A stretch of DNA of 64,000 nt from Yinghuangia seranimata (GTDB taxonomy: Bacteria; Actinomycetota; Actinomycetes; Streptomycetales; Streptomycetaceae). The position numbers and the translations under genes were made by a program. This document shows positions 1-64,000 of this stretch, piece after piece. The notes under the pieces are model-generated. The model saw nothing but the letters and a program-made list of their open reading frames with translations, was not told the DNA's origin and made no database searches. How positions within the stretch are numbered: the stretch's first letter is position 1; the number at the start of each line of letters is the position of its first letter. The DNA is taken from contig NZ_JASAOI010000024.1 of assembly GCF_029953285.1 (NCBI RefSeq), forward strand, positions 1 through 64,000, given 5' to 3'.

Positions 1-5
1 GATGG

Positions 6-126
6 TTTTCCGGTGGTCATGGCGAAGAGGAAACGCCCGGTCCCATTCCGAACCCGGAAGCTAAGCTCTTCAGCGCCGATGGTACTGCACTCGAAGGGGT
101 GTGGGAGAGTAGGACGCCGCCGGAAT
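6..126 (+). rRNA. rrf: 5S ribosomal RNA
   Basis: This is the structural RNA of the large ribosomal subunit. The core CCCGGTCCCATTCCGAACCC and the closing segment GGGAGAGTAGGACGCCGCC are typical actinobacterial 5S sequence. Helix I is visible as TTCCGG (8-13) pairing with CCGGAA (120-125), which fixes the ends to within a few bases. It is the last gene of an rRNA operon whose 16S and 23S genes lie before the window. A strong terminator follows within 15 bases. Confidence 0.95.
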
Positions 127-135
127 TAACGTTAA

Positions 136-169
136 AGACAGGCCCTTCCCATTCGGGAAGGGCCTGTCT
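136..169 (+). terminator. rRNA operon terminator
   Basis: A perfect 15-bp stem (136-150 with 155-169) closes on the tetraloop ATTC and is followed by a short T-containing tail. It sits just after the 5S gene and is the obvious intrinsic terminator of the rRNA operon. Confidence 0.9.
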
Positions 170-210
170 GCGTTTCCGAGGGGTGTGGCCGGCGCGGTAT
201 GGTCGTGGCC

Positions 211-417
211 ATGCCTGAGAACAATGAGCTTGACCCCGCGGCCAGCACCCAGATGTTCCGTGCCTTTGTGGCGGAGGAGCGGTCGGAGGCCGCAGCCCCG
301 GCGGGGCACGGTGGGCGGAGTGCCGCCCGGAGCGGCGGGATGTCGCCGGCCGTCATCGGCGGGATTGTCGTGGCGCTCATCGCCGTGGTCGTGGTGGCTG
401 TACTGGCACTGTCCTGA
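211..417 (+). CDS. Small C-tail-anchored membrane protein
   Basis: The product is 68 aa and begins MPENNELDPAAS. A hydrophilic N-terminal half of about 43 residues precedes one strongly hydrophobic segment (GGIVVALIAVVVVAVLALS) that ends at the C-terminus, so it should sit in the membrane by its tail. No enzyme motif is visible and I do not recognise a function. An in-frame ATG lies at 199, but neither start has a Shine-Dalgarno. A TATGGT hexamer at 198-203 places a -10 box about 8 bases before the ATG at 211, which suggests a leaderless transcript, so I chose 211. The gene is isolated between the rRNA terminator and a bidirectional hairpin. Similar short proteins occur downstream of rRNA operons in streptomycetes, as I recall. 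Confidence 0.6.
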   Translation: MPENNELDPAASTQMFRAFVAEERSEAAAPAGHGGRSAARSGGMSPAVIGGIVVALIAVVVVAVLALS

Positions 418-428
418 GACGTCCGAAG

Positions 429-474
429 ACGCCTCGGGCGGGGATCTGACGGATCAGGTCCCCGCCCGAGGCGT
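429..474. terminator. Bidirectional terminator hairpin
   Basis: A perfect 16-bp stem (429-444 with 459-474, ACGCCTCGGGCGGGGA arms) is followed by TTTT at 474-477. It lies between two convergent genes, the small membrane protein (ends 417) and the PP2C-like gene on the minus strand (ends 512), and can serve both. Confidence 0.85.
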
Positions 475-511
475 TTTCGTTTTTCCGGGTTCGGGTGGGG
501 TGTTCCGCCGG

Positions 512-2353
512 TCAGGGCTCCGGCCAGAGCGCGATGACGGCGCCGTCGTCGTTGCGGCTGCCCTGGGCGATGTCCCTGAGGAAGTCCAGGAGCTCCGGAG
601 GCCGGCGCCAGTCCTCGGCGAGGCGGGCGGCGAGGGCTCCCGAGGTTGCGCCGAGCGATTCGGCGAAGCCGCCCGTCATCACCACCAGGGCGTCGCTGGG
701 CCGCCACGTGGTGCGGCAGACGCGGACGTGTTCCGTTCCCTGGTCGGGCAGGGCGGGCGTGGGCACGTCGCCGGGCGTCTCCCTTATCCCGAGGGGGGCA
801 CGCCAACCGCCTTCCGCGAGGCGGAGGATGGTGCTGTCGCCGAGGACGGCCATGTCGACGCGGTCGTCCTGGAGGGGTTCGGCCGCTGTCACGAGGACCG
901 CGAGCCGGGTCGCCGGGGCGGGGCGGCCCAAGGTGCGGGCGCGGGAGCCGATCTCGGTGAGCCGGGTGCGGAGGTCGGTCTGCACCGCGGCCAGCGTGGT
1001 GGTCCAGTCCCAGTTCTCGTGGCGGTCGGCGGCAACCATGCGGGCGACGGCCCGGTAGGTGCTGCGAACCGCGACCTGGGCGGCGAGCTCGGGTGCGTAG
1101 CTGCCGTCGACGCCGTCGCAGATGATCGAGATGGTCCACGATCCGCTCGGGTCGGGCCCGGTGGCGACACAGTTCTGACGGGGCACGCCCTGTTGGGTGT
1201 GCAGATCGCCGCGGACGGCGCCGACGCGTGCCGTCAGACGTCCGACGCGGCCTCCGTCGACGACCATGCCGCCGCCGTCGGCGAGCACGGGGGTGGGCAA
1301 CAACCTCAGCATGCGCCGGGGTTCGGGGCTGTCGTCGGCGAACTCGGTTTCGGTGGACGTGGATTGCGCGACGACCTTCGGTGCCGGCACCTGCGCGGGG
1401 GTCGGGTCTGCCGTTGTGGGCGCGTCGAAGTCGCGTGCGGCGCGGGCCGAGGCGATGGCGGCCGCGGCGGCTGCCGCGGCCGTGGTGACGGCCGGTGTGG
1501 GGGCGGTCTCGCGGGTCGGGGTCTCCGCGTCCGGTGTGGGCAGGTTCCTGGGGTCGAGGGGGTCGACCGGGTCGACGGGGTCGAGCCAGTTCGCCAGGGC
1601 TTCGCCGCGCGCGTCGGCCCGGCCGGCGCCCTTGGCGCCGCCGCGGGGCGCGTCGCGCCGCCGGACCGGGCGAGTCGGTAGCGGTGCGGCGTTGCCGGGC
1701 TCGGGCGCCGGGGTGAGTTCGGCGTCGTCGTCGGGTTCGGTCAGACCGACGGGGCGGCTGTCAGGGACGAGGGTGTCGGCCGGGACCGTGTCGGACATCG
1801 GTGTGCCGGGTGGCGGTACGGACCCCAGCAGCACCTCCCAGGGGCGGGTGTTGCGGGTGCGTTCGCCCCCGCGGGCGTCGCGGCCCGGGGCGCCCGGCTC
1901 GGGCGGGACGGGCGGGGGAGCGGTCGGCTGCGGTGGGATGTCCGCGGTGTCAGAGCCGGCGTCGCGCGGCGACCGGGGAGCGGGCGCGCGTAGGGCGGTG
2001 GTGCGGCCGTCGAGGGCGTCCCCGGCATCCCTCGCATCCCGCGTATCCCTGGCATCCCTGATGTTCCTGGCGTCCCTGGTGTCCCCGGTGTCGTCGTACA
2101 GGTCGGCGGCGTCCTCCTCGTCCTCCATCGGAGGCGGGGTGCCGAAGCCGAGCCAGTTGGCGATCCGCCGGGCGCGCCCCGGTGGTCGGCCGTGGCGGTC
2201 GTCGAGGTCGTCGTCGGCGTCGGCGAAGTCGTCCTCGTAGGGGTCTCCGTAGCCGGCGTCGTAGTCGTCGTCCTCGTCGTACGGCTTTGCCGCCGGTCGC
2301 GGGGCCGGCGGTCGGTCGCCGGTGGTGGGGCGCCTGTCGAAACCGTCCGGCAC
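512..2353 (-). CDS. PP2C-like serine/threonine phosphatase domain protein with long acidic N-terminus
   Basis: A 613-aa protein. Residues 1 to about 370 are low-complexity, rich in D, R, P and A, with short RDARD-type repeats around residues 95-110, and look disordered. The C-terminal 240 residues resemble a PPM/PP2C phosphatase: a QNCVA segment, ICDGVDGSYAP (DG metal motif), VLGDSTILRL (GDS motif) and RNDDGAVIAL near the end. The motif usually reading T-D-G is MTGGF here, so one metal-ligand aspartate may be missing and activity is uncertain. It should be cytoplasmic, since no signal peptide or membrane segment is seen. The GTG start at 2353 is supported by a GAAGGAG sequence 7-8 bases upstream. 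It is divergent from the secreted phosphatase gene at 2738. Confidence 0.8.
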   Translation of the reverse strand: MPDGFDRRPTTGDRPPAPRPAAKPYDEDDDYDAGYGDPYEDDFADADDDLDDRHGRPPGRARRIANWLGFGTPPPMEDEEDAADLYDDTGDTRDARNIRDARDTRDARDAGDALDGRTTALRAPAPRSPRDAGSDTADIPPQPTAPPPVPPEPGAPGRDARGGERTRNTRPWEVLLGSVPPPGTPMSDTVPADTLVPDSRPVGLTEPDDDAELTPAPEPGNAAPLPTRPVRRRDAPRGGAKGAGRADARGEALANWLDPVDPVDPLDPRNLPTPDAETPTRETAPTPAVTTAAAAAAAAIASARAARDFDAPTTADPTPAQVPAPKVVAQSTSTETEFADDSPEPRRMLRLLPTPVLADGGGMVVDGGRVGRLTARVGAVRGDLHTQQGVPRQNCVATGPDPSGSWTISIICDGVDGSYAPELAAQVAVRSTYRAVARMVAADRHENWDWTTTLAAVQTDLRTRLTEIGSRARTLGRPAPATRLAVLVTAAEPLQDDRVDMAVLGDSTILRLAEGGWRAPLGIRETPGDVPTPALPDQGTEHVRVCRTTWRPSDALVVMTGGFAESLGATSGALAARLAEDWRRPPELLDFLRDIAQGSRNDDGAVIALWPEP

Positions 2354-2737
2354 GGCTCTCTCCTTCGTTCTGCTCGCGGTACGTGCGTCGTGCGGCCGCT
2401 GCCGCCTCCGCGCTGCCCGCTTACGGCTGCTTCCGGGTCTGTTGACCGGCTGTCAGGTCACGGTCCTAGCCTGCCCGGACGGGGTGGGTGAGCGCACGGA
2501 TTCGGCCGCCGTGGCGGTGCGGGTTCGGCCGCGGAATGTCCGAAGGCGTGCGGTGTTCACTTTTCGGCCACCAAAAAACCTGTTCGCCCTCTCGATCCTT
2601 TCGCGTCCTTCGCTTATTGTCTGCGCCACCTGATCGATTGCGTCCGGTGTTCCCGGGTCACACGTGTCACTCGGCACCGTTTTCGCATCCTGCCCGCAGG
2701 CGGTTCTCACGCCCGGGCCAGACACCCTTGGAGTGGA
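2354..2737. promoter_or_regulatory. Divergent intergenic region
   Basis: These 384 bases separate the PP2C-like gene (minus) from the first tyrosine-phosphatase-like gene (plus) and must hold both promoters. An A/T-rich patch around 2560-2625 stands out from the GC-rich surroundings. I could not assign convincing -35/-10 pairs and see no gene. Confidence 0.4.
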
Positions 2738-3895
2738 ATGAAGCTCCGTCGTACACGCGCCGCGACCTGCGCCATGGTCGCCGCGCTCTCCCTTGGAACC
2801 ACAGCCGGGACCCTCATGGTCTCGGGGACGGCCGTTGCGGCGCCGTCGTCTTCGTCCGGCGTGAGCCGGTACGTCCTGTCCGGCGCGGCGGCGGAGGTCG
2901 CGGCGGACGGTACGGCCACGCTCACCTGGACCGGCGGCACCGGTGCGGTGCGGGTCTACGCGTCCACCAACCCGACCTTCCCGGCCCTGACGGGCACTCA
3001 GGTCGCTTCGGTGACCGGCCAGTCGGCGACCGTGAAGGTCGACCCGACGAAGCGCTGGTACTTCCAGCTGGTGCCCGAGCGCAACCCGCTGGGCGGCGTC
3101 GTGGTGGCGTCGCGCGGCGTGGGCCTGCAGGCGGCGTCGAACACCCGCGACATCGGCGGCTACAAGGCGGCGTACGGTCTGACCGTGAAGTACGGCCAGG
3201 TCTTCCGTTCGGACGCGCTGACCAAGCTCACCGACGCCGACCTGGCGAAGCTCGGCACGCTCGGCGTCAAGACGGTCGCCGACCTGCGCACCGACTTCGA
3301 GCTGAACCTCAACGGCCCGGACAAGGTGCCCGCGGGTTCGGAGCTGCTGCGTGCGCCGATCTCGGACGGCGGCATGTACGGCAAGCTGAACGAGGTCATC
3401 GCGAGCAAGGACCCGGTCAAGCAGCAGGAGCTCCTCGGCAACGGCAACGCCGAGAAGCTGCTGCTCGACGCGAACCGGTCGTTCGTGAACGACCCTGCGC
3501 AGCGCGCCCAGTTCGCGTCCGTGATCAAGCGGATCGCGAACGGCGAGAAGGTGCTCTACAACTGCTCGGCGGGCAAGGACCGCACGGGCTGGATGACCGC
3601 GGTGCTGCTGACCGCGGTGGGCGTCGACCGGGCGACCGTGACGCAGGACTACCTGCTGAGCAACACGTTCCTGAAGGCGGCCAACGACCGCACGAAGATG
3701 GGGCTGAAGTACGCGGGCCTCATGCAGAACCCGGACCTGCTCGACCCCCTGCTGGGTGTCCAACAGCAGTACCTGGACGCCGCGTTCGACGAGGTGACCA
3801 AGCAGTTCGGCACCTTCGACCGGTTCCTGCGCGACGGCCTGGACCTGGACCGCGCCACGCTGGCGAAGCTGCGTCTGCAGCTGCTGACGGTCTGA
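2738..3895 (+). CDS. Secreted tyrosine/serine phosphatase (Y_phosphatase3 family)
   Basis: A 385-aa exported protein. The first ~34 residues form a signal peptide (basic MKLRRTR, hydrophobic core, AVAAP cleavage region). Residues ~45-115 look like a small beta-sandwich (TLTWTGG, VYASTNP, KRWYFQLVP). Residues ~125-385 form the phosphatase, with NTRDIGGYK, GQVFRSDAL, a VADLRTDFEL substrate loop and the P-loop CSAGKDRTGW with the C-x5-R nucleophile cysteine at residue 276. The histidine that normally precedes that cysteine is asparagine (NCSAGKDR). ATG 2738 has GGAG about 6 bases upstream. A closely related copy follows at 4141. Family members dephosphorylate phosphotyrosine, phosphoserine or phosphoinositides; the substrate here is unknown and must be extracytoplasmic. 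Confidence 0.88.
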   Translation: MKLRRTRAATCAMVAALSLGTTAGTLMVSGTAVAAPSSSSGVSRYVLSGAAAEVAADGTATLTWTGGTGAVRVYASTNPTFPALTGTQVASVTGQSATVKVDPTKRWYFQLVPERNPLGGVVVASRGVGLQAASNTRDIGGYKAAYGLTVKYGQVFRSDALTKLTDADLAKLGTLGVKTVADLRTDFELNLNGPDKVPAGSELLRAPISDGGMYGKLNEVIASKDPVKQQELLGNGNAEKLLLDANRSFVNDPAQRAQFASVIKRIANGEKVLYNCSAGKDRTGWMTAVLLTAVGVDRATVTQDYLLSNTFLKAANDRTKMGLKYAGLMQNPDLLDPLLGVQQQYLDAAFDEVTKQFGTFDRFLRDGLDLDRATLAKLRLQLLTV

Positions 3896-3956
3896 GTCCC
3901 GGGAGCCGGCGGACCGTCCTGACGGGCGGTCAGGCGCCGGTGCCGGAACGGTGATA

Positions 3957-3988
3957 CGGCGGCACACGGCCTCGGCTGTGTGCCGCCG
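3957..3988 (+). terminator. Hairpin between the tandem phosphatase genes
   Basis: Perfect 11-bp arms CGGCGGCACAC (3957-3967) and GTGTGCCGCCG (3978-3988) flank a 10-base loop. There is no T-tract, as is common in actinomycetes. Its position after the first phosphatase gene suggests that the two copies are transcribed separately. Confidence 0.6.
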
Positions 3989-4140
3989 CTCACGTTGTGT
4001 GCGTACCCCGGCGTATGGAGTGGCGGGTCCCGGGTCACTACAGTGGGGACGCGCGCAGTGGTCGCAACCCCGTCGGCTGTCCCCCGCGAGTGGTTCCCGC
4101 GCGCGCTTCGTTCTGAACCGCGATCCAGGAGCACCACCGC

Positions 4141-5331
4141 ATGCGCGTTCGTCGCAGTCGTATTGCCTCGCTTGCCCTTGTTTCCGCTTTGACCGTCGGG
4201 CTCGGCACCACTGCCGCCCTCGCCGCCGAACCCGTCGCGGGTTCCGCGGACCAGTCCGCCGCCGCGACGCCGGCTCCGGCGTCCGCCGCGGACGCGCTCG
4301 CCTCCGTCCTGGACGCGAGCGTCGCCGTCGGGACAGACGGCTCGTACACCGTGAGCTGGACCGGCCTGCTGGCCTCGGCCCAGATGAACGTCTACGCCTC
4401 CAACGACGCGGCGGACCCGGCCCGGTCGGGCACGAAGGTCGCCTCGTCCCGCACCGGCAGCGCCGTGGTTTCCGGTCTCGACCCGGCAAAGCGCTGGTAC
4501 TTCAAGGTCGTTCCGGCCGGCACCGCGTACGGCGTGGTCACCGCGCCGCGCGCGGTGGGCGAGCAGGGCGCGCTGAACACCCGTGACCTGGGCGGCTATC
4601 GCACGTCGTGGGGCCTGACCGTCAAGTACGGCCAGGTGTTCCGCTCGGACGGCCTGGGCCGGCTGACGGACGCGGGCGTCGCGAAGCTGGGCTCCCTGGG
4701 CCTGAACACCGCCTACGACTTCCGTGTCGACGGCGAGATCGGCAGCAACGGCCCGAACAAGCTTCCGGCGGGCGTGAGTTCGCAGAGCGTGCCGCTGTCG
4801 GACGGCGGCGTGGTCGGCCTGGTGGTGCAGGCCGTGTCCAGCGGCGACCCGGTCAAGCAGCAGGCGTTGCTGGGCGACGGCAAGGCCGCGAAGTTCCTCG
4901 AGGACGTGAACCGGTCGTTCGTGGACGACCCCGCCAAGCGCGCGCAGTTCGGCACCGTGCTGAAGGCGATCGCGAACGGCGACAAGGTGCTGTTCAACTG
5001 CTCCGCGGGCAAGGACCGCACCGGCTGGATGGCGGCCGTGGTGCTGACCGCGCTGGGCGTGGACAAGGACACGGTCTACCGTGACTACCTGGCGAGCAAC
5101 GACTACCTCAAGCCGAGCATCGACGCGACGCTCAACGGCATGGTGGCGTCGGGCGCGCTGAAGGACCCGGAGCTGGTCCGTCCGCTGCTCGGCGTGCAGG
5201 CCTCGTACCTGGACGCCGCGTTCGACGAGGTGCGCGCGGTGTACGGCTCGTTCGACGCGTACCTGCGCGACGGCCTCGGCATCGACGGCCTGACGCTGGC
5301 GCAGCTCAAGCTGCGGCTGCTGACCGTCTGA
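4141..5331 (+). CDS. Secreted tyrosine/serine phosphatase, tandem paralogue
   Basis: A 396-aa protein with the same architecture as its upstream neighbour: signal peptide (about residues 1-29, cleavage near ALAAEP), a short A/P-rich linker, a beta-sandwich segment (YTVSWTG, KRWYFKVVP) and a phosphatase domain with LNTRDLGGY, GQVFRSDGL and CSAGKDRTGW (cysteine about residue 287). It too has asparagine in place of the usual histidine before the cysteine. Both copies end in nearly the same sequence (LRLQLLTV / LKLRLLTV), showing a tandem duplication. The ATG has AGGAG at 4127-4131, nine bases upstream. Retention of all catalytic residues in both copies suggests both are active, perhaps with different substrates. 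Confidence 0.88.
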   Translation: MRVRRSRIASLALVSALTVGLGTTAALAAEPVAGSADQSAAATPAPASAADALASVLDASVAVGTDGSYTVSWTGLLASAQMNVYASNDAADPARSGTKVASSRTGSAVVSGLDPAKRWYFKVVPAGTAYGVVTAPRAVGEQGALNTRDLGGYRTSWGLTVKYGQVFRSDGLGRLTDAGVAKLGSLGLNTAYDFRVDGEIGSNGPNKLPAGVSSQSVPLSDGGVVGLVVQAVSSGDPVKQQALLGDGKAAKFLEDVNRSFVDDPAKRAQFGTVLKAIANGDKVLFNCSAGKDRTGWMAAVVLTALGVDKDTVYRDYLASNDYLKPSIDATLNGMVASGALKDPELVRPLLGVQASYLDAAFDEVRAVYGSFDAYLRDGLGIDGLTLAQLKLRLLTV

Positions 5332-5559
5332 CCCCGTTCGGGGTGAGTGGTGTGGTGCGCTCCGGGGCCGCGGCGGCGGTTCCGGAGCGACGCCGTTGTC
5401 GCCCCGTCCCGTGGCCGGACGCGGATCCGCCGTGATCGGCCGTGCGAGCGGCCTGAACGCGGCGGACTTGTCGTTTCCTCGACATACCTACGCGTTCCGA
5501 ACCGCCGGCAGCCCACCCTCCCCCGAAGGGCGGCCATCACGGATTCTTGCGGTCCCCCC

Positions 5560-5576
5560 AACCAATCCGATTGGTT
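5560..5576. terminator. Short AT hairpin between convergent genes
   Basis: AACCAAT (5560-5566) pairs with ATTGGTT (5570-5576) around CCG and runs into TTTT. It lies 12 bases past the stop of the minus-strand sigma gene and downstream of the second phosphatase gene, so it may end transcripts from both sides. Confidence 0.5.
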
Positions 5577-5588
5577 TTCGGCCCTCGG

Positions 5589-6515
5589 TCAGACGTCGCC
5601 GAGCTCGGCGCGCAGCCTGGTGAGGGTGCGCGACAGCAGCCGGGACACGTGCATCTGGGAGATGCCGAGCTCGGTGGCGATCTGGGACTGCGACATGCTG
5701 TTGAAGAACCGCATCATGAGGATCTTCCGCTCGCGCGCGGGGAGCCGGCTCAGCAGCGGCCGCAGCGCCTCGCGGTACTCGACCCCTTCAAGCGCCTGGT
5801 CCTGGTACCCCAGCCGGTCGGCGAGCGTGCGCTCGTCGCCGCCGTCCGTCGCGTCGAGCGACGAGGGCGCGTAGGCGTTGGTCGCCTCGAGGCACGCGAC
5901 GACCTCTTCCTGCGTCACCTGGAGGTAGGCGGCCATCTCGGCGACCGTCGGCGCCCGGTCGTTGGCCTGCGACAGCGTCTCGATGGCCTCGGACAGCGAC
6001 AGCCACAGCTCCTGGACGCGCCGCGGCACGCGCAGCGACCAGCCGCTGTCGCGGAAGTACCGCTTGATCTCGCCGATGATCGTCGGCATCGCGTAGGAGG
6101 GGAACTGCACCCCGCGGTCGGGGTCGAACCGGTCGATCGCCTTGATCAGCCCGATCGTGCCCACCTGCACGACGTCCTCGTGCGGTTCGTTGCGGTGCCG
6201 GAACCGGTTGGCGGCGTAGCGCACCAGCGGCAGGTTCTGCTCGATCAGCCGGTCGCGGACGGCCGCGTGCTCGGGCGTGCCGCGCTCGAGCCCGGCGAGC
6301 CTGGCGAACAGGACCGCGGACACGCGCCGGACCTCGGCGCTGTCCTTGCGGCCCGGACCGCCGTCGTCGGAGTCGAAGTCGATGTCGGTTTCGAGGCCGT
6401 CGACGGTGTCGAGCGGCCCGGGATCGGCCACGGGGCGCCGGCCGAGGGGGACCTCGGGGCGGGTGCGAGGCGCCAGTTCGGGTTGAACGTGCTGGGTGTC
6501 GAGCAGGGCAGACAT
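5589..6515 (-). CDS. RNA polymerase sigma factor, SigB/SigF/SigG class
   Basis: A 308-aa sigma-70 family factor lacking region 1. Region 2 is plain (EDVVQVGTIGLIKAIDRFDPDRG, then FPSYAMPTIIGEIKRYFRD). Region 3 follows (APTVAEMAAYLQVTQEEV), and region 4 carries the helix-turn-helix LPARERKILMMRFF...SQSQIATELGISQMHVSR. The first ~85 residues are variable. These factors direct stress and spore-development promoters in streptomycetes and are usually held by an anti-sigma kinase; none is encoded beside it. ATG 6515 has GAGG six bases upstream. It is divergent from a SpoIIE-type phosphatase of the kind that can release such sigma factors. Assigning it as SigF or SigN needs a tree. Confidence 0.93.
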   Translation of the reverse strand: MSALLDTQHVQPELAPRTRPEVPLGRRPVADPGPLDTVDGLETDIDFDSDDGGPGRKDSAEVRRVSAVLFARLAGLERGTPEHAAVRDRLIEQNLPLVRYAANRFRHRNEPHEDVVQVGTIGLIKAIDRFDPDRGVQFPSYAMPTIIGEIKRYFRDSGWSLRVPRRVQELWLSLSEAIETLSQANDRAPTVAEMAAYLQVTQEEVVACLEATNAYAPSSLDATDGGDERTLADRLGYQDQALEGVEYREALRPLLSRLPARERKILMMRFFNSMSQSQIATELGISQMHVSRLLSRTLTRLRAELGDV

Positions 6516-6832
6516 CCGTACCTCATCGCGGGGTCGTCTAGTACCGGCAGGGCTTTCCGGACTGGCCGGATTGCCACCGGTCGGTGTCCATCAGATCAAT
6601 ACCAGAAGCCGTGGCCTTATCAAACCGCTTCGGGTAAAACAGACATTTAGCATCAAAATTCTTCATATCACACAGGCTTGGATCGGGTACAGATCAAATC
6701 CAGGCGAATGTCGATCAAGATACGAAGTTGTTTATGCTCACGAGTGGCGCGAATCGGCAGTTATTGCTATAGGTGTGTTGTCCACCGATTTCGTTGAGCG
6801 CCGCTGGCGAGGGCACCACAAGGAGGCGCCTC
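6516..6832. promoter_or_regulatory. AT-rich divergent promoter region (sigma / SpoIIE phosphatase)
   Basis: This 317-bp gap between divergent regulatory genes is the most AT-rich stretch of the left backbone, especially 6590-6780. It has many AT tracts (for example around 6625-6665 and 6715-6775), consistent with promoters for both genes. I see no gene and no clear inverted repeat. Confidence 0.5.
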
Positions 6833-9523
6833 ATGGGGGACGCACGGGGGAACGCGCGATCAGGCGTGCGCCGCGCGGGGCCGTCTTCCAGACCGTCCGC
6901 GGCACCGGCGTCCGGCGAGTCCGCCGGGGCGTCCGACGAGCCGCCCTCACGCGACGCCTTCACTCCCGCCTGGTCGTGGCCCGGGCTCCAGGATCCGCTC
7001 GAACCGCTGCTGCTCGACCTGGTCGACACGTGCGGCAGGGCGTCGCCCGTCGCGGTGATCCTCGTCCACCTGTGGCACGCTGACATCCGCGAACTGCGCG
7101 GCGTCGCGGGCATCCACATGGACTTCATCGGGCCGCCGACCACCGCGCACCTGTGGTGCCGCATCCTCCCCGACGAGCACCTGCCCGTCACCGAGGCGCT
7201 GCGCACCGGACGCGTCGTCACGGTCGAGAGCCAGGCGGCCGGCGCCGCCCGCTACCCGCGCCCCGACCGGCAGACCTGGGGCGGGCGCACCGGTTCGTGC
7301 CTCGCGGTGCCGATCGGCGGGCCCATAGGAGCGGCGTCGGACGAGGGGGCGCCGGTGCACGGCGTCCTGACCGTCGCGTTCGCCACCCCGGTCCCCTTCG
7401 AACCGCGGCTGGTCGCCCGCGTGCGCGCGTTCGCCGAGCTCATCGGCGAGGAGGTCGCCCGGCTCGAGGAGCTGCCGCGGGCCGAACCGCTGCTCGCGCA
7501 CGCCTCCACCGACGGTCTGCCGGAACCTTTCGGCACCGCCGCGGGCGGGACCCCGCGGCGCGGCGGACGACGTTCGCGCGCCGCCGTGAACCTGGAGGCC
7601 ACCCTCGACGCGCTGGACGCGGCCGGCTCCGGCACCTTCGACTGGGACCTGCGCACCGGCACCATCGCCCTCGACACGCGGCTCGGCCGACTGCTCGGCT
7701 CGGCGTCCGGCTACCACGGCCCCATCGAACCCGTGCTGTGCGCGCTGCACCCCGACGACTACCCCGGCCTGCGTATGACGCTCGCGGAGGCGTTCGCCGA
7801 GAGCGGCCGGTTCACGTCGGGGCACCGGCTCATCGACCCGGACGGCAGGTGGCGGTGGATCGAGGCGCGCGGCAGCGTCGTCCCCGGTCCCGGGCCCGAA
7901 CCCGAGCGGCTGCGCGGCGTCGTCACCGACGTGACCGAGGTGTCCGACCTGCGCACCAGCCTTGCCCACCAGGCCGAGGAACTCGACGCCCTGGTCATCG
8001 TCGTCGACGACGAGTGGCGGCTGGTCTACTGCAACGCCGCCAGCGAGACGCTGTTCGGCCGCCCCCGCGCCGAGGTCATCGGGCGCCCCCTGCACGGGCT
8101 GCTGCCCGAGGCGCACAACCCCGCCTGGGGACGGCACCTGTTCGAGGCGTTGCAGGAGCGGAGCGCCCGCTCCTTCACGCTGCATGTGCCGGGCCCCGAC
8201 CGGTGGTTCAAGGTCAGCGCGCACCCGCGGCGCGACCAGATGCTGCTCTTCTGCGTCGACGTGACCGACGAACGCCGCGCCGCCGCGGAGCGCCGCGAGG
8301 CCGCGCAGGCCGTCGCGACCCAGCAGGCCCGCATCCAGTTGCTCACCGCGGCCCTGGCCGAATCCCTCACCGTGCGCGAGGTCGTGCGCGCGGCACGCCG
8401 GCTGCCCGCCGTGTGCGGCGCCGACGGGCTGGCCATCGGCATGATCCAGGACGGCCGGCTGCGCGTCGTCGGGCACGCCGGCTACCCGCCGCGCGGCGCC
8501 GGCGCCTACCCGGCGTGGGACCTCGGCGAGGACGCGCCGTTCGTCGAAGCCGTCCGACGGCGCACCGCGCTGGCGATCACCTCGCGCGAGGAGTACGTGC
8601 GCCGCTACCCGCACCTGGCCGAGCTGGCCGGCGCGGCCGGCAAGCAGGCGTGGATGTTCCTGCCGCTGGTGGCGTCCGGGGAGGTGGTCGGCACCGCGGT
8701 GCTCTCGTACAACCGGCGGCGCGAGTTCGACGCCGCCGACTACCGGCTGTTCGGGCAGATGCGCGCGCTCCTCGCCCGCGCGCTGCACCGCGCGCGCCGC
8801 TACGACGACGAGCACGCCATGTCGTCCGGCCTCCAGCGCGGCCTGCTGCCGGGGCGGCCCGCGCGCATCCCCGGCCTGACGATCGCCACCCGGTACATCC
8901 CGGCCACCGTCGGGATGCAGGTCGGCGGGGACTGGCACGACGTCATCTCGCTGCCGCGCGGCCGGGTCGGACTGGTCATCGGCGACGTGCAGGGGCACGG
9001 CGTCGACGCGGCGGCGATCATGGGGATGCTGCGCACGGCGGTGCTGGCGTACGCCGTCGAGGGCCACCGGCCGGCCGAAGTGGTCCGGCGCACCAACGCG
9101 TTGACCGCGGGGCTCGGCACCGACCTGTTCGCGACCTGCGCGTACGTCGAGCTCGACCCGGCGACCGGGCGGGCCGTCGTGGTGCGGGCCGGGCACCAGC
9201 ACCCCGCCGTCCTCGGAAGCTCCGGGAGCCGGCTCGTCGACGTGCCGGGCGGGCTGCCGCTCGGCATCGACACCGACGCGCGCTACCCCGAGACCGAGGT
9301 CACGCTCGCGCCGAACGACGTGCTGGTGCTGTGCACGGACGGGTTGGTCGAGTCGCGCGGACTCAGCCTCGACGAGGGCGTGGCGTGGATGCTGGAGACC
9401 CTGGAGAACGCGCGCGGCATGACGCCCGACGGACTCGCGGGACACCTCATCGCCCGGCGTACCGGCGAACTCGGGGACGACATCGCCCTGTTGCTCGCCC
9501 GGTACGACGGGGCCGGCGGCTGA
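6833..9523 (+). CDS. SpoIIE-type serine phosphatase with GAF and PAS sensor domains
   Basis: An 896-aa soluble sensor phosphatase. Approximate order: GAF-like (40-215), PAS (255-370, with the DPDGRWRWIEARGSVV signature), PAS (377-485, DEWRLVYCNAASETLFGR), GAF (500-655) and a SpoIIE/PP2C catalytic domain (663-896). Metal-binding motifs are GGDWHDV (~700), GDVQGHGVDAA (~718), CTDGLVESR (~835) and GELGDDIALL near the end, so the active site looks complete. Such proteins dephosphorylate anti-anti-sigma factors and thereby free SigB/F-type sigma factors; here sigma genes lie on both sides, which suggests a partner-switching output. I chose ATG 6833 over the in-frame ATG at 6773 because AAGGAGG (6820-6826) lies 6 bases upstream. 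No RsbW-like kinase or STAS gene is adjacent. Confidence 0.92.
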   Translation: MGDARGNARSGVRRAGPSSRPSAAPASGESAGASDEPPSRDAFTPAWSWPGLQDPLEPLLLDLVDTCGRASPVAVILVHLWHADIRELRGVAGIHMDFIGPPTTAHLWCRILPDEHLPVTEALRTGRVVTVESQAAGAARYPRPDRQTWGGRTGSCLAVPIGGPIGAASDEGAPVHGVLTVAFATPVPFEPRLVARVRAFAELIGEEVARLEELPRAEPLLAHASTDGLPEPFGTAAGGTPRRGGRRSRAAVNLEATLDALDAAGSGTFDWDLRTGTIALDTRLGRLLGSASGYHGPIEPVLCALHPDDYPGLRMTLAEAFAESGRFTSGHRLIDPDGRWRWIEARGSVVPGPGPEPERLRGVVTDVTEVSDLRTSLAHQAEELDALVIVVDDEWRLVYCNAASETLFGRPRAEVIGRPLHGLLPEAHNPAWGRHLFEALQERSARSFTLHVPGPDRWFKVSAHPRRDQMLLFCVDVTDERRAAAERREAAQAVATQQARIQLLTAALAESLTVREVVRAARRLPAVCGADGLAIGMIQDGRLRVVGHAGYPPRGAGAYPAWDLGEDAPFVEAVRRRTALAITSREEYVRRYPHLAELAGAAGKQAWMFLPLVASGEVVGTAVLSYNRRREFDAADYRLFGQMRALLARALHRARRYDDEHAMSSGLQRGLLPGRPARIPGLTIATRYIPATVGMQVGGDWHDVISLPRGRVGLVIGDVQGHGVDAAAIMGMLRTAVLAYAVEGHRPAEVVRRTNALTAGLGTDLFATCAYVELDPATGRAVVVRAGHQHPAVLGSSGSRLVDVPGGLPLGIDTDARYPETEVTLAPNDVLVLCTDGLVESRGLSLDEGVAWMLETLENARGMTPDGLAGHLIARRTGELGDDIALLLARYDGAGG

Positions 9524-9557
9524 ACCGCCGGCTCAGGTCGCGGCTCCTCGCCGGCCG

Positions 9558-10430
9558 TCAGGCCGACAGGTCGGCGCGCAGCCGGGCCAGCGCGCGGGCC
9601 AGCAGCCGGGACACGTGCATCTGCGAGATGCCGAGCCGTTCGCCGATCTGCGACTGCGTCATGTTGCCGAAGAAACGCAGCATGATGATCTGCCGGTCGC
9701 GCGGTGGCATCCGGGCCAGCAGCGGGCGCAGCGCCTCGCGGTACTCGACGCCGTCGAGCGCCTCGTCCTCCTGGCCGAGGCGGGCGATCAGCGCGTTGTC
9801 GCGGTCGTCGTCGAGGTCGTGCGCGTCGAGCGACGCGGGCGAGTAGGCGTTCGCCGCCTCCATGCCCTCCAGCACCTCTTCGACGGTCATGCCGAGGTGC
9901 CCGGCCAGCTCGACCACGGTCGGGGCGCGGTCGTGCTTGTGCGAGAACTCCTCGGTGGCCTCGGCCAGCGCGAGCCGCAGCTCCTGCAGGCGGCGCGGCA
10001 CGCGGACGCTCCACGACGTGTCGCGGAAGAACCGCTTGATCTCGCCGATGATCGTCGGGACGGCGTAGGTCGGGAACTCGACGCCGCGGTGCGGGTCGAA
10101 GCGGTCGATCGCCTTGATCAGGCCGATCGTGCCGACCTGGAGCACGTCCTCGTACTGGTCGGTGCGGCTGCGGAACCGGTTCGCGGCGAACCGGACGAGT
10201 GGGAGGTTGAGTTCGACGAGGGTGCTGCGCACGTAGGCGTGCTCGGGCGAGCCCTCCTCGACCTCGGACAGCCGCAACAGAAGTGTGCGCGACAGTATCC
10301 GTGTGTCGAGCGGCGCGTCCGGCTGTACGCCGGTGGGCGCCGCGCCGGAGCGGGGGAGAGGCACGGTGATAGCCGTGGTGTCGGTCGTGTCCTCAGCGGT
10401 AGCCGGCGCGGACGCATCGCGGAGCAGCAC
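9558..10430 (-). CDS. RNA polymerase sigma factor, SigB/SigF/SigG class (second copy)
   Basis: About 290 aa, closely related to the factor at 5589-6515: region 2 (EDVLQVGTIGLIKAIDRFDPHRG, FPTYAVPTIIGEIKRFFRD), region 3 (APTVVELAGHLGMTVEEVLEG) and region 4 HTH (SQSQ-like MTQSQIGERLGISQMHVSR). The reading frame stays open to a GTG at 10508, but nothing resembling a ribosome site precedes that codon. GTG 10430 has AGGAGG (10442-10447) 11 bases upstream and is preferred; an extended N-terminus cannot be excluded. It converges on the SpoIIE phosphatase gene, 34 bases apart. Two paralogous stress/development sigma genes this close match the sigN-sigF pair I recall from Streptomyces. Confidence 0.92.
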   Translation of the reverse strand: MLLRDASAPATAEDTTDTTAITVPLPRSGAAPTGVQPDAPLDTRILSRTLLLRLSEVEEGSPEHAYVRSTLVELNLPLVRFAANRFRSRTDQYEDVLQVGTIGLIKAIDRFDPHRGVEFPTYAVPTIIGEIKRFFRDTSWSVRVPRRLQELRLALAEATEEFSHKHDRAPTVVELAGHLGMTVEEVLEGMEAANAYSPASLDAHDLDDDRDNALIARLGQEDEALDGVEYREALRPLLARMPPRDRQIIMLRFFGNMTQSQIGERLGISQMHVSRLLARALARLRADLSA

Positions 10431-10737
10431 TGGAGAGCCCACCTCCTCATCGGAGCCGAACCTGTGCGACCGCCCGCGTGATGCGGACGGCCGTCGTTCG
10501 CTACCCACATACCGGCACGGGCGGTTCCCAAACCCCTTGCGACATCACGGATTTGTCAGGTGAACGCGGTCAACTCGGGCGTAGCCCCCGGGGCAACCAG
10601 TGATGAAGCGGGCAAAAGACGGGGCGAACGAGCCGGAAAACCCGCGAAGTTACCCGTGGGTCGGGCCCGTTCGGCTCCTTGACGGGTCGGTTGGGCCGCT
10701 TCCCGGACTCGTCGCGGGCGGCGTCGGCCGCGTGCGG
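10431..10737. other. Gene-free interval upstream of the second sigma gene
   Basis: 307 bases between the Dabb gene stop and the chosen sigma start (both minus strand). The first ~80 bases may be coding if the 10508 start is used. The rest should hold the sigma promoter and any Dabb terminator (imperfect hairpins around CCGTTCGG and GACGGG near 10665-10690). No gene is seen. Confidence 0.4.
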
Positions 10738-11031
10738 TCAGCTCTCCAGGTCGGCGATGATCCACGTGGCGAACCCGCGCCACTGCGCGGCGGCGGCCTG
10801 GTGGTCGGGGTGCGCGATGTAGCGCTGCAGCGCGTCCTTGTCCTCGACGTCGGAGACGATCGCGTAGTCGTAGGCGATGTCGCGCTCGGTGATGTTCCAC
10901 CCGCACTGCCAGTACTTCAGCTCCGGGATCGTGTCGCCCAGCGCCGCGAACGCCGCGTCGCCGGCGACGACGCGCGGCTCGTCCCGCGTGACGCCCTCGT
11001 TGAGCTTGAACAGCACCAGGTGACGGATCAT
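10738..11031 (-). CDS. Dabb-family (stress-responsive A/B barrel) protein
   Basis: A 97-aa cytosolic protein, complete for a single Dabb domain. It begins MIRHLVLFKL and has the family pattern of two alternating beta-alpha units: DTIPELKYWQCGWNI, YDYAIVSDVEDKDALQRYIAHPDHQ and a final WIIADLES. These form dimeric alpha/beta barrels; some are polyketide cyclase-like, and most have no known function. ATG 11031 has GAGGG about 10 bases upstream. It lies 12 bases downstream of the PH-domain membrane protein gene and is probably cotranscribed with it. Confidence 0.85.
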   Translation of the reverse strand: MIRHLVLFKLNEGVTRDEPRVVAGDAAFAALGDTIPELKYWQCGWNITERDIAYDYAIVSDVEDKDALQRYIAHPDHQAAAAQWRGFATWIIADLES

Positions 11032-11043
11032 CGCCTTACCCTC

Positions 11044-11550
11044 TTACGCCTCGGACTCGAACAACAGGTCGCACATCCGGACATAGATCTTGTCCGGCCA
11101 CGGAACATACTCCACCGTGCTGAGCGCCTCTTCCTCCAGGCTCGACTCCAGCAGCAGCATGCCGTGCCCGAGGACGCGGCCGGCGAGCGACCGCTCGTAC
11201 TTGAGGTCGGTGACCTTCGACAGCGGCAGCATGAGGACCTTGCGGGTCAGCACGCCGGTGGTCACCATCACGCGGCGGTCCGTGACGAAGAAGTAGTCGT
11301 GCCGCCAGACGAGGTAGTGCCACAGCATCCACACGGCGCAGGCCGCGATCGCGGGCCACAGGAGCAGGTGGACGACGACGTTCTCGTCCGGGAAGTAGAG
11401 CGCCATGGCGACGGCCAGCGTGACGCCGCCGACGGCGGCCGCGATCGGGCGTAGCAGGACCGACCAGTGGCGGCGTACCGCGATGACGCACTTCTCCGCG
11501 GGCAGCAGGTAGCGCTGCACCGTCTGGGGGCGTATCGAGGGGTCGAGCAT
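11044..11550 (-). CDS. Bacterial PH-domain (bPH2) membrane protein
   Basis: A 168-aa protein starting MLDPSIRPQ. A cytoplasmic segment (RYLLPAEKCVIAVRRHWSVLLRP) precedes two membrane helices (~38-57 and ~65-85, IAAAVGGVTLAVAMALYF and LLLWPAIAACAVWMLWHYLV). The bPH2 domain follows: HDYFFVTDRRVMVTTGVLTRK, PLSKVTDLKYERSLAGRVLGHG, a beta-rich fold often found in membrane-stress or envelope proteins. The only in-frame methionine that makes sense is at 11550; no strong ribosome site is visible. It is followed by the Dabb gene and preceded by a 55-aa protein gene on the same strand. Role unknown. Confidence 0.85.
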   Translation of the reverse strand: MLDPSIRPQTVQRYLLPAEKCVIAVRRHWSVLLRPIAAAVGGVTLAVAMALYFPDENVVVHLLLWPAIAACAVWMLWHYLVWRHDYFFVTDRRVMVTTGVLTRKVLMLPLSKVTDLKYERSLAGRVLGHGMLLLESSLEEEALSTVEYVPWPDKIYVRMCDLLFESEA

Positions 11551-11606
11551 CGGCGGCGTGGTCTCAGCGGTCTCGGGGGTCTCGGAGGCTCGGCGGTGTG
11601 GGGGCG

Positions 11607-11774
11607 TCAGTTCGCGAGGTTGCCGATCTGGTTGCCGACCCACTTGCACGAGGACGAGATCGCCGAGAACCACTGGGCGATCAGGTCGGAGGCCTTGTCG
11701 GGCGTGGCGATGATCGTATAGACGACGAAGCTTATGAGCAGCACGCCGACGAGCTTCTTGGCCTGCACCTGCAT
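11607..11774 (-). CDS. Small single-pass membrane protein
   Basis: A 55-aa protein, MQVQAKKLVGVL..., with one membrane helix (about residues 8-22, LVGVLLISFVVYTII) followed by a hydrophilic or amphipathic tail (ASDLIAQWFSAISSSCKW). GGGAGG lies 6 bases upstream of ATG 11774 and decides the start against a longer reading from 11819. It sits at the head of a minus-strand cluster with the PH-domain and Dabb genes. Function unknown; the gene arrangement seems conserved in streptomycetes as far as I recall. Confidence 0.7.
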   Translation of the reverse strand: MQVQAKKLVGVLLISFVVYTIIATPDKASDLIAQWFSAISSSCKWVGNQIGNLAN

Positions 11775-11957
11775 CGACCCGCCTCCCCTGAGAAACGCCG
11801 CCGAGGCGCTCACCCACATTGTTACCGGTCCCTGTGGACTACGGGCGAGCCTCCACGCCGTTCACGCGGGTGAAGCGTAGTGCGGACGTCCGGGTATGTC
11901 CCGCATGCGCGTAAATCGGGCGGTAAAAAGAAGAGCAAGTCCACCGGACGACGGCAT

Positions 11958-12005
11958 GTAGAAGAGGGAGCGGCCGCGGGGGGAATCGGTCGCTCCCTCT
12001 TCTAC
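11958..12005. terminator. Long perfect hairpin
   Basis: GTAGAAGAGGGAGCG (11958-11972) pairs perfectly with CGCTCCCTCTTCTAC (11991-12005) around an 18-base loop. It lies in the 424-bp gap (11775-12198) that otherwise holds no gene, downstream of upp on the minus strand and upstream of the 55-aa gene. It is probably the upp terminator; no T-tract follows, and an RNA regulatory role is possible. Confidence 0.55.
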
Positions 12006-12198
12006 GGGGACCCGGCCGGAGCAACGGTGGGTCGTACCGTCGCAAGCATCAGCCCGGAGTCCCGGGGGTGCCGGCGGGGCTCCTGCCCAGCCCCGGGCAC
12101 ACCACCAAGTCTGCGCGGTGCCGACCGGAAGCGCATCCGGCGGACGTCCCCCGCGCGGGAGGCCTTTGGTCCCGACTCCGGGAGGCCTCGGGAAGGGG

Positions 12199-12837
12199 TC
12201 AGGCGGTGCCGTACAGGCGGTCTCCGGCGTCGCCGAGGCCCGGCACGATGTAGCCGTGCTCGTTGAGCCGCTCGTCGACGGCGGCGGTCACCACGGTGAC
12301 GGGGACCGGCGTGTCCGCGAAGGCCTTCTTCATGAGCTCCACGCCCTCCGGCGCGGCCAGCAGGCAGATCGCCGTCACGTCGGAGGCGCCCCGCTCGATC
12401 AGCAGCTGCACGGCGGCGATCAGCGTGCCGCCGGTGGCCAGCATCGGGTCGAGCACGTAGGCCTGGCGGCCGGTCAGGTCGTCGGGCATGCGCGTCGCGT
12501 ACGTCGACGGCTGCAGCGTGCCTTCGTCGCGGATCATCCCGAGGAAGCCGACCTCGGCGGTCGGGAGCAGCCGCACCATGCCGTCGAGCATGCCGAGGCC
12601 CGCCCGCAGGATCGGCACCACCAGCGGGCGCGGGTACGACAGCTTCACACCGGTGGTCGGCGCCACGGGGGTGCGGATCTCCACCTGGTCGACCCGGACG
12701 TCGCGGGTCGCCTCGTACGCCAGCAGCGTGACGAGCTCGTCGGCCAGCCGCCGGAAGGTCGGCGAGTCGGTGCGCGCGTCGCGCAGGGTGGTGAGCTTGT
12801 GGGCGACGAGGGGATGGTCGACGACGTGAATCCGCAT
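12199..12837 (-). CDS. upp: Uracil phosphoribosyltransferase
   Basis: A 212-aa cytosolic salvage enzyme that converts uracil and PRPP to UMP and pyrophosphate. The length is normal for the family. Diagnostic segments are [14 protein letters not shown] (about residues 73-86), FLGMIRDE, the PRPP loop DPMLATGGT (130-138) and the C-terminal uracil-binding [13 protein letters not shown]. The ATG at 12837 starts with [16 protein letters not shown], the usual N-terminus, although only weak ribosome-site sequence precedes it. The gene is monocistronic between a divergent conserved hypothetical gene and the 11958-12005 hairpin. Confidence 0.97.
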
Positions 12838-13199
12838 GGTGAGACAGTATCCGCTCGCCCGGGCCGGATGTGACCCCTGGCGGGCCCGGGGTGTCGCGGG
12901 TGGGACAGGTGGGGCGGGTGTTGCGCGGCCTGCTTTCGGACTCCGCGATCAAGGCTCCGCCTGCGCGCCCGGCATCGGATTTCGGCCCCGGTCACGGCCC
13001 CGGTCGCGGCCCCTCAGCGGGTGAGTTCGGCGTCGTCCGTGAGGCCGTTTGGCGGGCCTTCCGGGCGCGCGATCACCCGCGATCCGGAAAATGCGCCCCC
13101 GATCCGCCCCCTTGCGCCGGGTTTGCGGTGGCGTATTAGCTGCTGAGCGGGCAGTTTGGTCTTCGTCGGGTGGAAGCAGCTGGAACGCGAGGGGGCCCC
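12838..13199. promoter_or_regulatory. Divergent intergenic region upp / conserved basic protein
   Basis: 362 bases with no supported gene. TACTGT (12843-12848 on the complement) close to the upp start could be a -10 box. Repeated CGGCCCCGGTC-like units lie around 12980-13015. Nothing else can be assigned. Confidence 0.35.
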
Positions 13200-13775
13200 A
13201 TGGGGCAGCAACCGAGGCGCACCGCCGTGGAGCGCGACGGTGAACGCGAGGAACCGGCAGCGCCGCGCGGGCGCACGCGCCGCGCCGCCAAGACGCGCCA
13301 ACCGGCGGACCCGGACGCGGGGGAGCCGGCTCCGACCCGGGCCAAGACCGGCGGCGCGCGCCCGGCGTCCACGCGCACGACGAAGTCGCGTGGCGGGAGC
13401 GGGCGTACGAAGCGCCGCGGTACCACCCCTGCGGCCACGGACGAGCCGACGCCCGGGCGTCGTAAAGGTCGGCGTACCGTCCCCGAGGCGGACACGGCCG
13501 CAGCGCGAAAAGCGCGGACCGACGAAGCGCCCGTCGCCGCCGACTCGGTCGACGATGCCGCCGACGACGCGTCGCCCAACGTCCCGTCCGTCGAGGCCGC
13601 GGTGCGGGCGCCCGAGGGGCGGCCCGAGGAGACGGATGCCGAACGGCGGCGCAGGCGCGCGCTGTTCCTCCGCGAACTCGCCGAGGCGCACGAGTTGCGC
13701 GAGCGCATCCAGCCCCGCCGTACGCGTACCGCGCGACTGCGACAGATGATGCGTATGCGGACGTTCCGGTACTGA
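13200..13775 (+). CDS. Conserved basic low-complexity protein
   Basis: A 191-aa protein. The N-terminal ~140 residues are R/T/A/P/G-rich and probably disordered. The conserved part is the C-terminal ~45 residues: RRRRALFLRELAEAHELRER, then a strongly basic IQPRRTRTARLRQMMRMRTF ending in RY. I recall this C-terminal block as a conserved streptomycete hypothetical near tadA; the basic tail suggests nucleic-acid contact, which is inference only. ATG 13200 is preferred over the in-frame 13170 because GAGGGGG lies just upstream. It is divergent from upp. Confidence 0.7.
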   Translation: MGQQPRRTAVERDGEREEPAAPRGRTRRAAKTRQPADPDAGEPAPTRAKTGGARPASTRTTKSRGGSGRTKRRGTTPAATDEPTPGRRKGRRTVPEADTAAARKARTDEAPVAADSVDDAADDASPNVPSVEAAVRAPEGRPEETDAERRRRRALFLRELAEAHELRERIQPRRTRTARLRQMMRMRTFRY

Positions 13776-14021
13776 TCACCCGTCAGCCACCGGGCGCGCG
13801 ATGCGCGACGCACGCGCGCCCGGACGGCCAATCCGCGCGGAAGCGGCCCCGTTTCTGCCACGATGCGTGAGGGAAGCACATCCGTGGTTCCGGGGACCTC
13901 GGAGGGGTCCCGGTCGCGAGCCGGGGGACAGCATCGGTGGGACCCGACAGACATCATCACGGCAGGGCGCGCGGGCGGAGGAGTTCCGGCCGCGCCGAGT
14001 CTGACGACCTGGGAGAGTCCG

Positions 14022-14486
14022 GTGGCGTACTTCGCCGCAGTGCTTGTGCGCACTGAGCAGACATGGGAGGCGCGAGAGGTGGACCTCGACGATGTCGAGG
14101 ACCTCGACGGGATCGCTGATCTCGCGCGCGCCTCTGCGGTCGATGAAGAGCCGGTCCTGCTGCTCCTGGAGCAGGAGGACCTGTGGTTCGCCGTCATTCG
14201 CGTGGACGGCGAGGAGGATCCGCGCATCTATGTGTCGGACGGCGCGGCGGTGGCGCGTAGCGCGTACGGCGACACGCTGCTGACCGCCGACGTCCTGGGC
14301 CACGACCCGGACGACGACGAGGAGCCGGCCCCGCCCGGTCCGGCGGGGGACAACACGGTCCTCGAGGACCTCGGCGTCGACCCGGACGAACTGGCCGACC
14401 TCGGCGGCGGCAGGCTGCCCGCGGAGGCGCTGACCGTGATCGCCGACCGGCTCGGCTGCGCCGACGAACTGGAGACCGTGCGTTGA
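14022..14486 (+). CDS. tRNA adenosine deaminase-associated protein
   Basis: A 154-aa acidic protein, beginning (GTG) MAYFAAVLVRTEQTWEAREVDL. Sequence and position directly before tadA match the actinobacterial family named for its linkage to that deaminase. The segments DLWFAVIRVDGEEDPRIYVSD and LPAEALTVIADRLGCADELE are clear, with a D/E/P-rich linker between them. GTG 14022 has GGGAGAG at 14011-14017. The longer upstream reading to 13863 lacks a ribosome site. Its stop overlaps the TTG start of tadA by 4 bases (TTGA), implying translational coupling and perhaps complex formation. Biochemical role not established. Confidence 0.85.
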   Translation: MAYFAAVLVRTEQTWEAREVDLDDVEDLDGIADLARASAVDEEPVLLLLEQEDLWFAVIRVDGEEDPRIYVSDGAAVARSAYGDTLLTADVLGHDPDDDEEPAPPGPAGDNTVLEDLGVDPDELADLGGGRLPAEALTVIADRLGCADELETVR

Positions 14487-15022
14487 CGGTTGCGCCCGGG
14501 CCTTCGCCCCAGGCGGGCGACGGCAAGGACCGCCGCGGCCCGGTGCGCACCCGGTACGAACCGTGGATGCGCCTCGCCCTCGACGAGGCGCGGCAGGCCC
14601 CGGCCACCGGCGACGTCCCGATCGGGTGCGTCGTCCTCGACCGCGACGGCGCGGTCGTCGGCCGGGGCCGCAACGAACGCGAGGCCCACGGCGACCCGAC
14701 GGCCCACGCCGAGGTGGTCGCCCTCCGGGAGGCCGCGAAGACGGTCGGCGAGTGGCGCCTGTCCGGCTGCACGCTCGTCGTCACCCTCGAGCCCTGCACC
14801 ATGTGCGCGGGCGCGATCGTCCTCTCCCGCGTCGACCGCGTGGTCTTCGGCGCCTGGGACGAAAAGGCCGGAGCGGCCGGTTCGCTGTGGGACGTCCTCC
14901 GCGACCGCCGCCTCAACCACCGTCCCGAAGTGGTCTCCGGCGTCCTCGAACAGGAGTGCGGCGACGTCCTCCGCGCCTTCTTCCGCGAATCCGATTTTCA
15001 GGCACGCCCCGACGTCGGGTAG
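14483..15022 (+). CDS. tadA: tRNA-specific adenosine deaminase TadA
   Basis: A 179-aa enzyme that converts adenosine-34 of tRNA-Arg(ACG) to inosine. The zinc/catalytic motifs are intact: HAEVVALREAA (H75, catalytic E77) and PCTMCAGAI (C105, C108), followed by FGAWDEKAGAAGS and RLNHRPEV. The start is TTG overlapping the previous stop; an internal ATG (residue 29) would remove only the non-conserved leader, so the exact start is not certain. The gene is followed within 11 bases by tRNA-Ser, which is the integration site of the mobile element. Confidence 0.95.
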   Translation: MTVAPGPSPQAGDGKDRRGPVRTRYEPWMRLALDEARQAPATGDVPIGCVVLDRDGAVVGRGRNEREAHGDPTAHAEVVALREAAKTVGEWRLSGCTLVVTLEPCTMCAGAIVLSRVDRVVFGAWDEKAGAAGSLWDVLRDRRLNHRPEVVSGVLEQECGDVLRAFFRESDFQARPDVG

Positions 15023-15032
15023 GCTCTCCCTC

Positions 15033-15119
15033 GGTAGCGTGTCCGAGCGGCCTAAGGAGCACGCCTCGAAAGCGTGTGAGGGGGCAACTCCTCCGTGGGT
15101 TCAAATCCCACCGCTACCG
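15033..15119 (+). tRNA. tRNA-Ser (anticodon CGA)
   Basis: 87 nt with a perfect 7-bp acceptor stem (GGTAGCG 15033-15039 with CGCTACC 15112-15118), discriminator G, anticodon loop CTCGAAA (anticodon CGA) and a long variable arm (GAGGGGGCAACTCCTC region), diagnostic of serine. T-loop GGTTCAAATCC is present; CCA is not encoded. From C15065 onward the gene is part of the 67-bp duplicated attachment sequence, so the tRNA 3' half was supplied by the integrated element and remains functional. Confidence 0.97.
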
Positions 15120-15131
15120 CTCTCAGCAGTA
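15065..15131 (+). repeat. Left attachment site (att core, copy 1)
   Basis: A 67-bp sequence from CTCGAAAGCG to CTCTCAGCAGTA, identical base for base with 31243-31309. It starts in the anticodon loop of tRNA-Ser and extends 12 bases past the tRNA 3' end. Confidence 0.95.
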
Positions 15132-15136
15132 AAAAC

Positions 15137-15170
15137 GTCAGCCCCCACCTGCTCGCAGGCGGGGGCTGAC
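15137..15170. terminator. Hairpin at element left end
   Basis: GTCAGCCCCCACCTGC (15137-15152) pairs with GCAGGCGGGGGCTGAC (15155-15170), with one mismatch. It is brought by the element, lies just outside the att core, and can terminate both tRNA-Ser on the plus strand and int on the minus strand. The host's own tRNA terminator was displaced to 31313-31347. Confidence 0.7.
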
Positions 15171-15176
15171 GTCGTT

Positions 15177-15195
15177 CCGTCTCAGTTTCCGTCTC
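15177..15195 (+). repeat. Candidate integrase arm site, left copy
   Basis: CCGTCTCAGTTTCCGTCTC, identical to 31105-31123. In the circular element the two copies would lie on either side of the att core in direct orientation, as arm-type integrase sites do. Each copy itself contains two GTCTC units. Confidence 0.6.
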
Positions 15196-15215
15196 ACTTG
15201 GCCTCGGAGACGGAC

Positions 15216-16556
15216 TCAGCGGCCCTTCTTGCGCCTCTTCTTCTTACCCTTCCCGGGCTTCTTGTCGTCCTTGGGGGTCGGCTCCGGCTGCTTCCAGATC
15301 AGCCCGTCGACCTGGCGCGCGACGTCCTTCCGGATGGAGTCGGTGACGTGCTGGTACCGCGCGGCCATCGATGACGACGACCAGCCCATGATGGCCATCA
15401 CTGTCGGCGTCGGCACGCCGAGGATGAGCAGCACCGTGGCAGCCGTGTGCCGGGCATCGTGCAGGCGGCCGTCGCGGATGGCCGCGGACTCCAGGAGTGC
15501 CTTCCAGTCGTCATAGTCCGTACGAGGGTTGAGCGCTTCGCCGGTCGTGGTCGCGAACAGCCATCCGGCCGACTCCCACCGTTCGCCGGCTGCTTCCCGC
15601 TCTCTGGCTTGCTCCTCCTGGTGCAGCTTGAGCAGAGCCACCAGGGCATCCGGCAGGCCGATGACGCGCTTGCCAGCGCGCGACTTCGTGTCGTCGGTGT
15701 CCTTGTTGATCTGCACGCGCTCAGGGCAGTAGCCCGGGTACTTGCGACCGCAGTCACCCAGACAGCCGTGGGCGTACTTCGGGCGGTTCCGATTGCGCCT
15801 GACGCGGAGCGTCCCCGTGTCGAGGTCCACGTCTTTCCACTTGAGCCCGAGCGTCTCGCCCTGCCGGAGCCCGAGCGCTAGAGCGATGGCCCAACGAGCG
15901 CTGTTGCGGCCTTTCAACGCCTGCTCCATCAGACGCTGGATCTCGGCGACCGAGTACGGGTCCACCTCTTCTTCGGTGATCTTCGGAGCCTTGGCGATGG
16001 TCGCGACGTTCCGCGCGGCGTGGCCACGGCGCACCGCCTCGGCGAGCGCCACACGGATCGTGCGGTGCGCCTGGTGGGCGGTCGCGGCCTTGAGGCCCCT
16101 GCTCTGCATCTTGGTGTAGAGCCGTTCGAGGTGCTCCGGTTCGAGCTTGTCGAGCCGATGACCCCCGACGCCGGGGATGAGGTGCCGGTTCACGGCTACC
16201 CGATAGGCGGAGTACGACGACGGCCGAACGGCCGGCGGGGGTGTGATGTTCTCCAGCCAGTGTGTGAGCCACGCCTTGACCGTCCACCGCTTCCCCGGCT
16301 TGGGCACGTTGCCCCCGTCGCGCAGCTTCTCCAGTTCGCGAACCGCGTTGATGACCTCAGCCCTGGTCTTGCGCTCGACGTGGCGGCGGTCGGGTGACCC
16401 GTTGTCCTTCACCCCGATCGTGACCCTGCCGTGCCACTTTCCGTCGGCGCCTTCATAGATGCTCGATGCGCCGTTGGGGCGGCGTGTGCGCCGCTCGGCC
16501 TTCTCTGGCTTCTTGGGCTCGTCCGGCTCGTTCGGGTTGACGGGCGCGATGACCAT
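15216..16556 (-). CDS. int: Site-specific tyrosine recombinase (integrase)
   Basis: A 446-aa integrase that recombines the element's att site with the tRNA-Ser gene. An N-terminal SAM-like arm domain (~90-190) is followed by the catalytic domain with R231 (GLRQGE), H366-x-x-R369 (HDARHTAA), W392 (GWSSSS, in place of the second histidine) and nucleophile Y401 (AARYQHV). Between them lies a cysteine-rich insertion, C265-x3-C269-x7-C277, probably metal-binding and typical of AICE integrases as I recall. The tail (430-446) is almost all K/R. ATG 16556 has AGGAGGAG 4-11 bases upstream and is preferred over ATG 16571, which overlaps the xis stop. The gene ends 84 bases from the left att core. Confidence 0.95.
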   Translation of the reverse strand: MVIAPVNPNEPDEPKKPEKAERRTRRPNGASSIYEGADGKWHGRVTIGVKDNGSPDRRHVERKTRAEVINAVRELEKLRDGGNVPKPGKRWTVKAWLTHWLENITPPPAVRPSSYSAYRVAVNRHLIPGVGGHRLDKLEPEHLERLYTKMQSRGLKAATAHQAHRTIRVALAEAVRRGHAARNVATIAKAPKITEEEVDPYSVAEIQRLMEQALKGRNSARWAIALALGLRQGETLGLKWKDVDLDTGTLRVRRNRNRPKYAHGCLGDCGRKYPGYCPERVQINKDTDDTKSRAGKRVIGLPDALVALLKLHQEEQAREREAAGERWESAGWLFATTTGEALNPRTDYDDWKALLESAAIRDGRLHDARHTAATVLLILGVPTPTVMAIMGWSSSSMAARYQHVTDSIRKDVARQVDGLIWKQPEPTPKDDKKPGKGKKKRRKKGR

Positions 16557-16567
16557 GTCACTCCTCC

Positions 16568-16792
16568 TCATGCTGCGGCGTGTGCGTGGCTCTCGCGCTG
16601 ACGCGCGACGTACGAATGGAGGGCGTCCACCGGGACCCGGCGGAGTCGGCCGACAGGCACCGACTCGACCTCTCCGGCGCCGATCAGGGCGTACATGAGC
16701 GTCCGGCCGATGCCGAGACGACGGGCAGCCTCCTCGACCTTGAGGAGGATCAGCGTGGGGTCAAACGGAGTGTCCGCGTCGGGCTCGGGCAC
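16568..16792 (-). CDS. xis: Excisionase / helix-turn-helix (MerR-type HTH_17) protein
   Basis: A 74-aa DNA-binding protein. The HTH_17 fold is plain: LLKVEEAARRLGIGRTLMYALIGAGEVESVPVGRLRRVPVDALHSYVARQ. Such small proteins bend attachment-site DNA and turn the integrase towards excision. GTG 16792 has AGGAG 6-8 bases upstream. The stop overlaps the first ATG of the int frame, so xis and int are translationally linked, as in other AICEs. Confidence 0.92.
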   Translation of the reverse strand: MPEPDADTPFDPTLILLKVEEAARRLGIGRTLMYALIGAGEVESVPVGRLRRVPVDALHSYVARQRESHAHAAA

Positions 16793-16829
16793 CGGGTCTC
16801 CTCTCGCTCGTTGCTCCGTTCCGGGGAGT

Positions 16830-17047
16830 CCGCTACTTCCGCTACCGCCGCTACCGCGCAGGTCAAAGGGCTCTGCGCGGTAGCGGATCGGGTGGCGGTA
16901 GCGGATACGACCGCTACCAGGACGCTGCCGGGTCGGCGGCGGGAAGCGGATCGGTAGCGGCTGGGTAGCGCAGGAAATCGGGGATGTCCGCTACCGCGTT
17001 CCCGCTGGTCAGGGGCGGTTCCGGCGGCTTGGTAGCGGAGGTAGCGG
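16830..17047. repeat. Cluster of GGTAGCGG / CCGCTACC octamers (candidate origin or clt)
   Basis: Exact octamers in the forward sense start at 16879, 16897, 16953, 17031 and 17040; the reverse form starts at 16839, 16848, 16911 and 16988. Near matches lie at 16830 and 16964. Two larger palindromes are built from them: 14-bp perfect arms at 16848-16861 and 16873-16886, and GGTAGCGG-6-CCGCTACC at 16897-16918. The cluster fills the gap between xis and the DUF3631 gene and runs into the last ~45 codons of the latter. Iteron-like origin, TraB recognition site or Rep operator are all possible. Confidence 0.7.
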
Positions 17048-18206
17048 AGATTTCCGGGGGCGGGGGGCAGTAGCGCAGCCACGCGTCGTGCAGGTCGGAC
17101 GCGTAGTAGCCCTTCATCACCCCGTTGGCGGTCTTGATGTTCCGGGCAGCAATCGGCGTGTTGTCAGCCGTGACGTACTCACGCAGCCACTTCGCGAGTC
17201 CGCGTGGATCGAGCGGCTTGCCGTTCATGTCGGCCCACGGGGCATCATCCATGGCGGTCAGACCGTCGAGGATGACCACGGTCGGGAGACGATCCGCGCC
17301 GTTGAACACGTGGCGCAGGTCGGTTAGCAGGCGGATGCCAAGAGAGCCTTTGTCGCTGCCCTTGGATGCTTCCACCAGTTCGAGGCACGCCGCGCGGGCG
17401 CGCTCCGGCCAGTCGCCCCCGGCTGCGTCGGCGACCGCGATCAACGGTTCCCAGACGTCCGCCGGGCGGTCGGTCACGCCCTCTGGCATCTCCGGCCATG
17501 TGCCCGCGACTTGATCGCGGACGCTGGCGGCCCAGGCTGCGAGTCGGTCGCGCAGCGCGTTGCCCTGCTTCGTGTGCAGGCGCTGGCGGAACGGCTCGAC
17601 ACGCTCGTTCGGCGCACGGCGGCGCATCCGGACGATGACCGAACGAGTGAGGATCGTGTCCGGCAACGACCCGAGCCCAGCGACCGCCACCCCGCAGTAC
17701 GAAGGGAACGGCTGCACGGTCTGGTTCGCCCCGTCACCGACACACCGGTACGTGACGCCGGACCGCCGGTGACCGGCGTTGAGCCATCCGCGTAGTTCTT
17801 CGTTGTCCCCGGCTTTGGGGCCAAAGATCGTGTCAATCTCGTCAAATAGGATGGTTGGTCGCGTTGGGCCTGACGACACAGCGCGGAAGAGCGCTGCGGC
17901 TGAGGCGTTCACGGCGACCATCGGGGCCGGGACCAACGTCTCAACGATCTCCAGAGCGCGGCTCTTGCCGCTGCCCGGTTCCGGCGACAGGAACGCCAGT
18001 CGGGGTGTGGAGTCGAAGCAGTCCAGTAGGTGCGCGTGCGCGTCCCACAGGGCGACCGCGATGTACGCGGCTTGGGTGGGGAAGGCGTTGAAGCGCTTGT
18101 GGAACGCCACGACTTCATTGAGCAGCGTCGCACCGTCGAGCGTCGGCGCGCCCACGGTCGGGGGCTGGTCGCTGTTAAGGCAGAGGCTGTCCGGGTGGTG
18201 CGTCAC
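16914..18206 (-). CDS. DUF3631 domain ATPase (element replication)
   Basis: A 430-aa P-loop ATPase. Walker A is SPEPGSGKS (74-82) and Walker B TILFDEID (118-125). The DUF3631 region (~200-380) ends with LAKWLREYVTADNTPIAARNI, VMKGYYASDLHDAWLRY, resembling a winged-helix tail. In AICEs and phages these proteins are paired with a prim-pol and are thought to act as the replicative helicase; that is family inference. GTG 18206 overlaps the stop of the prim-pol gene by 4 bases (GTGA), so the two are coupled. The last ~45 residues (ISATSATKPPEPP...) are encoded by the GGTAGCGG repeat cluster and are low-complexity. Confidence 0.88.
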   Translation of the reverse strand: MTHHPDSLCLNSDQPPTVGAPTLDGATLLNEVVAFHKRFNAFPTQAAYIAVALWDAHAHLLDCFDSTPRLAFLSPEPGSGKSRALEIVETLVPAPMVAVNASAAALFRAVSSGPTRPTILFDEIDTIFGPKAGDNEELRGWLNAGHRRSGVTYRCVGDGANQTVQPFPSYCGVAVAGLGSLPDTILTRSVIVRMRRRAPNERVEPFRQRLHTKQGNALRDRLAAWAASVRDQVAGTWPEMPEGVTDRPADVWEPLIAVADAAGGDWPERARAACLELVEASKGSDKGSLGIRLLTDLRHVFNGADRLPTVVILDGLTAMDDAPWADMNGKPLDPRGLAKWLREYVTADNTPIAARNIKTANGVMKGYYASDLHDAWLRYCPPPPEISATSATKPPEPPLTSGNAVADIPDFLRYPAATDPLPAADPAASW

Positions 18207-19078
18207 GCTGCCGCCTTGGGGTTGTTCGCGATCGACCAGTTGAGTGCGCTCGTGATGGCCGGCGCGCTCTCACGCTCGGCCAGACCGGCCGCGGACGCTG
18301 CCCCCTTAAGAGCGTCCTCCACCTCGACGCGGGTGAGATCGCCCGATGCGACCAGTCGCCCGAGGGCCCGCGCGGCGCGAACGAGCGTCGCGTTCCGCGT
18401 GCCCTCCTGGGCCCCGGCGACGTTGGCGGTTTCGTTGCGCAGCGCCGCATCGGCGTACCGGGAGGAGCTGCGCGCGGACGGCGTCGGCACGGCACGTCGT
18501 TCGACCGGCGCCGGGCGGAGCAAGCTTCCAAGCCACGTGGGCAGCGGCGTGGGCTCGGAGTCGACGGCAACCACGTACGGGTTTCCGTCGACGACGCTCC
18601 CCGCCGCGACGACGTAACCGCCGTACGCGCGGGTGTCGACCTTCCAGCCGAGCTTTCCCGCGGTGTTGTGTAGCTGCGCGCCGTCCGGCGCGAGGAAGTA
18701 CAGGTGGCGTCCGCCGGACACGGTCGCCACCGTGAACGTTTCCTTCGGGTACGGCGCACGCTGTCGGGACGCGATGACCGCGAGCACGTCGACGCCGTCG
18801 CGCACGTCTTCCTGCGACCAGGGTTCCTTCGGCCGGTCGTTCGCGTGCTTGGGCCGGTCGAGGTCCACCACGACCAAGCCGCTCGGACCAGCGGCAAGAC
18901 CGACGTTATACGGCCCGTGGTCCCAGCACCGCGCGATGCGCTCGGTGTCCGTCGTCGCGCGCGTCTCCCAGCTCTTGATAGCCGGACGCTTCGCGCCGGG
19001 TACGAGCGGGAAGACCCGCCACCCGCGCTCGGCCGCGCGGAGCGCTGCGGCCTTCAAAGCGTTCCTGTCATGGCTCAT
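18203..19078 (-). CDS. Bifunctional DNA primase/polymerase (prim-pol)
   Basis: A 291-aa protein with an AEP-superfamily prim-pol domain (about residues 1-190): ALRAAERGWRVFPLVPGAKRP at the N-terminus, the catalytic DLD (72-74, VVVDLDRP), and SGGRHLYF (121-128), followed by DTRAYGGYVVAAGSVVDG. The C-terminal ~90 residues are helical and carry no clear motif. It probably primes replication of the excised circle together with the DUF3631 ATPase just downstream. ATG 19078 (MSHDRNALKAA) has AGAGGGAGA about 10 bases upstream; the longer reading to 19168 lacks this. Confidence 0.93.
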   Translation of the reverse strand: MSHDRNALKAAALRAAERGWRVFPLVPGAKRPAIKSWETRATTDTERIARCWDHGPYNVGLAAGPSGLVVVDLDRPKHANDRPKEPWSQEDVRDGVDVLAVIASRQRAPYPKETFTVATVSGGRHLYFLAPDGAQLHNTAGKLGWKVDTRAYGGYVVAAGSVVDGNPYVVAVDSEPTPLPTWLGSLLRPAPVERRAVPTPSARSSSRYADAALRNETANVAGAQEGTRNATLVRAARALGRLVASGDLTRVEVEDALKGAASAAGLAERESAPAITSALNWSIANNPKAAA

Positions 19079-19170
19079 GCTTGAGTTCTCCCTCTGCCCT
19101 TTGCGGGGCGTGGTTGAGGCCCGGGGCACCCGACGTTCTTGGTCGGATGGGCGGGTGCCCCGGGGCACGG

Positions 19171-19437
19171 CTACTTGAGTGAGTTGGTGATTCCGTCGAT
19201 CGTTCCGGCGAGGATCGTGTGCGCGGACGTCGACAACGATCCGGCGATCGCCGTGCCGGACAGCCCCACTCCGGCAAGGAAGAGGCAGAGACCCGCGAGC
19301 TTGGGGGCCTTGCCGTTCGCGAGCATCAGGAACGCCAGAATCATCATGATCACGGGCATCGCGAGGGTGACCGAGCTCGTCGCGGCGTTGGCCGCGCCCG
19401 GGGCGTCGGCGGCCAGGTTCACGAAGTCGCTTCGCAT
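19171..19437 (-). CDS. Small two-helix membrane protein
   Basis: An 88-aa protein. After a ~20-residue N-terminus there are two hydrophobic helices (VTLAMPVIMMILAFLMLA, then LAGLCLFLAGVGLSGTAIA) and a polar C-terminus. AGGAGAG is 7 bases upstream of ATG 19437, which decides the start. It lies between traB-side genes and the prim-pol gene. Short membrane proteins in this position are common in AICEs and may take part in spreading or mating-channel functions; the role is unknown. Confidence 0.75.
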   Translation of the reverse strand: MRSDFVNLAADAPGAANAATSSVTLAMPVIMMILAFLMLANGKAPKLAGLCLFLAGVGLSGTAIAGSLSTSAHTILAGTIDGITNSLK

Positions 19438-19465
19438 TGATCTCTCCTGAGGGTGTGTAAGCCGT

Positions 19466-19747
19466 TCAGCGGGTGCCGTCGTGGTGGAGCCGTCGGCCGC
19501 TGTTGTGCAGGCGTCGGCCAAGGCGCAGACGCGCTCCGGTTCCCTTGCAGTGCCGGCAGGGCCTGCGAATGCGGCGGCGCGGCTTGCGGTGCGGGTTGAC
19601 CCGAGCCTGTCGGCGCTCCCACCACGTCACGTGGTTGCCGGTTCCGTCGCAGGCTCGGCAGGGGCCGAACGGCGAGAACCAGCACAACAGTGCGTAACCG
19701 GCAGGCAAGGCGAGGACGATGAGGCTAGCAACGGCGTTCGGGGTCAT
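19466..19747 (-). CDS. Small membrane protein with paired zinc-knuckle motifs
   Basis: A 93-aa protein: one N-terminal membrane helix (about 6-24, ASLIVLALPAGYALLCWF), then CRACDGTG and CRHCKGTG, the two C-x-x-C-x-G-x-G knuckles seen in DnaJ-type zinc fingers, and an Arg-rich tail (RLRLGRRLHNSGRRLHH). I recall very similar helix + CxxCxG proteins in other streptomycete AICEs without known function. ATG 19747 has GGAAGG upstream; the frame is open further, without a ribosome site. Confidence 0.75.
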   Translation of the reverse strand: MTPNAVASLIVLALPAGYALLCWFSPFGPCRACDGTGNHVTWWERRQARVNPHRKPRRRIRRPCRHCKGTGARLRLGRRLHNSGRRLHHDGTR

Positions 19748-19791
19748 CAGGGGCCTTCCAGAGGCGTTTTCGCTGGTTCCGGGCAAGGCAG

Positions 19792-19881
19792 TGCTAGGGA
19801 CTAGTGCGCTGGTCAGCGCTGATGTGGGGTGCTAGCAGGGTTGCTAGGTCTAGCAAGCGGCTGTGCTAGACCTAGCAACCC
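19792..19881. repeat. CTAG-hexamer cluster with perfect 18-bp hairpin after traB
   Basis: GGGTTGCTAGGTCTAGCA (19838-19855) and its exact complement (19864-19881) flank 8 bases. TGCTAG starts at 19792, 19830, 19842 and 19864, CTAGCA at 19832, 19850 and 19872, and another CTAG at 19801. CTAG is generally rare in DNA of this composition. The cluster fills the gap directly after the traB stop: it could be a terminator, but the repeated hexamers also suit a cis-acting transfer locus. Confidence 0.65.
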
Positions 19882-19888
19882 TCAGCGG

Positions 19889-22087
19889 TCAGTTTGAACC
19901 GCGAGAAGCGTCACGCTTGGTGACAGCGGCGGCGACATCGTCACGAGCGATGCCGCGCCGGTTGGCGCCCTTCCCGGTCTCGTCGTCGGTGCCCCAGACC
20001 TGACCCACGGGGATGCCGTACGGCTTGAGAGCGGAAGTGAGCTGCGCTGACTTCGCCTTGCTGTCGAGGTCGGCCCACGCGCCGTACGCATTGGGCCGCA
20101 GCTCGGCAAGCCGGTCCACGACAACTTCGTTCCATACCTTGGCCTCAGAGCCGGGAATGACCGCGAGCGTGTCGGCGAGCACGTCGTACGCGGCGGCGCG
20201 CTCGGTCTCGGACGCCTCTCCGGCCGCGTAGCCGGACAACGTTCCGGCAGTGACGCGTGCGGCTCGGGCGCGCTCGCAGATCGCGTCCGCCTGCTTGTTG
20301 TCGACGTAGTACGAGTGAACGACCTTCGCGTCCCGGCCTGCGCCGACCAGGTACCCGATGCCGAGGTCATCCAGCGTGAACGTGGACGCGCGCAGCCCGT
20401 TCTTGTACGACGACGTCCCAAGGATCATGTCGTTTTCGAGCTGCCCCATGACCTTGAGACAGAACCGGATACCCACGTTCGCGGATACGCCGGTCGGCAG
20501 CGAATCCTTGTCGGGCCGCTGAGTGGCCAGCAGGAGGATGACGCCGAGAGCGCGGCCGCGCTTGATGATGGCGACCGCGAGAGTCTCGGCCTCCTGCTTG
20601 AACTTCGGATTGGCGAACAGCTCTTGGCACTCGTCGATCGCGAGCACGAGCGGGTGCAGCCCGAGCGACTTGCGGGCGGCAAGCCCCGCCGTGACCTTGT
20701 TCTCGGGGCACACGTCCTTGGGCAACGACGCGATGACCTTGGCGCGGCGCTCCAGTTCCTTGTAGACGTAGCGCAGGGACTCAAGCGCTCGTTCGCAGGT
20801 CTCGTCATCGGGCCCCGACGCGTAGTCGGCGGCGACCTTTTCGAGCGGCGACAGGTCGCCCGTGCCCTTCAGTTCGAATACGAGCAGTTCGGCCGTGACG
20901 TCGAGCGCGGCGGCCAGGAGCAGGACGCGGAGCGCGAACGTCTTGCCCATGCCCGGCATCGCGCCGATGAGCATGTTCGCGTACATCAGGTTGACCATGA
21001 TCTGACGTCCGCGCTGGTCGGTGCCGTACGGCAACGGCTTGAACAGCGACGCGCTCCCGGAGGTCGCCAACGGCCACGCCGGAGGCTTGACCTGGTTCAT
21101 GTCCTGGTCGCCGACCCAGATGACCAGGCGTCCGGTGTGCTGGTCGTGCACGGGCTCGGGCCAGACACAACCCATCGGACGGCGCAGGCCGGACGCGAGA
21201 CGGTCGCGCCGCTCCAAGATGTCGACGGCCGTTACGCCGTACGGGAGATCGATGTCAGCGCGCCATCCGGGCCCGTCGCGGGTGATCGGTGCGACGAACG
21301 CACGCGGCCCCCACCCCTTGGCCACGGCCTTGTTGATCTCGGCGATGCCGAGCGCTCCGAGCGCGCGCAGCACGATGTGTGAAGTGAGCTTCTGCACCTG
21401 CGGCTTGACCACGGCCGGACCGACCACGGGCCGATCGGCCGGCGCGCCGAAGAAACCGAGACCGGCAACGACGCCCATGAGCGCGAGCACCGCGCCCCAG
21501 GACGGGCCCGCGAGGATGACCAGGGCGAGCAGCATGCCGACAACGGCGGCGGCCGCGGTAAGGATCGCGACGCGGAGCCGGATACGGCCGTCCCGGTGCC
21601 GGGCGAGCTTCAGATACTCGTTCGCGTCGCCATGCTCGATGGCTTTCGCTCGAACCGGCCGCCCGTCCGCGTCGGACACCCACCGCAGCGCGCCCCCGAC
21701 CAACCGTGCCGCGCCCTGGGGAGAGCGGATGACCAGTGTCGCGGCGTAGACCGGAGCGCGCACTGCGTGGAAGGCGGAAACGTGCTTGTAGTGGTCGAGG
21801 ACCCAACGCACCTGCTTGCGCAGCTCCTCACGCGAGCGGAGCCATGCCGGCAGTACTTCCCGGCGCTGCTCGCCACGGACGGAGTTGGCCCACGACACGC
21901 GGGCGGGGGCCGGGTCGTCCACAGGGGTCACGGGGCCGTTGTCTGCTTCGGGAACGTCGTCGGCGGAGTCGGGCTCCTGCTCCGCGTTCTTGCGGAGGGG
22001 GATCACCTGCGCGTCGGGGTTGTCGACTCCGTGCGAGTCGACTTCGTCCGTGTCGTTGGTCGGGTCGAACACGTCGCTCTGCGACAT
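19889..22087 (-). CDS. TraB/FtsK-SpoIIIE-type DNA translocase (conjugal transfer)
   Basis: A 732-aa septal DNA translocator expected to move the double-stranded element between hyphae. It has an acidic N-terminus, two membrane helices (~172-193 and ~197-215), then a RecA-like motor with Walker A GAMPGMGKT (375-383), FELKGTGDLSP and Walker B VLAIDECQELF (481-491), and LLLATQRPDKDSLP. The C-terminal ~60 residues (AKSAQLTSALKPYGIPVGQVW...RRGIARDDV) resemble the winged-helix domain that reads 8-bp TRS repeats in TraB proteins. ATG 22087 has GGAG 10 bases upstream; a TTG at 22189 would overlap the previous gene's stop (TTGA), so a 34-residue longer form is possible. Confidence 0.92.
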   Translation of the reverse strand: MSQSDVFDPTNDTDEVDSHGVDNPDAQVIPLRKNAEQEPDSADDVPEADNGPVTPVDDPAPARVSWANSVRGEQRREVLPAWLRSREELRKQVRWVLDHYKHVSAFHAVRAPVYAATLVIRSPQGAARLVGGALRWVSDADGRPVRAKAIEHGDANEYLKLARHRDGRIRLRVAILTAAAAVVGMLLALVILAGPSWGAVLALMGVVAGLGFFGAPADRPVVGPAVVKPQVQKLTSHIVLRALGALGIAEINKAVAKGWGPRAFVAPITRDGPGWRADIDLPYGVTAVDILERRDRLASGLRRPMGCVWPEPVHDQHTGRLVIWVGDQDMNQVKPPAWPLATSGSASLFKPLPYGTDQRGRQIMVNLMYANMLIGAMPGMGKTFALRVLLLAAALDVTAELLVFELKGTGDLSPLEKVAADYASGPDDETCERALESLRYVYKELERRAKVIASLPKDVCPENKVTAGLAARKSLGLHPLVLAIDECQELFANPKFKQEAETLAVAIIKRGRALGVILLLATQRPDKDSLPTGVSANVGIRFCLKVMGQLENDMILGTSSYKNGLRASTFTLDDLGIGYLVGAGRDAKVVHSYYVDNKQADAICERARAARVTAGTLSGYAAGEASETERAAAYDVLADTLAVIPGSEAKVWNEVVVDRLAELRPNAYGAWADLDSKAKSAQLTSALKPYGIPVGQVWGTDDETGKGANRRGIARDDVAAAVTKRDASRGSN

Positions 22088-22185
22088 GCTGTGGTTCTCC
22101 AATCCATGTGAGTCATGCGATGGAGGCGGCCCCGGCGGAAGCTGCCAGGCGAGAGCCGGGGCCGCGTGCACGTGGTTGGTGTGGC

Positions 22186-23532
22186 TCAAGCCGCCTGCGG
22201 CACGTCGCGCTCAGCGCGCAAGGCGTCGCGCAGCATTCGGGCCGACTCGGACGACGTACGAACCGCCTTGCGAATGCGGTCGGCGGTCAGTTGGTCGGTC
22301 GGCCAGTCGGCCGTCAGGTCCCGTGCTGAGGCGAGCAGTTCGGCGGCGCTGCGTCGGGGCGCAGTCGACTTCGCGGACGGCGGTACCGGGCCGGTCGACC
22401 GACGCGGTGTAGCAGCAATCCGACTCGGGTAACGGTCGTTTTGCGGGGAATCATCGGAAATGCTCTGGTCGGACCCCGACTGTTCGCCCGACTCGTCGGC
22501 CGCGTCGGCGACCTGGTCGAGTCCGATGAGATGCTCAATCGGTTCGGACGCGGCGAGCGCGAAGGATTCCGCGTCACGAACCGACTCACGCGACTCGACG
22601 ACCGTCCCGCCCGGTGCCTCGTCCGCAAGCGTTGCGGTCGCCGACTGGAGCACGGTGAGCCCGACCGACTCGGGACCCGACTCCGCATCCGACTCTGACT
22701 CTCCGGCGAGCAGACCGGCGATTCGCGCGGCCGCCTTGCGGTGCGCCTTGAGCGTGCGGTGGGTGACGCCCGGGTCGGCCCCGTGGACCGACCGCCAAGC
22801 GATCACCCACGCTGCACCCTCGTCCAGTCCGGGAACTGCGGCGATCAGGTCGCGCATCCGGCGGTGCACCCGGCGGTACCGGGCGCGGCGGTACAGGTCG
22901 GCGCGGACCTGCGCGCCGGACTTGCCGCTCCTGGTGTGGGTGCGTGAGTGTGCGTACGCCTCCCACAACAGCACTCCGAGCATGCTCGCGATGCCGAGCA
23001 CGACGGCCAGCGGCACGCTGCGCGCGATGGTGTGGGCCACGTTCAGCGCGCCAGCGGTGACGGCCGATCCCCAGGTGATCGCCCGGTACATGCCCGCCGG
23101 ACGTTGGTCTTCGATCGCCTTGGAAGCCATGGCGGCTCCGGCCCACGCGGAACCCTCGGTCATCGCGGTGACCAGCACCGCAAGCACCGGATGCATGCCC
23201 ATGCCGAGGTAGAACGAAGTCTGTGCCGGCCACGCCGTGCCGACTGACGCGGTCATGACGCCGGTCACGAGCGCGAAGTCCCGGCGCTCGCGCACCACCT
23301 CGACCACCGCACGCACCCGGGCGCGGCGTCGGGCCCGTGCCGTGGCCTTGTCCGTCGCCGACTCGGCGCGGATGTCGCGCAGTTCTTGGCGCCGGAGCGC
23401 CGCGATCTGGGCCTCGGCCTGCGCCTGGACCACGGCGGCCGCCGCTGTTTTCTCGACGGCGGCGGCGTTGGCCTCAGCGATCGTTGCGCGGTCGAGCTTC
23501 CGGCCCGCGCTGAGCGTGTAGATCTGCGTCAT
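22186..23532 (-). CDS. DUF2637 transmembrane protein (Spd-like, plasmid spreading)
   Basis: A 448-aa protein. A coiled-coil-like A/R/E-rich N-terminus (1-85) leads into three or four membrane helices (about 88-190: FALVTGVMTASVG, HPVLAVLVTAMTEG, WGSAVTAGALNVA, AVVLGIASMLGVLLW), the DUF2637 domain. A basic segment with an HTH-like AAWVIAWRSVHGADPGVTHRTLKAHRKAA and a long S/D/E-rich tail follow. Members accompany traB in AICEs and are linked to intramycelial spreading. ATG 23532 overlaps the upstream stop as ATGA, indicating translational coupling. Confidence 0.87.
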   Translation of the reverse strand: MTQIYTLSAGRKLDRATIAEANAAAVEKTAAAAVVQAQAEAQIAALRRQELRDIRAESATDKATARARRRARVRAVVEVVRERRDFALVTGVMTASVGTAWPAQTSFYLGMGMHPVLAVLVTAMTEGSAWAGAAMASKAIEDQRPAGMYRAITWGSAVTAGALNVAHTIARSVPLAVVLGIASMLGVLLWEAYAHSRTHTRSGKSGAQVRADLYRRARYRRVHRRMRDLIAAVPGLDEGAAWVIAWRSVHGADPGVTHRTLKAHRKAAARIAGLLAGESESDAESGPESVGLTVLQSATATLADEAPGGTVVESRESVRDAESFALAASEPIEHLIGLDQVADAADESGEQSGSDQSISDDSPQNDRYPSRIAATPRRSTGPVPPSAKSTAPRRSAAELLASARDLTADWPTDQLTADRIRKAVRTSSESARMLRDALRAERDVPQAA

Positions 23533-23798
23533 GCCGCCCACCGCCGCTCGGCGGTGCGCAGCTCCGGCATCGACGTAGTGCGGCTGGTCGCGCCCATCAG
23601 CCGAGCGGCGTAGGCGGCAAGCTCCGCATCCTCACGCCACAGGTCCGCGAGGATGTCGCGCGCCGCGTCCAGGCGTGCGGCACGCTCCATCTCGGTTTCG
23701 TCCTCGAGGCCGGTGAACAGCAGCGGATCGATGCCCCATGCCAGCTCTGCGAACTCTTCCCACGAGAACGCCAGATGCCCGGCGACAATGGTTCGCAC
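23529..23798 (-). CDS. Small acidic AICE protein of unknown function
   Basis: An 89-aa protein, first gene of the minus-strand transfer/replication operon. It starts at GTG 23798 with GAGGAG 8 bases upstream. The sequence is alpha-helical and acidic (WEEFAELAWGIDPLLF, DETEMERAARLDAARDILADLWREDAELAAYAARLM). No membrane segment or known motif is visible. It is coupled to the DUF2637 gene by an ATGA overlap. Confidence 0.7.
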   Translation of the reverse strand: MRTIVAGHLAFSWEEFAELAWGIDPLLFTGLEDETEMERAARLDAARDILADLWREDAELAAYAARLMGATSRTTSMPELRTAERRWAA

Positions 23799-23984
23799 GG
23801 TCGTACTCCTCTGTGTCTAGGAGCGACCTACGGGGTGACCGCCGGACCTTGGCCGGGAGGGCGGTCGCCCCGGCGCACGTTGGTGCGCCTCGTCTTGACC
23901 CGACGAGTGGTCATGACCCTCGATCGACGACCGCGAACGGGCCGACCGAGGACTAAAAGCACTCGTGTCTGTGGTCTCTGTGCA

Positions 23985-24005
23985 CGCTGTTGAGTTCTCA
24001 AGTGG
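23985..24005 (-). promoter_or_regulatory. rRNA-leader-like (boxA-type) motif in the transfer-operon leader
   Basis: Reading the minus strand, the sequence here is CTTGAGAACTCAACAGCGTG. It closely resembles the TTTGAGAACTCAA segment that I recall from actinobacterial rRNA leaders and spacers, where it belongs to the antitermination region. It lies ~190 bases upstream of the first gene of the ~8-kb minus-strand operon, in a 395-bp gene-free interval. TTGAG-TT-CTCAA is also palindromic, so an operator is the alternative. Confidence 0.45.
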
Positions 24006-24100
24006 CATGCCGTTCCTGCACCCACGGGCGCGCGGCAGTTGCCGCCTTCCCTGGCAGGTCGGGAGCGGGTTAACCTGCAACCCGCTGGATAGATGGTGCT

Positions 24101-24173
24101 CTTAGAGCTCTAAGAACGTCAAGCTTGGAGATGATGTTTCTTCGGTTGGATGTGGTGGACTTGGAGCTACAAG
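24101..24173. promoter_or_regulatory. Two palindromic operators for the GntR-type repressor
   Basis: CTTAGAGCTCTAAG (24101-24114) is a perfect 14-bp palindrome. CTTGGAGCTACAAG (24160-24173) is a near copy with one mismatched pair. They lie 59 bases apart between the divergent transfer operon and the GntR gene, the second one 20 bases before its start. This is the expected arrangement for an autoregulated KorSA-like repressor. Confidence 0.65.
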
Positions 24174-24193
24174 CGACTACGAGGGGGACCGAC

Positions 24194-24550
24194 GTGGCCC
24201 AGGGCGAGGGACTTGCCGCCTACAAGAAGGTTGCGAACGAGCTGCGCGCCCGTATCGCCCGCGAGCAGTACGGCCCCGGCGACCGCTTGCCGTCCCTGAA
24301 GGACCTTCAAGCGGAGTTCGCGGCGTCGAACACCGTGATCAAGGCCGCTCTGACGATCCTTCGGAACGAGAACCTGATTGAGGGCCAACAGGGCAAAGGG
24401 GTCTACGTTCGGTCCGATGTGACGCCGGGCTCGGTGCCGCAGCCGGTGGACGTCGCTGCGCTGATAGCTCAGGTTGCGCAACTCAGGGACCAGGTCGCGA
24501 ACCTGTCGGAGCGACTGTCGATCCTCGAACATGCCGGCCCCGGGCGCTAG
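24194..24550 (+). CDS. GntR-family transcriptional regulator (KorSA-like)
   Basis: A 118-aa protein with an N-terminal GntR winged helix: AYKKVANELRARIAREQYGPGDRLPSLKDLQAEFAASNTVIKAALTILRNENLIEGQQGKGVYV. A short C-terminal coiled coil (VAALIAQVAQLRDQVANLSERLSILE), probably for dimerisation, replaces the usual large effector domain, as in AICE Kor proteins. GTG 24194 follows GAGGGGG by 6 bases; upstream ATGs at 24125 and 24134 lack a ribosome site. Two palindromic operators precede it. It likely represses the transfer operon and itself. Confidence 0.88.
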   Translation: MAQGEGLAAYKKVANELRARIAREQYGPGDRLPSLKDLQAEFAASNTVIKAALTILRNENLIEGQQGKGVYVRSDVTPGSVPQPVDVAALIAQVAQLRDQVANLSERLSILEHAGPGR

Positions 24551-24633
24551 CGGCGCGAGGCGTTGCAGGCAGGGCACACGCGCCCGTACGACGTGGTCGT
24601 GGGAGGACGGCTGCTACCGCAGTTGCCGCACAT
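24547..24633 (-). CDS. 28-aa zinc-ribbon microprotein
   Basis: A tiny gene on the minus strand: ATG 24633, with AAGGAGA 8 bases upstream, encodes 28 residues beginning MCGNCGSSRPPTTTSYG. It continues with a second C-x-x-C pair (CPAC), giving a minimal zinc ribbon. Its TAG (24547-24549) overlaps the TAG of the convergent GntR gene (24548-24550). The strong ribosome site and paired cysteines argue that it is real; function unknown, with metal-dependent protein or nucleic-acid contact likely. Confidence 0.6.
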   Translation of the reverse strand: MCGNCGSSRPPTTTSYGRVCPACNASRR

Positions 24634-24750
24634 GATGTTCGTCTCCTTGCGTCGGTGTCTGTGCTGACACCAACTATGGAACCGTCATTGATCGCGAATG
24701 AACATCACGCACAGCTCATCAAGCCAATTCAACGAGAACTAAACGAGTAG

Positions 24751-24779
24751 CTACACGAACCGTGTAGTCGGCCGTGTAG
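24751..24779. promoter_or_regulatory. CTACACG / CGTGTAG operator repeats
   Basis: CTACACG (24751-24757) and CGTGTAG (24761-24767) form an inverted repeat around AAC, and CGTGTAG recurs at 24773-24779. The three heptamers lie 49-77 bases before the HTH-kinase gene and are a good candidate for its autoregulation. Confidence 0.55.
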
Positions 24780-24827
24780 TCCACTCTGAGCGCCATACCA
24801 TCGCAGCCAAGAAGCCATGGAGGAGCA

Positions 24828-25844
24828 GTGACGCGGGGGCGACCGGGTTGGAATCCGGAGAGTTTGCGCAAAGCGCGTGAAGCGCTCGGGCTCACTCAGG
24901 AAGATGTCGGGCAGGAATTGCGCGAGATCTCCGAACGGAACCGCTGGAATTTGGCGGCCAACTTCCAAACCTTGTCGGCGCATGAGACGGGCAGGACGTA
25001 TCCGGGCCCGCATTACCGCCGCGCGTACTGCCTCCTCTACAAGGCGACTGAACCGCAGCTTGGGTTCAGGAATCCGCTGCCGATGGAGGAAGCTCCGATG
25101 CCCGAGGAACCGCGACCGGCACGCCCGTCCGTGAGCTCGGACGAAGAGGCAGTCAATCAAGCCTTGACCATGATCACGGCGGGCGTGCCCGAAGCGTCAG
25201 CGACTGACTTCCGGGGGCAGGTCGTCGACGCGTGGCAGCGCAGCCGCGGACTGGGCCTGAAGGAGCACCCCACAACCCTCACGATGGTCGGCGGTTACGC
25301 CGGTTCCGGGAAGTCGGAGCTTGCCCGCTTCCTCGGCGCGCTGACCGCTTGGCCGATCCTCGACAAGGATTCCCTGACGCGGCCGATGGTTGAGCAGTTG
25401 CTGACGGCGCTCGGCGGCGATCCGTACGACCGGCACTCCGAGCTGTATGCCGAAAAGGTCAAGCCTGCGGAATACCGATGCCTGATGGAAGCCGCGTGGG
25501 ACAACCTTGATTGCGGAATCTCGGTCATCCTTGACGCGCCGTTCGTGGCCCAATTCTCCGACGTGAATTGGATGCGGCGACTGTTCAACAAGTGCCGTTC
25601 CAAGCGCGTGATTCCTCAGGTCGTCTGGGTGCAGTGCGACACGGAATCGATGTTCGAGTACGTGCAGTTCCGTGACGCGCCCCGCGACGCGTGGAAGCTT
25701 CAGAACTGGGATACCTACGTTTCGGGGATGGACATGCAAATGCGGCCGGTCGCGCCGCACTACCTGGTGGACAACCGCCACGGGGCCGCGGTCGCGCTCG
25801 CCGACCGCGCACGCGACACCCTGATGGGCGGCGGTCGCTGGTGA
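24828..25844 (+). CDS. XRE-type HTH protein fused to a P-loop kinase (AAA_33/zeta-like)
   Basis: A 338-aa two-domain protein. Residues ~8-70 are an XRE-like helix-turn-helix (ESLRKAREALGLTQEDVGQEL...LSAHETGRTYPGPHYRRAYC). A linker and then a P-loop kinase domain (~148-330) follow, with Walker A GGYAGSGKS (155-163), LDKDSLTRPMVEQLL and a lid region FVAQFSDVNWMRRLFNKCRSKR. Such kinases phosphorylate small molecules or nucleotide sugars; the substrate is unknown. GTG 24828 has GGAGGA just upstream. The stop overlaps the next start by 4 bases (GTGA), and the three genes to 27237 form one coupled operon. A DNA-binding sensor whose kinase domain reads a metabolite is plausible inference. Confidence 0.82.
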   Translation: MTRGRPGWNPESLRKAREALGLTQEDVGQELREISERNRWNLAANFQTLSAHETGRTYPGPHYRRAYCLLYKATEPQLGFRNPLPMEEAPMPEEPRPARPSVSSDEEAVNQALTMITAGVPEASATDFRGQVVDAWQRSRGLGLKEHPTTLTMVGGYAGSGKSELARFLGALTAWPILDKDSLTRPMVEQLLTALGGDPYDRHSELYAEKVKPAEYRCLMEAAWDNLDCGISVILDAPFVAQFSDVNWMRRLFNKCRSKRVIPQVVWVQCDTESMFEYVQFRDAPRDAWKLQNWDTYVSGMDMQMRPVAPHYLVDNRHGAAVALADRARDTLMGGGRW

Positions 25845-26434
25845 CGCCCTCGGTCGTCGCGCTCTACGGTCCGCCCGCGGCCGGTAAGGACACTGTGACT
25901 GCGGAACTGACGTGCAGGCACCCGGAGTTCGTGCACTTCCAGCGGCTGAAGGTCGGCGCCGGTCGATCGACTGGATACCGCATGACGGACGCTCAGACCC
26001 TGGCTGACCTGCGGCGTGACGGCCTGATCGTGCACAGCAACCAGCGCTACGGCGCGGAGTACGCGACCGACGCACCGGAGCTAGACCGGCTCACGGCTCA
26101 GGGCTTGGTGCCGGTCGTGCACGTCGGCCAGGTCGACGCGCTTGCAGCGCTCGCGACTTATCCAGCGCACTGGACTCGGGTGCTGCTCTGGTGCCCGCGA
26201 GCGACGACGGCCGAACGGTCCGCAGGGCGCGGCGACGCTGACACTGCCGCTCGACTGAAGGCATGGGACGAGACGTACGCCGATCTGAGCGCACATCCAG
26301 ACGTGCTGTGGTCCGCAATCCTGCGAACCGACCGGACGGTCCCTGAGGACGCTGCGGCGGCTATCTGGCAGGCCGTCAACGACCAGGCGCCGGAGCAGCT
26401 TGCGGCGCGGGAGCTGCTCGGAGAGTTTGCATGA
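25841..26434 (+). CDS. Guanylate-kinase-like P-loop protein
   Basis: A 197-aa protein with an N-terminal P-loop GPPAAGKDT (10-18) after a beta strand (SVVALY). The downstream pattern of guanylate kinases follows (FVHFQRLKVGAGRSTGYRMTD, GLIVHSNQRYGAEYATDAPELDRLTAQGLVPVVHVGQVDALAAL). The order G-x-R-x-T...E-Y...H-V-G-Q-V resembles the GMP-binding and product-strand positions, but it is too divergent to call a true Gmk. GTG 25841 overlaps the upstream stop and its stop overlaps the next ATG. It acts in the cytosol, presumably on a nucleotide or related small molecule. Confidence 0.78.
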   Translation: MTPSVVALYGPPAAGKDTVTAELTCRHPEFVHFQRLKVGAGRSTGYRMTDAQTLADLRRDGLIVHSNQRYGAEYATDAPELDRLTAQGLVPVVHVGQVDALAALATYPAHWTRVLLWCPRATTAERSAGRGDADTAARLKAWDETYADLSAHPDVLWSAILRTDRTVPEDAAAAIWQAVNDQAPEQLAARELLGEFA

Positions 26435-27237
26435 CAACGGTCGGAATCCTGCACCCCGGAAGCATGGGCGCCGCTGTTGCCGGCGAACTGACAATCCGCG
26501 GGGTGGATGTCCTGTGGTGCCCGCAAGGGCGTAGTGCGGCGACAGCGGACCGCGCAGCGCGATTCGGCCTTGAGCCGGTCAGGACGCTGCGCGAACTCGT
26601 CGACCGCAGCGCGCTCGTGATCTCGCTCTGCCCGTCTGACGCAGCGGAACCAGTCGCAACGGCCGTTGCCGACCTGGCGTTCGGCGGCCTGTACGTGGAG
26701 GCGAACGCCATCAGTCCGGATAGGGTCGCCCGCATCGCCGAGCTGCTCGTGGCACGCGGCGCGAGCGTGGTTGATGGGGCCGTAGTGGGCTCGCCCCCAT
26801 CCGCGACCCGTTCCCCACACCTGTACCTGTCCGGCGCATCCGCCGAAGTCGCGCAGGTGGCACGCCTGTTTGAAGGCACGAAGGTGCAGGCGAGAGCGCT
26901 GCCGGGCGCGCTCGGGCAAGCCTCCGGCCTCAAGCTTTCCTACACGGCCTATCAGAAGGCCAGCAGAGCACTCGCGGCGGTGGCTCACGCCCTGGCGGAC
27001 GAGTACGACGTGACACCCGAGCTGCTCGACATCGCTCGGGAACACGGTGCCCGCCACCTCGCGGACCTTGACTACGCGCCGGACGTCGCGGCCAAGGCGC
27101 AGCGCTGGACAGCCGAGCTGCATGAGGTGACTGACGCTCTTAAGAGCGCTGGTTTGCCCGCGGAGATGGTCAGCGCTGCGGCCACCGTCATGTTTCGATT
27201 GTCAACCGCGCACGGCGACCGCCAGGCGCGCCCCTAA
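26431..27237 (+). CDS. 6-phosphogluconate dehydrogenase-like NAD(P)-binding oxidoreductase (DUF1932 type)
   Basis: A 268-aa protein. The N-terminal Rossmann fold has GILHPGSMGAAVAGEL (G-x4-GxMG-type motif, residues 5-20) and ISLCPSDAAEPVA. The middle holds the family signature GLYVEANAISPDRVARIAELL and VVDGAVVGSPP. The C-terminal helical domain contains GLKLSYTAYQKASRAL, where the K-x5-K pattern places the catalytic lysine. It belongs to the beta-hydroxyacid dehydrogenase superfamily; the substrate is unknown. ATG 26431 overlaps the kinase stop (ATGA). Its pairing with two kinases on a mobile element suggests a modified-metabolite or nucleotide pathway rather than central metabolism. Confidence 0.85.
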   Translation: MTTVGILHPGSMGAAVAGELTIRGVDVLWCPQGRSAATADRAARFGLEPVRTLRELVDRSALVISLCPSDAAEPVATAVADLAFGGLYVEANAISPDRVARIAELLVARGASVVDGAVVGSPPSATRSPHLYLSGASAEVAQVARLFEGTKVQARALPGALGQASGLKLSYTAYQKASRALAAVAHALADEYDVTPELLDIAREHGARHLADLDYAPDVAAKAQRWTAELHEVTDALKSAGLPAEMVSAAATVMFRLSTAHGDRQARP

Positions 27238-27324
27238 ACGACCTCTCCCCAGAGGCGGATGGCCGGCTACTCGGCAATCATGAAAGTGGAGTACTGAAGG
27301 AACCGCCTAAGAGGTGATCCATTC

Positions 27325-27501
27325 ATGTCGGAGCAGCTAGCGGTCAGGTGCAAGAGTTGCGGCAAGGAATTTACTGCGCCTATCCAACTCGACAGGGCAT
27401 CGTTCAACGACCCTACAAATGTCCTTTCCGGCAACTCCTACGTCTGCCCACATTGCGGGCAGACAGGCTCCTATGAGAAGGAAGACCACTTCTTCGCGTA
27501 G
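27325..27501 (+). CDS. 58-aa zinc-ribbon protein
   Basis: A small gene starting MSEQLAVRCKSCGKEF, with CKSC (residues 9-12) and CPHC (41-44) forming a classic zinc ribbon, and a polar C-terminus ending in DHFFA. The ribosome site AGAGGTGATC (27310-27319) is nearly a perfect match to the 16S 3' end, 5 bases before ATG 27325. It follows the 6PGDH-like gene by 87 bases and converges on the gene at 27539. Function unknown. Confidence 0.72.
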   Translation: MSEQLAVRCKSCGKEFTAPIQLDRASFNDPTNVLSGNSYVCPHCGQTGSYEKEDHFFA

Positions 27502-27538
27502 GACATCACCGGCCCCGGGGACGGCGCTGCGGTGTTTC

Positions 27539-28132
27539 TCAGTCTCCCGCGCCGAGTTCGGGCACCGTCCGAGGGTCTTCCAGGAAGGGCATCGGGCCGG
27601 TGCGGCGGTCGATCACGGCGGGCCATTCCGGGAACGGATTCGCGCGTACCCCGTCCGCATCGCCGCCGAGCTTCACGGCATCGAGGGGGTAGCCGTGCTC
27701 ACGCTTGAACCACTCGGCGTATGCGTCCTGTCCGGCCCACCGGGACTGGAGCGCAGCGCGCGCCTGGTCGAGGTCTCGGGGCGAGATGGCCGAGTGTCGT
27801 ACCAGCCACCACGACGCGTCGTAGGTCTCCTCGCGGCGTTCGAATCCGCGCACGGCTTGGTCGTACAGCTCGGCATCGCGCACCGGTACGCCGAAGCTGG
27901 CGACCGTCGCACGCACCGGGTACCCGTGGTCTTTGGCATGGGCATGGCCCCGTGTCACGGCGAGGCCGGCCATGCCCGGATCGCAGCCCCACGCCACCAG
28001 GACCACGGGTGGCCGTTGTGGCGCGAACCCTGCCCACACGATGGGCGGTTTCGGCCCGTCAGGCGTGATCGGTATCGCCTCGCGCACGTAGGGTCGGACC
28101 AGGTCAGGGGCAGCGTGCTTCGGCCGCCTCAC
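27539..28132 (-). CDS. Hypothetical protein, AICE cargo
   Basis: A 197-aa soluble protein beginning (GTG) MRRPKHAAPDLVRPYVREAIP. It contains PPVVLVAWGCDPGMAGLAVTRGHAHAKDHGYPVRA and several W/Y-rich helical segments (YDASWWLVRHSAISPRDLDQARAALQSRWAGQDAYAEWFKREHGYP). I do not recognise a family. GTG 28132 overlaps the stop of the upstream 73-aa gene (GTGA), so the pair is translated together. It sits in the right, cargo-bearing half of the element. Confidence 0.65.
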   Translation of the reverse strand: MRRPKHAAPDLVRPYVREAIPITPDGPKPPIVWAGFAPQRPPVVLVAWGCDPGMAGLAVTRGHAHAKDHGYPVRATVASFGVPVRDAELYDQAVRGFERREETYDASWWLVRHSAISPRDLDQARAALQSRWAGQDAYAEWFKREHGYPLDAVKLGGDADGVRANPFPEWPAVIDRRTGPMPFLEDPRTVPELGAGD

Positions 28133-28350
28133 GCCCGCTCCCGCGCCCACTCGGTCAGCCGGGCCGCCATGGCCACGGGAATTGCGCCGATGGCCACGGC
28201 CCACACCTCGGGGGCGAGCACGGTCGGACGGATGTCGAGTCCCTCGAACCCGGCGTCCGCCAGCGCGGTTTTGAGTCGTCGTGCCGTATCGATCGCGACC
28301 GTGAATGAGCGCGGGGTCACTGCTGTGTTGTCCATGCCTGGGGTGCCCAT
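28129..28350 (-). CDS. Small hypothetical protein coupled to its neighbour
   Basis: A 73-aa protein, MGTPGMDNTAVTPRSFTV..., with a mildly hydrophobic C-terminal half (VLAPEVWAVAIGAIPVAMAARLTEW) that could be amphipathic or membrane-associated. There is no clear ribosome site before ATG 28350 or the alternative ATG 28335, so the start is uncertain. Its stop overlaps the GTG of the next gene. It is divergent from an XRE-type regulator. Function unknown. Confidence 0.55.
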   Translation of the reverse strand: MGTPGMDNTAVTPRSFTVAIDTARRLKTALADAGFEGLDIRPTVLAPEVWAVAIGAIPVAMAARLTEWARERA

Positions 28351-28457
28351 GCGTTCAGCTTGGGTGCCCGGATAGATGGTCTTTGGACACTGTCAGGGAC
28401 AGTCGAGACGTCTCGGCGCTACCGTCGAAGAACGCCTAGACGTCCGGGGGAATAGCC

Positions 28458-29210
28458 TTGAACACAGCACTTCGGCGCGGTATGGCAGACGCCAATCTGA
28501 CAGCGCGGCAGCTCGCTGGCCGGGTGGGAGTGACGCCCAAGACCGTTGAGCGATGGCTGGCGGACGAGGCGCTCATCCCGCACCCGCGCAATCGGGCGGA
28601 CGTGAGCGACGCACTAGGGGTTGATGAACTGATGCTCTGGCCCTCGGCCGTTCGGGGGGTCCTCAAGACAGGCCCTGACCGCGAACTCATCGCGGCGTAC
28701 CCCTATCGCTCAGCCTGCCCCACCTCTGTGTGGGCGAGCCTGATCGGTGATGCGACCACGGACATCACCTTTGCTGGATACACCAACTACTTCGTGTGGC
28801 TGGAGCAGCCAGCTCTGCATCAGACGTTGCGCAGGAAGGCCGAATCCGGCTGTCGGGTGCGTTTCTTGCTTGGGCATCCCGAGTCATCTACCACGCGGCA
28901 ACGCGAAGCCGTTGAAGATGTCGCGTTGACCGTGTCGACGCGTATCCGCATCACGCTGGAGCACCTCGACAAGCTGTCGGGCGTACCAGGCGTGGAGGCC
29001 CGGTACTCAGCACCGGAGGACGGCACCAACCACGTGAGCCTGTCGGTGTTCCGGTTCGACGCGCACGCGCTCGTGACCCCGCACCTTGCCCGGCTCGTCG
29101 GCCATGACTCCCCGATGATGCATCTCCGACGCATGCAGGATGGCGGCATGTTCGATCGGTTCGCCGAGCACGCCGACGAACTGTGGGGACGGGGCACCGC
29201 AATCGCCTGA
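28458..29210 (+). CDS. XRE-family regulator with C-terminal sensor-like domain
   Basis: A 250-aa protein. The N-terminal HTH (LRRGMADANLTARQLAGRVGVTPKTVERWLADEALIPHPRNRADVSDALG) is clear. The C-terminal ~170 residues (YPYRSACPTSVWASLIGDATTDITFAGYTNYFVWLEQP..., RFLLGHPESS) resemble the phospholipase-D-like domain that I recall after an HTH in many streptomycete regulators (DUF5919 type), without obvious HKD motifs. TTG 28458 has GGGGGA 8 bases upstream. It is divergent from the 73/197-aa gene pair across 107 bases, and may control it. Confidence 0.75.
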   Translation: MNTALRRGMADANLTARQLAGRVGVTPKTVERWLADEALIPHPRNRADVSDALGVDELMLWPSAVRGVLKTGPDRELIAAYPYRSACPTSVWASLIGDATTDITFAGYTNYFVWLEQPALHQTLRRKAESGCRVRFLLGHPESSTTRQREAVEDVALTVSTRIRITLEHLDKLSGVPGVEARYSAPEDGTNHVSLSVFRFDAHALVTPHLARLVGHDSPMMHLRRMQDGGMFDRFAEHADELWGRGTAIA

Positions 29211-29242
29211 CGCGCTGCGCACCGGGACATGACATGCCCAGC

Positions 29243-29566
29243 TCACCGGCCAGGCTGCTCCTCGTTGGGCCTGTTTAGCGCCGCCTTTTCGTAGACCTCC
29301 AGATAGACAATCAGAGTTCCAAGAGCCCCCGTAAGTCCCGCCAAAGTGAGCAGGGTTAGCCCGCCAGCCGCAGCGCCAATCAAGGCACGGTACACAGGGG
29401 ATGCATGGACGGATGTGATCGTATATGAAATGATTGCCAAAATTGCGATCAATCCGACGGTTGCCGTAGTAATGAACGGCGAGAAATATTTAGAAGCCGG
29501 GCCCCCGCCATGATCGTTTAGAGTTTGCAGGAATTCCGGATCGTGGCAGCGCGCCATAATCGCCAT
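29243..29566 (-). CDS. Two-helix membrane protein of the AT-rich cargo cassette
   Basis: A 107-aa protein with two membrane helices (FITTATVGLIAILAIISYTI and ALIGAAAGGLTLLTLAGLTGALG) followed by a cytoplasmic tail (YEKAALNRPNEEQPGR). No functional motif is visible. It is the last gene of a three-gene minus-strand cassette whose base composition is visibly lower in GC than the surroundings, and lies 8 bases after the upstream gene. It converges on the XRE regulator gene. Confidence 0.65.
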   Translation of the reverse strand: MAIMARCHDPEFLQTLNDHGGGPASKYFSPFITTATVGLIAILAIISYTITSVHASPVYRALIGAAAGGLTLLTLAGLTGALGTLIVYLEVYEKAALNRPNEEQPGR

Positions 29567-29574
29567 CCCTGCGA

Positions 29575-29862
29575 TTAGGCCCCGATCACCAAGCCTGTCA
29601 GCGACGCCGCAATTGGCACCGGACTTCCAATGTGGTGATACCTATTATAGGCGACTAGTCCACCGCCAACTGCGCCTGCGATAAATGCTGCAAGATCAAA
29701 TAGCGACCAGAATTCTGGGTGGATTTCTAAACGTTCTAGATATTTGGCGAAGGATACATTTCCTTCGCTGAACATTGGGCCCCGCTCGCGTTTGGAGTCT
29801 TTTTGGGGAGGGCTTGGTTCGCTCGATGTCGGCTGAATATTCACTTCCACCACCAATTCCAT
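29575..29862 (-). CDS. Small membrane-anchored protein of the AT-rich cargo cassette
   Basis: A 95-aa protein (ATG 29862; TTG 29874 would add 4 residues). The N-terminus is polar (MELVVEVNIQPTSSEPSPPQKDSKRER), then an amphipathic stretch (FAKYLERLEIHPEFWSLFDLAAFIAGAVGGGLVAY) and a final hydrophobic segment (VPIAASLTGLVIGA). Its start lies inside the end of the upstream 273-aa gene (22-base overlap), which suggests tight co-expression. Function unknown. Confidence 0.6.
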   Translation of the reverse strand: MELVVEVNIQPTSSEPSPPQKDSKRERGPMFSEGNVSFAKYLERLEIHPEFWSLFDLAAFIAGAVGGGLVAYNRYHHIGSPVPIAASLTGLVIGA

Positions 29863-30662
29863 AGCTTTAGCCAAGCAGCGAGCGCGGTAATCAATGCTAG
29901 CTTCACTCTGTCAGGCGTGATCTCGAACGGAACTGGCAGCTCTGCCGGGTGTTCCGCTGATTTCCAGTCGCTACCGTCCCCGGATCTCCCAGAGAGGAAG
30001 ACCTCGCCCGACCCTGCTTTCCGGGACAGGTCCCGCGACTCGTCCGATTGGAAATGAAGGCCGCCCTCGTCGTTCTCAAACTGGATCTTGGTAATCTTGG
30101 CTTGGTGCTTGACCGTTAGCTCGTTCAGGATCCTGGAGAGGTCACCCGCGCGCCCGGGATTAGGTCGACGAACGGTAAGAGCAAGCTCGGATAGTCCAGC
30201 CTTCTGAAGTCGCGTGAGGTTCCGGTATACGTCATCCGGATTGGCAGCGAGATCTACATAAATCTCCACGTCCCCCATGGATCCGGCGTCTTCTGTGATA
30301 GCTCGAAGCAGTCTTTCAACTTCGCACGCTGCAATTTCTGGGGCGAGCGAGGTTGCCATGCCGACCCATTGGTCGGCGCCATCGATAGCAATGGCGAGAT
30401 CTTGACTGACTTGTCGAAACATAAGGCGCTTTCCATTCAACTGTTTGATGGAAGTGCGGGTTTCGTCATCTAGGTCGGTCTTGTAGATGCTTTCGTCATC
30501 GCCAGTTAGGATTTCAGATTCGTCTCCAAAGGCTGACGCGAGCAACTGAAAAGCTGCCTTATGTTCAAGTGGGTCGTTCTTCATTTTACTAAACGGATGG
30601 GTTCGGTATTCGCTGCTTGGCTTCGATCGAACGTTGACCCGGGCAACAAAGATGCGATCCAT
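29841..30662 (-). CDS. Unknown protein with C-terminal hydrophobic tail, first gene of the AT-rich cassette
   Basis: A 273-aa protein starting MDRIFVARVNVRSKPSSEYR. The body is soluble and mixed alpha/beta (AFGDESEILTGDDESIYKTDLDDETR, LMFRQVSQDLAIAIDG, VEIYVDLAANPDDVYRNLTRLQ). Residues 255-273 are hydrophobic and Trp-rich (LITALAAWLKLWNWWWK), possibly a membrane tail. I do not recognise the family. Codon use is much less GC-biased than in neighbours, pointing to a separate origin. Only a weak ribosome site (TAGAG) precedes ATG 30662; ATG 30584 is an alternative. With the two membrane proteins that follow it could form a membrane-associated effector set, for example phage defence, but there is no direct proof. 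Confidence 0.62.
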   Translation of the reverse strand: MDRIFVARVNVRSKPSSEYRTHPFSKMKNDPLEHKAAFQLLASAFGDESEILTGDDESIYKTDLDDETRTSIKQLNGKRLMFRQVSQDLAIAIDGADQWVGMATSLAPEIAACEVERLLRAITEDAGSMGDVEIYVDLAANPDDVYRNLTRLQKAGLSELALTVRRPNPGRAGDLSRILNELTVKHQAKITKIQFENDEGGLHFQSDESRDLSRKAGSGEVFLSGRSGDGSDWKSAEHPAELPVPFEITPDRVKLALITALAAWLKLWNWWWK

Positions 30663-31242
30663 GCAAAAACTCTAGGATCCAGGTCGCATAGCCAGTATCA
30701 GGCCGTGTGTGACCCGCCGTTAGAGTCCCTCAGACGGTGCAGGCGCGAGAGCCAACAGTTGGACCACAGCCAGCGGGAGGGTGCGTACTCGAGGCCTTCC
30801 CGGTGCTACTGACCAGGGCGGGTGGGACCACGGAGCCCACCCATAGCTGTTGGCGGGTGGAACACCCAGAGTCTCAATCGCCCGGCGGCCTGCCGTCTGC
30901 CTTTGATGCAGCGCGAAGGCCTAGCACCCCCGGGGACATGCTGATGTTGACCCGACCGACCGTGCCCAGCTTGGGTCCTACGAGCGTAAGGATCGGCCGC
31001 AATGGCCATCTCACTCAACCCAGTCCACGCAGGTCAACACGTACCGGTCGACTAGCCTCACTGAGACGGGGCATGAAGCCGTCGACCTCAGGGCGGTGAG
31101 TCGGCCGTCTCAGTTTCCGTCTCGTTCGGCACCGTCCGCCTCTGTTCGCGACCGTACGCGCTGTGGAATCAGTGCAGGTCAGCGGAGATGGCGGAACTGT
31201 GGCGAACTGTGGCGAACAAGGGGTGGCGGAGCGGGTGTGGAA
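30663..31242. other. Right-end non-coding region of the element (attP arm)
   Basis: 580 bases without a convincing gene. It holds the right copy of the 19-bp arm repeat (31105-31123) and a run of GCGGAACTGTG / GCGAACTGTG / GCGAACAAGG units at 31191-31220. Near 30825-30860 there is an imperfect inverted GGTGGG/CCCACC motif. These features fit integrase- and excisionase-binding DNA beside the att core. Confidence 0.55.
31105..31123 (+). repeat. Candidate integrase arm site, right copy
   Basis: CCGTCTCAGTTTCCGTCTC, identical to 15177-15195. Here it lies 119 bases before the att core, and the other copy lies 45 bases after its core. Confidence 0.6.
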
Positions 31243-31309
31243 CTCGAAAGCGTGTGAGGGGGCAACTCCTCCGTGGGTTCAAATCCCACCGCTACCGCTC
31301 TCAGCAGTA
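31243..31309 (+). repeat. Right attachment site (att core, copy 2)
   Basis: A 67-bp perfect copy of 15065-15131. It carries only the 3' half of tRNA-Ser (from the anticodon loop onward), so it is not a functional tRNA gene. It marks the right boundary of the element. Confidence 0.95.
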
Positions 31310-31312
31310 CGA

Positions 31313-31347
31313 AAGCCGGGTCAGTCCTGTACGGACTGGCCCGGCTT
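31313..31347 (+). terminator. Displaced host terminator of tRNA-Ser
   Basis: AAGCCGGGTCAGTCC (31313-31327) pairs with GGACTGGCCCGGCTT (31333-31347) with one G-U pair. It begins 4 bases after the right att core. Before integration it would have followed the tRNA-Ser gene directly. Confidence 0.75.
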
Positions 31348-31379
31348 CTGCTTTTGGGCTCGTCTTGGACGGCCCTGCC

Positions 31380-31411
31380 AAAAGGCCGGCCCCGGGTGGG
31401 GCCGGCCTTTT
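31380..31411. terminator. Perfect 14-bp terminator hairpin
   Basis: AAAAGGCCGGCCCC (31380-31393) and GGGGCCGGCCTTTT (31398-31411) flank GGGT. The A and T runs at the ends make it a classic bidirectional intrinsic terminator. It lies 6 bases beyond the stop of the LytR_C gene on the minus strand. Confidence 0.85.
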
Positions 31412-31416
31412 CGGGG

Positions 31417-32082
31417 TCAGCAGGTGCCTGGGGCGGCGGCGGCCGGTGGGGGGGCCGGGGCGAGGGCTGCGGCGGCGGCGTCGGCGGTGGCCAGGGCTTG
31501 GTAGCCGTCGCCGAGGACGAGGTCGACGGAGCCGTCGGTGCGGGCGTCCTCGACGTACTGGGTGTTGGGCAGGTGGGCGCCGACGACCGTGGACGGTGTC
31601 TTGCCCGGGACGCCGGAGCGGATCTCGCCGGCGCCGGCGATCTGCTTGTTGGCCGGGTCGTTGGCGACCTTGCCGATGACGAAGCCGCGCGCCTTGAGTT
31701 CGTCGGCCACCGTCTTGGCGAGGCCGGTGCGTTTGGTCGCGTTGTAGACGTTGACCGTGATGGCGTTCGGCGCGGGCAGCGTCTGTGCGACCGGCTGCGC
31801 GTTGGGCTGGCCCGGTGCGGCGACGGCGCCCGGGGTGCCCGACGCCGGGGGTTTGCCCGACGGCGGGGTGCTCGCGGGCGGGCACGGCTTGCCGCTGGCC
31901 GACGTCTTCGTGTCGTCGGCCGTGTAGTGGTAGACCGCCCACGCGCCGGTGCTGAGCACCGCGAGCGCGACGAGCGACGCGACGACGACGGGCCACTTGC
32001 GGCGGCGCCGGGTCATCCGCGGATAGATCTTCCCGGTGATCTTGTACTGCCCCCGCATGCCGCGGGGAGTGAGCATGCTCAT
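31417..32082 (-). CDS. Membrane-anchored LytR C-terminal domain protein
   Basis: A 221-aa protein. A basic cytoplasmic N-terminus (1-29) and one membrane helix (~30-52, WPVVVASLVALAVLSTGAWAVY) put the rest outside. A P/A/G-rich linker (60-105) precedes a LytR_C domain (ITVNVYNATKRTGLAKTVADELKARGFVIGKVAND...GSVDLVLGDGY). This domain often accompanies wall-polymer ligases, but no LCP catalytic domain is present. It ends in an A/P-rich tail with a terminal cysteine. ATG 32082 has no close ribosome site (AGGAGG is 18 bases away). In the uninterrupted chromosome it would lie just after tRNA-Ser. Confidence 0.88.
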   Translation of the reverse strand: MSMLTPRGMRGQYKITGKIYPRMTRRRRKWPVVVASLVALAVLSTGAWAVYHYTADDTKTSASGKPCPPASTPPSGKPPASGTPGAVAAPGQPNAQPVAQTLPAPNAITVNVYNATKRTGLAKTVADELKARGFVIGKVANDPANKQIAGAGEIRSGVPGKTPSTVVGAHLPNTQYVEDARTDGSVDLVLGDGYQALATADAAAAALAPAPPPAAAAPGTC

Positions 32083-32314
32083 CGACGCGCCCCCATCCTC
32101 CTCGCGCCCCTGGCCGACGGCCGGTCAGGGCGGTGTAGTGCGCGCGGAACCCGGCCTTGGTCCCGGTCGCCGTTGCTGCCGAGACTAATGCCGCCCCCCG
32201 CAACCGCGCGCGGGGACGCGTCCTGTCCAACCGCCCTGTACTGGGCCGTTCGGGCGAGCCCGGACGGGTGGTGGCCGGTACGCGCGCGGCGGGCCGGCCG
32301 TACCCCCGGCAGGG

Positions 32315-32611
32315 TCAGTCGAGTTCGAGTACGCGGGCGTGCAGTACCTGGCGCTGCTGGAGCGCGGCGCGGACGGCGCGGTGCAGGCCGTCCTCCAGGT
32401 ACAGGTTGTTCTGCCACTTGACGACGTGGGCGAACAGGTCGCCGTAGAACGTCGAGTCCTCGGCCAGGAGAGTGTCCAGGTCGAGTTGCCGCTTCGTCGT
32501 GATGAGCTGGTCCAGACGTACGGGCCGCGGGGCGATGTCGGCCCACTGGCGGGCACCCGACCTCCCATGGTCCGGGTACGGCTTGCCGTCACCGATCCGC
32601 TTGAAGATCAC
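32315..32611 (-). CDS. Conserved protein usually annotated as VapB-family antitoxin
   Basis: A 98-aa protein starting (GTG) MIFKRIGDGKPYPDHGRSG and ending QQRQVLHARVLELD. The sequence QWADIAPRPVRLDQLITTKRQLDLDTLLAEDSTFYGDLFAHVVKW is highly conserved in streptomycetes as I recall, and databases often label it VapB antitoxin. There is no adjacent PIN-domain toxin, so a toxin-antitoxin role is doubtful. The start is chosen for conservation; the ribosome site is weak. The 232-bp gap to the LytR_C gene has no other gene. Confidence 0.8.
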   Translation of the reverse strand: MIFKRIGDGKPYPDHGRSGARQWADIAPRPVRLDQLITTKRQLDLDTLLAEDSTFYGDLFAHVVKWQNNLYLEDGLHRAVRAALQQRQVLHARVLELD

Positions 32612-32797
32612 AGGGGTCAGCCTACCGGGGAGAGGCGTCGGACGGTCCTCCCCGTGGCCTACTCGTCTCCGGCTCGTCTCCAATGCGCCGTCCGGTGACC
32701 GGTTCGGACGGGCGCGTCGGATGGTCCGGGCGGATGAACAAATGGGATATTTCTCAAGGAATAGTACGAATGGCTTGCGAGGCTTCGAGGAGACCCC

Positions 32798-34399
32798 ATG
32801 GCGGCCGACCAGGACCCGAAGACGGAGACCCCGAAAACCGCGGCCCCGAAGAGCGCCAAGGCGGACGACACCCTCGCGACCGTCGCCGCGGGGTACGCCT
32901 TCACCGGGCCCGCACTCGACCTGGGCGCGCTCGTCGTCGACGGCGCCGGCCACGCCGACGCGCAGATCCGCATCCCGCTCGGCATGCTCAACCGGCACGG
33001 CCTGGTGGCCGGCGCCACCGGCACCGGCAAGACCAAGACGCTGCAGCTGATCGCCGAACAACTGTCCGCGCAGGGCGTCCCCGTCTTCCTCGCCGACGTC
33101 AAGGGCGACGTCTCCGGCATCTCGCAGCCCGGCGCCGCCAACGACAAGGTCACCTCGCGCGCGGCCGAGGTCGGCCAGACGTGGCAGGCCAACGGCTTCC
33201 CCACCGAGTTCTACGCGCTGGGCGGCCTCGGCCCCGGCGTCCCGGTCCGCGCCACCGTCACGTCGTTCGGCCCGACGCTGCTCGCGAAGATCCTCGACCT
33301 CAACGAGACGCAGGAGTCGTCGCTCGGCCTCATCTTCCACTTCGCCGACCAGCGCGGCCTCGAACTGTTCGACCTCAAGGACCTGCGCGCCGTCATCCAG
33401 CACCTCACCTCGGACGAGGGCAAGGAGGAGCTGAAGAACATCGGCGGGTTGTCCTCCGCGACCGCGGGCGTCATCCTGCGGTCGCTGGTGACACTGGAGA
33501 ACAACGGCGGCGACGTCTTCTTCGGCGAACCCGAGTTCGACACCGCCGAACTGCTGCGCACCGCCCCCGACGGGCGCGGGCTGGTGTCGATCCTCGAACT
33601 GCCGGCCGTCCAGGACAAGCCGCAGCTGTTCTCGACGTTCCTGATGTGGCTGCTCGCCGACTTGTTCTCCGCACTGCCCGAGGTCGGCGACCTGGACCGG
33701 CCCAAACTGGTGTTCTTCTTCGACGAGGCGCACCTGCTGTTCTCCGGTGCCTCCAAGGCGTTCCTGCAGGCCATCACGCAGACCGTGCGGCTGATCCGCT
33801 CCAAGGGCGTCGGGATCTTCTTCGTCACCCAGACGCCGAAGGACGTGCCGTCCGACGTGCTGGCCCAGCTCGGCAACCGGGTGCAGCACGCGTTGCGGGC
33901 CTTCACACCCGAGGACGCCAAGGCGCTCAAGGCCACCGTGTCGACGTTCCCCAAGTCGTCGTACGACCTGGAGGAGGTCCTCACCCAGATGGGCACCGGC
34001 GAGGCCGCCGTGACGGTGCTGTCCGAGAAGGGAGCGCCGACGCCCGTCGCGTGGACCCGCCTGCGCGCGCCCGAGTCGCTGATGGCGCAGATCGACCCCG
34101 CCGCGATGCAGGCCGCCGTCGCCGCGTCGCCGCTGCTCGCCAAGTACGGCACCGCCGTCGACCGGGAGTCGGCGTACGAGAAGCTCACCGCGGCGCAGGG
34201 CCAGGCCGCCGCCGAGGCCGCGCAGGAGCAGGCGCAGGCCGAGCAGCAGGCGCCCGAACGCGCTTCCGGCCGCGCCGCGAAGGCCGAGCCGAGCATGGTC
34301 GAACAGGTGCTCAAGAACCCCGCGGTGAAGGGGATGCTGAACACGGCGGTACGCGAGATCAGCCGCAACCTGTTCGGCGCCTCCCGCAAGCGGCGCTGA
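32798..34399 (+). CDS. HerA-like helicase / DUF853 P-loop ATPase
   Basis: A 533-aa cytosolic ATPase. A K/P/A-rich leader (1-25) is followed by the motor domain with Walker A GATGTGKTKT (72-81), FLADVKGDVSGIS, Walker B LVFFFDEAHLLF (~305-316) and FFVTQTPKDVPSDVLAQLGNRVQHALRAFTP. The C-terminal ~60 residues are A/Q/E-rich, then a basic end (FGASRKRR). DUF853 proteins belong to the HerA/FtsK clade; the cellular role is not settled. ATG 32798 has GAGGAGA 4-5 bases upstream. It precedes, in the same direction, the first paralogue of the MoxR/VWA locus by 160 bases. Confidence 0.9.
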   Translation: MAADQDPKTETPKTAAPKSAKADDTLATVAAGYAFTGPALDLGALVVDGAGHADAQIRIPLGMLNRHGLVAGATGTGKTKTLQLIAEQLSAQGVPVFLADVKGDVSGISQPGAANDKVTSRAAEVGQTWQANGFPTEFYALGGLGPGVPVRATVTSFGPTLLAKILDLNETQESSLGLIFHFADQRGLELFDLKDLRAVIQHLTSDEGKEELKNIGGLSSATAGVILRSLVTLENNGGDVFFGEPEFDTAELLRTAPDGRGLVSILELPAVQDKPQLFSTFLMWLLADLFSALPEVGDLDRPKLVFFFDEAHLLFSGASKAFLQAITQTVRLIRSKGVGIFFVTQTPKDVPSDVLAQLGNRVQHALRAFTPEDAKALKATVSTFPKSSYDLEEVLTQMGTGEAAVTVLSEKGAPTPVAWTRLRAPESLMAQIDPAAMQAAVAASPLLAKYGTAVDRESAYEKLTAAQGQAAAEAAQEQAQAEQQAPERASGRAAKAEPSMVEQVLKNPAVKGMLNTAVREISRNLFGASRKRR

Positions 34400-34559
34400 G
34401 GCGGCTCCGCCGCGCCGACGCGGGCCCGCGCGGGTCGGGGCACGGGCGAGGCCCGGCGGCGACCCGGTGGTCGGTCCGGCACGGCATACTCGGCCCCGTC
34501 GGTGACAGCGCGACGGGGAGCGGGGTCGGCATGGGCGTCGGGCCGAAGGCGGGCGGGCA

Positions 34560-36518
34560 ATGAGCTGGGACCCGTTCGTCCACGTACTGGTCGCCGCCGC
34601 GGCCGAACGCATGGGCGACGACGCGGCACCGGTCCTGCGGCGGGTCGTGGACGCGCTGCCGCCGGGGAGCATGGCCTCACTCGCGGGCAAGCCGGTCGCG
34701 CTGCCGGACGCGTTCGTCGCGCTGGCCGCCGAACAAGGCGGCCAGGAACTGCTCGTCGCCCTCGCCGGCAACCCGTGCCTGACGCCGCACCAGCTCACGC
34801 TGCTCCTCGAGGCCGGCGGCGACGCCGTGCGGGTGAAGGCGTTCGACCCGGCCCGCGGCCGCGACGTGCCGGCCGACGCGATACCCGTCGGCTTCGCCCT
34901 CGCGTCCGCGACCGCCGTGCCGCCCGTCGACCAGGACCAACGCTGGTCGTCACCCCTCGGCTTCGCGGCGGACTCCGCCGTCGAGGACGCGTGGGCCGCC
35001 ATCCGCTCGCGCGCCTGCCGCGCCGACGAGGCCGTGAAACTCCTCGGGCAGCACCCTGTGCTCGCCTACACCGCCCGGGTCCGCACCGACGGCCACGACG
35101 GCGGGACGAGGCAGAGCCTCGACCTGCGCCCGCTGCTGCACCACCTGGACGATCCCCACCAGGCGTCCAGCGGCCTCGCCGAACCCGCCTCCGGCGCACT
35201 GGCGGTCGGCGCCGTCACGCCCCGCGAGCTCGTCGACCGGATCCGCCCCGCGCTCGTCGCCACCCAGCTCGTCGCCCGCCTGACCCGCGAGCACGCCCCA
35301 GGTCTGCCCGCCGAGGCGGACGCCGACGCGCTGCTCCGCCCGCTGCTGGCCGCCACCGTCGGCGCCGACCCGCGCCGCTGGGCCGCGCTCGCCACCCGGC
35401 TGCCGCGCGAAACCGGGCCGCTGCCCGCCCTGTTGGCGGCCGCCGCGGCGGAACCCGCCGACGACCCGGCCATCGTGGCGCCGAACGCGCGCAGCCGACC
35501 CGCGCTGCTGTTCCTGCTCCGCCGCATGGACGCCGCGAGCCTCGGCGTACTGCTGCCGCACCTCGAAGACGTGCGCGCCGACCTGATCCCAGGCGACGTC
35601 CCCATCCGCTCCGCCCTGTTGGAGCTCGCGCACGCCAGCGGGAACCGGGCGCTGCTGCGGGCCGTTGCACGGCACCAGCACCTGCGGGACGCGGAGGCGC
35701 ACCGGCTGCGGGCGTACGACGACCTGGAACTCGACCGGATCCTGGCCTTCAACCGGGCCGGGACGACGGCGTCGCTGCGCCGCGAGGTCTTCGCGGGCGT
35801 CGTGCCGGGTGGGCCGCGCCGCGAACCGGACCCGGTGCTGCGGCAGAAGGCGATCGACGACCCGCAGGCCGTGGAGTCGTCGACGCTCGCCTACTCCGGC
35901 GACCCGGTGCTGGTGTGCCTGGGGCTGCCCGGCTGCCACCACCGGCTGCGGCGCGTCGACCAGCTCGACGTGGTGCTGGCGTTGTGGGAACGGTCCGGGA
36001 TGGACGCGGTCGACCAGGTCCTCACCTCGGTGCCGCAGGCCATCTCACCGGCGGTCCGCAAACTGGTGGCCCGCGCGACGGCCGCAGGCGACGCCGAACC
36101 GCTGCGCACCGAACGGGACAAGCTCGCCCAGCGGGCCAAGGCGAAGCCCGCCCCCCGCGCCGCGTCCGACGAGGACGACGCGTGGCGCATGACCCCCGCC
36201 GAACGCATCCGGGCCTTCCCCCTGGGCCTCGGCCCCGTCCGAGCCACGGCCTCATGGACCCGCGCCGCCGACCCCGCCGACCTGGTCCGCGTAGCCCGCC
36301 CCGCCGAAGAGGCCCTACGCGCCCTCGCCTGGCGCGGCTCGGACGGAGCCTCCGACGAGGTCCACACCCTCCTCGACACCGAGGTCGCCACCCCACTGGG
36401 CACCGACCCCGAGGCCTGGGCCGTCCTGGTGGCCCTCCTCCCGGAATTCGAGGGCACCCTCCCGGAACTGGCCGCCCTGTGCGCCGCCGCGACCTACCGC
36501 GAGACCCCGACCCCCTGA
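34560..36518 (+). CDS. Helical-repeat protein of the MoxR/VWA locus (paralogue 1)
   Basis: A 652-aa Ala/Leu/Arg-rich protein without signal peptide or membrane helix. It consists of short helical repeats such as NPCLTPHQLTLLLEAGGD, resembling the N-P-x-x-P-x-x-x-L pattern of leucine-rich-variant (LRV) repeats. The C-terminus (EAWAVLVALLPEFEGTLPEL) matches a motif at the ends of the three large proteins at 40229-47134, and a weaker internal copy occurs near residues 264-288 (RRWAALATRLPRETGPLPAL). ATG 34560 starts MSWDPFVHVL; the ribosome site (GGGCGGGC) is modest. It converges on the MoxR-like gene. Likely a scaffold or client-binding partner of the ATPase; function unknown. Confidence 0.78.
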   Translation: MSWDPFVHVLVAAAAERMGDDAAPVLRRVVDALPPGSMASLAGKPVALPDAFVALAAEQGGQELLVALAGNPCLTPHQLTLLLEAGGDAVRVKAFDPARGRDVPADAIPVGFALASATAVPPVDQDQRWSSPLGFAADSAVEDAWAAIRSRACRADEAVKLLGQHPVLAYTARVRTDGHDGGTRQSLDLRPLLHHLDDPHQASSGLAEPASGALAVGAVTPRELVDRIRPALVATQLVARLTREHAPGLPAEADADALLRPLLAATVGADPRRWAALATRLPRETGPLPALLAAAAAEPADDPAIVAPNARSRPALLFLLRRMDAASLGVLLPHLEDVRADLIPGDVPIRSALLELAHASGNRALLRAVARHQHLRDAEAHRLRAYDDLELDRILAFNRAGTTASLRREVFAGVVPGGPRREPDPVLRQKAIDDPQAVESSTLAYSGDPVLVCLGLPGCHHRLRRVDQLDVVLALWERSGMDAVDQVLTSVPQAISPAVRKLVARATAAGDAEPLRTERDKLAQRAKAKPAPRAASDEDDAWRMTPAERIRAFPLGLGPVRATASWTRAADPADLVRVARPAEEALRALAWRGSDGASDEVHTLLDTEVATPLGTDPEAWAVLVALLPEFEGTLPELAALCAAATYRETPTP

Positions 36519-36716
36519 CCCCACCTCCACGAGCCGCGCTACCCGGCGTTTCGCGGGGGCGGGACGGGGGACGAAGCGGCGAGCGGCTGAGGCCCGGTGC
36601 CGTGACGTCGACGCCGTCGCCCTGCGACGTGGCGCCCGACGCTTCGCGCGGACGACGAGGACAGGCCGTTCGGTCGGAGCCCAGGCGGTGGTGGTGCCGC
36701 GGTGTTGTGTTGGCCG

Positions 36717-36746
36717 GCCGGGCGGGGTTGGTGTTCCCCACCCGGC
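36717..36746. terminator. Terminator of the MoxR/VWA operon
   Basis: GCCGGGCGGGG (36717-36727) pairs with CCCCACCCGGC (36736-36746) with one mismatch. It lies 11 bases past the stop of the MoxR-like gene on the minus strand, within the 238-bp convergent gap that otherwise holds no gene. Confidence 0.6.
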
Positions 36747-36756
36747 AGGGGCTCGG

Positions 36757-38628
36757 TCAGCTGCGGGGCATGCGGGCGAAGGCGTCGATCCAGAAGCGTT
36801 GCTTTTCCGCGGACTGGCCTACCAGGTAGCTGGACCTGAGCTTCGGGGGGAGGCAGGCCAGGAGGCGGGCGACGGTGTCTATGTGTTCGCGGAGTTGGGA
36901 GAGTTCGGCGTTGGCGAGGACCTGGTGGACGACGTCCGTGTCGTTGGTGCCTTCGCCGGACTCCTCGTCGCCGGAGCGGAGGCGGTCCTCCCATTCGGCG
37001 AGGTTGTCGGTGAGGTCGCCGAGGCCGGTCCGGGGGCGGTCGGCGAGGCGGGCTTCGAGGGCGTTGAGGGGGACGGGGGCGTACTCGCCCTCGCCCAGGT
37101 AGACCTTGGCCATCTCGAGGTTCATGCCGCGCTTGTGGAGCTTGATGAGCCGCTCCAGGGTGCGCTTGGTGATCCACTCGCGGCCGTCGTCGTCGATGTC
37201 GGTCTTCCACCACTCGAGGACGGTCTCGGCGATCGGGCCGTACGTGGCGATCAGCCACTCGTTCGCCGGGATGTCCTCGGGCCGCACCTGGAGCGACGCG
37301 GTGAAGCGCGTGGCCTGCGCGATGTTGTTGCGCGCCACGAGCATCTTGCGGCCCAGGTAGTACGGCGGGTTCTGCAGCGCGATCTGCGCGCGCAGGCCCG
37401 GGATGGGCCGGCCCGCGATCGACCACTCCTGGGTGACCTCCATGAGCTTGGCGAACGCCGACTTGTCCTTGGGCCGGTTGTACTCGTCCCACACGATGAC
37501 CTTGTCGCCGGGCGCCGTGAACCGGGCGGCGAGCAGGTTGTCGAGCGAGCCGTCGACGGTCGGCACCGGAGCGCACAGGTCCTCGACGTTGGTGACCGGC
37601 ATCGAGAAGTACAGCGGGTCGCCGCCGAGTTCCTCACGGATCACCTCGCGCACGACCTCGGTCTTGCCGCAGCCGGGAGGGCCCTGGATGAGCACCGCCC
37701 AACGCCGCCGCACCGCCTCGCGGACGATCCGGCGCACCGCGTCGGGCGTGTGCTCCGGGTTGCGGACGCCGATCGCGGCCGCGATCCGGTCGAGGGTCTC
37801 GTCGGTGCGGTCCGGCCCGGGCGAGCCGTCCTTGAGCGTCTCGACGAGCCGCAGCCGCTCGCCGTTGAGCAGCGGCAGGCCCCACTCGAGCGGGAACCCG
37901 GCCAGCGCGCAGTCGAGGATGTGCTCCAGCGTGCGCGGCGACAGCAGCTGCCGCAGCGTGGGCGACAGTGCCGTCCACACCTTGAAGACCCCGGACAGGT
38001 CGGTGCGTTCGAACCGCTCGGCGAGCTTGACGCGCCACGCGGTGTCGGTCGCGGTGATCTTGACGGTGACCATGCGGTCGAGGATCGCCAGGTCGCTGCG
38101 GCGCGCGGCGGTCTCGGTGAGCGACTCGTTGTCGGTGAGGAACACGCCTATGCAGCCGAGTTCGCGCAGGTCGTACTCGCCGAGCGTCCAGTTGCACGCG
38201 ACCTGCATCAGCTGCGACTGGATGGTCTCGCCGGCCTGCAGCGCGTCGTCGATGAGCAGGACGAAGCGGTTGCCGGGCCGGAGCTGGCGCATGATCAGCT
38301 GGCGCAGCACGAGCTCGTCGGTGCGCGGGTCGCGGACCGGCGCGTTGACCAGCAGGTCGTCGGGCGTCAGGTTCGCGGCCGGCACGAACACGAGCGTGGT
38401 GTCCGGGTATTTATCCGGGATGTGGGTGAAGAACGTGGCGGTCTTGCCGATGCCGTGTTCGCCGAAGATCTGCCCGGTCTGCCCGAGGTCGATCATCGCG
38501 TCGATGAACTCCTCGAGCTTGGAGACGCCCTTCCAGCCCTTCGGGGGCTCGGGGAAGGTCGCGGTGGCCTTCCAGCGCGGCCGGGCGGCCCGGGAACCGG
38601 TCTGCGGGGTGTCGGCGGTGATCGTCAT
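36757..38628 (-). CDS. MoxR-like ATPase with two AAA+ modules
   Basis: A 623-aa protein with two complete P-loop modules. Module 1 has Walker A GEHGIGKT (56-63) and Walker B FVLLIDD (122-128). Module 2 has GPPGCGKT (316-323) and VIVWDE (377-382), followed by NRPKDKSAFAKLMEV, a MoxR-style segment, and ALQNPPYYLGRK as a sensor region. Ordinary MoxR proteins have one module and ~320 residues, so this is a fused double. MoxR ATPases act with VWA proteins as chaperones that insert cofactors or remodel targets. ATG 38628 has GGAAGGA 5 bases upstream. It is the last gene of a five-gene minus-strand cluster, 49 bases after the VWA gene. Confidence 0.88.
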   Translation of the reverse strand: MTITADTPQTGSRAARPRWKATATFPEPPKGWKGVSKLEEFIDAMIDLGQTGQIFGEHGIGKTATFFTHIPDKYPDTTLVFVPAANLTPDDLLVNAPVRDPRTDELVLRQLIMRQLRPGNRFVLLIDDALQAGETIQSQLMQVACNWTLGEYDLRELGCIGVFLTDNESLTETAARRSDLAILDRMVTVKITATDTAWRVKLAERFERTDLSGVFKVWTALSPTLRQLLSPRTLEHILDCALAGFPLEWGLPLLNGERLRLVETLKDGSPGPDRTDETLDRIAAAIGVRNPEHTPDAVRRIVREAVRRRWAVLIQGPPGCGKTEVVREVIREELGGDPLYFSMPVTNVEDLCAPVPTVDGSLDNLLAARFTAPGDKVIVWDEYNRPKDKSAFAKLMEVTQEWSIAGRPIPGLRAQIALQNPPYYLGRKMLVARNNIAQATRFTASLQVRPEDIPANEWLIATYGPIAETVLEWWKTDIDDDGREWITKRTLERLIKLHKRGMNLEMAKVYLGEGEYAPVPLNALEARLADRPRTGLGDLTDNLAEWEDRLRSGDEESGEGTNDTDVVHQVLANAELSQLREHIDTVARLLACLPPKLRSSYLVGQSAEKQRFWIDAFARMPRS

Positions 38629-38677
38629 GGGTCCTTCCGCAAACGGAGTTCGTGGTACGGGTGCGGGGCGTCCGGGC

Positions 38678-40126
38678 TCAACGCGAGCCGGTGATCACCT
38701 TGTGGCACGCCATGGGAGGGTTGTGGCTCTCGGGCCACTCGTCGCCGCCTTCGGTGATGAGCCAGATCCACTTGTCGGGCTCGGCGGGCGTGATGTGCGG
38801 CGCGTAGCCGTCGGTCAGCATGAGCACCGCGTCGACGCTCTCGTCGAACACCTCGCCGTTGACCGCGAGCCGGCCCTCGACGTAGTCGGCGACCTGCTGG
38901 AAGTCGGTGCCGCCGCCGCCGAGCACGCGCTCGCCGGGCTTGAACGGCATCAGCGCGCCGTCGAAGCTCAGCCAGTGCGACTCGACGCCGTCGGTGAGGC
39001 CGACGAGTTCGGTGAGCCACTCCACCACGTGGTCGGGCATCGACCCGGACGTGTCGTACGCGACGACGATGACCTTGGTGCGCTCCTGCCCGCGCCGCGA
39101 CAGCATCGGGTCGTGGCCGAGCGTGGCCAGCAGCGCGCCGCGCTTCTTCGGGTAGACCAGCCGCTCGCCTTCGCGCAGCTTGGAGGACAGCACGTCGACG
39201 AGCCACTGCTGCCACCAGTCGACGCGGCGGGTCTTCTGCGTCTCGCCGCGCAGGAACCCCGCGCCGAGGTCGCCCCACAGCCGGGACACCTGGTCGGTGG
39301 CGCCGTCGGTGCGCTTGAGCAGGTCGAGGAGTTCCTCGCGGGCCAGGCGCATGCCGCGCCGCGCGGAGAGCAGCACGCCGCGCAGCACCTCGGAGGAGAT
39401 CCGCGCGACGGTCTCCGCGTCGAGCCCGTCGTTCTCGCCGGTGCCGTCGCCGAGCACCAGGTGGATGCACAGCGGGGGCGGGACCGGCGGCTCCTTCATG
39501 CGCTTGAGCTCTGCGTAGACGAGTGCGTCGGTCTCGATGAACTCGTCGTACGGGAGCGGTTCGAGGCCCTGCCCGGTCAGGTCGGCCACGTACATCTCGT
39601 GGATCTTGTACGGGTCGACGCCGGTCGGCTCCTCGGTCACCTCGCCGGTGTCGGGGTCGGTGCGCCGCACGATCGGCAGCGTGCTGCGGCCGAGGCGCTT
39701 GAGCGCGACGTGGTTGATGGTGACCTCGGCGGCGAGCGTGAACACCGGGTCGGCGCGCAGCTCGGGGTCGGCGAACAGGTGGCGCTGGATGAGGTGGCGG
39801 GCCTCGTGGAACAGCACGAACTTGACGCCGTCCAGCCCGAGCGAGACGAAGAAGTCCGGGTTGTAGAGCAGCAGGCAGGTGCCGTCGCCGGAGGCCATCA
39901 CGGCCGCCGTCTCCACGGCCGTGGTCGGGATCTGGTGGTGGCACTTGGTGTAGAGCCACGAGGCGATCACGCTGGCCTGCATGCCGAAGTCGAGGAGCGC
40001 CTGCTCCTTGAGCTCACGGGCCTTGGCGACGACCGCGTCGTCCGCGGGCTGCCAGGCCTCCAGCGCGCGCCGGTCGGTCAGTTGGACGACCAGCGGCTTC
40101 GGTGCGCTGGTGGATCCGTAGGCCAT
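38678..40126 (-). CDS. VWA-domain protein with HExxH metallopeptidase-like domain (DUF2201 type)
   Basis: A 482-aa cytosolic protein. The N-terminal half contains HEARH (107-111, HExxH zinc motif) in FVLFHEARHLIQRHLF, with VTINHVALKRLG after it, as in DUF2201 putative metallopeptidases. The C-terminal half is a von Willebrand A domain with an intact MIDAS: DTSGS (358-362), GGGGTDF (403-409) and LTDG (437-440). The VWA probably binds the MoxR-like ATPase encoded next. ATG 40126 has GGGAGGTGATC 4 bases upstream, a near-perfect ribosome site, and excludes the longer reading to 40201. A protease active site joined to an ATPase-coupled VWA suggests regulated proteolysis or substrate processing (inference). 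Confidence 0.9.
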   Translation of the reverse strand: MAYGSTSAPKPLVVQLTDRRALEAWQPADDAVVAKARELKEQALLDFGMQASVIASWLYTKCHHQIPTTAVETAAVMASGDGTCLLLYNPDFFVSLGLDGVKFVLFHEARHLIQRHLFADPELRADPVFTLAAEVTINHVALKRLGRSTLPIVRRTDPDTGEVTEEPTGVDPYKIHEMYVADLTGQGLEPLPYDEFIETDALVYAELKRMKEPPVPPPLCIHLVLGDGTGENDGLDAETVARISSEVLRGVLLSARRGMRLAREELLDLLKRTDGATDQVSRLWGDLGAGFLRGETQKTRRVDWWQQWLVDVLSSKLREGERLVYPKKRGALLATLGHDPMLSRRGQERTKVIVVAYDTSGSMPDHVVEWLTELVGLTDGVESHWLSFDGALMPFKPGERVLGGGGTDFQQVADYVEGRLAVNGEVFDESVDAVLMLTDGYAPHITPAEPDKWIWLITEGGDEWPESHNPPMACHKVITGSR

Positions 40127-40228
40127 GCCGATCACCTCCCCTCGTGTCGTCGATGGTTCCAGGCTGGGCTGACACCCGTCCAAGCAATTGACGTCCGGCA
40201 AGGGCGGGCAGTTTCCGAGGCCTTGGGA

Positions 40229-42640
40229 TTATCCGGTACGCCCCGGTTCGCCGGGCCGGGTGGTCGGCGGGGACGAGGTCACGGTGGCGGTCACGGACGC
40301 GGTCACGGGCGCGACGGTCGTGGCGGCGGCCGCGACCGAGAGCAGCTCGGGGAGCGTGCCGCTGAAGTCGGGCAGCAGCGCGGCGACGACCGACCAGGCG
40401 TCGGGGGTGTCGGCGCCGTGAGCGGTGACGGTCGCGTCGAGCAGGGACGGCAACGCGGCGAGCTCGTGCATCCGCGGGGCCAGCCACAGCGTGGACAGCG
40501 CGGGCCGTCCGTGGGCGAGGATGTCGCCGACGCCGAGGTGTCCCGCACGCAGCCCGGGAAGGAACCACACTTTGCGCCGGTGAAGGACGGTCTTCGGGGC
40601 GGGCAGCGGGAACTGGGCCAACGTGGCCAGGGCGAGCGGGCGTGAGCGGCCGACGACCCACTCGGCCACCCACCGCTCCTTCTTGTGTGTGCGCAGGATC
40701 GCGTGGGCGACCTCGTCGGGAAGGTCGTCGCGGCGGAGCAGCGTGTTGACCGCGTTGAACGTGACGCGGCGGGCGCGCAGCCGGTCGAGGACGGTCTCCC
40801 ACTCGGGCGGCTCGGGCCAGGCGAGGTACTCGTCGTGGGACGGGGGCATGCCCGACTGGAGGTCGCGCGCGAACTGGGCCCCGGCGAGTGCCGCGAGCTG
40901 TCCGCCGAGCCGGGCCGCGCCGCCGACGAGGGCGAGCGTCTGCCGGATCCGGGTGGCCACGAGCAGGTCGAGTGGGCCGTCCTCCTGCGCGAGTTCGGCG
41001 ACCTCCGCGACCATGCCGAGCTCGACGAGGCGGCGGCACCCGGCGATCTGCGCGCCGGCCGGAAGGCTGCCGACGGGGCGGCGCAGCGCGGTGAGGACCA
41101 GGTCCGGGTCGCGGGCGTGGGCGGCGTACTGGACGGGGTGCGTGTGCCCGGTCTGCGGGTCGTCCAGGAGTACGGCGAGGGTGTCCGGGTGCAGCGGCAC
41201 GGGTTCGGTGCGGCCCGGGGAGTGCGGTGTCCCCGACACCACGGTGCGCCACAGCGCGGGCTTCAGCCCGTACGTCCGCAGCAGGCGGTCGTTGAGCCTG
41301 GGGTCGTCGCGGCGGAGCAGGCGTGCCTGGGTGCGCGGGTGGTGGCCGTGGTGGGCGACGAAGGCGTCGGCGACCTCCGGCGGGGCGACGTCGGCGAAGG
41401 CGTCGACGAGCGCGTCGGGCAGCGCCGTCCGGATGCCGTAGTGGCACAGCTCGCCCAGGTCCTCCGGGTCGAGAGCGGCGAGTACGGCGCGCAGCGCGTC
41501 GGGGTCGTCGACGCGGCAGAGCAGGTGGAAGAACGGGGACGTGGACGTCCGCGGCTTGGGCGGCAGCGGATGCCGCATGGGCGGCGGCGGATCCGGCAGC
41601 GGCCGGTGCTTGTGCGGGGGTTCCGGCAGAGTGCGGGCGGCGGCGAACAGCGCGGGCAGCGTGCGGCGCTCGCCGTCGGCGAGCAGGGCGAGCAGTGTGC
41701 GCAAGTGCGCGGGGTCGGTGCCGAGGGACTCCCGGACCAGGGAGGCGAGTTCGGTGCGGAGATCGTCGAACTCGGTGGGCGCGGTGCCGGTGTGGTCGTC
41801 CGCCCGGTAGTACGCGTCGACGTGCTCCAGGGTGCGCAGCAGGTGCGCGCCGTCCGGCGCGCCCCGCAGGAGCTCGCGCCCGCTGAACGCGCCTGTGCGC
41901 AGGCCGGTGCGGATGACCGCGCCGTCGTCTCGGGGGTTGCCGCTGTGGGTGAGGGCCAGCGCGATGTGCTGTGGCACCTCCGGGAGTTCGACGAGCACCC
42001 GGCACATGGAGTCGTGCAGCGGCGCGTCGTCGTGGAGGCGGGCGAACGCGTTCCAGTCGTCCGCGGTCCACAGGTCGAGGCGGAAGAGCGCGAGGCGGCC
42101 GCGCAGCAGGCTGCGGTCGGCGCTGAAGTAGGGGCCTGGTGGGGAGCACCAGTCGTACAGCGCCTGCGGGGTGTTGGGCACTCGGCCACGGCGCAGGCCG
42201 GGAATGCAGGCGGCGGCGTGCGCGGCGAGTTCGAGGTGCGGGCAGTCCAGCGCGGGGCCGAGCAGGCGCCGCGACCTCGGTTCGTCGAGGAGGAGTTCGC
42301 GCAGCTCGTCGGCGAGCGGGTCGGCGTCGAGCATGCGCCTGCGGTGCCGGGTGCTGCCGCGTTCGTGCCGGTACAGCGCCGCGAGTGTGGGCCCGTCGGT
42401 GACCGCGGTGAGACGGGTCAGCGCCTCGTCGTCCAGGTTGCTGTTGGCGGCGAGTGCCCGCAGGTCGGCCGGTGTCGCGTGGGCCAGCGCCCAGTCGACC
42501 AGGCGGGACGGCGGCGGGCCGCAGTGGCGCAGCAGGTCGGCGCGGTGCGGCGGGGACAGCCTGGCGAGTACGCCGGGCAGGTCGGCGTGCGCGGCCTCCT
42601 GCAGCAGCAGAGCCAGGCCCTGCGCGGGGTGCCGCGTCAC
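40229..42640 (-). CDS. Helical-repeat protein of the MoxR/VWA locus (paralogue 2)
   Basis: An 803-aa cytosolic protein, starting (GTG) MTRHPAQGLALLLQEAAHADL. Helical repeats rich in L, A, H and P run throughout (for example NSNLDDEALTRLTAVTD). A H/P-rich spacer (KHRPLPDPPPPMRHPLPP) lies near residue 360, right after an internal copy of the family motif (LRTLLALLADGERRTLPALF). The C-terminus bears the diagnostic DAWSVVAALLPDFSGTLPEL and then a T/V/P-rich tail. GTG 42640 overlaps the upstream stop by 4 bases (GTGA), so it is translationally coupled to paralogue 3. No enzyme motif found; role inferred from the locus only. Confidence 0.78.
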   Translation of the reverse strand: MTRHPAQGLALLLQEAAHADLPGVLARLSPPHRADLLRHCGPPPSRLVDWALAHATPADLRALAANSNLDDEALTRLTAVTDGPTLAALYRHERGSTRHRRRMLDADPLADELRELLLDEPRSRRLLGPALDCPHLELAAHAAACIPGLRRGRVPNTPQALYDWCSPPGPYFSADRSLLRGRLALFRLDLWTADDWNAFARLHDDAPLHDSMCRVLVELPEVPQHIALALTHSGNPRDDGAVIRTGLRTGAFSGRELLRGAPDGAHLLRTLEHVDAYYRADDHTGTAPTEFDDLRTELASLVRESLGTDPAHLRTLLALLADGERRTLPALFAAARTLPEPPHKHRPLPDPPPPMRHPLPPKPRTSTSPFFHLLCRVDDPDALRAVLAALDPEDLGELCHYGIRTALPDALVDAFADVAPPEVADAFVAHHGHHPRTQARLLRRDDPRLNDRLLRTYGLKPALWRTVVSGTPHSPGRTEPVPLHPDTLAVLLDDPQTGHTHPVQYAAHARDPDLVLTALRRPVGSLPAGAQIAGCRRLVELGMVAEVAELAQEDGPLDLLVATRIRQTLALVGGAARLGGQLAALAGAQFARDLQSGMPPSHDEYLAWPEPPEWETVLDRLRARRVTFNAVNTLLRRDDLPDEVAHAILRTHKKERWVAEWVVGRSRPLALATLAQFPLPAPKTVLHRRKVWFLPGLRAGHLGVGDILAHGRPALSTLWLAPRMHELAALPSLLDATVTAHGADTPDAWSVVAALLPDFSGTLPELLSVAAAATTVAPVTASVTATVTSSPPTTRPGEPGRTG

Positions 42641-44547
42641 GCCGTCACCGCCTTGACGGTGTCGAGGAGTTCGGGGAGCGAGCCGGCGAAGTCCGGGAGG
42701 AGGTGGGCGGCTACCGTCCACGCTTCGAGGTCGTCGCCGAGGACGTCCGTGAGCAGGCGCGCGACGTGCGCGGTCGCGGCCTGCCACGCTTCGGGCAGCG
42801 TCGGCCGCAACTCGCCGAGGTTGCCGAGCACATGCGCTGCTGGGTGGGTGAGTTCAACGAACTCCTCGGGGTGCAGGTGGCCGAGCGCCAGGGCGGTCAG
42901 GTACCAGGAGTTGCGGGCCGAGACGCCGAAGTACTCGGCCTGCGGCAGCGGGTGGCGCGCGGCGGTGAGGGCGAACGCGCGGGACCGGCCGCCGAGGGTG
43001 TCGGCGAGGTCCGGCAGTTGCGCGCAGGCGTCGAGCGCGAGCCCGTCCGGGCAGTCGGGGTGTTCGACGAAGCGGGTGAGGACGCGGGACGGCAGCGGCA
43101 TCCGGGCGTGCGCCTCGGCGGCGGCCGGCCAGAACCCGGGCGGCACGGGCAGGGACGCCAGATCGGGGCTGCGGCGGATGGCGTCGAGCAGCACGTCGGG
43201 GCGCTCGTGGTGGGCGACGGCCGCACGGAGCAGGGCGAGCCCGGTGCCGTGCGGGTCGACGCCGTGCCCGCCGATGGTGCCGTCGACGCCGTCCGCGGCG
43301 GCCAGTGCCTCCGCGACCGCACGCCCGGCCTCCGGGCCCAGCGAGGCCGTGAGTTCGGGGTCGCGCAGCGCGCCGGGACCCTGGCACTCCCAGATGCTCA
43401 GACAGCCGCGCAGCAGGCCGGCCGTGCCCAGGAGGGTGCCGTAGCGGGAAATGGCGCCGCGGATGAGCTGCGGGTAGTGGCCGTGCATGGCGGCGGCCGC
43501 GCGGCGGAGGGGCTGGTCGGGGCCGTATAGGAGTTCCTGGCGTGCGCGCGGGGCGAGCGGGACGGTGCGCGGCGCGTCGCGGCGGGTGGCGGCGAACACG
43601 GCGAGGGCGACGTCGACGCGCGGGTGGTGGACGAGGAGCGCGCTGTTGACCTCCGGGTCGTGCAGCGCGAGCAGCCGGGCCACCGACGCCGGCGCGCGGT
43701 CGGCCGCACGGACCAGCGAGCCGGTCAGGTCGGGGGCGCGGCGCAGCGCACGGATCACGACGGACGGGGGCAGCCGGGGTGTCTCCAGCAACCCGCTCAC
43801 CGCGGTCGGCGTGAGCGCCGCGATCACGCGCGCCGCGGTGCGCGGCGGCGTGCGGGCGAGCAGCGCGGCCGGGTTGCCGAAGTCCCAGTGCACGGCGCGG
43901 CCGGTGGGGACGTCGGGCCGCCGGTCGGGCGGAAGCCTGGTGTCGGCGCACAACTGGGGGAACGGACCCGGGTGGTGGGGGCCGTGCTCGATCAGCCACA
44001 GCCACGCCTCCAGGTCGTCGCCGGGCAGCAGGGCGGCGGCTTCGGCGAAGACCGCGTCCAGGGGGACGAGGCGTTCGCCGTAGCGGCGGCTGTACTTGTC
44101 GAGGGTGCGCAGCGCCGACCAGCCGGGTGCCGCCTCCGTCATGACCTGGCGCGGGGTGACGGCGCCGCGGGCGAGCGCGGCGGTGAGCGTCATGGTGGCG
44201 AGCCCGCGCCGGCTCGTGGACGTGCAGACGACGAGGGCCAGCGCGGCGTCGGGCGGGCAGTCGTCGCGGGCGACCAGGGCCGCGGCGATGCTGTCCGGGA
44301 GCGGCGCGCGGTGGTGCTCGCGCAGGATCAGGTCCCAGTCGGCGACGGCGACGCCGTCCAGCACATAGCGCGGGTCCTTGCCGCGGCCGGAGCGCAGCCG
44401 GGCGATCGCCGCCTCGGGGCTCTCCGGGGTCGGTTGGGGTTCGGCGTCGGGCGGTGCGGCGGGCGGGTGGCCGAGGCGTTCGGCGACGGCCTCGGCGACC
44501 TCGGGCGACGCGTGGCGCAGCAGGGGATGCTCGTCGGACGGGGTCAT
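42637..44547 (-). CDS. Helical-repeat protein of the MoxR/VWA locus (paralogue 3)
   Basis: A 636-aa protein, MTPSDEHPLLRHASPEVAEAV. LRV-like units such as HPDCPDGLALDACAQLPDL and HHPRVDVALAVFAATRRD are visible. An internal family motif sits near residues 180-200 (DDLEAWLWLIEHGPHHPGPF) and the C-terminal copy is DLEAWTVAAHLLPDFAGSLP. ATG 44547 has GAGGTGG about 5 bases upstream. It lies 55 bases downstream of paralogue 4 and is coupled to paralogue 2. It carries no signal peptide, membrane helix or known catalytic motif. Confidence 0.78.
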   Translation of the reverse strand: MTPSDEHPLLRHASPEVAEAVAERLGHPPAAPPDAEPQPTPESPEAAIARLRSGRGKDPRYVLDGVAVADWDLILREHHRAPLPDSIAAALVARDDCPPDAALALVVCTSTSRRGLATMTLTAALARGAVTPRQVMTEAAPGWSALRTLDKYSRRYGERLVPLDAVFAEAAALLPGDDLEAWLWLIEHGPHHPGPFPQLCADTRLPPDRRPDVPTGRAVHWDFGNPAALLARTPPRTAARVIAALTPTAVSGLLETPRLPPSVVIRALRRAPDLTGSLVRAADRAPASVARLLALHDPEVNSALLVHHPRVDVALAVFAATRRDAPRTVPLAPRARQELLYGPDQPLRRAAAAMHGHYPQLIRGAISRYGTLLGTAGLLRGCLSIWECQGPGALRDPELTASLGPEAGRAVAEALAAADGVDGTIGGHGVDPHGTGLALLRAAVAHHERPDVLLDAIRRSPDLASLPVPPGFWPAAAEAHARMPLPSRVLTRFVEHPDCPDGLALDACAQLPDLADTLGGRSRAFALTAARHPLPQAEYFGVSARNSWYLTALALGHLHPEEFVELTHPAAHVLGNLGELRPTLPEAWQAATAHVARLLTDVLGDDLEAWTVAAHLLPDFAGSLPELLDTVKAVTA

Positions 44548-44602
44548 GCGGCCACCTCGCGGAACCCGGCGGCTCTGTGCGTCCGCCCGTCGTGCCGCCC
44601 CG

Positions 44603-47134
44603 TCACGCGGCCGCCCGTGCGGTGGCGACGAGTTCGAGGAGCGTGGCGGCGGGGCGTTGCTCGAGCATGCGGGCGAGGACGACCCACGCGTCGGTGTTCT
44701 CGCCGAGTTCGCGGTGCAGCGTGCGGGCGACGAGCCGGGCGAGCGGCAGGTGTTCTATGGACGCGTCGATCACGGTGTTCGCCTCGGCGGTGGCCTGGAA
44801 CTCCTCGGGGCTGATCACGCCGGACTCCAGCGCCCTGCCCGGGGCGTGCCAGCGCGTCGGCACCGCGTCGCGCAACGCCTCGGCGACCAAAGGCCGGTGG
44901 TGTGCGAGCACGCCGCCGTGCAGCGTGGTCGGGTCCTGCGACGGCAGCGGCTGCTGCCAGGCCTGCGCGGCGGGACGCAAGTGGCGCTGCTCGCGGGCGA
45001 GTTCCAGCGGCAGGTCGGGCCGCTCGGCGATGAGGTTGAACGCGGCGGCGGGGATGCGGCGTTCGCGGGCCTGCGCGAGCACCGACGGCCACGCCAGGCC
45101 CGGGTCGGCGAGTGCGGAGAAGACGCCTCCCGGCCTGCGGACGTGCGGTATGTAGGACGTGCCGGCGATCTCCTTCGACCACCGCTCGTCCATAGCGCGC
45201 AGCGCCGCGCCGAGCGGCGCGATGCCGCCGGCGTCGCGGGCCTGCACCGTCTCCGGGTCGTCCGGGAGCCCTTCGAGCGCGGATATGCCGTGCAGTTCGG
45301 CGATCCGGTACGCGGCACGCAGCCGTGCGGGATGCCCGAACTCGCCGCCCGAGCCCAGCGCGACGGCGCGCAGCACCGCCAGGTCGGGAGACGCCAGCAG
45401 CGGCCACAGGTCGCGCGGGTCGGCGCCGTCGCGCGGCGCGGCGCACAGTTCGCCGCGCAGCACGTCGTCGAAGCCGTCCACGGAGACGATGTACTCGCGC
45501 AGTGCGTAGGGGCAGCGCGGATTGCGGTACGCCGCCGAGGCGATGGCGCGGTCGCCGCCGAGCACGAGCGTCTCCAGGACGTCCGCGCGCACGTGCGGGT
45601 TCGCGGCGAGGACGCGGCGCGCGACGGGCCCGCCGTGGGCCACGACGTGGTCGACGAGCGGCGCGGTCGCGTCGGGGCTGCCGGCCAGCGGGGCGAGCTG
45701 CGCGTCGTTGAGGAACTCCAGTGCGGGGCCCGCCTGGTCGGCGTCGAGCAGGCCGATGAGCACGGTGTACGCCCACGCGGACTGGCGGCCGAGCCGGGGC
45801 GGTGGCAGGGCGGGACCGGGCGACGGGTGTGCGCATGCGGCGATCAGCTCCGCGATGGTGACGTCGTAGCTGGGCAGCGTTGTGTACAGCCGCTGCCACA
45901 CGCCCGGGTCTGAGGCGACGGCGAACGCCAGCATCTGCCGCACCACGTTCGCGGCCTCGGCCTGCGCCGCCAGCGCGCCCAGGCCGCCGTGCACCATCGA
46001 GGTCAACGCCAGCCGCGCGGGCCGCACGTGCGCGACCAGATCGCCCGCCGTCAGCGAACCCTCCTCCAGGCCGCGCAGCACGACCCGCTTGGTCACGTGG
46101 TCCTCCGCGGTGGCCGCGCACAGCGGCAGCAGCTCGGGGCCCGGACGCGGCACCATCTGGAGCGCGCGCGGATAGGCGCGCAGCAGCATCGACCGCAAAC
46201 CGGCCGGGCAGCGCGGATGCTCCAGCAGCGCCACCGCGGAGCACCACGGCAGCGGCTCCTTGGCGTGCGCCGCGGTGAGGAGGTCCCAGCGGGGCTCCAG
46301 AACGCCGCGTACCAGCGCGCGGGCGGCGGACGTCCGGCGCGCGGCACGGAGTCTGGTGGTGAGCGCCTCCTCGCCGTACGCCTCCTCCAACAGCTTCGGC
46401 ACCAGGAACGCCGTGCGGCTGCCCATCACCTCGAGCCGGATCACCTCGGCCTGCGCGTCCTCGCCCTCGATCGGCGCGACCTGGAAGACGCGGCGCAGCT
46501 GGGCCGTCCGGCCTGCGGCGGCCAGCGTGCGGCACGCGCGCAGCCGGGCCGTCGAGCCGCCGGGACCGGGGACGCCGGAGACCAGCGCCCAGAAGACGAG
46601 GTCCGGATCGGACGCGGCGAGCGCCACCTGCAGGTCGGGACGGCGCCCGGCGAGCAGCACGGCGTGCCGCACCTCCTCGGCGAGCGGCACCGGGTCCTCG
46701 AGCGGCACGGGCGACGAACGGGCGCCGGGGTAGCGCGGGTTCACCGGGTCGCGCCACAGGTCGGTGGTCGGGGCGGGCCGGTCGGGCTCCGGCGCGAACC
46801 GGCGCTGCGACAGCACCGCCATGCGCAGCGCGGGCCACCCCGACGCGAGGAAGAGGCCCGCGTTGACGTCCGGGTCGTCCATCTCCAGCAGACGCAGCAT
46901 CGGATCGGGGTCGACCGGTGTGCCGGCGGCCTGGGCGCGCGCGTGGCAGGCGGTGACGACCGCGCGGGCGTCGCCGGTGCGGACGGCGTGCTCCAGGACG
47001 GCGGGCGGCAGGTTCGGGTCGCGGTGGTCCGCGGTGAAGGCGGAAGGGGCGGCGTCCGTCGTGACCCGGCCCAGCAGGCTCGCGCCCAGCGGGCCGCCGG
47101 CGTGCCACAGCAGGTTCCTGACGGTCTCCGTCAC
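44603..47134 (-). CDS. Helical-repeat protein of the MoxR/VWA locus (paralogue 4)
   Basis: An 843-aa protein, the largest of the set and the first gene of the minus-strand cluster. GTG 47134 (MTETVRNLLWHAGG) has GGGAGGGA about 8 bases upstream; the frame is open further, but that part does not look coding. LRV-like repeats are clearest here: HPRCPAGLRSMLLRAYP, NPHVRADVLETLVLGGD, NPRCPYALREYIVSVDG, RPDLPLELAREQ. Internal (PGVWQRLYTTLPSYDVTIAEL) and C-terminal (TDAWVVLARMLEQRPAATLL) copies of the family motif are divergent. Probably a solenoid binding protein; function unknown. Confidence 0.78.
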   Translation of the reverse strand: MTETVRNLLWHAGGPLGASLLGRVTTDAAPSAFTADHRDPNLPPAVLEHAVRTGDARAVVTACHARAQAAGTPVDPDPMLRLLEMDDPDVNAGLFLASGWPALRMAVLSQRRFAPEPDRPAPTTDLWRDPVNPRYPGARSSPVPLEDPVPLAEEVRHAVLLAGRRPDLQVALAASDPDLVFWALVSGVPGPGGSTARLRACRTLAAAGRTAQLRRVFQVAPIEGEDAQAEVIRLEVMGSRTAFLVPKLLEEAYGEEALTTRLRAARRTSAARALVRGVLEPRWDLLTAAHAKEPLPWCSAVALLEHPRCPAGLRSMLLRAYPRALQMVPRPGPELLPLCAATAEDHVTKRVVLRGLEEGSLTAGDLVAHVRPARLALTSMVHGGLGALAAQAEAANVVRQMLAFAVASDPGVWQRLYTTLPSYDVTIAELIAACAHPSPGPALPPPRLGRQSAWAYTVLIGLLDADQAGPALEFLNDAQLAPLAGSPDATAPLVDHVVAHGGPVARRVLAANPHVRADVLETLVLGGDRAIASAAYRNPRCPYALREYIVSVDGFDDVLRGELCAAPRDGADPRDLWPLLASPDLAVLRAVALGSGGEFGHPARLRAAYRIAELHGISALEGLPDDPETVQARDAGGIAPLGAALRAMDERWSKEIAGTSYIPHVRRPGGVFSALADPGLAWPSVLAQARERRIPAAAFNLIAERPDLPLELAREQRHLRPAAQAWQQPLPSQDPTTLHGGVLAHHRPLVAEALRDAVPTRWHAPGRALESGVISPEEFQATAEANTVIDASIEHLPLARLVARTLHRELGENTDAWVVLARMLEQRPAATLLELVATARAAA

Positions 47135-47312
47135 GCGGCGGTTCCCTCCCGACGGCCGGCGCTGTCCAGAAGGGACATTGTGGCCCGCCGCGGGGCGCGC
47201 GGCAGCCGGGTTTTCCGGTCCGATCCGCCGACCGGGCGGTTCCGGTTGGGGGCGGGCCCGAACTGCGCGATGCTGGCGTGAAGCCCGTGGAACCGTGGAG
47301 AGGCCGGACGCC

Positions 47313-47825
47313 ATGACCACCGCACCCCACCCCGACAGGTACGCCGCCGAGCGCGCCGACCTGCTGCGGACCCTGGACAAGCACCGGGGTTTCCTGCGCT
47401 TCACCGTCCAGGGCCTGACCGATGCCCAGGCCGCGCAGCGCACGACCGCGAGCGAACTGTGCCTGGGCGGCCTCATCAAGCACGTGGCCGGTACCGAGCG
47501 CCAGTGGATGGCCTTCGCCGTCGGCGGGGCGCCCGCGATGGAACAGGCCGACTTCGACTGGGAGGGCCAGTTCCGCATGGACCCCGGCCAGACCCTGGCC
47601 GCCCTCCTGGCCGACTACGACAAAGCCGCCGCCGCCACCGACGACCTGGCCGCCACCCTCGACCTGGACACGACCCACCCGCTCCCGACGGCCCCCTGGT
47701 TCGAACAGGGAGCCTCCTGGTCGGTCCGCCGAGTCCTCCTCCACCTGATCGCCGAGACATCGCAGCACGCGGGCCACGCCGACATCATCCGAGAGTCCCT
47801 CGACGGCCAGAAGACGATGGGCTGA
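47313..47825 (+). CDS. DinB-fold (DUF664) protein
   Basis: A 170-aa protein, MTTAPHPDRYAAERADLLRTLDKHRGFLRFTVQGL. The DinB/YfiT four-helix pattern is clear: CLGGLIKHVAGTERQWM supplies the first metal histidine (H in IKHV) and ETSQHAGHADIIRESLDG the other two (QHAGHAD). In actinomycetes such enzymes often use mycothiol for transfer or detoxification; the substrate is unknown. ATG 47313 has GGAGAGG about 9 bases upstream. It is divergent from the repeat-protein cluster across 178 bases. Confidence 0.88.
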   Translation: MTTAPHPDRYAAERADLLRTLDKHRGFLRFTVQGLTDAQAAQRTTASELCLGGLIKHVAGTERQWMAFAVGGAPAMEQADFDWEGQFRMDPGQTLAALLADYDKAAAATDDLAATLDLDTTHPLPTAPWFEQGASWSVRRVLLHLIAETSQHAGHADIIRESLDGQKTMG

Positions 47826-47827
47826 CC

Positions 47828-47912
47828 GAGCCCCGACGAGCCGAGGCCCGACGAGCCGAGGCCCGACGAGCCGAGCCCCGACGAGCCGAGCCCCGACGAG
47901 CCGAGGTCTGAC
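47828..47912. repeat. 15-bp tandem repeat array
   Basis: Five full units of GAGSCCCGACGAGCC (third position C or G varies) run from 47828 to 47902, and a decaying sixth follows. The array begins 3 bases after the DinB-fold stop codon. The rest of the gap to 48250 holds no convincing gene. Expansion of a simple repeat is the likeliest cause; the units also contain short self-complementary CGAGC/GCCGAG parts. Confidence 0.8.
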
Positions 47913-48250
47913 GGGCGGGGGCGACGGGCGGAGGGCGGATGAGCCGCGAACCGGGGCGACGCCCTGGCGGGCGGATCGGCGGACGGATGGACGGGCGACC
48001 GGCGTACCGCCGAGGGCCCCCGACGCAGGCTCCGAGCGCACCAGGTACCGGCAGAGGGCCAGCTGTGCGGAGTGCCCCGAGCTGTCTCCCCGCAGCGCTC
48101 TCAGCCGCCGCCGCTCGCCCGCTGTTCTGCGGTCGAGCTCGGTGAGCCGGAAGCGCAGCGCCGGTTGGGAGACGCCGCCCGCACGCGGCGACATCGCGCG
48201 TGGGCTGGAGGAACTGCCGGCGGGGATGCTCGGCGCCGACTGGCGTCTCG

Positions 48251-48628
48251 TCAGGCGGTGGGCGCGGGGCGGAAGATCAGTGCGGCGGTGGCCAGCAGGA
48301 GTGCTCCGCAGGTCGCCTGCTCGCCGATCATCCAGCCGGGCAGCGGCAGGAAGAACAGCACGGCGACGAAGGCGACCAGCGGGATCGCGACCACGATCCG
48401 CAGGCGGAGCAGGGCGCGTTCGTCGCCCGACACGGCCCGGGTCGCGAAGAGGAACGTCAGGACCGACGTGACCGCGACGATGACCCCGCGGACCCACGCC
48501 TCGGGCGTGACGCGCGACGGTGCGACGGCCGACAGGACGGCCAGGGTGACGACGGTGAGCAGGCTGAGCGTGAGGTAGGCGCCGACGATCCGGCGGGCGG
48601 TGCGGCGGGTCTCGATGGCGGTGGTCAT
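48251..48628 (-). CDS. Four-helix integral membrane protein
   Basis: A 125-aa protein with four predicted membrane segments (about 14-35, 45-63, 76-94, 99-118: IVGAYLTLSLLTVVTLAVLS, VRGVIVAVTSVLTFLFA, LRIVVAIPLVAFVAVLFFLP, GEQATCGALLLATAALIF). No transport motif. ATG 48628 overlaps the stop of the TetR gene (ATGA), so it is coupled to that regulator and is its likely target. Function unknown. Confidence 0.75.
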   Translation of the reverse strand: MTTAIETRRTARRIVGAYLTLSLLTVVTLAVLSAVAPSRVTPEAWVRGVIVAVTSVLTFLFATRAVSGDERALLRLRIVVAIPLVAFVAVLFFLPLPGWMIGEQATCGALLLATAALIFRPAPTA

Positions 48629-49224
48629 GGGGATGCCTCTCCGGAGGTGGCTCTGTCGAAGAGCCGGATGGCTTCGGCGATGTGGTGCTCGATGTCCAGT
48701 TCCGGATGTGCTGTGAAGTAGTGCGCGGCGCCGTCGACGACGGCGCGGATCATGAGCGCGGCGACCTGGGGGTCGAACTCGCCGAACACCCCGTCGGCCT
48801 GCCCGTCGGCGAGCATCGCGCGCAGGGCCGGGACGGACACGTCGTCCTGGACGCGGCCCCCGGCGCCCTCGACGATGCGGTGCACCGCGTTGACGTGGGC
48901 CGTGTTGTCCGCGATGAAGCGCAGGTTGGAGTCGAGGTACGCGTGCAGCCGGGCCCGGTGGCCTTCGGCCGCGACGATCCGGGTGGTCATGTACGCGCTG
49001 CCCCGCTCGTACAGGGCCTCGACGACCGCCTGGTGGACGGCCTGCTTGGAGCCGTAGTGGTACAGCACAGTGCCCTTGGTGGTGCCGGCCTCGGTCGCGA
49101 TGGCGTCCAGCGATGCCGCCGCGAACCCGTCGCGGTCGAGGACGGCCACCGCCGCGGCGACGATGTCCTCCCTACGTGCCCGCTGGGTCCGGCTCAGTGG
49201 ACGGATCGCGTTTTCTGACCGCAT
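48625..49224 (-). CDS. TetR-family transcriptional regulator
   Basis: A 199-aa repressor. The N-terminal HTH is typical: RREDIVAAAVAVLDRDGFAAASLDAIATEAGTTKGTVLYHYGSKQAV. The C-terminal ligand domain (~60-199) is helical and ends with an H-rich stretch (EHHIAEAIRLF). ATG 49224 lies inside a perfect palindromic operator and has no ribosome site, which suggests a leaderless or near-leaderless mRNA. It probably represses itself and the coupled membrane protein gene; ligand unknown. Confidence 0.88.
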   Translation of the reverse strand: MRSENAIRPLSRTQRARREDIVAAAVAVLDRDGFAAASLDAIATEAGTTKGTVLYHYGSKQAVHQAVVEALYERGSAYMTTRIVAAEGHRARLHAYLDSNLRFIADNTAHVNAVHRIVEGAGGRVQDDVSVPALRAMLADGQADGVFGEFDPQVAALMIRAVVDGAAHYFTAHPELDIEHHIAEAIRLFDRATSGEASP

Positions 49225-49251
49225 GGTCAGAGCATGAACCGGGCGGTCAGA
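49214..49251. promoter_or_regulatory. TetR operator overlapping its own start codon
   Basis: TCTGACC (49214-49220) and GGTCAGA (49225-49231) form a perfect inverted repeat around GCAT, which includes the complement of the TetR ATG. A further GGTCAGA lies at 49245-49251, exactly 20 bases on, on the same face of the helix. Confidence 0.65.
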
Positions 49252-49444
49252 TTTCCACCACCCTCCCCGCGGTTTCTTTGCCGACCCATGGAGGTTCGAA
49301 ATCCTCTGCGTTGCAGGGGTGTTGGAGTCGGCCGAAGGCTCCGGGCCGCGCGGGGGACCGCCCTCCGGGCGCGGTGACCTCGACGGACGTCTCCCGCGGC
49401 GGGCTACCGTGAGGGCCACCCGGACCACAGACGAGAGGTTGGAC

Positions 49445-50161
49445 GTGTCCCTCGACGAGATCGCCGCATCGGTGCGCGTGGACCCGGCCGTGCACGCGCT
49501 GCGCCCCGACTTCGCGGTGCTCGTGATCGCCGCCGACGGCCTGCCGGGCGGGCCCGCCGACGCGTGGTCGCGCGGCCACCTCGAGGCGGCCGCCGAGTCC
49601 GCGGCCGAGGCGCTCGTGGCGGTCGGCGACGTGACGGCCGAGCCGCACATCGCGGCGTGGCGCGCGGCGTACGCCGCCTTCGGCGCCAAGCCCGGCCGTA
49701 CGCGCAACAGCGCCGAGGCGCTCATCCGGCGCGCCGACGCGGGGCTGCCCGAGGTCAACGCTCTCGTCGACGTCTACAACGCGGTCAGCGTCGCGCACCG
49801 GCTCCCGGTGGGCGGCGAGGACCTGGACGGCTACGCCGGCAGCCCGCGGCTCGTGCGGGCCGCGGGCGACGAGGTGTTCGACACGGTCGCGGGCGGAGAG
49901 CCGGCCGTCGAGCACCCCGACGCGGGCGAAGTGGTGTGGCGCGACGACAAGGGCGTCACATGTCGTCGCTGGAACCACAGGCAATGTGTCCGCACGCGCA
50001 TCACCGAGGACACGACCCGGGCGCTGTTCCTGCTCGAACGCCTCGACCCGATGCCGCTGGACGCACTGCACGCGGCCGGTGACGACCTGGTCGCGCGGCT
50101 GCGCGAGCGGGCACCGGAACTGCGGGCGGCGGTACGGCTGATCGGTCCCGCCGCCGACTAG
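49445..50161 (+). CDS. B3/B4 tRNA-binding-domain protein
   Basis: A 238-aa protein, beginning (GTG) MSLDEIAASVRVDPAVHALRPDFAVLVI. It matches the free-standing B3/B4 domain family related to the editing domain of PheRS beta: HIAAWRAAYAAFGAKPGRTRNSAEALIRRADAG, LPEVNALVDVYNAVSVAHRLPVGGEDLDG, and VTCRRWNHRQCVRTRITEDTTRALFLLE. It may hydrolyse mischarged tRNA or bind tRNA, which is family inference. GTG 49445 has GAGAGG 6-8 bases upstream. It is divergent from the TetR gene. Confidence 0.85.
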   Translation: MSLDEIAASVRVDPAVHALRPDFAVLVIAADGLPGGPADAWSRGHLEAAAESAAEALVAVGDVTAEPHIAAWRAAYAAFGAKPGRTRNSAEALIRRADAGLPEVNALVDVYNAVSVAHRLPVGGEDLDGYAGSPRLVRAAGDEVFDTVAGGEPAVEHPDAGEVVWRDDKGVTCRRWNHRQCVRTRITEDTTRALFLLERLDPMPLDALHAAGDDLVARLRERAPELRAAVRLIGPAAD

Positions 50162-50164
50162 GTC

Positions 50165-50467
50165 TCAGGCCTTGCGGTCCGACAGCGCGTACGCCGCAAC
50201 GGCGACCGTGCCCGACACCGCGAACACCGCCGGCCACGCGCCGATCTTCTTCGCCAGCGGGTGCGACGCGCCGAACGCGGCGAGGTAGAGACCGGTCAGG
50301 CCGGCCGCCGTCGGCGCCCCGGCCCGCGCCTTCCACTCGCGGGCGGCCACTCCGCCCGCGGCGGCGAGGACGGCGCCGCCCAGCGGGCGCACCTTGGTGA
50401 ACCGCGCCGTGGCGTACCCGCCGACCAGCCCGGCGGACGCGACGACGGCAGTGGGGATGCGGGCCAT
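50165..50467 (-). CDS. Small hydrophobic glycine/alanine-rich protein
   Basis: A 100-aa protein, MARIPTAVVASAGLVGGYATARFTKVRPLGG. It has three or four moderately hydrophobic segments (AVVASAGLVGGY, GGAVLAAAGGVAA, AAGLTGLYLAAFG, AWPAVFAVSGTVAVAAYAL) and is probably a membrane protein. AGGAG is 7-8 bases upstream of ATG 50467 and excludes the longer reading to 50530. It converges on the B3/B4 gene with 3 bases between the stops. Function unknown. Confidence 0.7.
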   Translation of the reverse strand: MARIPTAVVASAGLVGGYATARFTKVRPLGGAVLAAAGGVAAREWKARAGAPTAAGLTGLYLAAFGASHPLAKKIGAWPAVFAVSGTVAVAAYALSDRKA

Positions 50468-50581
50468 GGGCGTACTCCTGTTCACAACACGACTGCACGG
50501 CGAGCGGGCCCGCCGAAAACGGGCCACCACGAACCTAACCCGCCCGCGGGCCGCCGGGTTCCGCAGGTCTCCCCGGCAGGC

Positions 50582-51145
50582 TCAGCCGGCGCGCCGGGTG
50601 CACAGGACCAGGCCCTCGCCGTCGGCGAGTTCGCAGGTGAGCAGGTCGGGGTGCGTGACGAGCGTCTCGCGTACCGCGGCCTGGTTCACGCGGTGCTCAT
50701 CGGACCACCGGTCGAGCGGCGTCATGTCGTCGACGAGCAGCACGCCGCCGGGTTCCAGTGCGGCGATCGTGAGGTCGAGGCCGGTCCACTTGCCGCCGGG
50801 GGCGTCGGCGTAGACCAGGTGGAACGTGCCGAGTCCCGGCAGGAGTTCGACGGCGTCGCCGGTGCGGAGGGCGACGTAGGAGGGCCACGCGTTGTCGGCG
50901 GCGCGGGCGGCGACGGCCTCGTCGTACTCGACGCTCGTCACCGTCGCGTCGGTGCGGCCGCCGAGCCCCGCGACCAGCGCGGCCGTCCCGACGCCGGTCC
51001 CCGTTCCGAGCTCGAGGATCCGGCCGCCGCTCGGGACGGCCGCGGCCAGGACGGCCAGCAGCCGTCCCACGGTGTCGTTGCTGGAGAGCGTGAAGCCGAG
51101 GTCACGGGCGTGCTGGTGGGCGCGTTCGCGCAGCGTCGGGGTCAT
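50582..51145 (-). CDS. O-methyltransferase-like SAM-dependent methyltransferase
   Basis: A 187-aa class I methyltransferase. The SAM-binding motif is ILELGTGTGVGTAAL (about residues 43-57), followed by VTSVEYDEAVAARA (acidic loop) and FHLVYADAPGGKWTGLDLTIAALEPGGVLLVDDM. The order and size fit small COMT-like enzymes; substrate unknown. ATG 51145 (MTPTLRERAHQHARDLGF) is the family-like N-terminus, though the ribosome site is weak. It lies 77 bases beyond the MFS exporter gene on the same strand. Confidence 0.85.
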   Translation of the reverse strand: MTPTLRERAHQHARDLGFTLSSNDTVGRLLAVLAAAVPSGGRILELGTGTGVGTAALVAGLGGRTDATVTSVEYDEAVAARAADNAWPSYVALRTGDAVELLPGLGTFHLVYADAPGGKWTGLDLTIAALEPGGVLLVDDMTPLDRWSDEHRVNQAAVRETLVTHPDLLTCELADGEGLVLCTRRAG

Positions 51146-51222
51146 CAGCCGATGATCCCGACCGCGCGCGGGCCCTGGCCAGCGGGTTTCCGGCCTGCCC
51201 GTCGCCGCGCCGGCTCTTTGTC

Positions 51223-52440
51223 TCAGGCGTCGACCAGGTCGCGGGAGGGCGTGTTCCGCGCGATCTCGACCGAGCCGCGCCCCGTCCGCCGCTCCAGCCG
51301 GGCCGAGGTGAGCGCGAGGCCGAGCGCGACCGCGGCCATCAGGGCGCCGACCCAGTTCGGGGACGTGTAGCCGAGCCCGCCCGCGATCACCAGCCCGCCG
51401 AGCCACGTCGCGAGCGCGTTGCCGAGGTTGAACGCGGCGATGTTGCCGGACGAGGCCAGCGTCGGCGCACCGGCGGCCTGGTCCATCACGCGCTTCTGCA
51501 GCGACGGCGTGGTCGCGAAGCCGAACGCCCCGACGAGGAAGACCGTCACCGCGGCGGCGGGCTTGTTGTGCGCGGTCAGCGTGAACAGCGCGAGCGTCGT
51601 GCCGAGGCCGATCAGCGCGACGTACAGGCTCGGCATGAGCGCCCGGTCCGCGAACCGCCCGCCGGCGATGTTGCCGACGAACATCCCGGCGCCGAACAGC
51701 ACGAGCAGCCACGTCACCGCGCCGTCCGAGAACCCGGCGACGTCGGTCATCATCGGCGCGATGTAGCTGATCGCCGCGAACACGCCGCCGAAGCCGAACA
51801 CCGTCATGCCCATGGCGAGCCACACCTGGACGTTCTTCATCGAGGCCAGCTCCGCGCGCGGGCTCGGCGCGGCGGCGGGGGAGTCGGGGCGCCCGGCGTG
51901 TGCGGGGACGAGGGCGAGGATGCCCGCGAAGGCCACCGCGCCGAGCGTGGCGACGATCGTGAACGTGAGGCGCCACCCGTAGGTCTGGCCGATCCAGGTC
52001 CCGAGCGGGACACCGACGATGTTGGCGACGGTCAGGCCGCTGAACATCATGGCGATGGCGCCGGCCCGCTTCTGCGGTGCGACCAGGTCGGCGGCGACCA
52101 CCGAGCCGATCCCGAAGAAGGCGCCGTGCGCGAACGCGGCGACGACCCGTCCGGCCAGCATGACGCCGAACGTGGGGGCGACGGCCGACAGCAGGTTTCC
52201 GGCGACGAAGACGACCATCAGGCCGAGCAGCATCGGCTTGCGGGGCACGCGTATGCCGAGGATCGCGAGCAGCGGGCCGCCCACGACGACGCCGAGGGCG
52301 TAGATCGACAGGACGTAGCCGGCCGTCGGGATGGAGACGCCGAAGCTGTCGGAGACCTCGGGGAGCAGCCCCATGGGGATGAACTCCGTGGTCCCGATGC
52401 CGAAGGCGCCGATGGCCAGGGCGAGTAGCGACACAGGCAT
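51223..52440 (-). CDS. MFS transporter, DHA1 family (AraJ/chloramphenicol-export-like)
   Basis: A 405-aa protein with 12 predicted membrane helices. MFS motif A-like GRVVAAFAHGAFFGIGS, the motif G(x3)GPxL (VVVGGPLLAILG) and the linker RVPRKPMLL between helices 2 and 3 are visible. It resembles sugar/drug efflux carriers of the AraJ/CmlR type. ATG 52440 (MPVSLLALAIGAFGIGTTEF) has GGAAGGG about 9 bases upstream. It is divergent from a MarR-type regulator across a 145-bp operator region, a standard drug-efflux arrangement. Confidence 0.9.
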   Translation of the reverse strand: MPVSLLALAIGAFGIGTTEFIPMGLLPEVSDSFGVSIPTAGYVLSIYALGVVVGGPLLAILGIRVPRKPMLLGLMVVFVAGNLLSAVAPTFGVMLAGRVVAAFAHGAFFGIGSVVAADLVAPQKRAGAIAMMFSGLTVANIVGVPLGTWIGQTYGWRLTFTIVATLGAVAFAGILALVPAHAGRPDSPAAAPSPRAELASMKNVQVWLAMGMTVFGFGGVFAAISYIAPMMTDVAGFSDGAVTWLLVLFGAGMFVGNIAGGRFADRALMPSLYVALIGLGTTLALFTLTAHNKPAAAVTVFLVGAFGFATTPSLQKRVMDQAAGAPTLASSGNIAAFNLGNALATWLGGLVIAGGLGYTSPNWVGALMAAVALGLALTSARLERRTGRGSVEIARNTPSRDLVDA

Positions 52441-52471
52441 GGGGGCGACCCTTCCGGGGACGAGCGGGCGG

Positions 52472-52514
52472 TACTTGCATACGACGTTACTTGCGCACGC
52501 TGGATATTTGCAAG
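52472..52514. promoter_or_regulatory. Candidate MarR operator between exporter and regulator
   Basis: TACTTGC occurs at 52472-52478 and 52488-52494, and the inverted GCAAG at 52510-52514. They lie in the AT-richer centre of the divergent MFS/MarR intergenic region, 32 bases or more from either start. Confidence 0.5.
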
Positions 52515-52585
52515 CGCGGGATATTGCACACGTCGGGTAAAGTGGCGGGTACGACCAGGTGACCGGACGCACCAAGGAGGCACCG

Positions 52586-53050
52586 ATGCCCGGGCCCGAG
52601 ATCGGCGGGCGGCTGCTCGCCCAGGGATGGTGCGCGCTGTCACTCCTGCACGACCGCATCGACGCCCACCTCGAACGCGCGCTCCAGGCCGGGCACGACC
52701 TGAGCGTCCGCGAGTACTCGGCCCTGGTCGTGCTGACGGAGCAGAACGAGGGCGACTTCGGGCACCTGAGCATGAGCCGGCTGGCCGAGACGGTGTCCCT
52801 GAGCCAGAGCGCGACGACGCGCCTGGTCACCCGCCTCGAGGACCGCGGCCTGCTGATGCGCTACCTGTGCCCGACCGACAGACGAGGCATCTACACCAAC
52901 GTCACCGACGAGGGCCGGGCCCTGTTCGAGAAGGCGCGTGTGACGAACGACCGCGCGCTCGAAGAAGCCTTCGCCCAAGCCGAACAGGCGCCGGAACTCA
53001 GGCCGCTGGTGGCGGTCATCCGCGCGATGCAGGCCGCCGCGACGGCCTGA
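52586..53050 (+). CDS. MarR-family transcriptional regulator
   Basis: A 154-aa winged-helix regulator: LSVREYSALVVLTEQNEGDFGHLSMSRLAETVSLSQSATTRLVTRLEDRGLLMRYLCPTDRRGIYTNVTDEGRALFEKA carries the HTH and wing. The preceding and following helices form the dimer interface. ATG 52586 has AAGGAGG 6 bases upstream and is preferred over GTG 52559. It likely represses the divergent MFS exporter and itself. Confidence 0.92.
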   Translation: MPGPEIGGRLLAQGWCALSLLHDRIDAHLERALQAGHDLSVREYSALVVLTEQNEGDFGHLSMSRLAETVSLSQSATTRLVTRLEDRGLLMRYLCPTDRRGIYTNVTDEGRALFEKARVTNDRALEEAFAQAEQAPELRPLVAVIRAMQAAATA

Positions 53051-53111
53051 GGGCCTCCGACAGCGCGCTGACGCGCACGGAGCCGGGTGGTCCCGGAAAG
53101 TCCCTCGGAAA

Positions 53112-53132
53112 TCCCGACAGAAGGTGTCGGGA
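53112..53132. repeat. Inverted repeat upstream of the SDR gene
   Basis: TCCCGACA (53112-53119) and TGTCGGGA (53125-53132) are perfect arms around five bases. It lies 62 bases after the MarR stop and 88 before the SDR start, so it could be either a MarR terminator or an operator for the SDR gene. Confidence 0.5.
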
Positions 53133-53220
53133 ATGGCTGTGACCATGGGTTTCACCGGTCCTCGGCGGTGGCACCCGAGGACCGGCGGACGCTGGCGACA
53201 CACACCCGAGAGGCGGCCCC

Positions 53221-54153
53221 ATGCCGACACATTCCGACCCCCGCAGCCCGCTCAAGGACAAGGTGGCCCTCGTCGCGGGCGCCACGCGCGGCGGCGGGCG
53301 CGGCATCGCCGTCCAGCTCGGCGCGGTCGGCGCGACCGTCTACGTCACCGGGCGCACCACCCGCGAGCGGCGCTCCGAGTACGACCGGGCGGAGACCATC
53401 GAGGAGACCGCCGAACTGGTCACCGCCGCGGGCGGCACCGGCATCGCCGTCCCGACCGACCACCTCGTCCCCGACCAGGTCCGCGCGCTGACCGAGCGCA
53501 TCGACGCCGGGCACGGCAGGCTCGACGTGCTGGTCAACGACGTGTGGGGCGGCGAGCACCTGTTCGCCTGGAACAAGCCGGTCTGGGAGCACGACCTCGA
53601 CAACGGGCTGCGGCTGCTCCGGCTCGGCGTCGAAACCCACGCGATCACCAGCCACTTCGCGCTGCCGCTGCTGATCCGCAACCGCGGCGGGCTGGTCGTC
53701 GAGATGACCGACGGCACCACCGAGTACAACGCGACGCGGTACCGCAACTCCTACTTCTACGACCTGGCGAAGAACACGGTGCTGCGCACGGCGTTCGTGC
53801 TCGGCCACGAACTCGCCCCGCACGGCGGCACGGCGGTGGCGCTCACGCCGGGGTGGATGCGGTCCGAGATGATGCTCGACGCGTTCGGGGTCACTGAGGA
53901 CACGTGGCGCGACGCGCTGGCGGCGGAGCCGCACTTCGGCATCTCCGAGAGCCCGTCGTACGTGGGGCGCGCGGTGGCCGCGCTGGCCGCAGACCCGGAC
54001 GTCGCGCGCTGGAACGGCACATCGCTGTCCAGCGGACAGCTGGCGCAGGTGTACGGCTTCACCGACCTCGACGGCAGCCGCCCCGACGCGTGGCGCTACC
54101 TGGTCGAGGTCCAGGAGGCGGGCAAGCCGGCGGACGCGAGCGGGTACCGCTGA
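53221..54153 (+). CDS. Short-chain dehydrogenase/reductase (SDR) family oxidoreductase
   Basis: A 310-aa classical SDR. The nucleotide motif is AGATRGGGRGIAVQLG (a Gly-rich T-G-x3-G-x-G variant, residues ~19-34). The NDVWGG segment replaces the usual NNAG (~109-114). The active site Y-x3-K is YDLAK within NSYFYDLAKN (about residues 176-185), with a preceding MTDGTTEY. The GRTTRE segment after the second strand suggests NADP(H). ATG 53221 has GAGAGGCGG 5-6 bases upstream. Close relatives are streptomycete SDRs of unknown substrate. It is adjacent to a WYL regulator that converges on it. Confidence 0.9.
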   Translation: MPTHSDPRSPLKDKVALVAGATRGGGRGIAVQLGAVGATVYVTGRTTRERRSEYDRAETIEETAELVTAAGGTGIAVPTDHLVPDQVRALTERIDAGHGRLDVLVNDVWGGEHLFAWNKPVWEHDLDNGLRLLRLGVETHAITSHFALPLLIRNRGGLVVEMTDGTTEYNATRYRNSYFYDLAKNTVLRTAFVLGHELAPHGGTAVALTPGWMRSEMMLDAFGVTEDTWRDALAAEPHFGISESPSYVGRAVAALAADPDVARWNGTSLSSGQLAQVYGFTDLDGSRPDAWRYLVEVQEAGKPADASGYR

Positions 54154-54181
54154 CCCGGGGCGGGCGGGCGGCCGTGCCGGA

Positions 54182-55132
54182 TCAGGTGTACAGCGCGGCC
54201 GCCGCCCGCGTCGCCGCCGCGACCCGTTCGCGCAGCGCGGGCGGCGCGAGCACCTCGGCCTCCGGGCCGAACCGGAGCATCTCCAGGTAGGCGATGTCCC
54301 ACGACTCGACGGGCAGGCGCACGGTGACCCACCCGTCCGCGTCGAGCGCCGACGCCGCGGCGAGGGCGTCGGCGGCGGCGACCGGCTCGAGCAGGGTCGG
54401 CAGGTTCGCCGCCGCGAGGGGGCTCAGCCGCACCTCGGCGTGGCCGCGCACCATCGACCGCACGAACTCCTCGGAGGCCGCCTCCCAGTACGCCGCGAGG
54501 TCGAAGTCCGGGTCGCGGGTGAAGCGTTCGTCGGTGACCTCGGCGGAGCCGAAGCGGTCGACGCGGTACGACGAGACCCGGCCCGACGCACTGCGCGCGG
54601 CCACGTACCACTCGCCCGCCTTCAGGACGAGGCCGTACGGCTCCAACCGGCGCTCGTCCGCGCGCTTGCCGTACCGGCACACGAGCACCCGGTCCTCCCA
54701 CACCGCCCGCGAGACCTCGGCCAGCAGCGGCGGCGGGTCGCCGGCGCGGAACCAGCCCGGGGCGTCCAGGTGGAACCGCTGCGTCGCGGTGCCGGGCGCC
54801 TCGCCGAGCGCCGCCGCGACCTTCAGGCGGGCGGCGAGCGCCTGACCCGCGAGGCCCATGTCGCGCAACGGCCCCGGCATGCCGGACAGCAGCAGCACCT
54901 CGGCCTCGGCACGCTCCAAGCCGGTCAGCCGGCTGCGGTAGCCGTCGACGAGCCGGTAGCCGCCCGCGCGCCCGCGGTCCGCGTACACCGGGACACCGGC
55001 CTCGGCGAGCGCCGCGACGTCGCGCTGGACAGTGCGCTCGGACACCTCGAGCTCCGCCGCCAACTCGGCGCCCGTCATCTCGCGGCGGGTCTGGAGCAGC
55101 AGGAGGAGCGAGATCGCCCGGGACACGCGCAC
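54182..55132 (-). CDS. HTH/WYL-domain transcriptional regulator (YafY type)
   Basis: A 316-aa regulator, beginning (GTG) MRVSRAISLLLLLQTRREMTGAELAAELEVSERTVQRDVAAL, an HTH_11 fold. The middle holds the WYL domain (about 135-210: YGKRADERRLEPYGLVLKAGEWYVAARSASG, with the SSYRVDRF element), and a WCX-like C-terminal domain follows. Ligand unknown; WYL domains often sense nucleic acids or nucleotides. GTG 55132 has GAAGGAG 6-7 bases upstream. It converges on the SDR gene 28 bases away. Confidence 0.9.
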   Translation of the reverse strand: MRVSRAISLLLLLQTRREMTGAELAAELEVSERTVQRDVAALAEAGVPVYADRGRAGGYRLVDGYRSRLTGLERAEAEVLLLSGMPGPLRDMGLAGQALAARLKVAAALGEAPGTATQRFHLDAPGWFRAGDPPPLLAEVSRAVWEDRVLVCRYGKRADERRLEPYGLVLKAGEWYVAARSASGRVSSYRVDRFGSAEVTDERFTRDPDFDLAAYWEAASEEFVRSMVRGHAEVRLSPLAAANLPTLLEPVAAADALAAASALDADGWVTVRLPVESWDIAYLEMLRFGPEAEVLAPPALRERVAAATRAAAALYT

Positions 55133-55392
55133 GCTGCACTCCTTCCGACGAGGGACGGCTCAGGGCCCGTCCGGTGATCATGCCAGCGCCACGCCGCTGC
55201 GGGTTCCGGCTGAGACGCGAACGCTCGGCAGGGCGGTCGGACCTCGGCGGCCCCGCGTCTCTGGGGCGTCTCCCCGCCGAACGCCGCCCCCCCCCCGCCA
55301 TCGGAGGGCCCTCCGGGGTCGGCACCCGCGATATGTCCCCTATCGGCCACGTCCCGGTCCGACAGCCGCGACCGCCGGGCCATGATGGGGCC

Positions 55393-56061
55393 ATGGTGAT
55401 GCGAGTGGTGCTGGCCGAGGACTCGGTGATCCTGCGGGAAGGCATGGCGGAGCTGTTGTCGGCGCGAGGGTGCGAAGTCGTCGCGGCGGTCGGGAACGCG
55501 GAGGAACTGCTCGCGGCGGTCGGCAAGGAGCGTCCCGACGTCGCGGTCGTCGACATCCGGATGCCGCCGACGCACACGGACGAGGGCATCCGCGCGGCGC
55601 TGGAGATCCGGCGGACGTGGCCCGAGGTCGGCATCCTCGTCTTCTCGCAGCACGTCGAGACGGTGTACGCGACGCGGCTGCTGTCGGGCGACGCGGCGGG
55701 CGTCGGCTACCTGCTGAAGGAGCGGGTCGCGAACACGGCCGAACTCGTCGACGCGCTGCGCCGGGTGGCCGACGGCGGAACCGTCCTGGACCCCGAGATC
55801 GTCACGCGCCTGCTGAACAGCGGCCGCCACCGCAGCCCGGTCGACGCGCTGACCCCGCGCGAACGCGACGTGCTCGGCCTCATGGCGCAGGGGCACTCGA
55901 ACAGGTCGATCGCCGAACGGCTCGTCGTGACCGAGCGCGCGGTCGAGAAGCACGCGGCGGCGATCTTCATGAAGTTCGACCTGCCGCCGACCCCGCACGA
56001 CAACCGCCGGGTGAAGGCGGTGCTGACCTACCTGACCGAGACCTCAGACGCGGGACGGTAG
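55393..56061 (+). CDS. NarL/FixJ-family response regulator
   Basis: A 222-aa regulator. The receiver domain (1-125) has acidic residues LAEDS, the phospho-acceptor in VAVVDIRMPP (about D54) and conserved K in LLKERV. The C-terminal LuxR HTH is LTPRERDVLGLMAQGHSNRSIAERLVVTERAVEKHAAAIFMKFDL. Start ATG 55393 or 55399 (MRVVLAEDS); ribosome site weak (GGGG). Its 3' end overlaps the convergent histidine kinase gene by 18 bases, so the pair is antisense at the ends. A run of ten C at 55287-55296 lies upstream. Confidence 0.93.
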   Translation: MVMRVVLAEDSVILREGMAELLSARGCEVVAAVGNAEELLAAVGKERPDVAVVDIRMPPTHTDEGIRAALEIRRTWPEVGILVFSQHVETVYATRLLSGDAAGVGYLLKERVANTAELVDALRRVADGGTVLDPEIVTRLLNSGRHRSPVDALTPRERDVLGLMAQGHSNRSIAERLVVTERAVEKHAAAIFMKFDLPPTPHDNRRVKAVLTYLTETSDAGR

Positions 56062-57342
56062 TTCGACGGTGACCACCGTCGGGCCGCCCGCCGGGCTGAC
56101 GACGCGCAGCGTGCCGTCGACGGCGGCCAGACGCGCCGCGAGCCCGGCGAGGCCGGTGCCGGATCCGCGTTCCGGGGCGGGGCCGTCCGCCCCGCGTCCG
56201 CCGACGACCGCGCCCCCGTGCCCGTCGTCCCGCACCACGACGCGGACCCGGTCGGCGTCCGCCTCCACACCCACGGCCGCCTGCGTCGCGCCGCTGTGCT
56301 TGGCGATGTTGGTCAGCAGCTCCGCGACGCAGAAGTAGACGACGCGCTGCACGGACGGGTCGGGCGTCGCGTCCAGCAGGACCGCGACGTCGACCGGTAC
56401 GCGGCAGCCGGCGGCGAGCGTCGTCACGGCGGTGTCGAGGCCGGCGTCCAGCGCGACCGGGTAGATGCCGCTGGTGATGCGGCGGAGCCCGGTGATCGCG
56501 CCGTTCGTCTGGTCGCGCGCGCGGTCGAGGAGCGCGCCGAGCCGGTCGTCGTCGCGGAGTTCGCGCGCGTCGGAGGCGAGCGCCAACGTGATGGCGATCG
56601 CGACGAGTTCGGCCTGCGTGCCGTCGTGCAGGTCGCGTTCGATCCAGCGCAGCCGCTCGGTGTTCTCGGCGGCGAGCGTGCTGCGCGCCTCGCTCAGCAC
56701 CCGGACGCGGCGCTGCTCGGCGGTCGGCTCCAGCAGGTGTGCCAGCCAGCGGTTGACCGCGCTCATGCCCCGGACCGCGGCCGGCCACAACGCGAGCACC
56801 AAGGCGGACACGGGCACCGACGTCACGAACGACCACCACGGCGTGTCCTCGCCCATCAGGTGGACCCACAGCGGCAGTCCGCCGATCCAGAGCGCCGCGC
56901 CGGGCAGCGCGAGCGCGGCCAGGAACGTCAGCGCCGCGACCGGGAGCCGCGCGGCGAGGTACAGCAGCGTGCGCCAGCCGACCGGGTCGGTCAGGCCGAC
57001 GCGTACCCAGGAGACCAGTCCTTGGGACGCCGCGAGCGGCGCCGGGGGTTCGAGCTCGGCACGCAGCAGGCGGGCGAGCAGCCACCGGTGGGCGGCGCCG
57101 ATCCCGCGTGCGCCGCGCAGGCCGAGTGCCACGAGAGGGAGGCCGATCAACGTGATGGCGAGGATGGCGCCCGCGTACAGGAGCGCGGCCACATAAACGC
57201 CGCAGACCAGCGCCAAAGGCAGTCCGATCGCGGCGAACACGACGTCACCGGGCGGCAGCCGCAGCCAGGCCCGGAGGCGGCCCGCCGGAACGCCGGGGCC
57301 CTCGCCCGGCGTTGGGCGCGCGCTTGCCGTGGGGTCAGCCAC
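56044..57342 (-). CDS. Sensor histidine kinase (HisKA_3 / NarX-DesK type)
   Basis: A 432-aa membrane kinase. The N-terminal sensor (about 25-215) has four to six membrane helices in a putative-sensor-domain arrangement. The H-box is ERDLHDGTQAELVAIAI (phospho-acceptor H about residue 251) and the ATPase has FCVAELLTNIAKHS (N box), VRDDGHGGA (G1) and GTGLAGLAARL (G2). Its partner should be the convergent response regulator. GTG 57342 overlaps the end of the FtsX-like permease gene by 8 bases, so kinase and permease are cotranscribed, suggesting that the system monitors or controls that permease. Confidence 0.92.
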   Translation of the reverse strand: MADPTASARPTPGEGPGVPAGRLRAWLRLPPGDVVFAAIGLPLALVCGVYVAALLYAGAILAITLIGLPLVALGLRGARGIGAAHRWLLARLLRAELEPPAPLAASQGLVSWVRVGLTDPVGWRTLLYLAARLPVAALTFLAALALPGAALWIGGLPLWVHLMGEDTPWWSFVTSVPVSALVLALWPAAVRGMSAVNRWLAHLLEPTAEQRRVRVLSEARSTLAAENTERLRWIERDLHDGTQAELVAIAITLALASDARELRDDDRLGALLDRARDQTNGAITGLRRITSGIYPVALDAGLDTAVTTLAAGCRVPVDVAVLLDATPDPSVQRVVYFCVAELLTNIAKHSGATQAAVGVEADADRVRVVVRDDGHGGAVVGGRGADGPAPERGSGTGLAGLAARLAAVDGTLRVVSPAGGPTVVTVELPSRV

Positions 57343-58783
57343 CGGTCGCCACCTGGACCGGCGTTCCGGTCAGCGCGCGTACGCCCGCGGCGAGGACGCC
57401 GAGCGCGGTCAGCGCGCCCGCGACCGCCAGCACGACCAGATAGGCCCCGACCGGCACACTCGGCAGCGGCCCGCCCGGCAGCGTCACGCTGAACGCCGTG
57501 GCGGCGGCCAACGCGACGCCGGTTCCGACCGCGACCCCCAGCAGCGCTGTGAGGAGCGTCTCGACGGCGAGCATGCGGACGAGCTGCCCGCGGGTCGCGC
57601 CGACGAGCCGCAGCAGCGCGAACTCGCGGCGCCGGTCGGCGGTCAGCGCGGCCAGTGTGTTGACGGTCGCCACCCCTCCGAAGCAGGCCAGCAGCACCAG
57701 TTCGACCTGGCGCAGCCATACGTCGCCGGGGGAGTCCACGTCGGCCAACGCCGTGCCCGCGAGCGAAGCACGGCCCACCGTAGCGCCGATGAACAGGAAA
57801 GTGCCGGACAAACCGGTCAGCAGCGCGGCGGGGACGACGGCGGAGGACAGCCGGTACGCGTACCCGCGCAGGTTCGCGTCCGCCAACCACCCCACCCGCG
57901 GGGCGACCGCGCGCACCGGCACGCTCAGCAGCCCGGCGCCCTTCGCGAGCACCGGGCCCAGCAACGCGACCGCCATCATGAGCATGAGCGCCGCGAGCAA
58001 CGCGCCCTGCCCGGCCTTCTCGGGCGCCTGTTGGCTGACGAACGCGCAGAACGTGCCCGCGCCGCCGAGCGCGAGCGTTCCCGCGCACGCTCGGACGGGG
58101 CTGAGGCCGCGTCCCGCCAGTGCCTCGACCGGCCTCGCGCGTGCGACCCGCCACACCGCGACGGCGGCGGCCACCGCGCCGATCAGCAGCGTGACCGCCG
58201 ACCCGGCGAGCATGGCCGGCGGGGACGGGGGAACGGCGATGCCGGGTGCGGCGAGGCCGCGGTCAGCCAGCGACGCCACGAACCGTCGTGCGCCGTACGA
58301 CCCGACGAGCCATCCCGGCGGGCTGACGACGGCGACGAGCAGCAGCACCTCGGCGCGCACCAGGCGCCGCACCTGGCGCGGCGTCGCGCCGACCGCGCGG
58401 AGCAGCGCCAGGTCGCGCTGTTGCTGCCGGACCGCGAAGCCCAGCGTGTTGGCGACGACGAACAGCGCGGCCAGCACGGCGATCTCGCCGAACGCGCCGC
58501 CGAGCAGCGCGAGGCTCGGGTGACCGCCCGGGGCGGGCGGCGCGTCGGTGGCGATCAGCGTGCCGAACAGCGTGACGGAGGCGACGGCGAGGAAGAACGC
58601 GGTCGCGGCGCCGAAGAAGGTCGCGGGACGCAGCCGCAGTTGGCCGAGCGCGAGCACAAGGGTGTGCGGCACCCGCGGCATGTGCCGCGCGGGCGGTGTG
58701 TCGTCTTCAGGGCGCCGCGCATGCATCTCTCGTGGCGGCCGTCGGCGGGCCGGTGTCTTGCGGGGCAGGGCGCGGGTCTCCAT
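57335..58783 (-). CDS. FtsX-like ABC transporter permease without a local ATPase
   Basis: A 482-aa permease with eight or more membrane helices in two FtsX-like halves. Each half contains the loop typical of MacB/FtsX permeases (RDLALLRAVGATPRQVRRLV, REFALLRLVGATRGQLVRML). The first ~37 residues are basic and P-rich. ATG 58783 has GAGG about 5 bases upstream; ATG 58681 (MPRVPHTLVLAL) would remove only the leader. These permeases need an ABC ATPase, yet none lies within the window near it. It is followed by the histidine kinase with an 8-base overlap, as in peptide-antibiotic sensing modules. Confidence 0.88.
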   Translation of the reverse strand: METRALPRKTPARRRPPREMHARRPEDDTPPARHMPRVPHTLVLALGQLRLRPATFFGAATAFFLAVASVTLFGTLIATDAPPAPGGHPSLALLGGAFGEIAVLAALFVVANTLGFAVRQQQRDLALLRAVGATPRQVRRLVRAEVLLLVAVVSPPGWLVGSYGARRFVASLADRGLAAPGIAVPPSPPAMLAGSAVTLLIGAVAAAVAVWRVARARPVEALAGRGLSPVRACAGTLALGGAGTFCAFVSQQAPEKAGQGALLAALMLMMAVALLGPVLAKGAGLLSVPVRAVAPRVGWLADANLRGYAYRLSSAVVPAALLTGLSGTFLFIGATVGRASLAGTALADVDSPGDVWLRQVELVLLACFGGVATVNTLAALTADRRREFALLRLVGATRGQLVRMLAVETLLTALLGVAVGTGVALAAATAFSVTLPGGPLPSVPVGAYLVVLAVAGALTALGVLAAGVRALTGTPVQVATGG

Positions 58784-58878
58784 GCCCTCAGCCTCGCCGG
58801 ACGCGACGCCGGTTCCGATCGTGCGGTCACCCGGAGCGGGGGTTCGGAAAACCGCCCGCTGTGGGGACTAGTGGGGAC

Positions 58879-58962
58879 TGGCGCCATGGTGGCGCCACTT
58901 TCGGAGGCTTGGCGCATGAATGGCGCCACAATGCTGCTTGACGTGGCGCCATCATGGCGCCA
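58879..58962. promoter_or_regulatory. Phased TGGCGCCA operator array
   Basis: The palindrome TGGCGCCA occurs at 58879, 58890, 58921, 58944 and 58955, and a degenerate copy (TGGCGCAT) at 58910. They form three pairs, each with an 11-bp offset, one helical turn. The array ends 10 bases before the RHH protein gene and overlaps its likely promoter, as expected for cooperative binding by a ribbon-helix-helix repressor. Confidence 0.8.
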
Positions 58963-58972
58963 TGATGGTGTC

Positions 58973-59527
58973 ATGAACCTCACGCAGTACGTCGACAACC
59001 TCCGCCACGAGCTCGCGGTGGCCGCCGAGACCGGCGGCGACCAGGCGCGGGCGCTGGCGGACCGCCTGACCGCGCCGCTCGAGTCGGCCATCCGGCTCAC
59101 GCTGCTCGACGCGCTGACCGCGGCCGCCGACGAGATCACCCGCGATCTCGCGCCGGGCTCCGTCGATGTGCGGCTGCGCGGCCTCGAACCGAACTTCGTG
59201 GTCACGCTCCCGCCCATCGACAGCCTCCCGAACGAGGGCTTCCCGCACACACCGGTCGGCGCCCCGGCCCCTCCGCCGCCACCCCCGCCGCCGCTGCCCC
59301 CGGTGCCGCCGTCCCCGGAGGCCGAGGAGGGCGGGGTGGCACGGATCAACCTGCGCGTGCCGGGCCACCTCAAGGCCCGCATCGACGACGCCGCGGCGCA
59401 GGAGGGCCTGTCCGCCAACGCGTGGCTGGTCCGCGTCATCGGCGCCGCACTCGACCCGGGGGACCGCGGCGGCCGGCCCCGGCGCGGCCCGTTCGGCGGC
59501 CAGAGCTACACCGGCTGGGTCAGGTAG
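58973..59527 (+). CDS. Ribbon-helix-helix (HicB/Arc-like) DNA-binding protein
   Basis: A 184-aa protein. An N-terminal domain (MNLTQYVDNLRHELAVAAETGGDQ...AADEITRDLAPGSVDVRLRGL, 1-85) is followed by a Pro-rich hinge (APAPPPPPPPPLPPVPPSP, ~103-121). The C-terminal RHH fold is RINLRVPGHLKARIDDAAAQEG and LSANAWLVRVIGAAL (~131-167). It resembles HicB-type antitoxins, but no HicA toxin is adjacent, so it is more likely a stand-alone repressor. ATG 58973 lies 10 bases after an array of TGGCGCCA palindromes, surely its operator. The DUF4097 gene follows after 196 bases. Confidence 0.85.
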   Translation: MNLTQYVDNLRHELAVAAETGGDQARALADRLTAPLESAIRLTLLDALTAAADEITRDLAPGSVDVRLRGLEPNFVVTLPPIDSLPNEGFPHTPVGAPAPPPPPPPPLPPVPPSPEAEEGGVARINLRVPGHLKARIDDAAAQEGLSANAWLVRVIGAALDPGDRGGRPRRGPFGGQSYTGWVR

Positions 59528-59723
59528 CGGCCGTCCGCGCCTGAACCGCGCACCGCACCGTCGAGCCACTCACCAACGAGCCACTCGCCACCGAGCCGCT
59601 CAGCGCCACCGAGGCTCTCCGTACCACCGCGCACTCGGCACCACCGGGCACTTCGCACCACCCGACATCCCGACCCCGCGCAGGCGTGCGACACGCCGGC
59701 GTTCGACGAGAGTTGATATCGCC

Positions 59724-60566
59724 ATGCCTTCGTTCACCACCCCCAAGCCCATCCAGGCCGTCGTCAAGGTCGAGGCGGGCGACGTCCACATCGCCGCCGA
59801 CGAGGAGCGCGCCGAGACGGTCGTCCACGTCCGCCCGAGCAACAGCGCCCGCGACGCCGACGTGAAGGCCGCCGAGCAGACCACGGTCGTTTATGAAGAC
59901 GGCGTCCTGACCGTCCGCGCCCCCAAGCAGCGCGGCATGTTCGGCCGCACCGGCTCGGTCGAGGTCGACATCGCCGTCCCGGCCGGCTCGCAGCTCGACG
60001 CCTCCTCCGGCGCGGGCGAGTTCACCGGCACCGGCCGGCTCGACACCGTCCGGCTCAAGAGCGGCGCCGGGCACATCAAGCTGGAGCGCACCGGCCCGCT
60101 GTCGATCAGCACCGGCGCCGGGCACATCACCGTGGCCAGCGTCGCCGGGGCCGTCGACATCAGCACCGGCTCGGGCACCGTCGACCTGCACGACGTCACG
60201 GGCGACCTGGTCGTGAAGAACTCCAACGGCGACACCCGCATCGGCGAGGTCCTCGGCGGCGTCCGGGTCAAGGCCGCCAACGGCGACATCTCCATCGCCC
60301 GCGCCCACGCCGACGTCGACGCGAAGACCGCCAACGGCGGCATCCGCGTCGACGAGGTCACGCGCGGCTCGGTCCGCCTCGAGACCGCGGTGGGCCAGGT
60401 CTCGGTCGGCATCCGCGAGGGCAGCTCCGCGTGGCTCGACCTCAACACCACACTCGGCGGCGTCCGCAACTCGCTGACCGAGGCCGCCAGCCCGGAGAAG
60501 TCCGCGGAGACCGTCGAGGTCCGCGCCCGCACGCAGTTCGGCGACATCGTCATCTGGCGTGCCTGA
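59724..60566 (+). CDS. DUF4097-type beta-helix repeat protein
   Basis: A 280-aa protein, MPSFTTPKPIQAVVKVEAGDVHIAAD. The repeating pattern LKSGAGHIKLERTG, ISTGAGHITVASVAG, ISTGSGTVDLHDVTG, VKNSNGDTRIGEVLG, VKAANGDISIARAHA and AKTANGGIRVDEVT forms a right-handed beta-solenoid, the DUF4097 (adhesin-like) fold. No signal peptide is seen, so it is probably cytosolic or peripheral. ATG 59724 has GAGAG about 10 bases upstream. The 196-bp gap before it contains imperfect GAGCCACTC-type repeats (59569-59612) but no gene. It is likely coregulated with the RHH protein. Confidence 0.88.
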   Translation: MPSFTTPKPIQAVVKVEAGDVHIAADEERAETVVHVRPSNSARDADVKAAEQTTVVYEDGVLTVRAPKQRGMFGRTGSVEVDIAVPAGSQLDASSGAGEFTGTGRLDTVRLKSGAGHIKLERTGPLSISTGAGHITVASVAGAVDISTGSGTVDLHDVTGDLVVKNSNGDTRIGEVLGGVRVKAANGDISIARAHADVDAKTANGGIRVDEVTRGSVRLETAVGQVSVGIREGSSAWLDLNTTLGGVRNSLTEAASPEKSAETVEVRARTQFGDIVIWRA

Positions 60567-60578
60567 GCGGTACTGCGG

Positions 60579-62243
60579 TCAGCCGCCCGCCGGCGCCTCG
60601 GCCGCGGACCGCCGGTCGGCGACCAGCCCGACCGCGTTCACGACCGCCGCGAGCAGCGCCGCGGCGAGCGGGACGAGCAGCGCGGCGCGGTAGCCGTCCA
60701 GCGGCCCGCCGGCCCCGTCGGCGAACGCCACGTCGACCGCCGCGGCGGCCGACAGCCCGAGTGCGGCACCGAACTGCAGCGACGTGTACAGCAGCCCGCC
60801 CGCCAGACCCTGCTCCTCCTCGGCGACGCCGTCGGTCGCCACGATCGTCAGCGGCCCGTAGACCAGCGCGAACGCCAGCCCGAGCAGCACCAGTCCGGGC
60901 AGCATCACCAGATACGACCAGTCCGCGCCGAGCGGTGCGAACACCGCGTACCCCGCGGCGGCGGACAGCAGCCCCGCGAAGATCGTCCTCGGGTTGCCGA
61001 AGCGCTCCACCAGCCTCGGCACCAGCGTCGGCGACAGGAACGCGTCGAGGCCGATCACGACCATCGCGAAGCTGGTCTGCACCGTCGACCAGCCGCGCAG
61101 CTCCCGCAGGTACAGCACGACGACGAACTGGAAGCCGAAGAACGCCCCCGCGAACAGCAGGGCCGTGACGTTCGCCCGCACCAGCCGGCCGCTCCGCAGG
61201 ATGCCGAGCCGCAACAGCGGGGTGTCGCCCCGGCGTTCGGTCCGGTGCTCGACGGCGACGAACACCGCGAGCAGCACCGCCCCGGCGCCCACGGTGAGTG
61301 CTGTGGCCCAGGCGGAGGCGTGCGCGGCCCGCTCCACACCGAGTACCACCAGCACGTTCGCGCCCGTCACGGTGAGTCCCCCGAGCACGTCGACGCCCTG
61401 GCCGTTCCGCTCGGGGTGCGGAGCCTTGGGGACGAGGGCGAGCGCGCCGGCCAGGACCAGCGCGGACAGCACGACCGGCGCGAAGAACACCCAGCGCCAG
61501 CCGAGCGACGTCAGCAGGCCTCCGGCGACCAGCCCGATCGAGAACCCGCCGGCCGCGGTGCCCGAGTAGATCAGCAGCGCCCTGTTGCGCCGAGGTCCCT
61601 CGGGGAATCCGGTCGTGATGATCGACAGGCCGGCCGGGGTCATGAACGCAGCCGCGACGCCGGTGACGAACCGGGCCGCGATGAGCGTCCAGCCCTGGTC
61701 GGCCAGCCCGCCGAGGCCGGAGAACACCAGGAACACGGCGAGCCAGAACACGAACATCCGGCGCCGCCCGAACAGGTCGGCGGCGCGGCCGCCCACCAGC
61801 ATGAATCCGCCGTAGCCGAGCACATATGCGCTCATCACCCACTGGAGCTGACCCGTGGACAAGCCCAAGTCCGCCCGGATGGACGGCAGTGCGACGTTGA
61901 GCATCGCCACGTCGATGCCTTCGAGGAAGATCGCACCGCACAGCACCAGGAGCACGCCCCACTCCCGGGCGCGGAACCCGGCGGGGGCGGCGGACTCGGA
62001 CCCGGCGGGTCCGGGCGGGCCGGTCCGGGCGTGGTGTGTGTCGGCGGCGCCCCGGCCGTCGGCCGGCTCGGGCCCGGTCCGGCGGGCCGCCGTCGGCGGG
62101 GCCTGGTGGCCGGGTGGTGCGGCGGGCTGGCGGTGAGCGTCCCCGTCGGCGTCGAGGGGGTCGGACGCGGTGGTGGTCCTGAGCGGCCCGCCTACGGGGT
62201 CGCGGCCGTCGGGTCGTGGCGGGTCGGCGTGTGTCGTGCTCAT
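60579..62243 (-). CDS. MFS transporter, DHA2 family (14-helix drug exporter)
   Basis: A 554-aa exporter. A ~95-residue hydrophilic, P/A/D-rich N-terminus precedes about 14 membrane helices. DHA2 features include LEGIDVAMLNVALPSIRADLGLS, QWVMSAYVLGYGGFMLVGGRAADLFGRRR (motif A) and AAFMTPAGLSIITTGF (motif C region). ATG 62243 (MSTTHADPPRPDGRD) is the only start with some GAGGA sequence upstream. It is divergent from a LysR regulator, which probably controls it, and converges on the DUF4097 gene with 12 bases between the stops. Confidence 0.9.
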   Translation of the reverse strand: MSTTHADPPRPDGRDPVGGPLRTTTASDPLDADGDAHRQPAAPPGHQAPPTAARRTGPEPADGRGAADTHHARTGPPGPAGSESAAPAGFRAREWGVLLVLCGAIFLEGIDVAMLNVALPSIRADLGLSTGQLQWVMSAYVLGYGGFMLVGGRAADLFGRRRMFVFWLAVFLVFSGLGGLADQGWTLIAARFVTGVAAAFMTPAGLSIITTGFPEGPRRNRALLIYSGTAAGGFSIGLVAGGLLTSLGWRWVFFAPVVLSALVLAGALALVPKAPHPERNGQGVDVLGGLTVTGANVLVVLGVERAAHASAWATALTVGAGAVLLAVFVAVEHRTERRGDTPLLRLGILRSGRLVRANVTALLFAGAFFGFQFVVVLYLRELRGWSTVQTSFAMVVIGLDAFLSPTLVPRLVERFGNPRTIFAGLLSAAAGYAVFAPLGADWSYLVMLPGLVLLGLAFALVYGPLTIVATDGVAEEEQGLAGGLLYTSLQFGAALGLSAAAAVDVAFADGAGGPLDGYRAALLVPLAAALLAAVVNAVGLVADRRSAAEAPAGG

Positions 62244-62340
62244 ATGGCGGCGTCCTCGCGGTCGTTCAGCGGTGGTTTCCGGTTCAACAACCCTCGCCGG
62301 GGGCGCCGCGCGGGAACAACGCCGAAGAACTGACCGTTCA

Positions 62341-62355
62341 TGCAGCTCAGCTGCA
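62341..62355. promoter_or_regulatory. Perfect palindrome in the MFS/LysR intergenic region
   Basis: TGCAGCTCAGCTGCA: 7-bp arms around a central C. It lies in the divergent gap, 76 bases before the LysR start, and is a good candidate for the LysR binding site, although the spacing is T-N13-A rather than T-N11-A. Confidence 0.5.
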
Positions 62356-62430
62356 CGATCCGGAGCTTGCAGCGACGACCGCGGGCCGCCACCGGGCCGG
62401 GGCGGCGTGCGGCCGACGAAGGGAGCACCG

Positions 62431-63336
62431 GTGGAACGCGACGAGCTGGACTGCTTCCTGATCCTGGCCGAGGAACTGCACTTCGGCCGCACCGCCGAGC
62501 GCATGCGCCTGTCGCGCTCGCGCGTCAGCCAGCTCGTCCAGCGCCTGGAACGCCGCGTCGGCGCACCGCTGTTCGCCCGCACCAGCCGCCGCGTCGCGCT
62601 CACCGCCGTCGGCCGCGGTCTCCGCGACGACCTCGCGCCCCTGCGGCGCGCCCTCGACGACGCCGTCGACCGCGCCCGCGCGGTGGCACTCGGCTACGAC
62701 GCGGTGCTGCACGTCGGCTTCTCCACACCGCTCGCCGGAGACATCGTGCTCAAGGCAGCCGACGCGCTGCGGGTCAGCCACCCGGGACTCGCCGTGGAGA
62801 TCTGCGAGGTCCTGTTCACCGACCCCTACGGGCAGCTGCGCAGCGGAGAGTTCGACGTCCAGCTCGTCGAACTGTCCGCACCGGAGCCCGGCCTCGGCCA
62901 GGGACCGGTCCTGGCCCGGGACGCCCGTGTCCTCGCCGTCGCCGCCGGCCATCCCCTGGCCGGACGCGCCGAGGTGACGATGGAGGACCTGGCGGACGTC
63001 CCGCTGCTGGGCATCGCGGCCGACGTCCCCGCGCACTGGCGCGACGCGCACGCTCCCGACGCCACACCCTCGGGGCGCCCCATCGGCCGCGGCCCGGCCG
63101 TCACGAACATGCAGGAGGCGTTGATGATGGTCACCGCGGGCCGCGGCGCGCTCCTGACCGCCGCGCACACCGCCGACTACTACACCCGTCCCGGCGTCAC
63201 CTATGTGTCCTTCGCCGATGTCGAGCCGATCGGCTACGGCCTGCTCTGGCGTGCCGCCGAACACACGCCCGCGATAGGCGCGTTCGCGCAGGCCGCGGGT
63301 GCGGCCGCCCGGGAGAGTGCGACCCTGATCGGGTAG
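62431..63336 (+). CDS. LysR-family transcriptional regulator
   Basis: A 301-aa regulator. The N-terminal winged HTH is ELDCFLILAEELHFGRTAERMRLSRSRVSQLVQRLERRVGAPLFARTSRRVALTAVGR, followed by a linker helix and a periplasmic-binding-like effector domain (~90-301: LHVGFSTPLAGDIVLKAAD, EFDVQLVELSA, LAVAAGHPLAGRAEVTMEDLAD). GTG 62431 has AAGGGAG 5-6 bases upstream. It presumably controls the divergent DHA2 exporter; ligand unknown. Confidence 0.93.
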   Translation: MERDELDCFLILAEELHFGRTAERMRLSRSRVSQLVQRLERRVGAPLFARTSRRVALTAVGRGLRDDLAPLRRALDDAVDRARAVALGYDAVLHVGFSTPLAGDIVLKAADALRVSHPGLAVEICEVLFTDPYGQLRSGEFDVQLVELSAPEPGLGQGPVLARDARVLAVAAGHPLAGRAEVTMEDLADVPLLGIAADVPAHWRDAHAPDATPSGRPIGRGPAVTNMQEALMMVTAGRGALLTAAHTADYYTRPGVTYVSFADVEPIGYGLLWRAAEHTPAIGAFAQAAGAAARESATLIG

Positions 63337-63405
63337 CGTTCGCCACAGGCGGTGGTGGGGACGGCCGCCGGAGTCAGAGGTCTGGGAGTCCGGGAGGAAG
63401 ACGGC

Positions 63406-64000
63406 ATGTCCACCACGGGGGAACCGCGCGACATCTGGCAGCTGCCGCGCCTGGACGAGGTCGACAGCTACGTGCCGCCGGGCATCGACGTGACACGTCC
63501 GCACCCGGCCCGCATGTACAACTACTACCTCGGCGGCAAGGACAACTTCGCCGCCGACCGCGAGGCCGCCGAGCAGGTCATCGCCGCCGCGCCCAGCGCC
63601 CGCCCGTCGGCACGCGGCAACCGGCTCTTCCTCCGCCGCGCCGTGCGCTACCTGGCCCGGCGCGGCGTCCGCCAGTTCCTCGACGTCGGCACCGGCATCC
63701 CGACGGTCGGCAACACCCACGAGGCCGCCCAGGAACTCGCCCCCGACGCACGGGTCGTCTACGCCGACAACGATCCGATCGTCCTGGTCCACGCGCGGGC
63801 GCTGCTGCGCGGCACGCCCGAAGGCCGCACCTCGTACGTCGAGGCCGACGTCCGCAAGCCCGGCACGATCCTCGCCCACCCCCAGGTCCGCGGCGTCATC
63901 GACTTCGGCAAGCCGGTCGCCGTGCTACTGGTCGCGCTGCTCCACTTCGTCCGCGACGAGGAGGACCCGGCGGCGCTGGTCGCCGAACTGCGGGACGCGC
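63406..64000 (+). CDS. SAM-dependent methyltransferase, DUF574 family (3' end cut by window)
   Basis: The first ~198 residues of a protein beginning MSTTGEPRDIWQLPRLDEVD. ARMYNYYLGGKDNFAADREAAEQV is the signature of the actinomycete DUF574 (S-adenosyl methyltransferase) family. The SAM-binding loop FLDVGTGIPTVGNTHEAAQ and VVYADNDPIVLVHARALL follow, then FGKPVAVLLVALLHFV. These enzymes are multiplied in streptomycetes; substrates are unknown. GGGAGGAAG lies about 5 bases before ATG 63406. About a third of the protein should lie beyond 64000. Confidence 0.92.
   Translation, partial: MSTTGEPRDIWQLPRLDEVDSYVPPGIDVTRPHPARMYNYYLGGKDNFAADREAAEQVIAAAPSARPSARGNRLFLRRAVRYLARRGVRQFLDVGTGIPTVGNTHEAAQELAPDARVVYADNDPIVLVHARALLRGTPEGRTSYVEADVRKPGTILAHPQVRGVIDFGKPVAVLLVALLHFVRDEEDPAALVAELRDA

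Follow-up and report, generated by a model that had tools for sequence, protein, structure and literature searches.

A conserved, mirror-armed octamer array at the rep/xis junction of a Yinghuangia seranimata integrative element is a candidate replication origin that co-varies with its RepAM-family initiator

Results

A dense array of octamers at the rep/xis junction of an integrative element of Yinghuangia seranimata very probably serves the excised element as its origin of replication, to be recognised by the RepAM (DUF3631) initiator that the element itself encodes. Judged from sequence comparison, the array is conserved across the family, its repeats stand in a mirror-image layout around a constant element, and their letters co-vary with residues of RepAM; physical binding by RepAM, origin activity, the loading of two assemblies and bidirectionality are inferred.

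The element and its octamer array

The window, by which we mean the whole stretch of 64,000 nucleotides analyzed (contig NZ_JASAOI010000024.1), contains an intact actinomycete integrative conjugative element of 16.2 kb, carrying int, xis, an FtsK-type tra gene and 67-bp att repeats at a tRNA-Ser gene (Table 1). The rep product matched PF12307 with 220.7 bits, the curated cut-off being 24. Near the attR end, at positions 29065-31064 of the window, the GC content goes down to 0.54-0.58, which suggests recently acquired cargo.

Table 1. Genes, att repeats and array features of the element (positions in the window).
Feature	Position	Strand
att repeat 1, 67 bp, 3' end of tRNA-Ser CGA	15065..15131	.
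Tyrosine integrase	15216..16571	-
xis, HTH_17	16568..16792	-
Arm 1 tandem octamers, 9-bp spacing: CCGCTACT 16830, CCGCTACC 16839, CCGCTACC 16848 (+ strand letters)	16830..16855	-
Arm 1 copy of the conserved element, TTGACCTGC, with a single mismatch to CTGACCWGC	16858..16866	-
Arm 1 opposed octamer, 31 bp from 16848	16879..16886	+
Central palindrome GGTAGCGG-N6-CCGCTACC; right half holds the rep TAG stop	16897..16918	.
RepAM-family initiator (rep), DUF3631, PF12307, E 2e-65, Walker-type GSGKS motif	16914..18206	-
Central octamer within the rep coding sequence	16953..16960	+
Arm 2 opposed octamer, 43 bp from 17031	16988..16995	-
Arm 2 exact CTGACCAGC element	17004..17012	-
Arm 2 two tandem octamers, 9-bp spacing	17031..17047	+
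Prim-Pol primase/polymerase, PF09250	18203..19168	-
TraB / FtsK-type translocase	19889..22189	-
att repeat 2, 67 bp, identical to att repeat 1	31243..31309	.

The first-pass annotation had listed nine exact octamers, a 14-bp inverted repeat, an N6 palindrome and near matches, and we found all of them present as claimed. The nine copies of GGTAGCGG fall on both strands within 16839-17047 (209 bp), the perfect inverted repeat pairs 16848-16861 with 16873-16886, and the near matches include AGTAGCGG (16830-16837) and one GGTGGCGG. This cluster is not due to chance, since the 715 sites counted per 9.8 Mb of the whole genome give 0.015 expected in 209 bp and a probability of about 1e-22 for at least nine. 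Four octamers lie wholly within the rep reading frame, a fifth (16911-16918) holds the stop codon of rep and the remaining four are located between rep and xis.

The element's sole copies of GGTAGCGG outside the array, at 15111-15118 and 31289-31296, are in both att repeats, as part of the acceptor stem of tRNA-Ser(CGA). A meaningful link between the array and this acceptor-stem octamer was considered and the match was taken as a coincidence; elements of octamer class A (see below) have several integrase types.

Conservation and layout among relatives

Relatives were gathered from plasmid records, from 391 genomes of the order and from genome contigs, 100 further stretches being added later; about half of the 391 sampled genomes gave a DUF3631 match at E <= 1e-40. 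All of the 190 relatives that were scored (RepAM 61-82% identical) have an array at the rep 3' end, with octamer letters that differ by lineage; one 69% relative (L201) had too few sites for scoring. Three octamer classes were distinguished among these relatives, A (GGTAGCGG), B (TGTAGCGG) and C (TGT[G/T]GCGG), most copies in a single locus being of one class. Read in gene orientation, the layout opens with tandem octamers spaced by 9 bp, followed at 31 (or 43) bp by an octamer in the opposed orientation; after a middle part that varies, the arrangement returns in mirror image. Of the 190 loci, 144 have the left pattern, 161 have the right one and 134 have both.

Between the tandem and the opposed octamers we found a constant element, CTGACCWGC or its reverse complement, placed 11 bp from the tandem block in 127 cases. 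At least one exact copy occurs in 163/190 loci, as against 1.5% of shuffled sequences, and two in 85/190, as against 0.05%; the window has one exact copy and one with a single mismatch.

An array was also found in most of the distant DUF3631 genes examined. RepAMs of 40-54% identity are accompanied by other octamers (GGTACGGCT, GGGACGGAT, GGGACGGCT, GGTTCCG and GTTACGGCT) in a compact version of the mirror layout, and CTGACCWGC is retained, at times with one change, where the octamer is wholly different. Some distant loci, such as L231 and L241, displayed no clear array on inspection. Two relatives are separate circular plasmid records, of 13.5 and 14.3 kb, with the array present. We also considered whether the octamer classes are incompatibility groups of co-resident elements, but the comparison was uninformative, the classes differing in 7 of 12 pairs with 7.4 expected.

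Two further arrangements were observed. A RepAM subfamily (L220, L221, L210 and L211) has a dense GGGGACCG array 5' of rep, within ~900 bp upstream of the DUF3631 match, replacing the 3'-end array; in L221 it directly follows an HTH gene. The 14-kb Streptomyces anulatus plasmid L244 encodes a Prim-Pol together with a D5_N/SF3-type helicase in place of a RepAM-type initiator, and directly after the helicase gene (L244:12975-13085) it carries two blocks of TGTTCC[A/G]G repeats that face opposite ways, the spacing being 9 bp for the most part; their layout resembles that of the RepAM arrays despite the unrelated initiator.

Octamer type tracks RepAM

By sequence comparison, the octamer type tracks RepAM and not the other proteins of the element: the nearest neighbour agreed in octamer class in 105/112 cases for RepAM, 63/100 for Prim-Pol, 52/75 for Xis, 66/112 for the integrase and 28/57 for TraB. 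The last value bears on one of the two readings that the first-pass annotation had put forward, in which the octamers would be the TRS repeats of a clt locus, bound by TraB. The TraB of pSVH1 binds 8-bp repeats in this way, and the two systems are alike in having repeated 8-bp motifs and a winged-helix reader, here a putative one, in an element-encoded ATPase, and TraB proteins read such motifs via the C-terminal winged helix according to the part of PMC3583192 that cites Vogelmann 2011. However, the octamer class is independent of TraB, and the TraBs of L049 (TGTAGCGG) and L051 (GGTAGCGG), at 96.4% identity across 667 aa, match each other in the C-terminal wing/helix. The mixed, mirror-image orientation of the octamers is also unlike a directional loading site, and the array remains at the rep end, ~3 kb from traB; we therefore regard TraB recognition as highly improbable.

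In scans of RepAM columns, residue 358 ranked first for base 1 of the octamer, Lys358 going with G and Arg358 with T/C. This rule was fixed on 112 loci and then applied to 82 unseen loci, 78 of which had at least five sites: base 1 was predicted correctly from residue 358 in 78/78 and base 4 from residue 363 in 74/78. Over the 190 loci the normalised mutual information reached 0.96 for residue 358 with base 1 and 0.97 for residue 356 with base 4. The array adjoins rep, so linkage favours an association with RepAM; nevertheless, adjacent synonymous third positions of the same stretch carry almost no signal (median 0.024 and maximum 0.33 for base 1, median 0.035 for base 4), which argues against linkage alone. 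Moreover, in RepAM pairs at least 88% identical with unlike octamer class residue 358 also differed, in 89/89, and unlike octamers occurred despite a 96% identical TraB or a 98% identical integrase, RepAM residue 358 then differing.

A tree of RepAM residues 22-340, which leaves out the helix/wing region, has 11 changes of base 1 and 11 of residue 358, and about 7/7 supported independent pairs of changes agree (p 0.016); the independent changes are effectively few (7-11) and, as the loci are related, the locus counts given above overstate independence. Base 4 changes only four times, and therefore its residues are inseparable from ancestry. The Lys/Arg358 rule fails to extend to the 40%-identity subfamilies. 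Its sole exception, Arg with GGTAGCGG, is L034 (Streptomyces sp. SID3343), which is also the element closest to that of the window by RepAM identity (82%). Altogether, the co-variation points to RepAM as the reader of the octamer.

The C-terminal domain of RepAM

A model of residues 286-385 (pLDDT 87, pTM 0.77) contains a predicted beta hairpin formed by residues 355-359 and 362-368 (pLDDT ~90), so that residues 355-368 would be the wing hairpin of a confidently predicted winged-helix domain; the wing residues 356, 358 and 363 are those that co-vary with the octamer. The full-length model was poor (pLDDT 51) and the interpretation is confined to the C-terminal domain. Structural neighbours (Foldseek, VIA-align) were generic winged-helix matches only, the best with a Z of 6.5, and no relative was found among the solved-structure sequences or viral contigs searched. 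The C-termini of RepAM and TraB were compared as possible homologous domains and this was discarded, their profiles not matching (hhalign probability 2.4%).

As for the protein tail, it had been suggested that a DNA function shaped it, and the comparison supports this: the tail after position 365 varies from 20 to 102 residues among relatives while the octamer geometry is unchanged, and the octamers occupy all three reading frames. The same two facts led us to reject the octamers as a by-product of the tail.

Discussion

RepAM, which acts as initiator in pMEA300, belongs to the Pfam family DUF3631 (PF12307); it is credited with the autonomous replication of that element, and RepAM genes sometimes occur together with Prim-Pol (PMC3218068). 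In pWTY27, an origin of 8-bp repeats has been footprinted with its own Rep and replication is bidirectional (PMC3583192). The role of RepAM in pMEA300 and this Rep-bound, bidirectional analogue are the reasons why we infer that the array is an origin. RepAM copies would dock on the octamers through the C-terminal winged-helix domain, with bases 1 and 4 read by the wing hairpin. One RepAM assembly would be nucleated on each arm, that is on its tandem octamers, CTGACCWGC and opposed octamer, so that the mirror-image arms would bring a pair of assemblies to stand back to back. Remodelling of the DNA by the AAA-type ATPase domain of RepAM may follow, with priming by the Prim-Pol encoded next to rep and a bidirectional start of replication.

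According to a prediction in PMC3218068, RepAM initiates rolling-circle replication, with nick sites like those of pC194; this counts against the two-arm model because rolling-circle replication would not need mirror arms. CTGACCWGC or a nearby site would then be nicked, the octamers being the binding part of a double-strand origin, and the near invariance of CTGACCWGC is what would be expected of a nick site. Yet in many loci this element occurs twice, in opposite orientations, within the mirror layout, the neighbouring Prim-Pol suits theta-type priming, and pWTY27, the functional analogue, replicates in both directions. The mirror arms thus favour two-way initiation, and we regard a rolling-circle origin as improbable.

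Slightly less probable still is that RepAM (or Xis) on the array mainly regulates rep or xis-int, coupling replication and excision, with the origin elsewhere. The array does adjoin xis in the window, and in L220 and L221 a different array flanks rep on its opposite side, that of L221 also lying close to an HTH gene. However, some ten sites within 150-250 bp, in a mirror layout and with a constant element, far exceed what an operator needs; Xis does not track the octamer class, and RepAM drives replication in the prototype of the family.

The origin/iteron reading fits best of the two initially offered. Like classical theta origins of the Rep_3 type, the array has multiple short repeats beside rep, here co-varying with RepAM residues. 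It is set apart from them by the absence of an AT-rich stretch across the array (AT 0.25-0.40) and of DnaA boxes, TTGTCCACA with up to two mismatches being at chance level in the window (85 sites, 84 expected) with one two-mismatch site within 200 bp; moreover, its repeats are mirrored rather than purely direct, and Rep_3 is unrelated to RepAM. GC skew, which had been proposed as a check on the origin, displayed no clear switch at the array; this and the missing AT-rich and DnaA landmarks count against the origin reading.

Regarding pWTY27, its repAB-iteron locus is comparable in having Rep and Prim-Pol, 8-bp repeats in both orientations within a 300-bp region and Rep footprints on a 105-bp inverted repeat (PMC3583192). 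It differs in its repeat (GTGGGAAC), which is located in non-coding DNA; its RepA (522 aa) was called hypothetical and is compared with RepAM here as a functional analogue. The pMEA300/RepAM replicon is closer, as the initiator of the window belongs to the same PF12307 family and adjoins xis-int. Mirror octamer arms, CTGACCWGC and residue-base co-variation are absent from the accessible literature on it, original papers aside. The work of te Poele (2006, 2008) reportedly may mention short inverted repeats bound by RepAM; some repeats of the array may thus already have been described and the novelty be overstated. The initial remark that neither reading had been described for this element type was only partly right, RepAM of pMEA300 (PMC3218068) and the analogous pWTY27 origin (PMC3583192) being known.

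Elements with DUF3631/RepAM occur commonly in Streptomyces and in the order to which it belongs, and their replication mechanism is only predicted in the accessible literature; the present finding offers a specific candidate origin, a specific candidate reader and a single-residue test. It is an evenly poised proposal that a two-part, mirror-armed origin is common to the elements of the RepAM family, where CTGACCWGC and the spacing stay fixed while the octamer is repeatedly re-lettered in concert, in about ten copies, tracking the RepAM wing (residue 358 for base 1, the group 356/363/364 for base 4). If true, a plasmid initiator would here have a natural code of recognition that can be read, and the code might define groups of replication specificity. 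The finding also raises the general question of how ten repeats that overlap a coding sequence can be altered in step with their reader protein.

Follow-up and report, generated by a model that had tools for sequence, protein, structure and literature searches.

The locus described here is best read against several systems in which a MoxR-type AAA+ ATPase is combined with a von Willebrand factor A (VWA or vWA) domain. RavA-ViaA, NorQ-NorD and CoxD-CoxE have a single AAA domain and a dedicated client complex, and we know of no metallopeptidase fusion among them, nor of solenoid partners of the family described below (REP). Midasin (Rea1) is a eukaryotic protein of ribosome assembly, built as one giant chain and with no protease domain. 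Well-described pairs of MoxR with a VWA protein serve in metal insertion or enzyme maturation and work by ATP-driven remodelling (PMC9976466, PMC13036017). In jumbo phages a MoxR protein occurs with a vWA domain fused to an N-terminal metallopeptidase, and a role in virion assembly has been proposed for this pair (PMC7824862). Finally, multicellular bacteria contain MoxR-vWA-centric ternary systems, described as VMAP, iSTAND, FtsH, beta-propeller, iSTAND2 and TERNS3 (PMC7159879, PMC8195603, PMC12839542). The iSTAND versions use vWA-fused peptidases (PMC12839542), and the ternary systems have been proposed to act in defence or conflict (PMC7159879, PMC8195603).

The window (the whole 64-kb stretch of DNA that was analysed, from a 9.8-Mb Yinghuangia genome) carries six genes that the initial annotation had grouped together. 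All six ORFs are intact, with the coordinates and strands given in Table 1, and they are the strongest coding regions of the window according to a codon model that was trained on these same six genes. The order on the minus strand is REP3, REP2, REP1, VWA, MoxR, with gaps of 55, -4, 102 and 49 bp, and REP3 is presumably the first gene of an operon. The three same-strand repeat genes had been called coupled or closely spaced and this holds: the REP2 and REP1 ORFs share 4 bp and the spacing from REP3 to REP2 is 55 bp. REP4 faces MoxR across 238 bp. Orthologues of all six genes, REP4 included, are present at the corresponding locus in both other Yinghuangia species of the genome collection (one of them Yinghuangia soli), and the REP3 orthologues lie at the same place with 49-51% identity. 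Because there are orthologues in both species and the MoxR/VWA pair is matched 131 times among 84,980 species genomes, the six-gene locus is not a chance arrangement.

Table 1. Genes of the locus, with positions in the window
Gene and product	Positions	Strand	Supporting observation
REP3, 843-aa helical-repeat protein	44603-47134	minus	intact ORF, paralogue of REP1
REP2, 636-aa helical-repeat protein	42637-44547	minus	AlphaFold2 model all-helical
REP1, 803-aa helical-repeat protein	40229-42640	minus	BLASTP to REP2 E=3e-16
VWA protein, 482 aa, N-terminal zinc-metallopeptidase-like domain	38678-40126	minus	DUF2201_N above cut-off
MoxR, tandem-AAA+ ATPase, 623 aa	36757-38628	minus	two Walker A/B sets, AAA_5
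REP4, 652-aa helical-repeat paralogue, convergent	34560-36518	plus	BLASTP to REP1

The description of MoxR as a double-AAA protein is borne out by two P-loops, each with a Walker B motif. Domain 1 has the Walker A motif GEHGIGKT and the Walker B motif VLLIDDAL; domain 2 has GPPGCGKT and VIVWDEYN and matches Pfam AAA_5 with 27.7 bits (cut-off 22). All 81 of 81 relatives keep the tandem arrangement and both Walker A/B sets without change, with a Walker B that ends in Asp-Asp in domain 1 and in Asp-Glu in domain 2. Pfam bpMoxR is not listed among the matches of this protein in the Pfam search. In a sequence search of solved structures the second AAA domain matches Midasin with E=4e-6 over a short stretch.

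The VWA protein has the motifs HEARH (HExxH), DTSGSM and TDG and matches DUF2201_N of Pfam with 31.9 bits (cut-off 23.2), in agreement with its earlier description as an HExxH plus VWA protein. The HExxH motif and a downstream Glu in an AAExxxN context are invariant in 76 of 76 relatives, as are the MIDAS DxSxS motif, T407 and D439. Judged from the conservation of HExxH, proteolysis by the VWA protein is likely. The Pfam DUF2201 VWA-like domain (PF09967) gives no match in this protein at E<=1; it does match another protein of the same genome. In the AlphaFold2 model (pLDDT 75.6, pTM 0.58) a VWA/I-domain fold is predicted at the C-terminus, for which Foldseek gives a probability of 1.00 and VIA a Z of about 11 across 142 residues. 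This fold spans residues 349-481 of 482, leaving no C-terminal effector domain. In a structure search nearly the whole chain matches phage proteins that carry a metallopeptidase or VWA-like annotation (best E 3.5e-13, probability 1.00). The arrangement of the domains is not fixed by these matches because their TM-scores are low and the rmsd is large. In the PDB fold search VWA-domain matches fill the list, and no metallopeptidase match for the N-terminus is among the matches listed.

Two further DUF2201 proteins are encoded in the same genome, each beside a single-AAA MoxR (355 and 411 aa). Profile comparison links the VWA protein, around HExxH, to both of them. Domain 1 of MoxR aligns over 138 columns with one of the two single-AAA MoxR proteins; the other gives a weak P-loop match alone. 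By these profile links the pair is related, though divergently and with its AAA domains in tandem, to the known MoxR/metallopeptidase-VWA couple. It shares with the DUF2201 couple and the phage pair the same HExxH-then-VWA fusion, the same class of partner and the adjacency of the two genes. It differs from the DUF2201 couple in that MoxR has tandem AAA domains instead of one, in that the VWA part has no Pfam DUF2201 match, and in that REPs, and at other loci LRR, SDR-like and 2OG-oxygenase-like proteins, accompany the pair. A MoxR with a metallopeptidase-VWA partner is thus known from DUF2201 proteins and jumbo phages, so the zinc-protease-like VWA protein is not new in itself. The initial annotation could not match the set to any described system. 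This stands for the six genes taken together, for which we found no named system, but not for the couple at their core.

The likeness to the ternary systems lies in the MoxR plus vWA core, the multicellular actinomycete hosts and a fast-evolving further gene, which here is 5' of the pair. Unlike in those systems, the third part is a helical REP solenoid and REPs are dispersed in the genome, MoxR has tandem AAA domains, and the VWA protein has an invariant metallopeptidase domain at its N-terminus and no effector at its C-terminus. By the tests run, in which no C-terminal effector was found, the locus falls outside the named MoxR-vWA ternary classes. The REPs have no Pfam, NCBIfam or PADLOC match to ternary third components, in libraries that may not model every such component. 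RavA-ViaA, NorQ-NorD and CoxD-CoxE resemble the pair in combining a MoxR AAA+ protein with a VWA partner, and Midasin resembles it in having several MoxR-clade AAA domains per chain together with a MIDAS domain, with a weak match in sequence. Known defence systems were also considered and rejected: PADLOC gave weak, short P-loop matches alone for MoxR and none for the other five genes. No paper describing a system of REPs with this pair was found in the open-access literature. The REP repertoire matches no known system that we found, and the tandem AAA domains and the partners set the pair apart from canonical DUF2201 pairs.

The four REPs had been described as paralogues, with the fourth convergent, and BLASTP agrees: REP1 matches REP2 with E=3e-16, and REP3 and REP4 with E-values of 2e-5 to 6e-8 (REP4, 2e-6 to 6e-8). 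They have no Pfam, NCBIfam or PADLOC match (one Pfam match with E=0.15 was taken as chance). The AlphaFold2 model of REP2 is all-helical (pLDDT 85.3, pTM 0.80), and with this one member modelled the REPs are predicted to be an all-helical solenoid family. HEAT/ARM/PPR/PUF-type solenoids are the best matches in the fold search (Foldseek best E 0.055; VIA Z at most 6.3), scores that suggest a common solenoid arrangement only, with no family well above the others. No convincing sequence relative of a REP was found in solved structures. The best-conserved part is a C-terminal module with the consensus EAWxVALRLLPxFxGTLPELL. In each long REP another, weaker copy of this module precedes the C-terminal one by about 300-420 aa, as is seen in REP4 with its two copies, an arrangement that looks like the duplication of a short-REP unit.

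About 21 further non-redundant REP genes are scattered elsewhere in the genome containing the window, a number estimated from merged profile matches rather than from individually annotated genes. In Yinghuangia soli there are six REP matches in a row over about 7 kb (C56:249470-256646), which suggests tandem amplification. Two contigs of the window's genome (C26:140500 and C49:3000) are identical over at least 19.6 kb, including two REP genes; the cause is perhaps a linear replicon with terminal inverted repeats, or else a duplication that took place recently.

The MoxR/VWA pair is patchily distributed among filamentous actinomycetes. It is present in 36 of 294 genomes of the order and in 6 of 395 of the class sample, and the best 80 of the 131 matches are all actinobacterial. 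It occurs in Streptomyces, Kitasatospora, Embleya, Yinghuangia, Catenulisporales, Actinomadura and Nonomuraea, and also in Saccharothrix, Lentzea, Amycolatopsis, Kutzneria and relatives. We compared the neighbourhoods of 81 MoxR/VWA loci, with ORFs called by a simple codon model and then clustered by BLAST. The VWA gene adjoins MoxR in essentially all of them. A REP-family gene lies beside the pair in 64 of the 81 loci by clustering and in one more by six-frame search (about 65/81). It is often directly 5' of VWA on the same strand, with short gaps or overlaps, in many genera and with differing flanks, and the position equivalent to REP1 holds a conserved 5' REP in most loci.

The loci are of three types. 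Type A has a short REP (about 280 aa) 5' of VWA, an LRR protein encoded convergently (by clustering, in 31 loci) and an SDR-like protein with a zinc ribbon at its N-terminus. In type B, to which the window belongs, long REPs (about 800 aa) flank the pair on one side or on both. Type C (seven loci, in Actinomadura and Streptomonospora) has an LRR protein, a 2OG-oxygenase-like protein and no adjoining REP; the oxygenase assignment is by motif only, from an invariant HxD...H...R pattern as in 2-oxoglutarate/Fe(II) oxygenases, with no Pfam match. In two genomes of the Catenulispora family the order REP-REP-VWA-MoxR-SDR-LRR is found on one strand, with 4-bp overlaps from gene to gene among the first four. 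The order and orientation of SDR and LRR differ between Catenulispora and Streptomyces while the gene composition is kept, which speaks for SDR and LRR as parts of the system. The grouping of REPs with the pair in the initial annotation is supported, but its list was incomplete for the many loci that add an LRR and an SDR-like or 2OG-oxygenase-like protein. In the same way its six-gene set stands as a grouping; the presence of four REPs is a peculiarity of Yinghuangia, with 0 to 3 beside the pair elsewhere.

In order to compare genomes with and without the pair, REPs were sought with the short-REP alignment and the C-terminal-unit alignment as profiles. Among the first 12 pair-bearing and the first 12 pair-lacking genomes in handle order, which were scored deeply, REPs were found in 12/12 and 1/12, respectively (Fisher p=1e-5, kinship ignored). 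A shallow scan of 294 genomes, in which seven or eight candidates were scored per genome and the counts are lower bounds, found REPs in at least 29 of the 34 genomes with a near-full MoxR and in at least 37 of the 258 without. The five misses are all in one other family of the order, and in two genomes of this family that were inspected at the locus divergent REPs were recognised by the C-terminal profile. Thirteen genomes without a REP adjoining the pair were examined. Ten of these carry REPs elsewhere, among them Embleya with 22 and 28 matched REP segments, and in the other three, all type C, none was detected. Repeat proteins that do not accompany the pair in other genomes would have refuted the initial annotation; instead they adjoin it at about 65 of the 81 loci and follow it from genome to genome in the deeply scored comparison. 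Some genomes, however, have REPs, including intact long REP genes, and no pair of this type. REPs can therefore act alone or with another partner and are not exclusive parts of the system. As partners of the pair they are favoured by co-occurrence; in the window's genome, however, the majority of the REPs are encoded away from the pair.

The REPs also differ from the pair in their rate of change. Between the window and Yinghuangia soli, dN is 0.050 for MoxR, 0.065 for VWA and 0.102 for a HerA-like neighbour, as against 0.38-0.57 for the REPs, whose dN/dS is about 0.45-0.85 (for REP4 this covers just the shorter ORF called in Yinghuangia soli). Among 215 locus pairs with a MoxR dS below 0.45, which are species-level data, median dN/dS is 0.47 for REP in comparison with 0.17 for MoxR, 0.22 for VWA, 0.16 for SDR, 0.22 for LRR and 0.12-0.19 for two flanking genes. 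The REPs evolve several-fold faster than the pair, which does not imply positive selection; with a dN/dS that nowhere reaches 1, relaxed constraint could be the reason.

From all this we tentatively propose, as a possible rather than a probable reading, a machine that is driven by ATP and gated by the VWA domain, that remodels and probably also cleaves proteins, and in which the REPs are exchangeable recognition subunits. Its parts differ in strength. The pair very probably acts as ATPase and co-chaperone; because of its motifs and its known relatives (PMC7159879, PMC9976466, PMC13036017), our default is a ring powered by ATP and assisted by a VWA co-chaperone that binds peptides. MoxR would assemble into a ring, and the MIDAS site of the VWA domain would bind a peptide from a partner protein or a target protein, coupling it to this ring. 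ATP hydrolysis would then remodel the bound protein, mainly through the second AAA domain, because the first has Asp-Asp in Walker B. The remodelled protein would be exposed or fed to the metallopeptidase domain, for which activity seems reasonably likely given its conserved motif. That the REPs work physically with the pair is, from their genomic association, a good deal better than an even bet, and if they do, a role as adaptors rather than clients is slightly favoured. The divergent solenoid body of each REP would bind a different target and the conserved C-terminal module would dock it on the machine. The view of the initial annotation, that the repeat proteins present clients or sense ligands, is likewise a conjecture. 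The dispersed REP genes would supply this one machine too, and other lineages would supplement or replace the REP by an LRR protein and an SDR-like or 2OG-oxygenase-like protein.

The conserved end, diverging body, variable copy number, co-occurrence and scattered copies of the REPs fit interchangeable adaptors. Fast evolution, copy-number change and patchiness would fit a putative role against variable targets such as phage, mobile elements or competitors. Because of the fast change and patchiness, and by analogy with the role proposed for the MoxR-vWA ternary systems, defence or conflict would be the most natural setting. In its widest form the proposal is that some 25 diversifying solenoid adaptors encoded in cis and in trans (elsewhere LRRs) program one MoxR/VWA metalloprotease per genome against variable targets, with a logic comparable to the F-box or NLR receptor repertoires of eukaryotes; we regard this form as speculative and unlikely to hold in full. 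Should the REPs prove to be adaptors, bacteria would possess a remodelling protease with specificity set by a large, rapidly diversifying solenoid family, much as in the ubiquitin ligases and immune receptors of eukaryotes. A function would then be at hand for an actinomycete family that reaches tens of genes per genome and has no Pfam or NCBIfam model, and MoxR/VWA machines would gain a tandem-AAA class. The difference in co-occurrence makes the idea directly testable in Streptomyces. Against the adaptor machine stand the REPs of pair-less genomes and the three of 13 examined pair-bearing genomes in which no REP was detected.

The same REP pattern also suits clients of the machine, and this is the main rival. 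MoxR and VWA would fold, assemble or mature the REPs through the C-terminal module, the peptidase would trim or remove faulty ones and the REPs themselves would do the job; the module could equally serve to cap the structure or to tag a substrate. Such a scheme accounts for the co-occurrence, for a conserved C-terminal signature among otherwise divergent REPs and for many dispersed REPs with one machine. We nevertheless hold it to be rather unlikely, as intact long REP genes exist in genomes without a pair of this type, pairs exist in genomes without a detected REP, and LRR proteins appear to replace the REP in type C loci.

It is improbable that the pair is instead an oxidoreductase maturation couple like CoxDE or NorQD, with the SDR-like or 2OG-like protein as its target and REP or LRR as helpers. 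We know of no need of SDRs for an inserted metal cofactor. Metal insertion and enzyme maturation are what known MoxR/VWA couples do (PMC9976466, PMC13036017), about 45 loci have an SDR-like gene and seven a 2OG-like gene no more than 6.5 kb from the pair, and in Catenulispora the SDR is just 3' of MoxR on the same strand. However, both genes are missing from the six-gene locus, in the window as in the two other Yinghuangia species, and pair and REPs persist without them. No dedicated metalloenzyme client is found among the six genes, and the 2OG-like partner is confined to the seven type C loci. The SDR-like family (L110:12993-14321) has invariant CxxC/CPxC and TGGRxKIG-type motifs, and in 37 of 37 members Thr (HPHTNMAK) replaces the catalytic Tyr. 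Because of this replacement its members may be NAD(P) binders that lack the usual SDR chemistry, and the family is possibly non-catalytic. A relative with 43% identity (L164:55-1293) is present on a 41.8-kb contig filed as viral (IMGVR_UViG_2687453458).

The REPs might also be an unrelated, expanding, dispersed family that came to adjoin the pair by chance in several lineages and has no functional link to it. The dispersed REP genes of the window's genome have no consistent partner at the sites inspected, and solo large relatives of 1,150-1,510 aa are found in Streptomyces without an adjoining MoxR/VWA of this type; in several Streptomyces solo or tandem long REP genes occupy a conserved site beside hrcA/dnaJ-like genes. 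Chance is hardly probable when set against the same-strand placement directly 5' of the pair in many genera and the marked difference between pair-bearing and pair-lacking genomes. Least probable is housekeeping quality control in filamentous growth by a Midasin-like remodeller and protease, with REPs that diverge mainly through relaxed constraint: the short Midasin match and a REP dN/dS below 1 agree with it, but so patchy a pair is unexpected for a housekeeping function.

A mobile origin of the pair was considered and rejected. A tblastn search of VWA against 50,697 phage records gave no match, MoxR gave one 22% fragment among plasmids, in a chromosomal-looking 11.9-Mb record, and viral contigs gave two short P-loop-region matches alone. 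A HerA-like (PF05872) ATPase gene (32798-34399) lies 160 bp 5' of REP4 on the same strand. It also neighbours the pair in Embleya and Yinghuangia soli, apparently through synteny and not partnership, and was rejected as a member because its family is found in only five loci and is not tied to the pair. Further upstream, a perfect direct repeat of 67 bp (15065-15131 and 31243-31309) encloses about 16.2 kb with an FtsK/TraB-like gene (19889-22189). This stretch was rejected as the carrier of the locus, since its boundary at 31243-31309 is outside the six genes. The first repeat copy is inside a tRNA-Ser(CGA) gene (15033-15120), and the region from 15065 to 31309 is an integrated actinomycete element inserted in tRNA-Ser that ends about 1.5 kb before the HerA-like gene.
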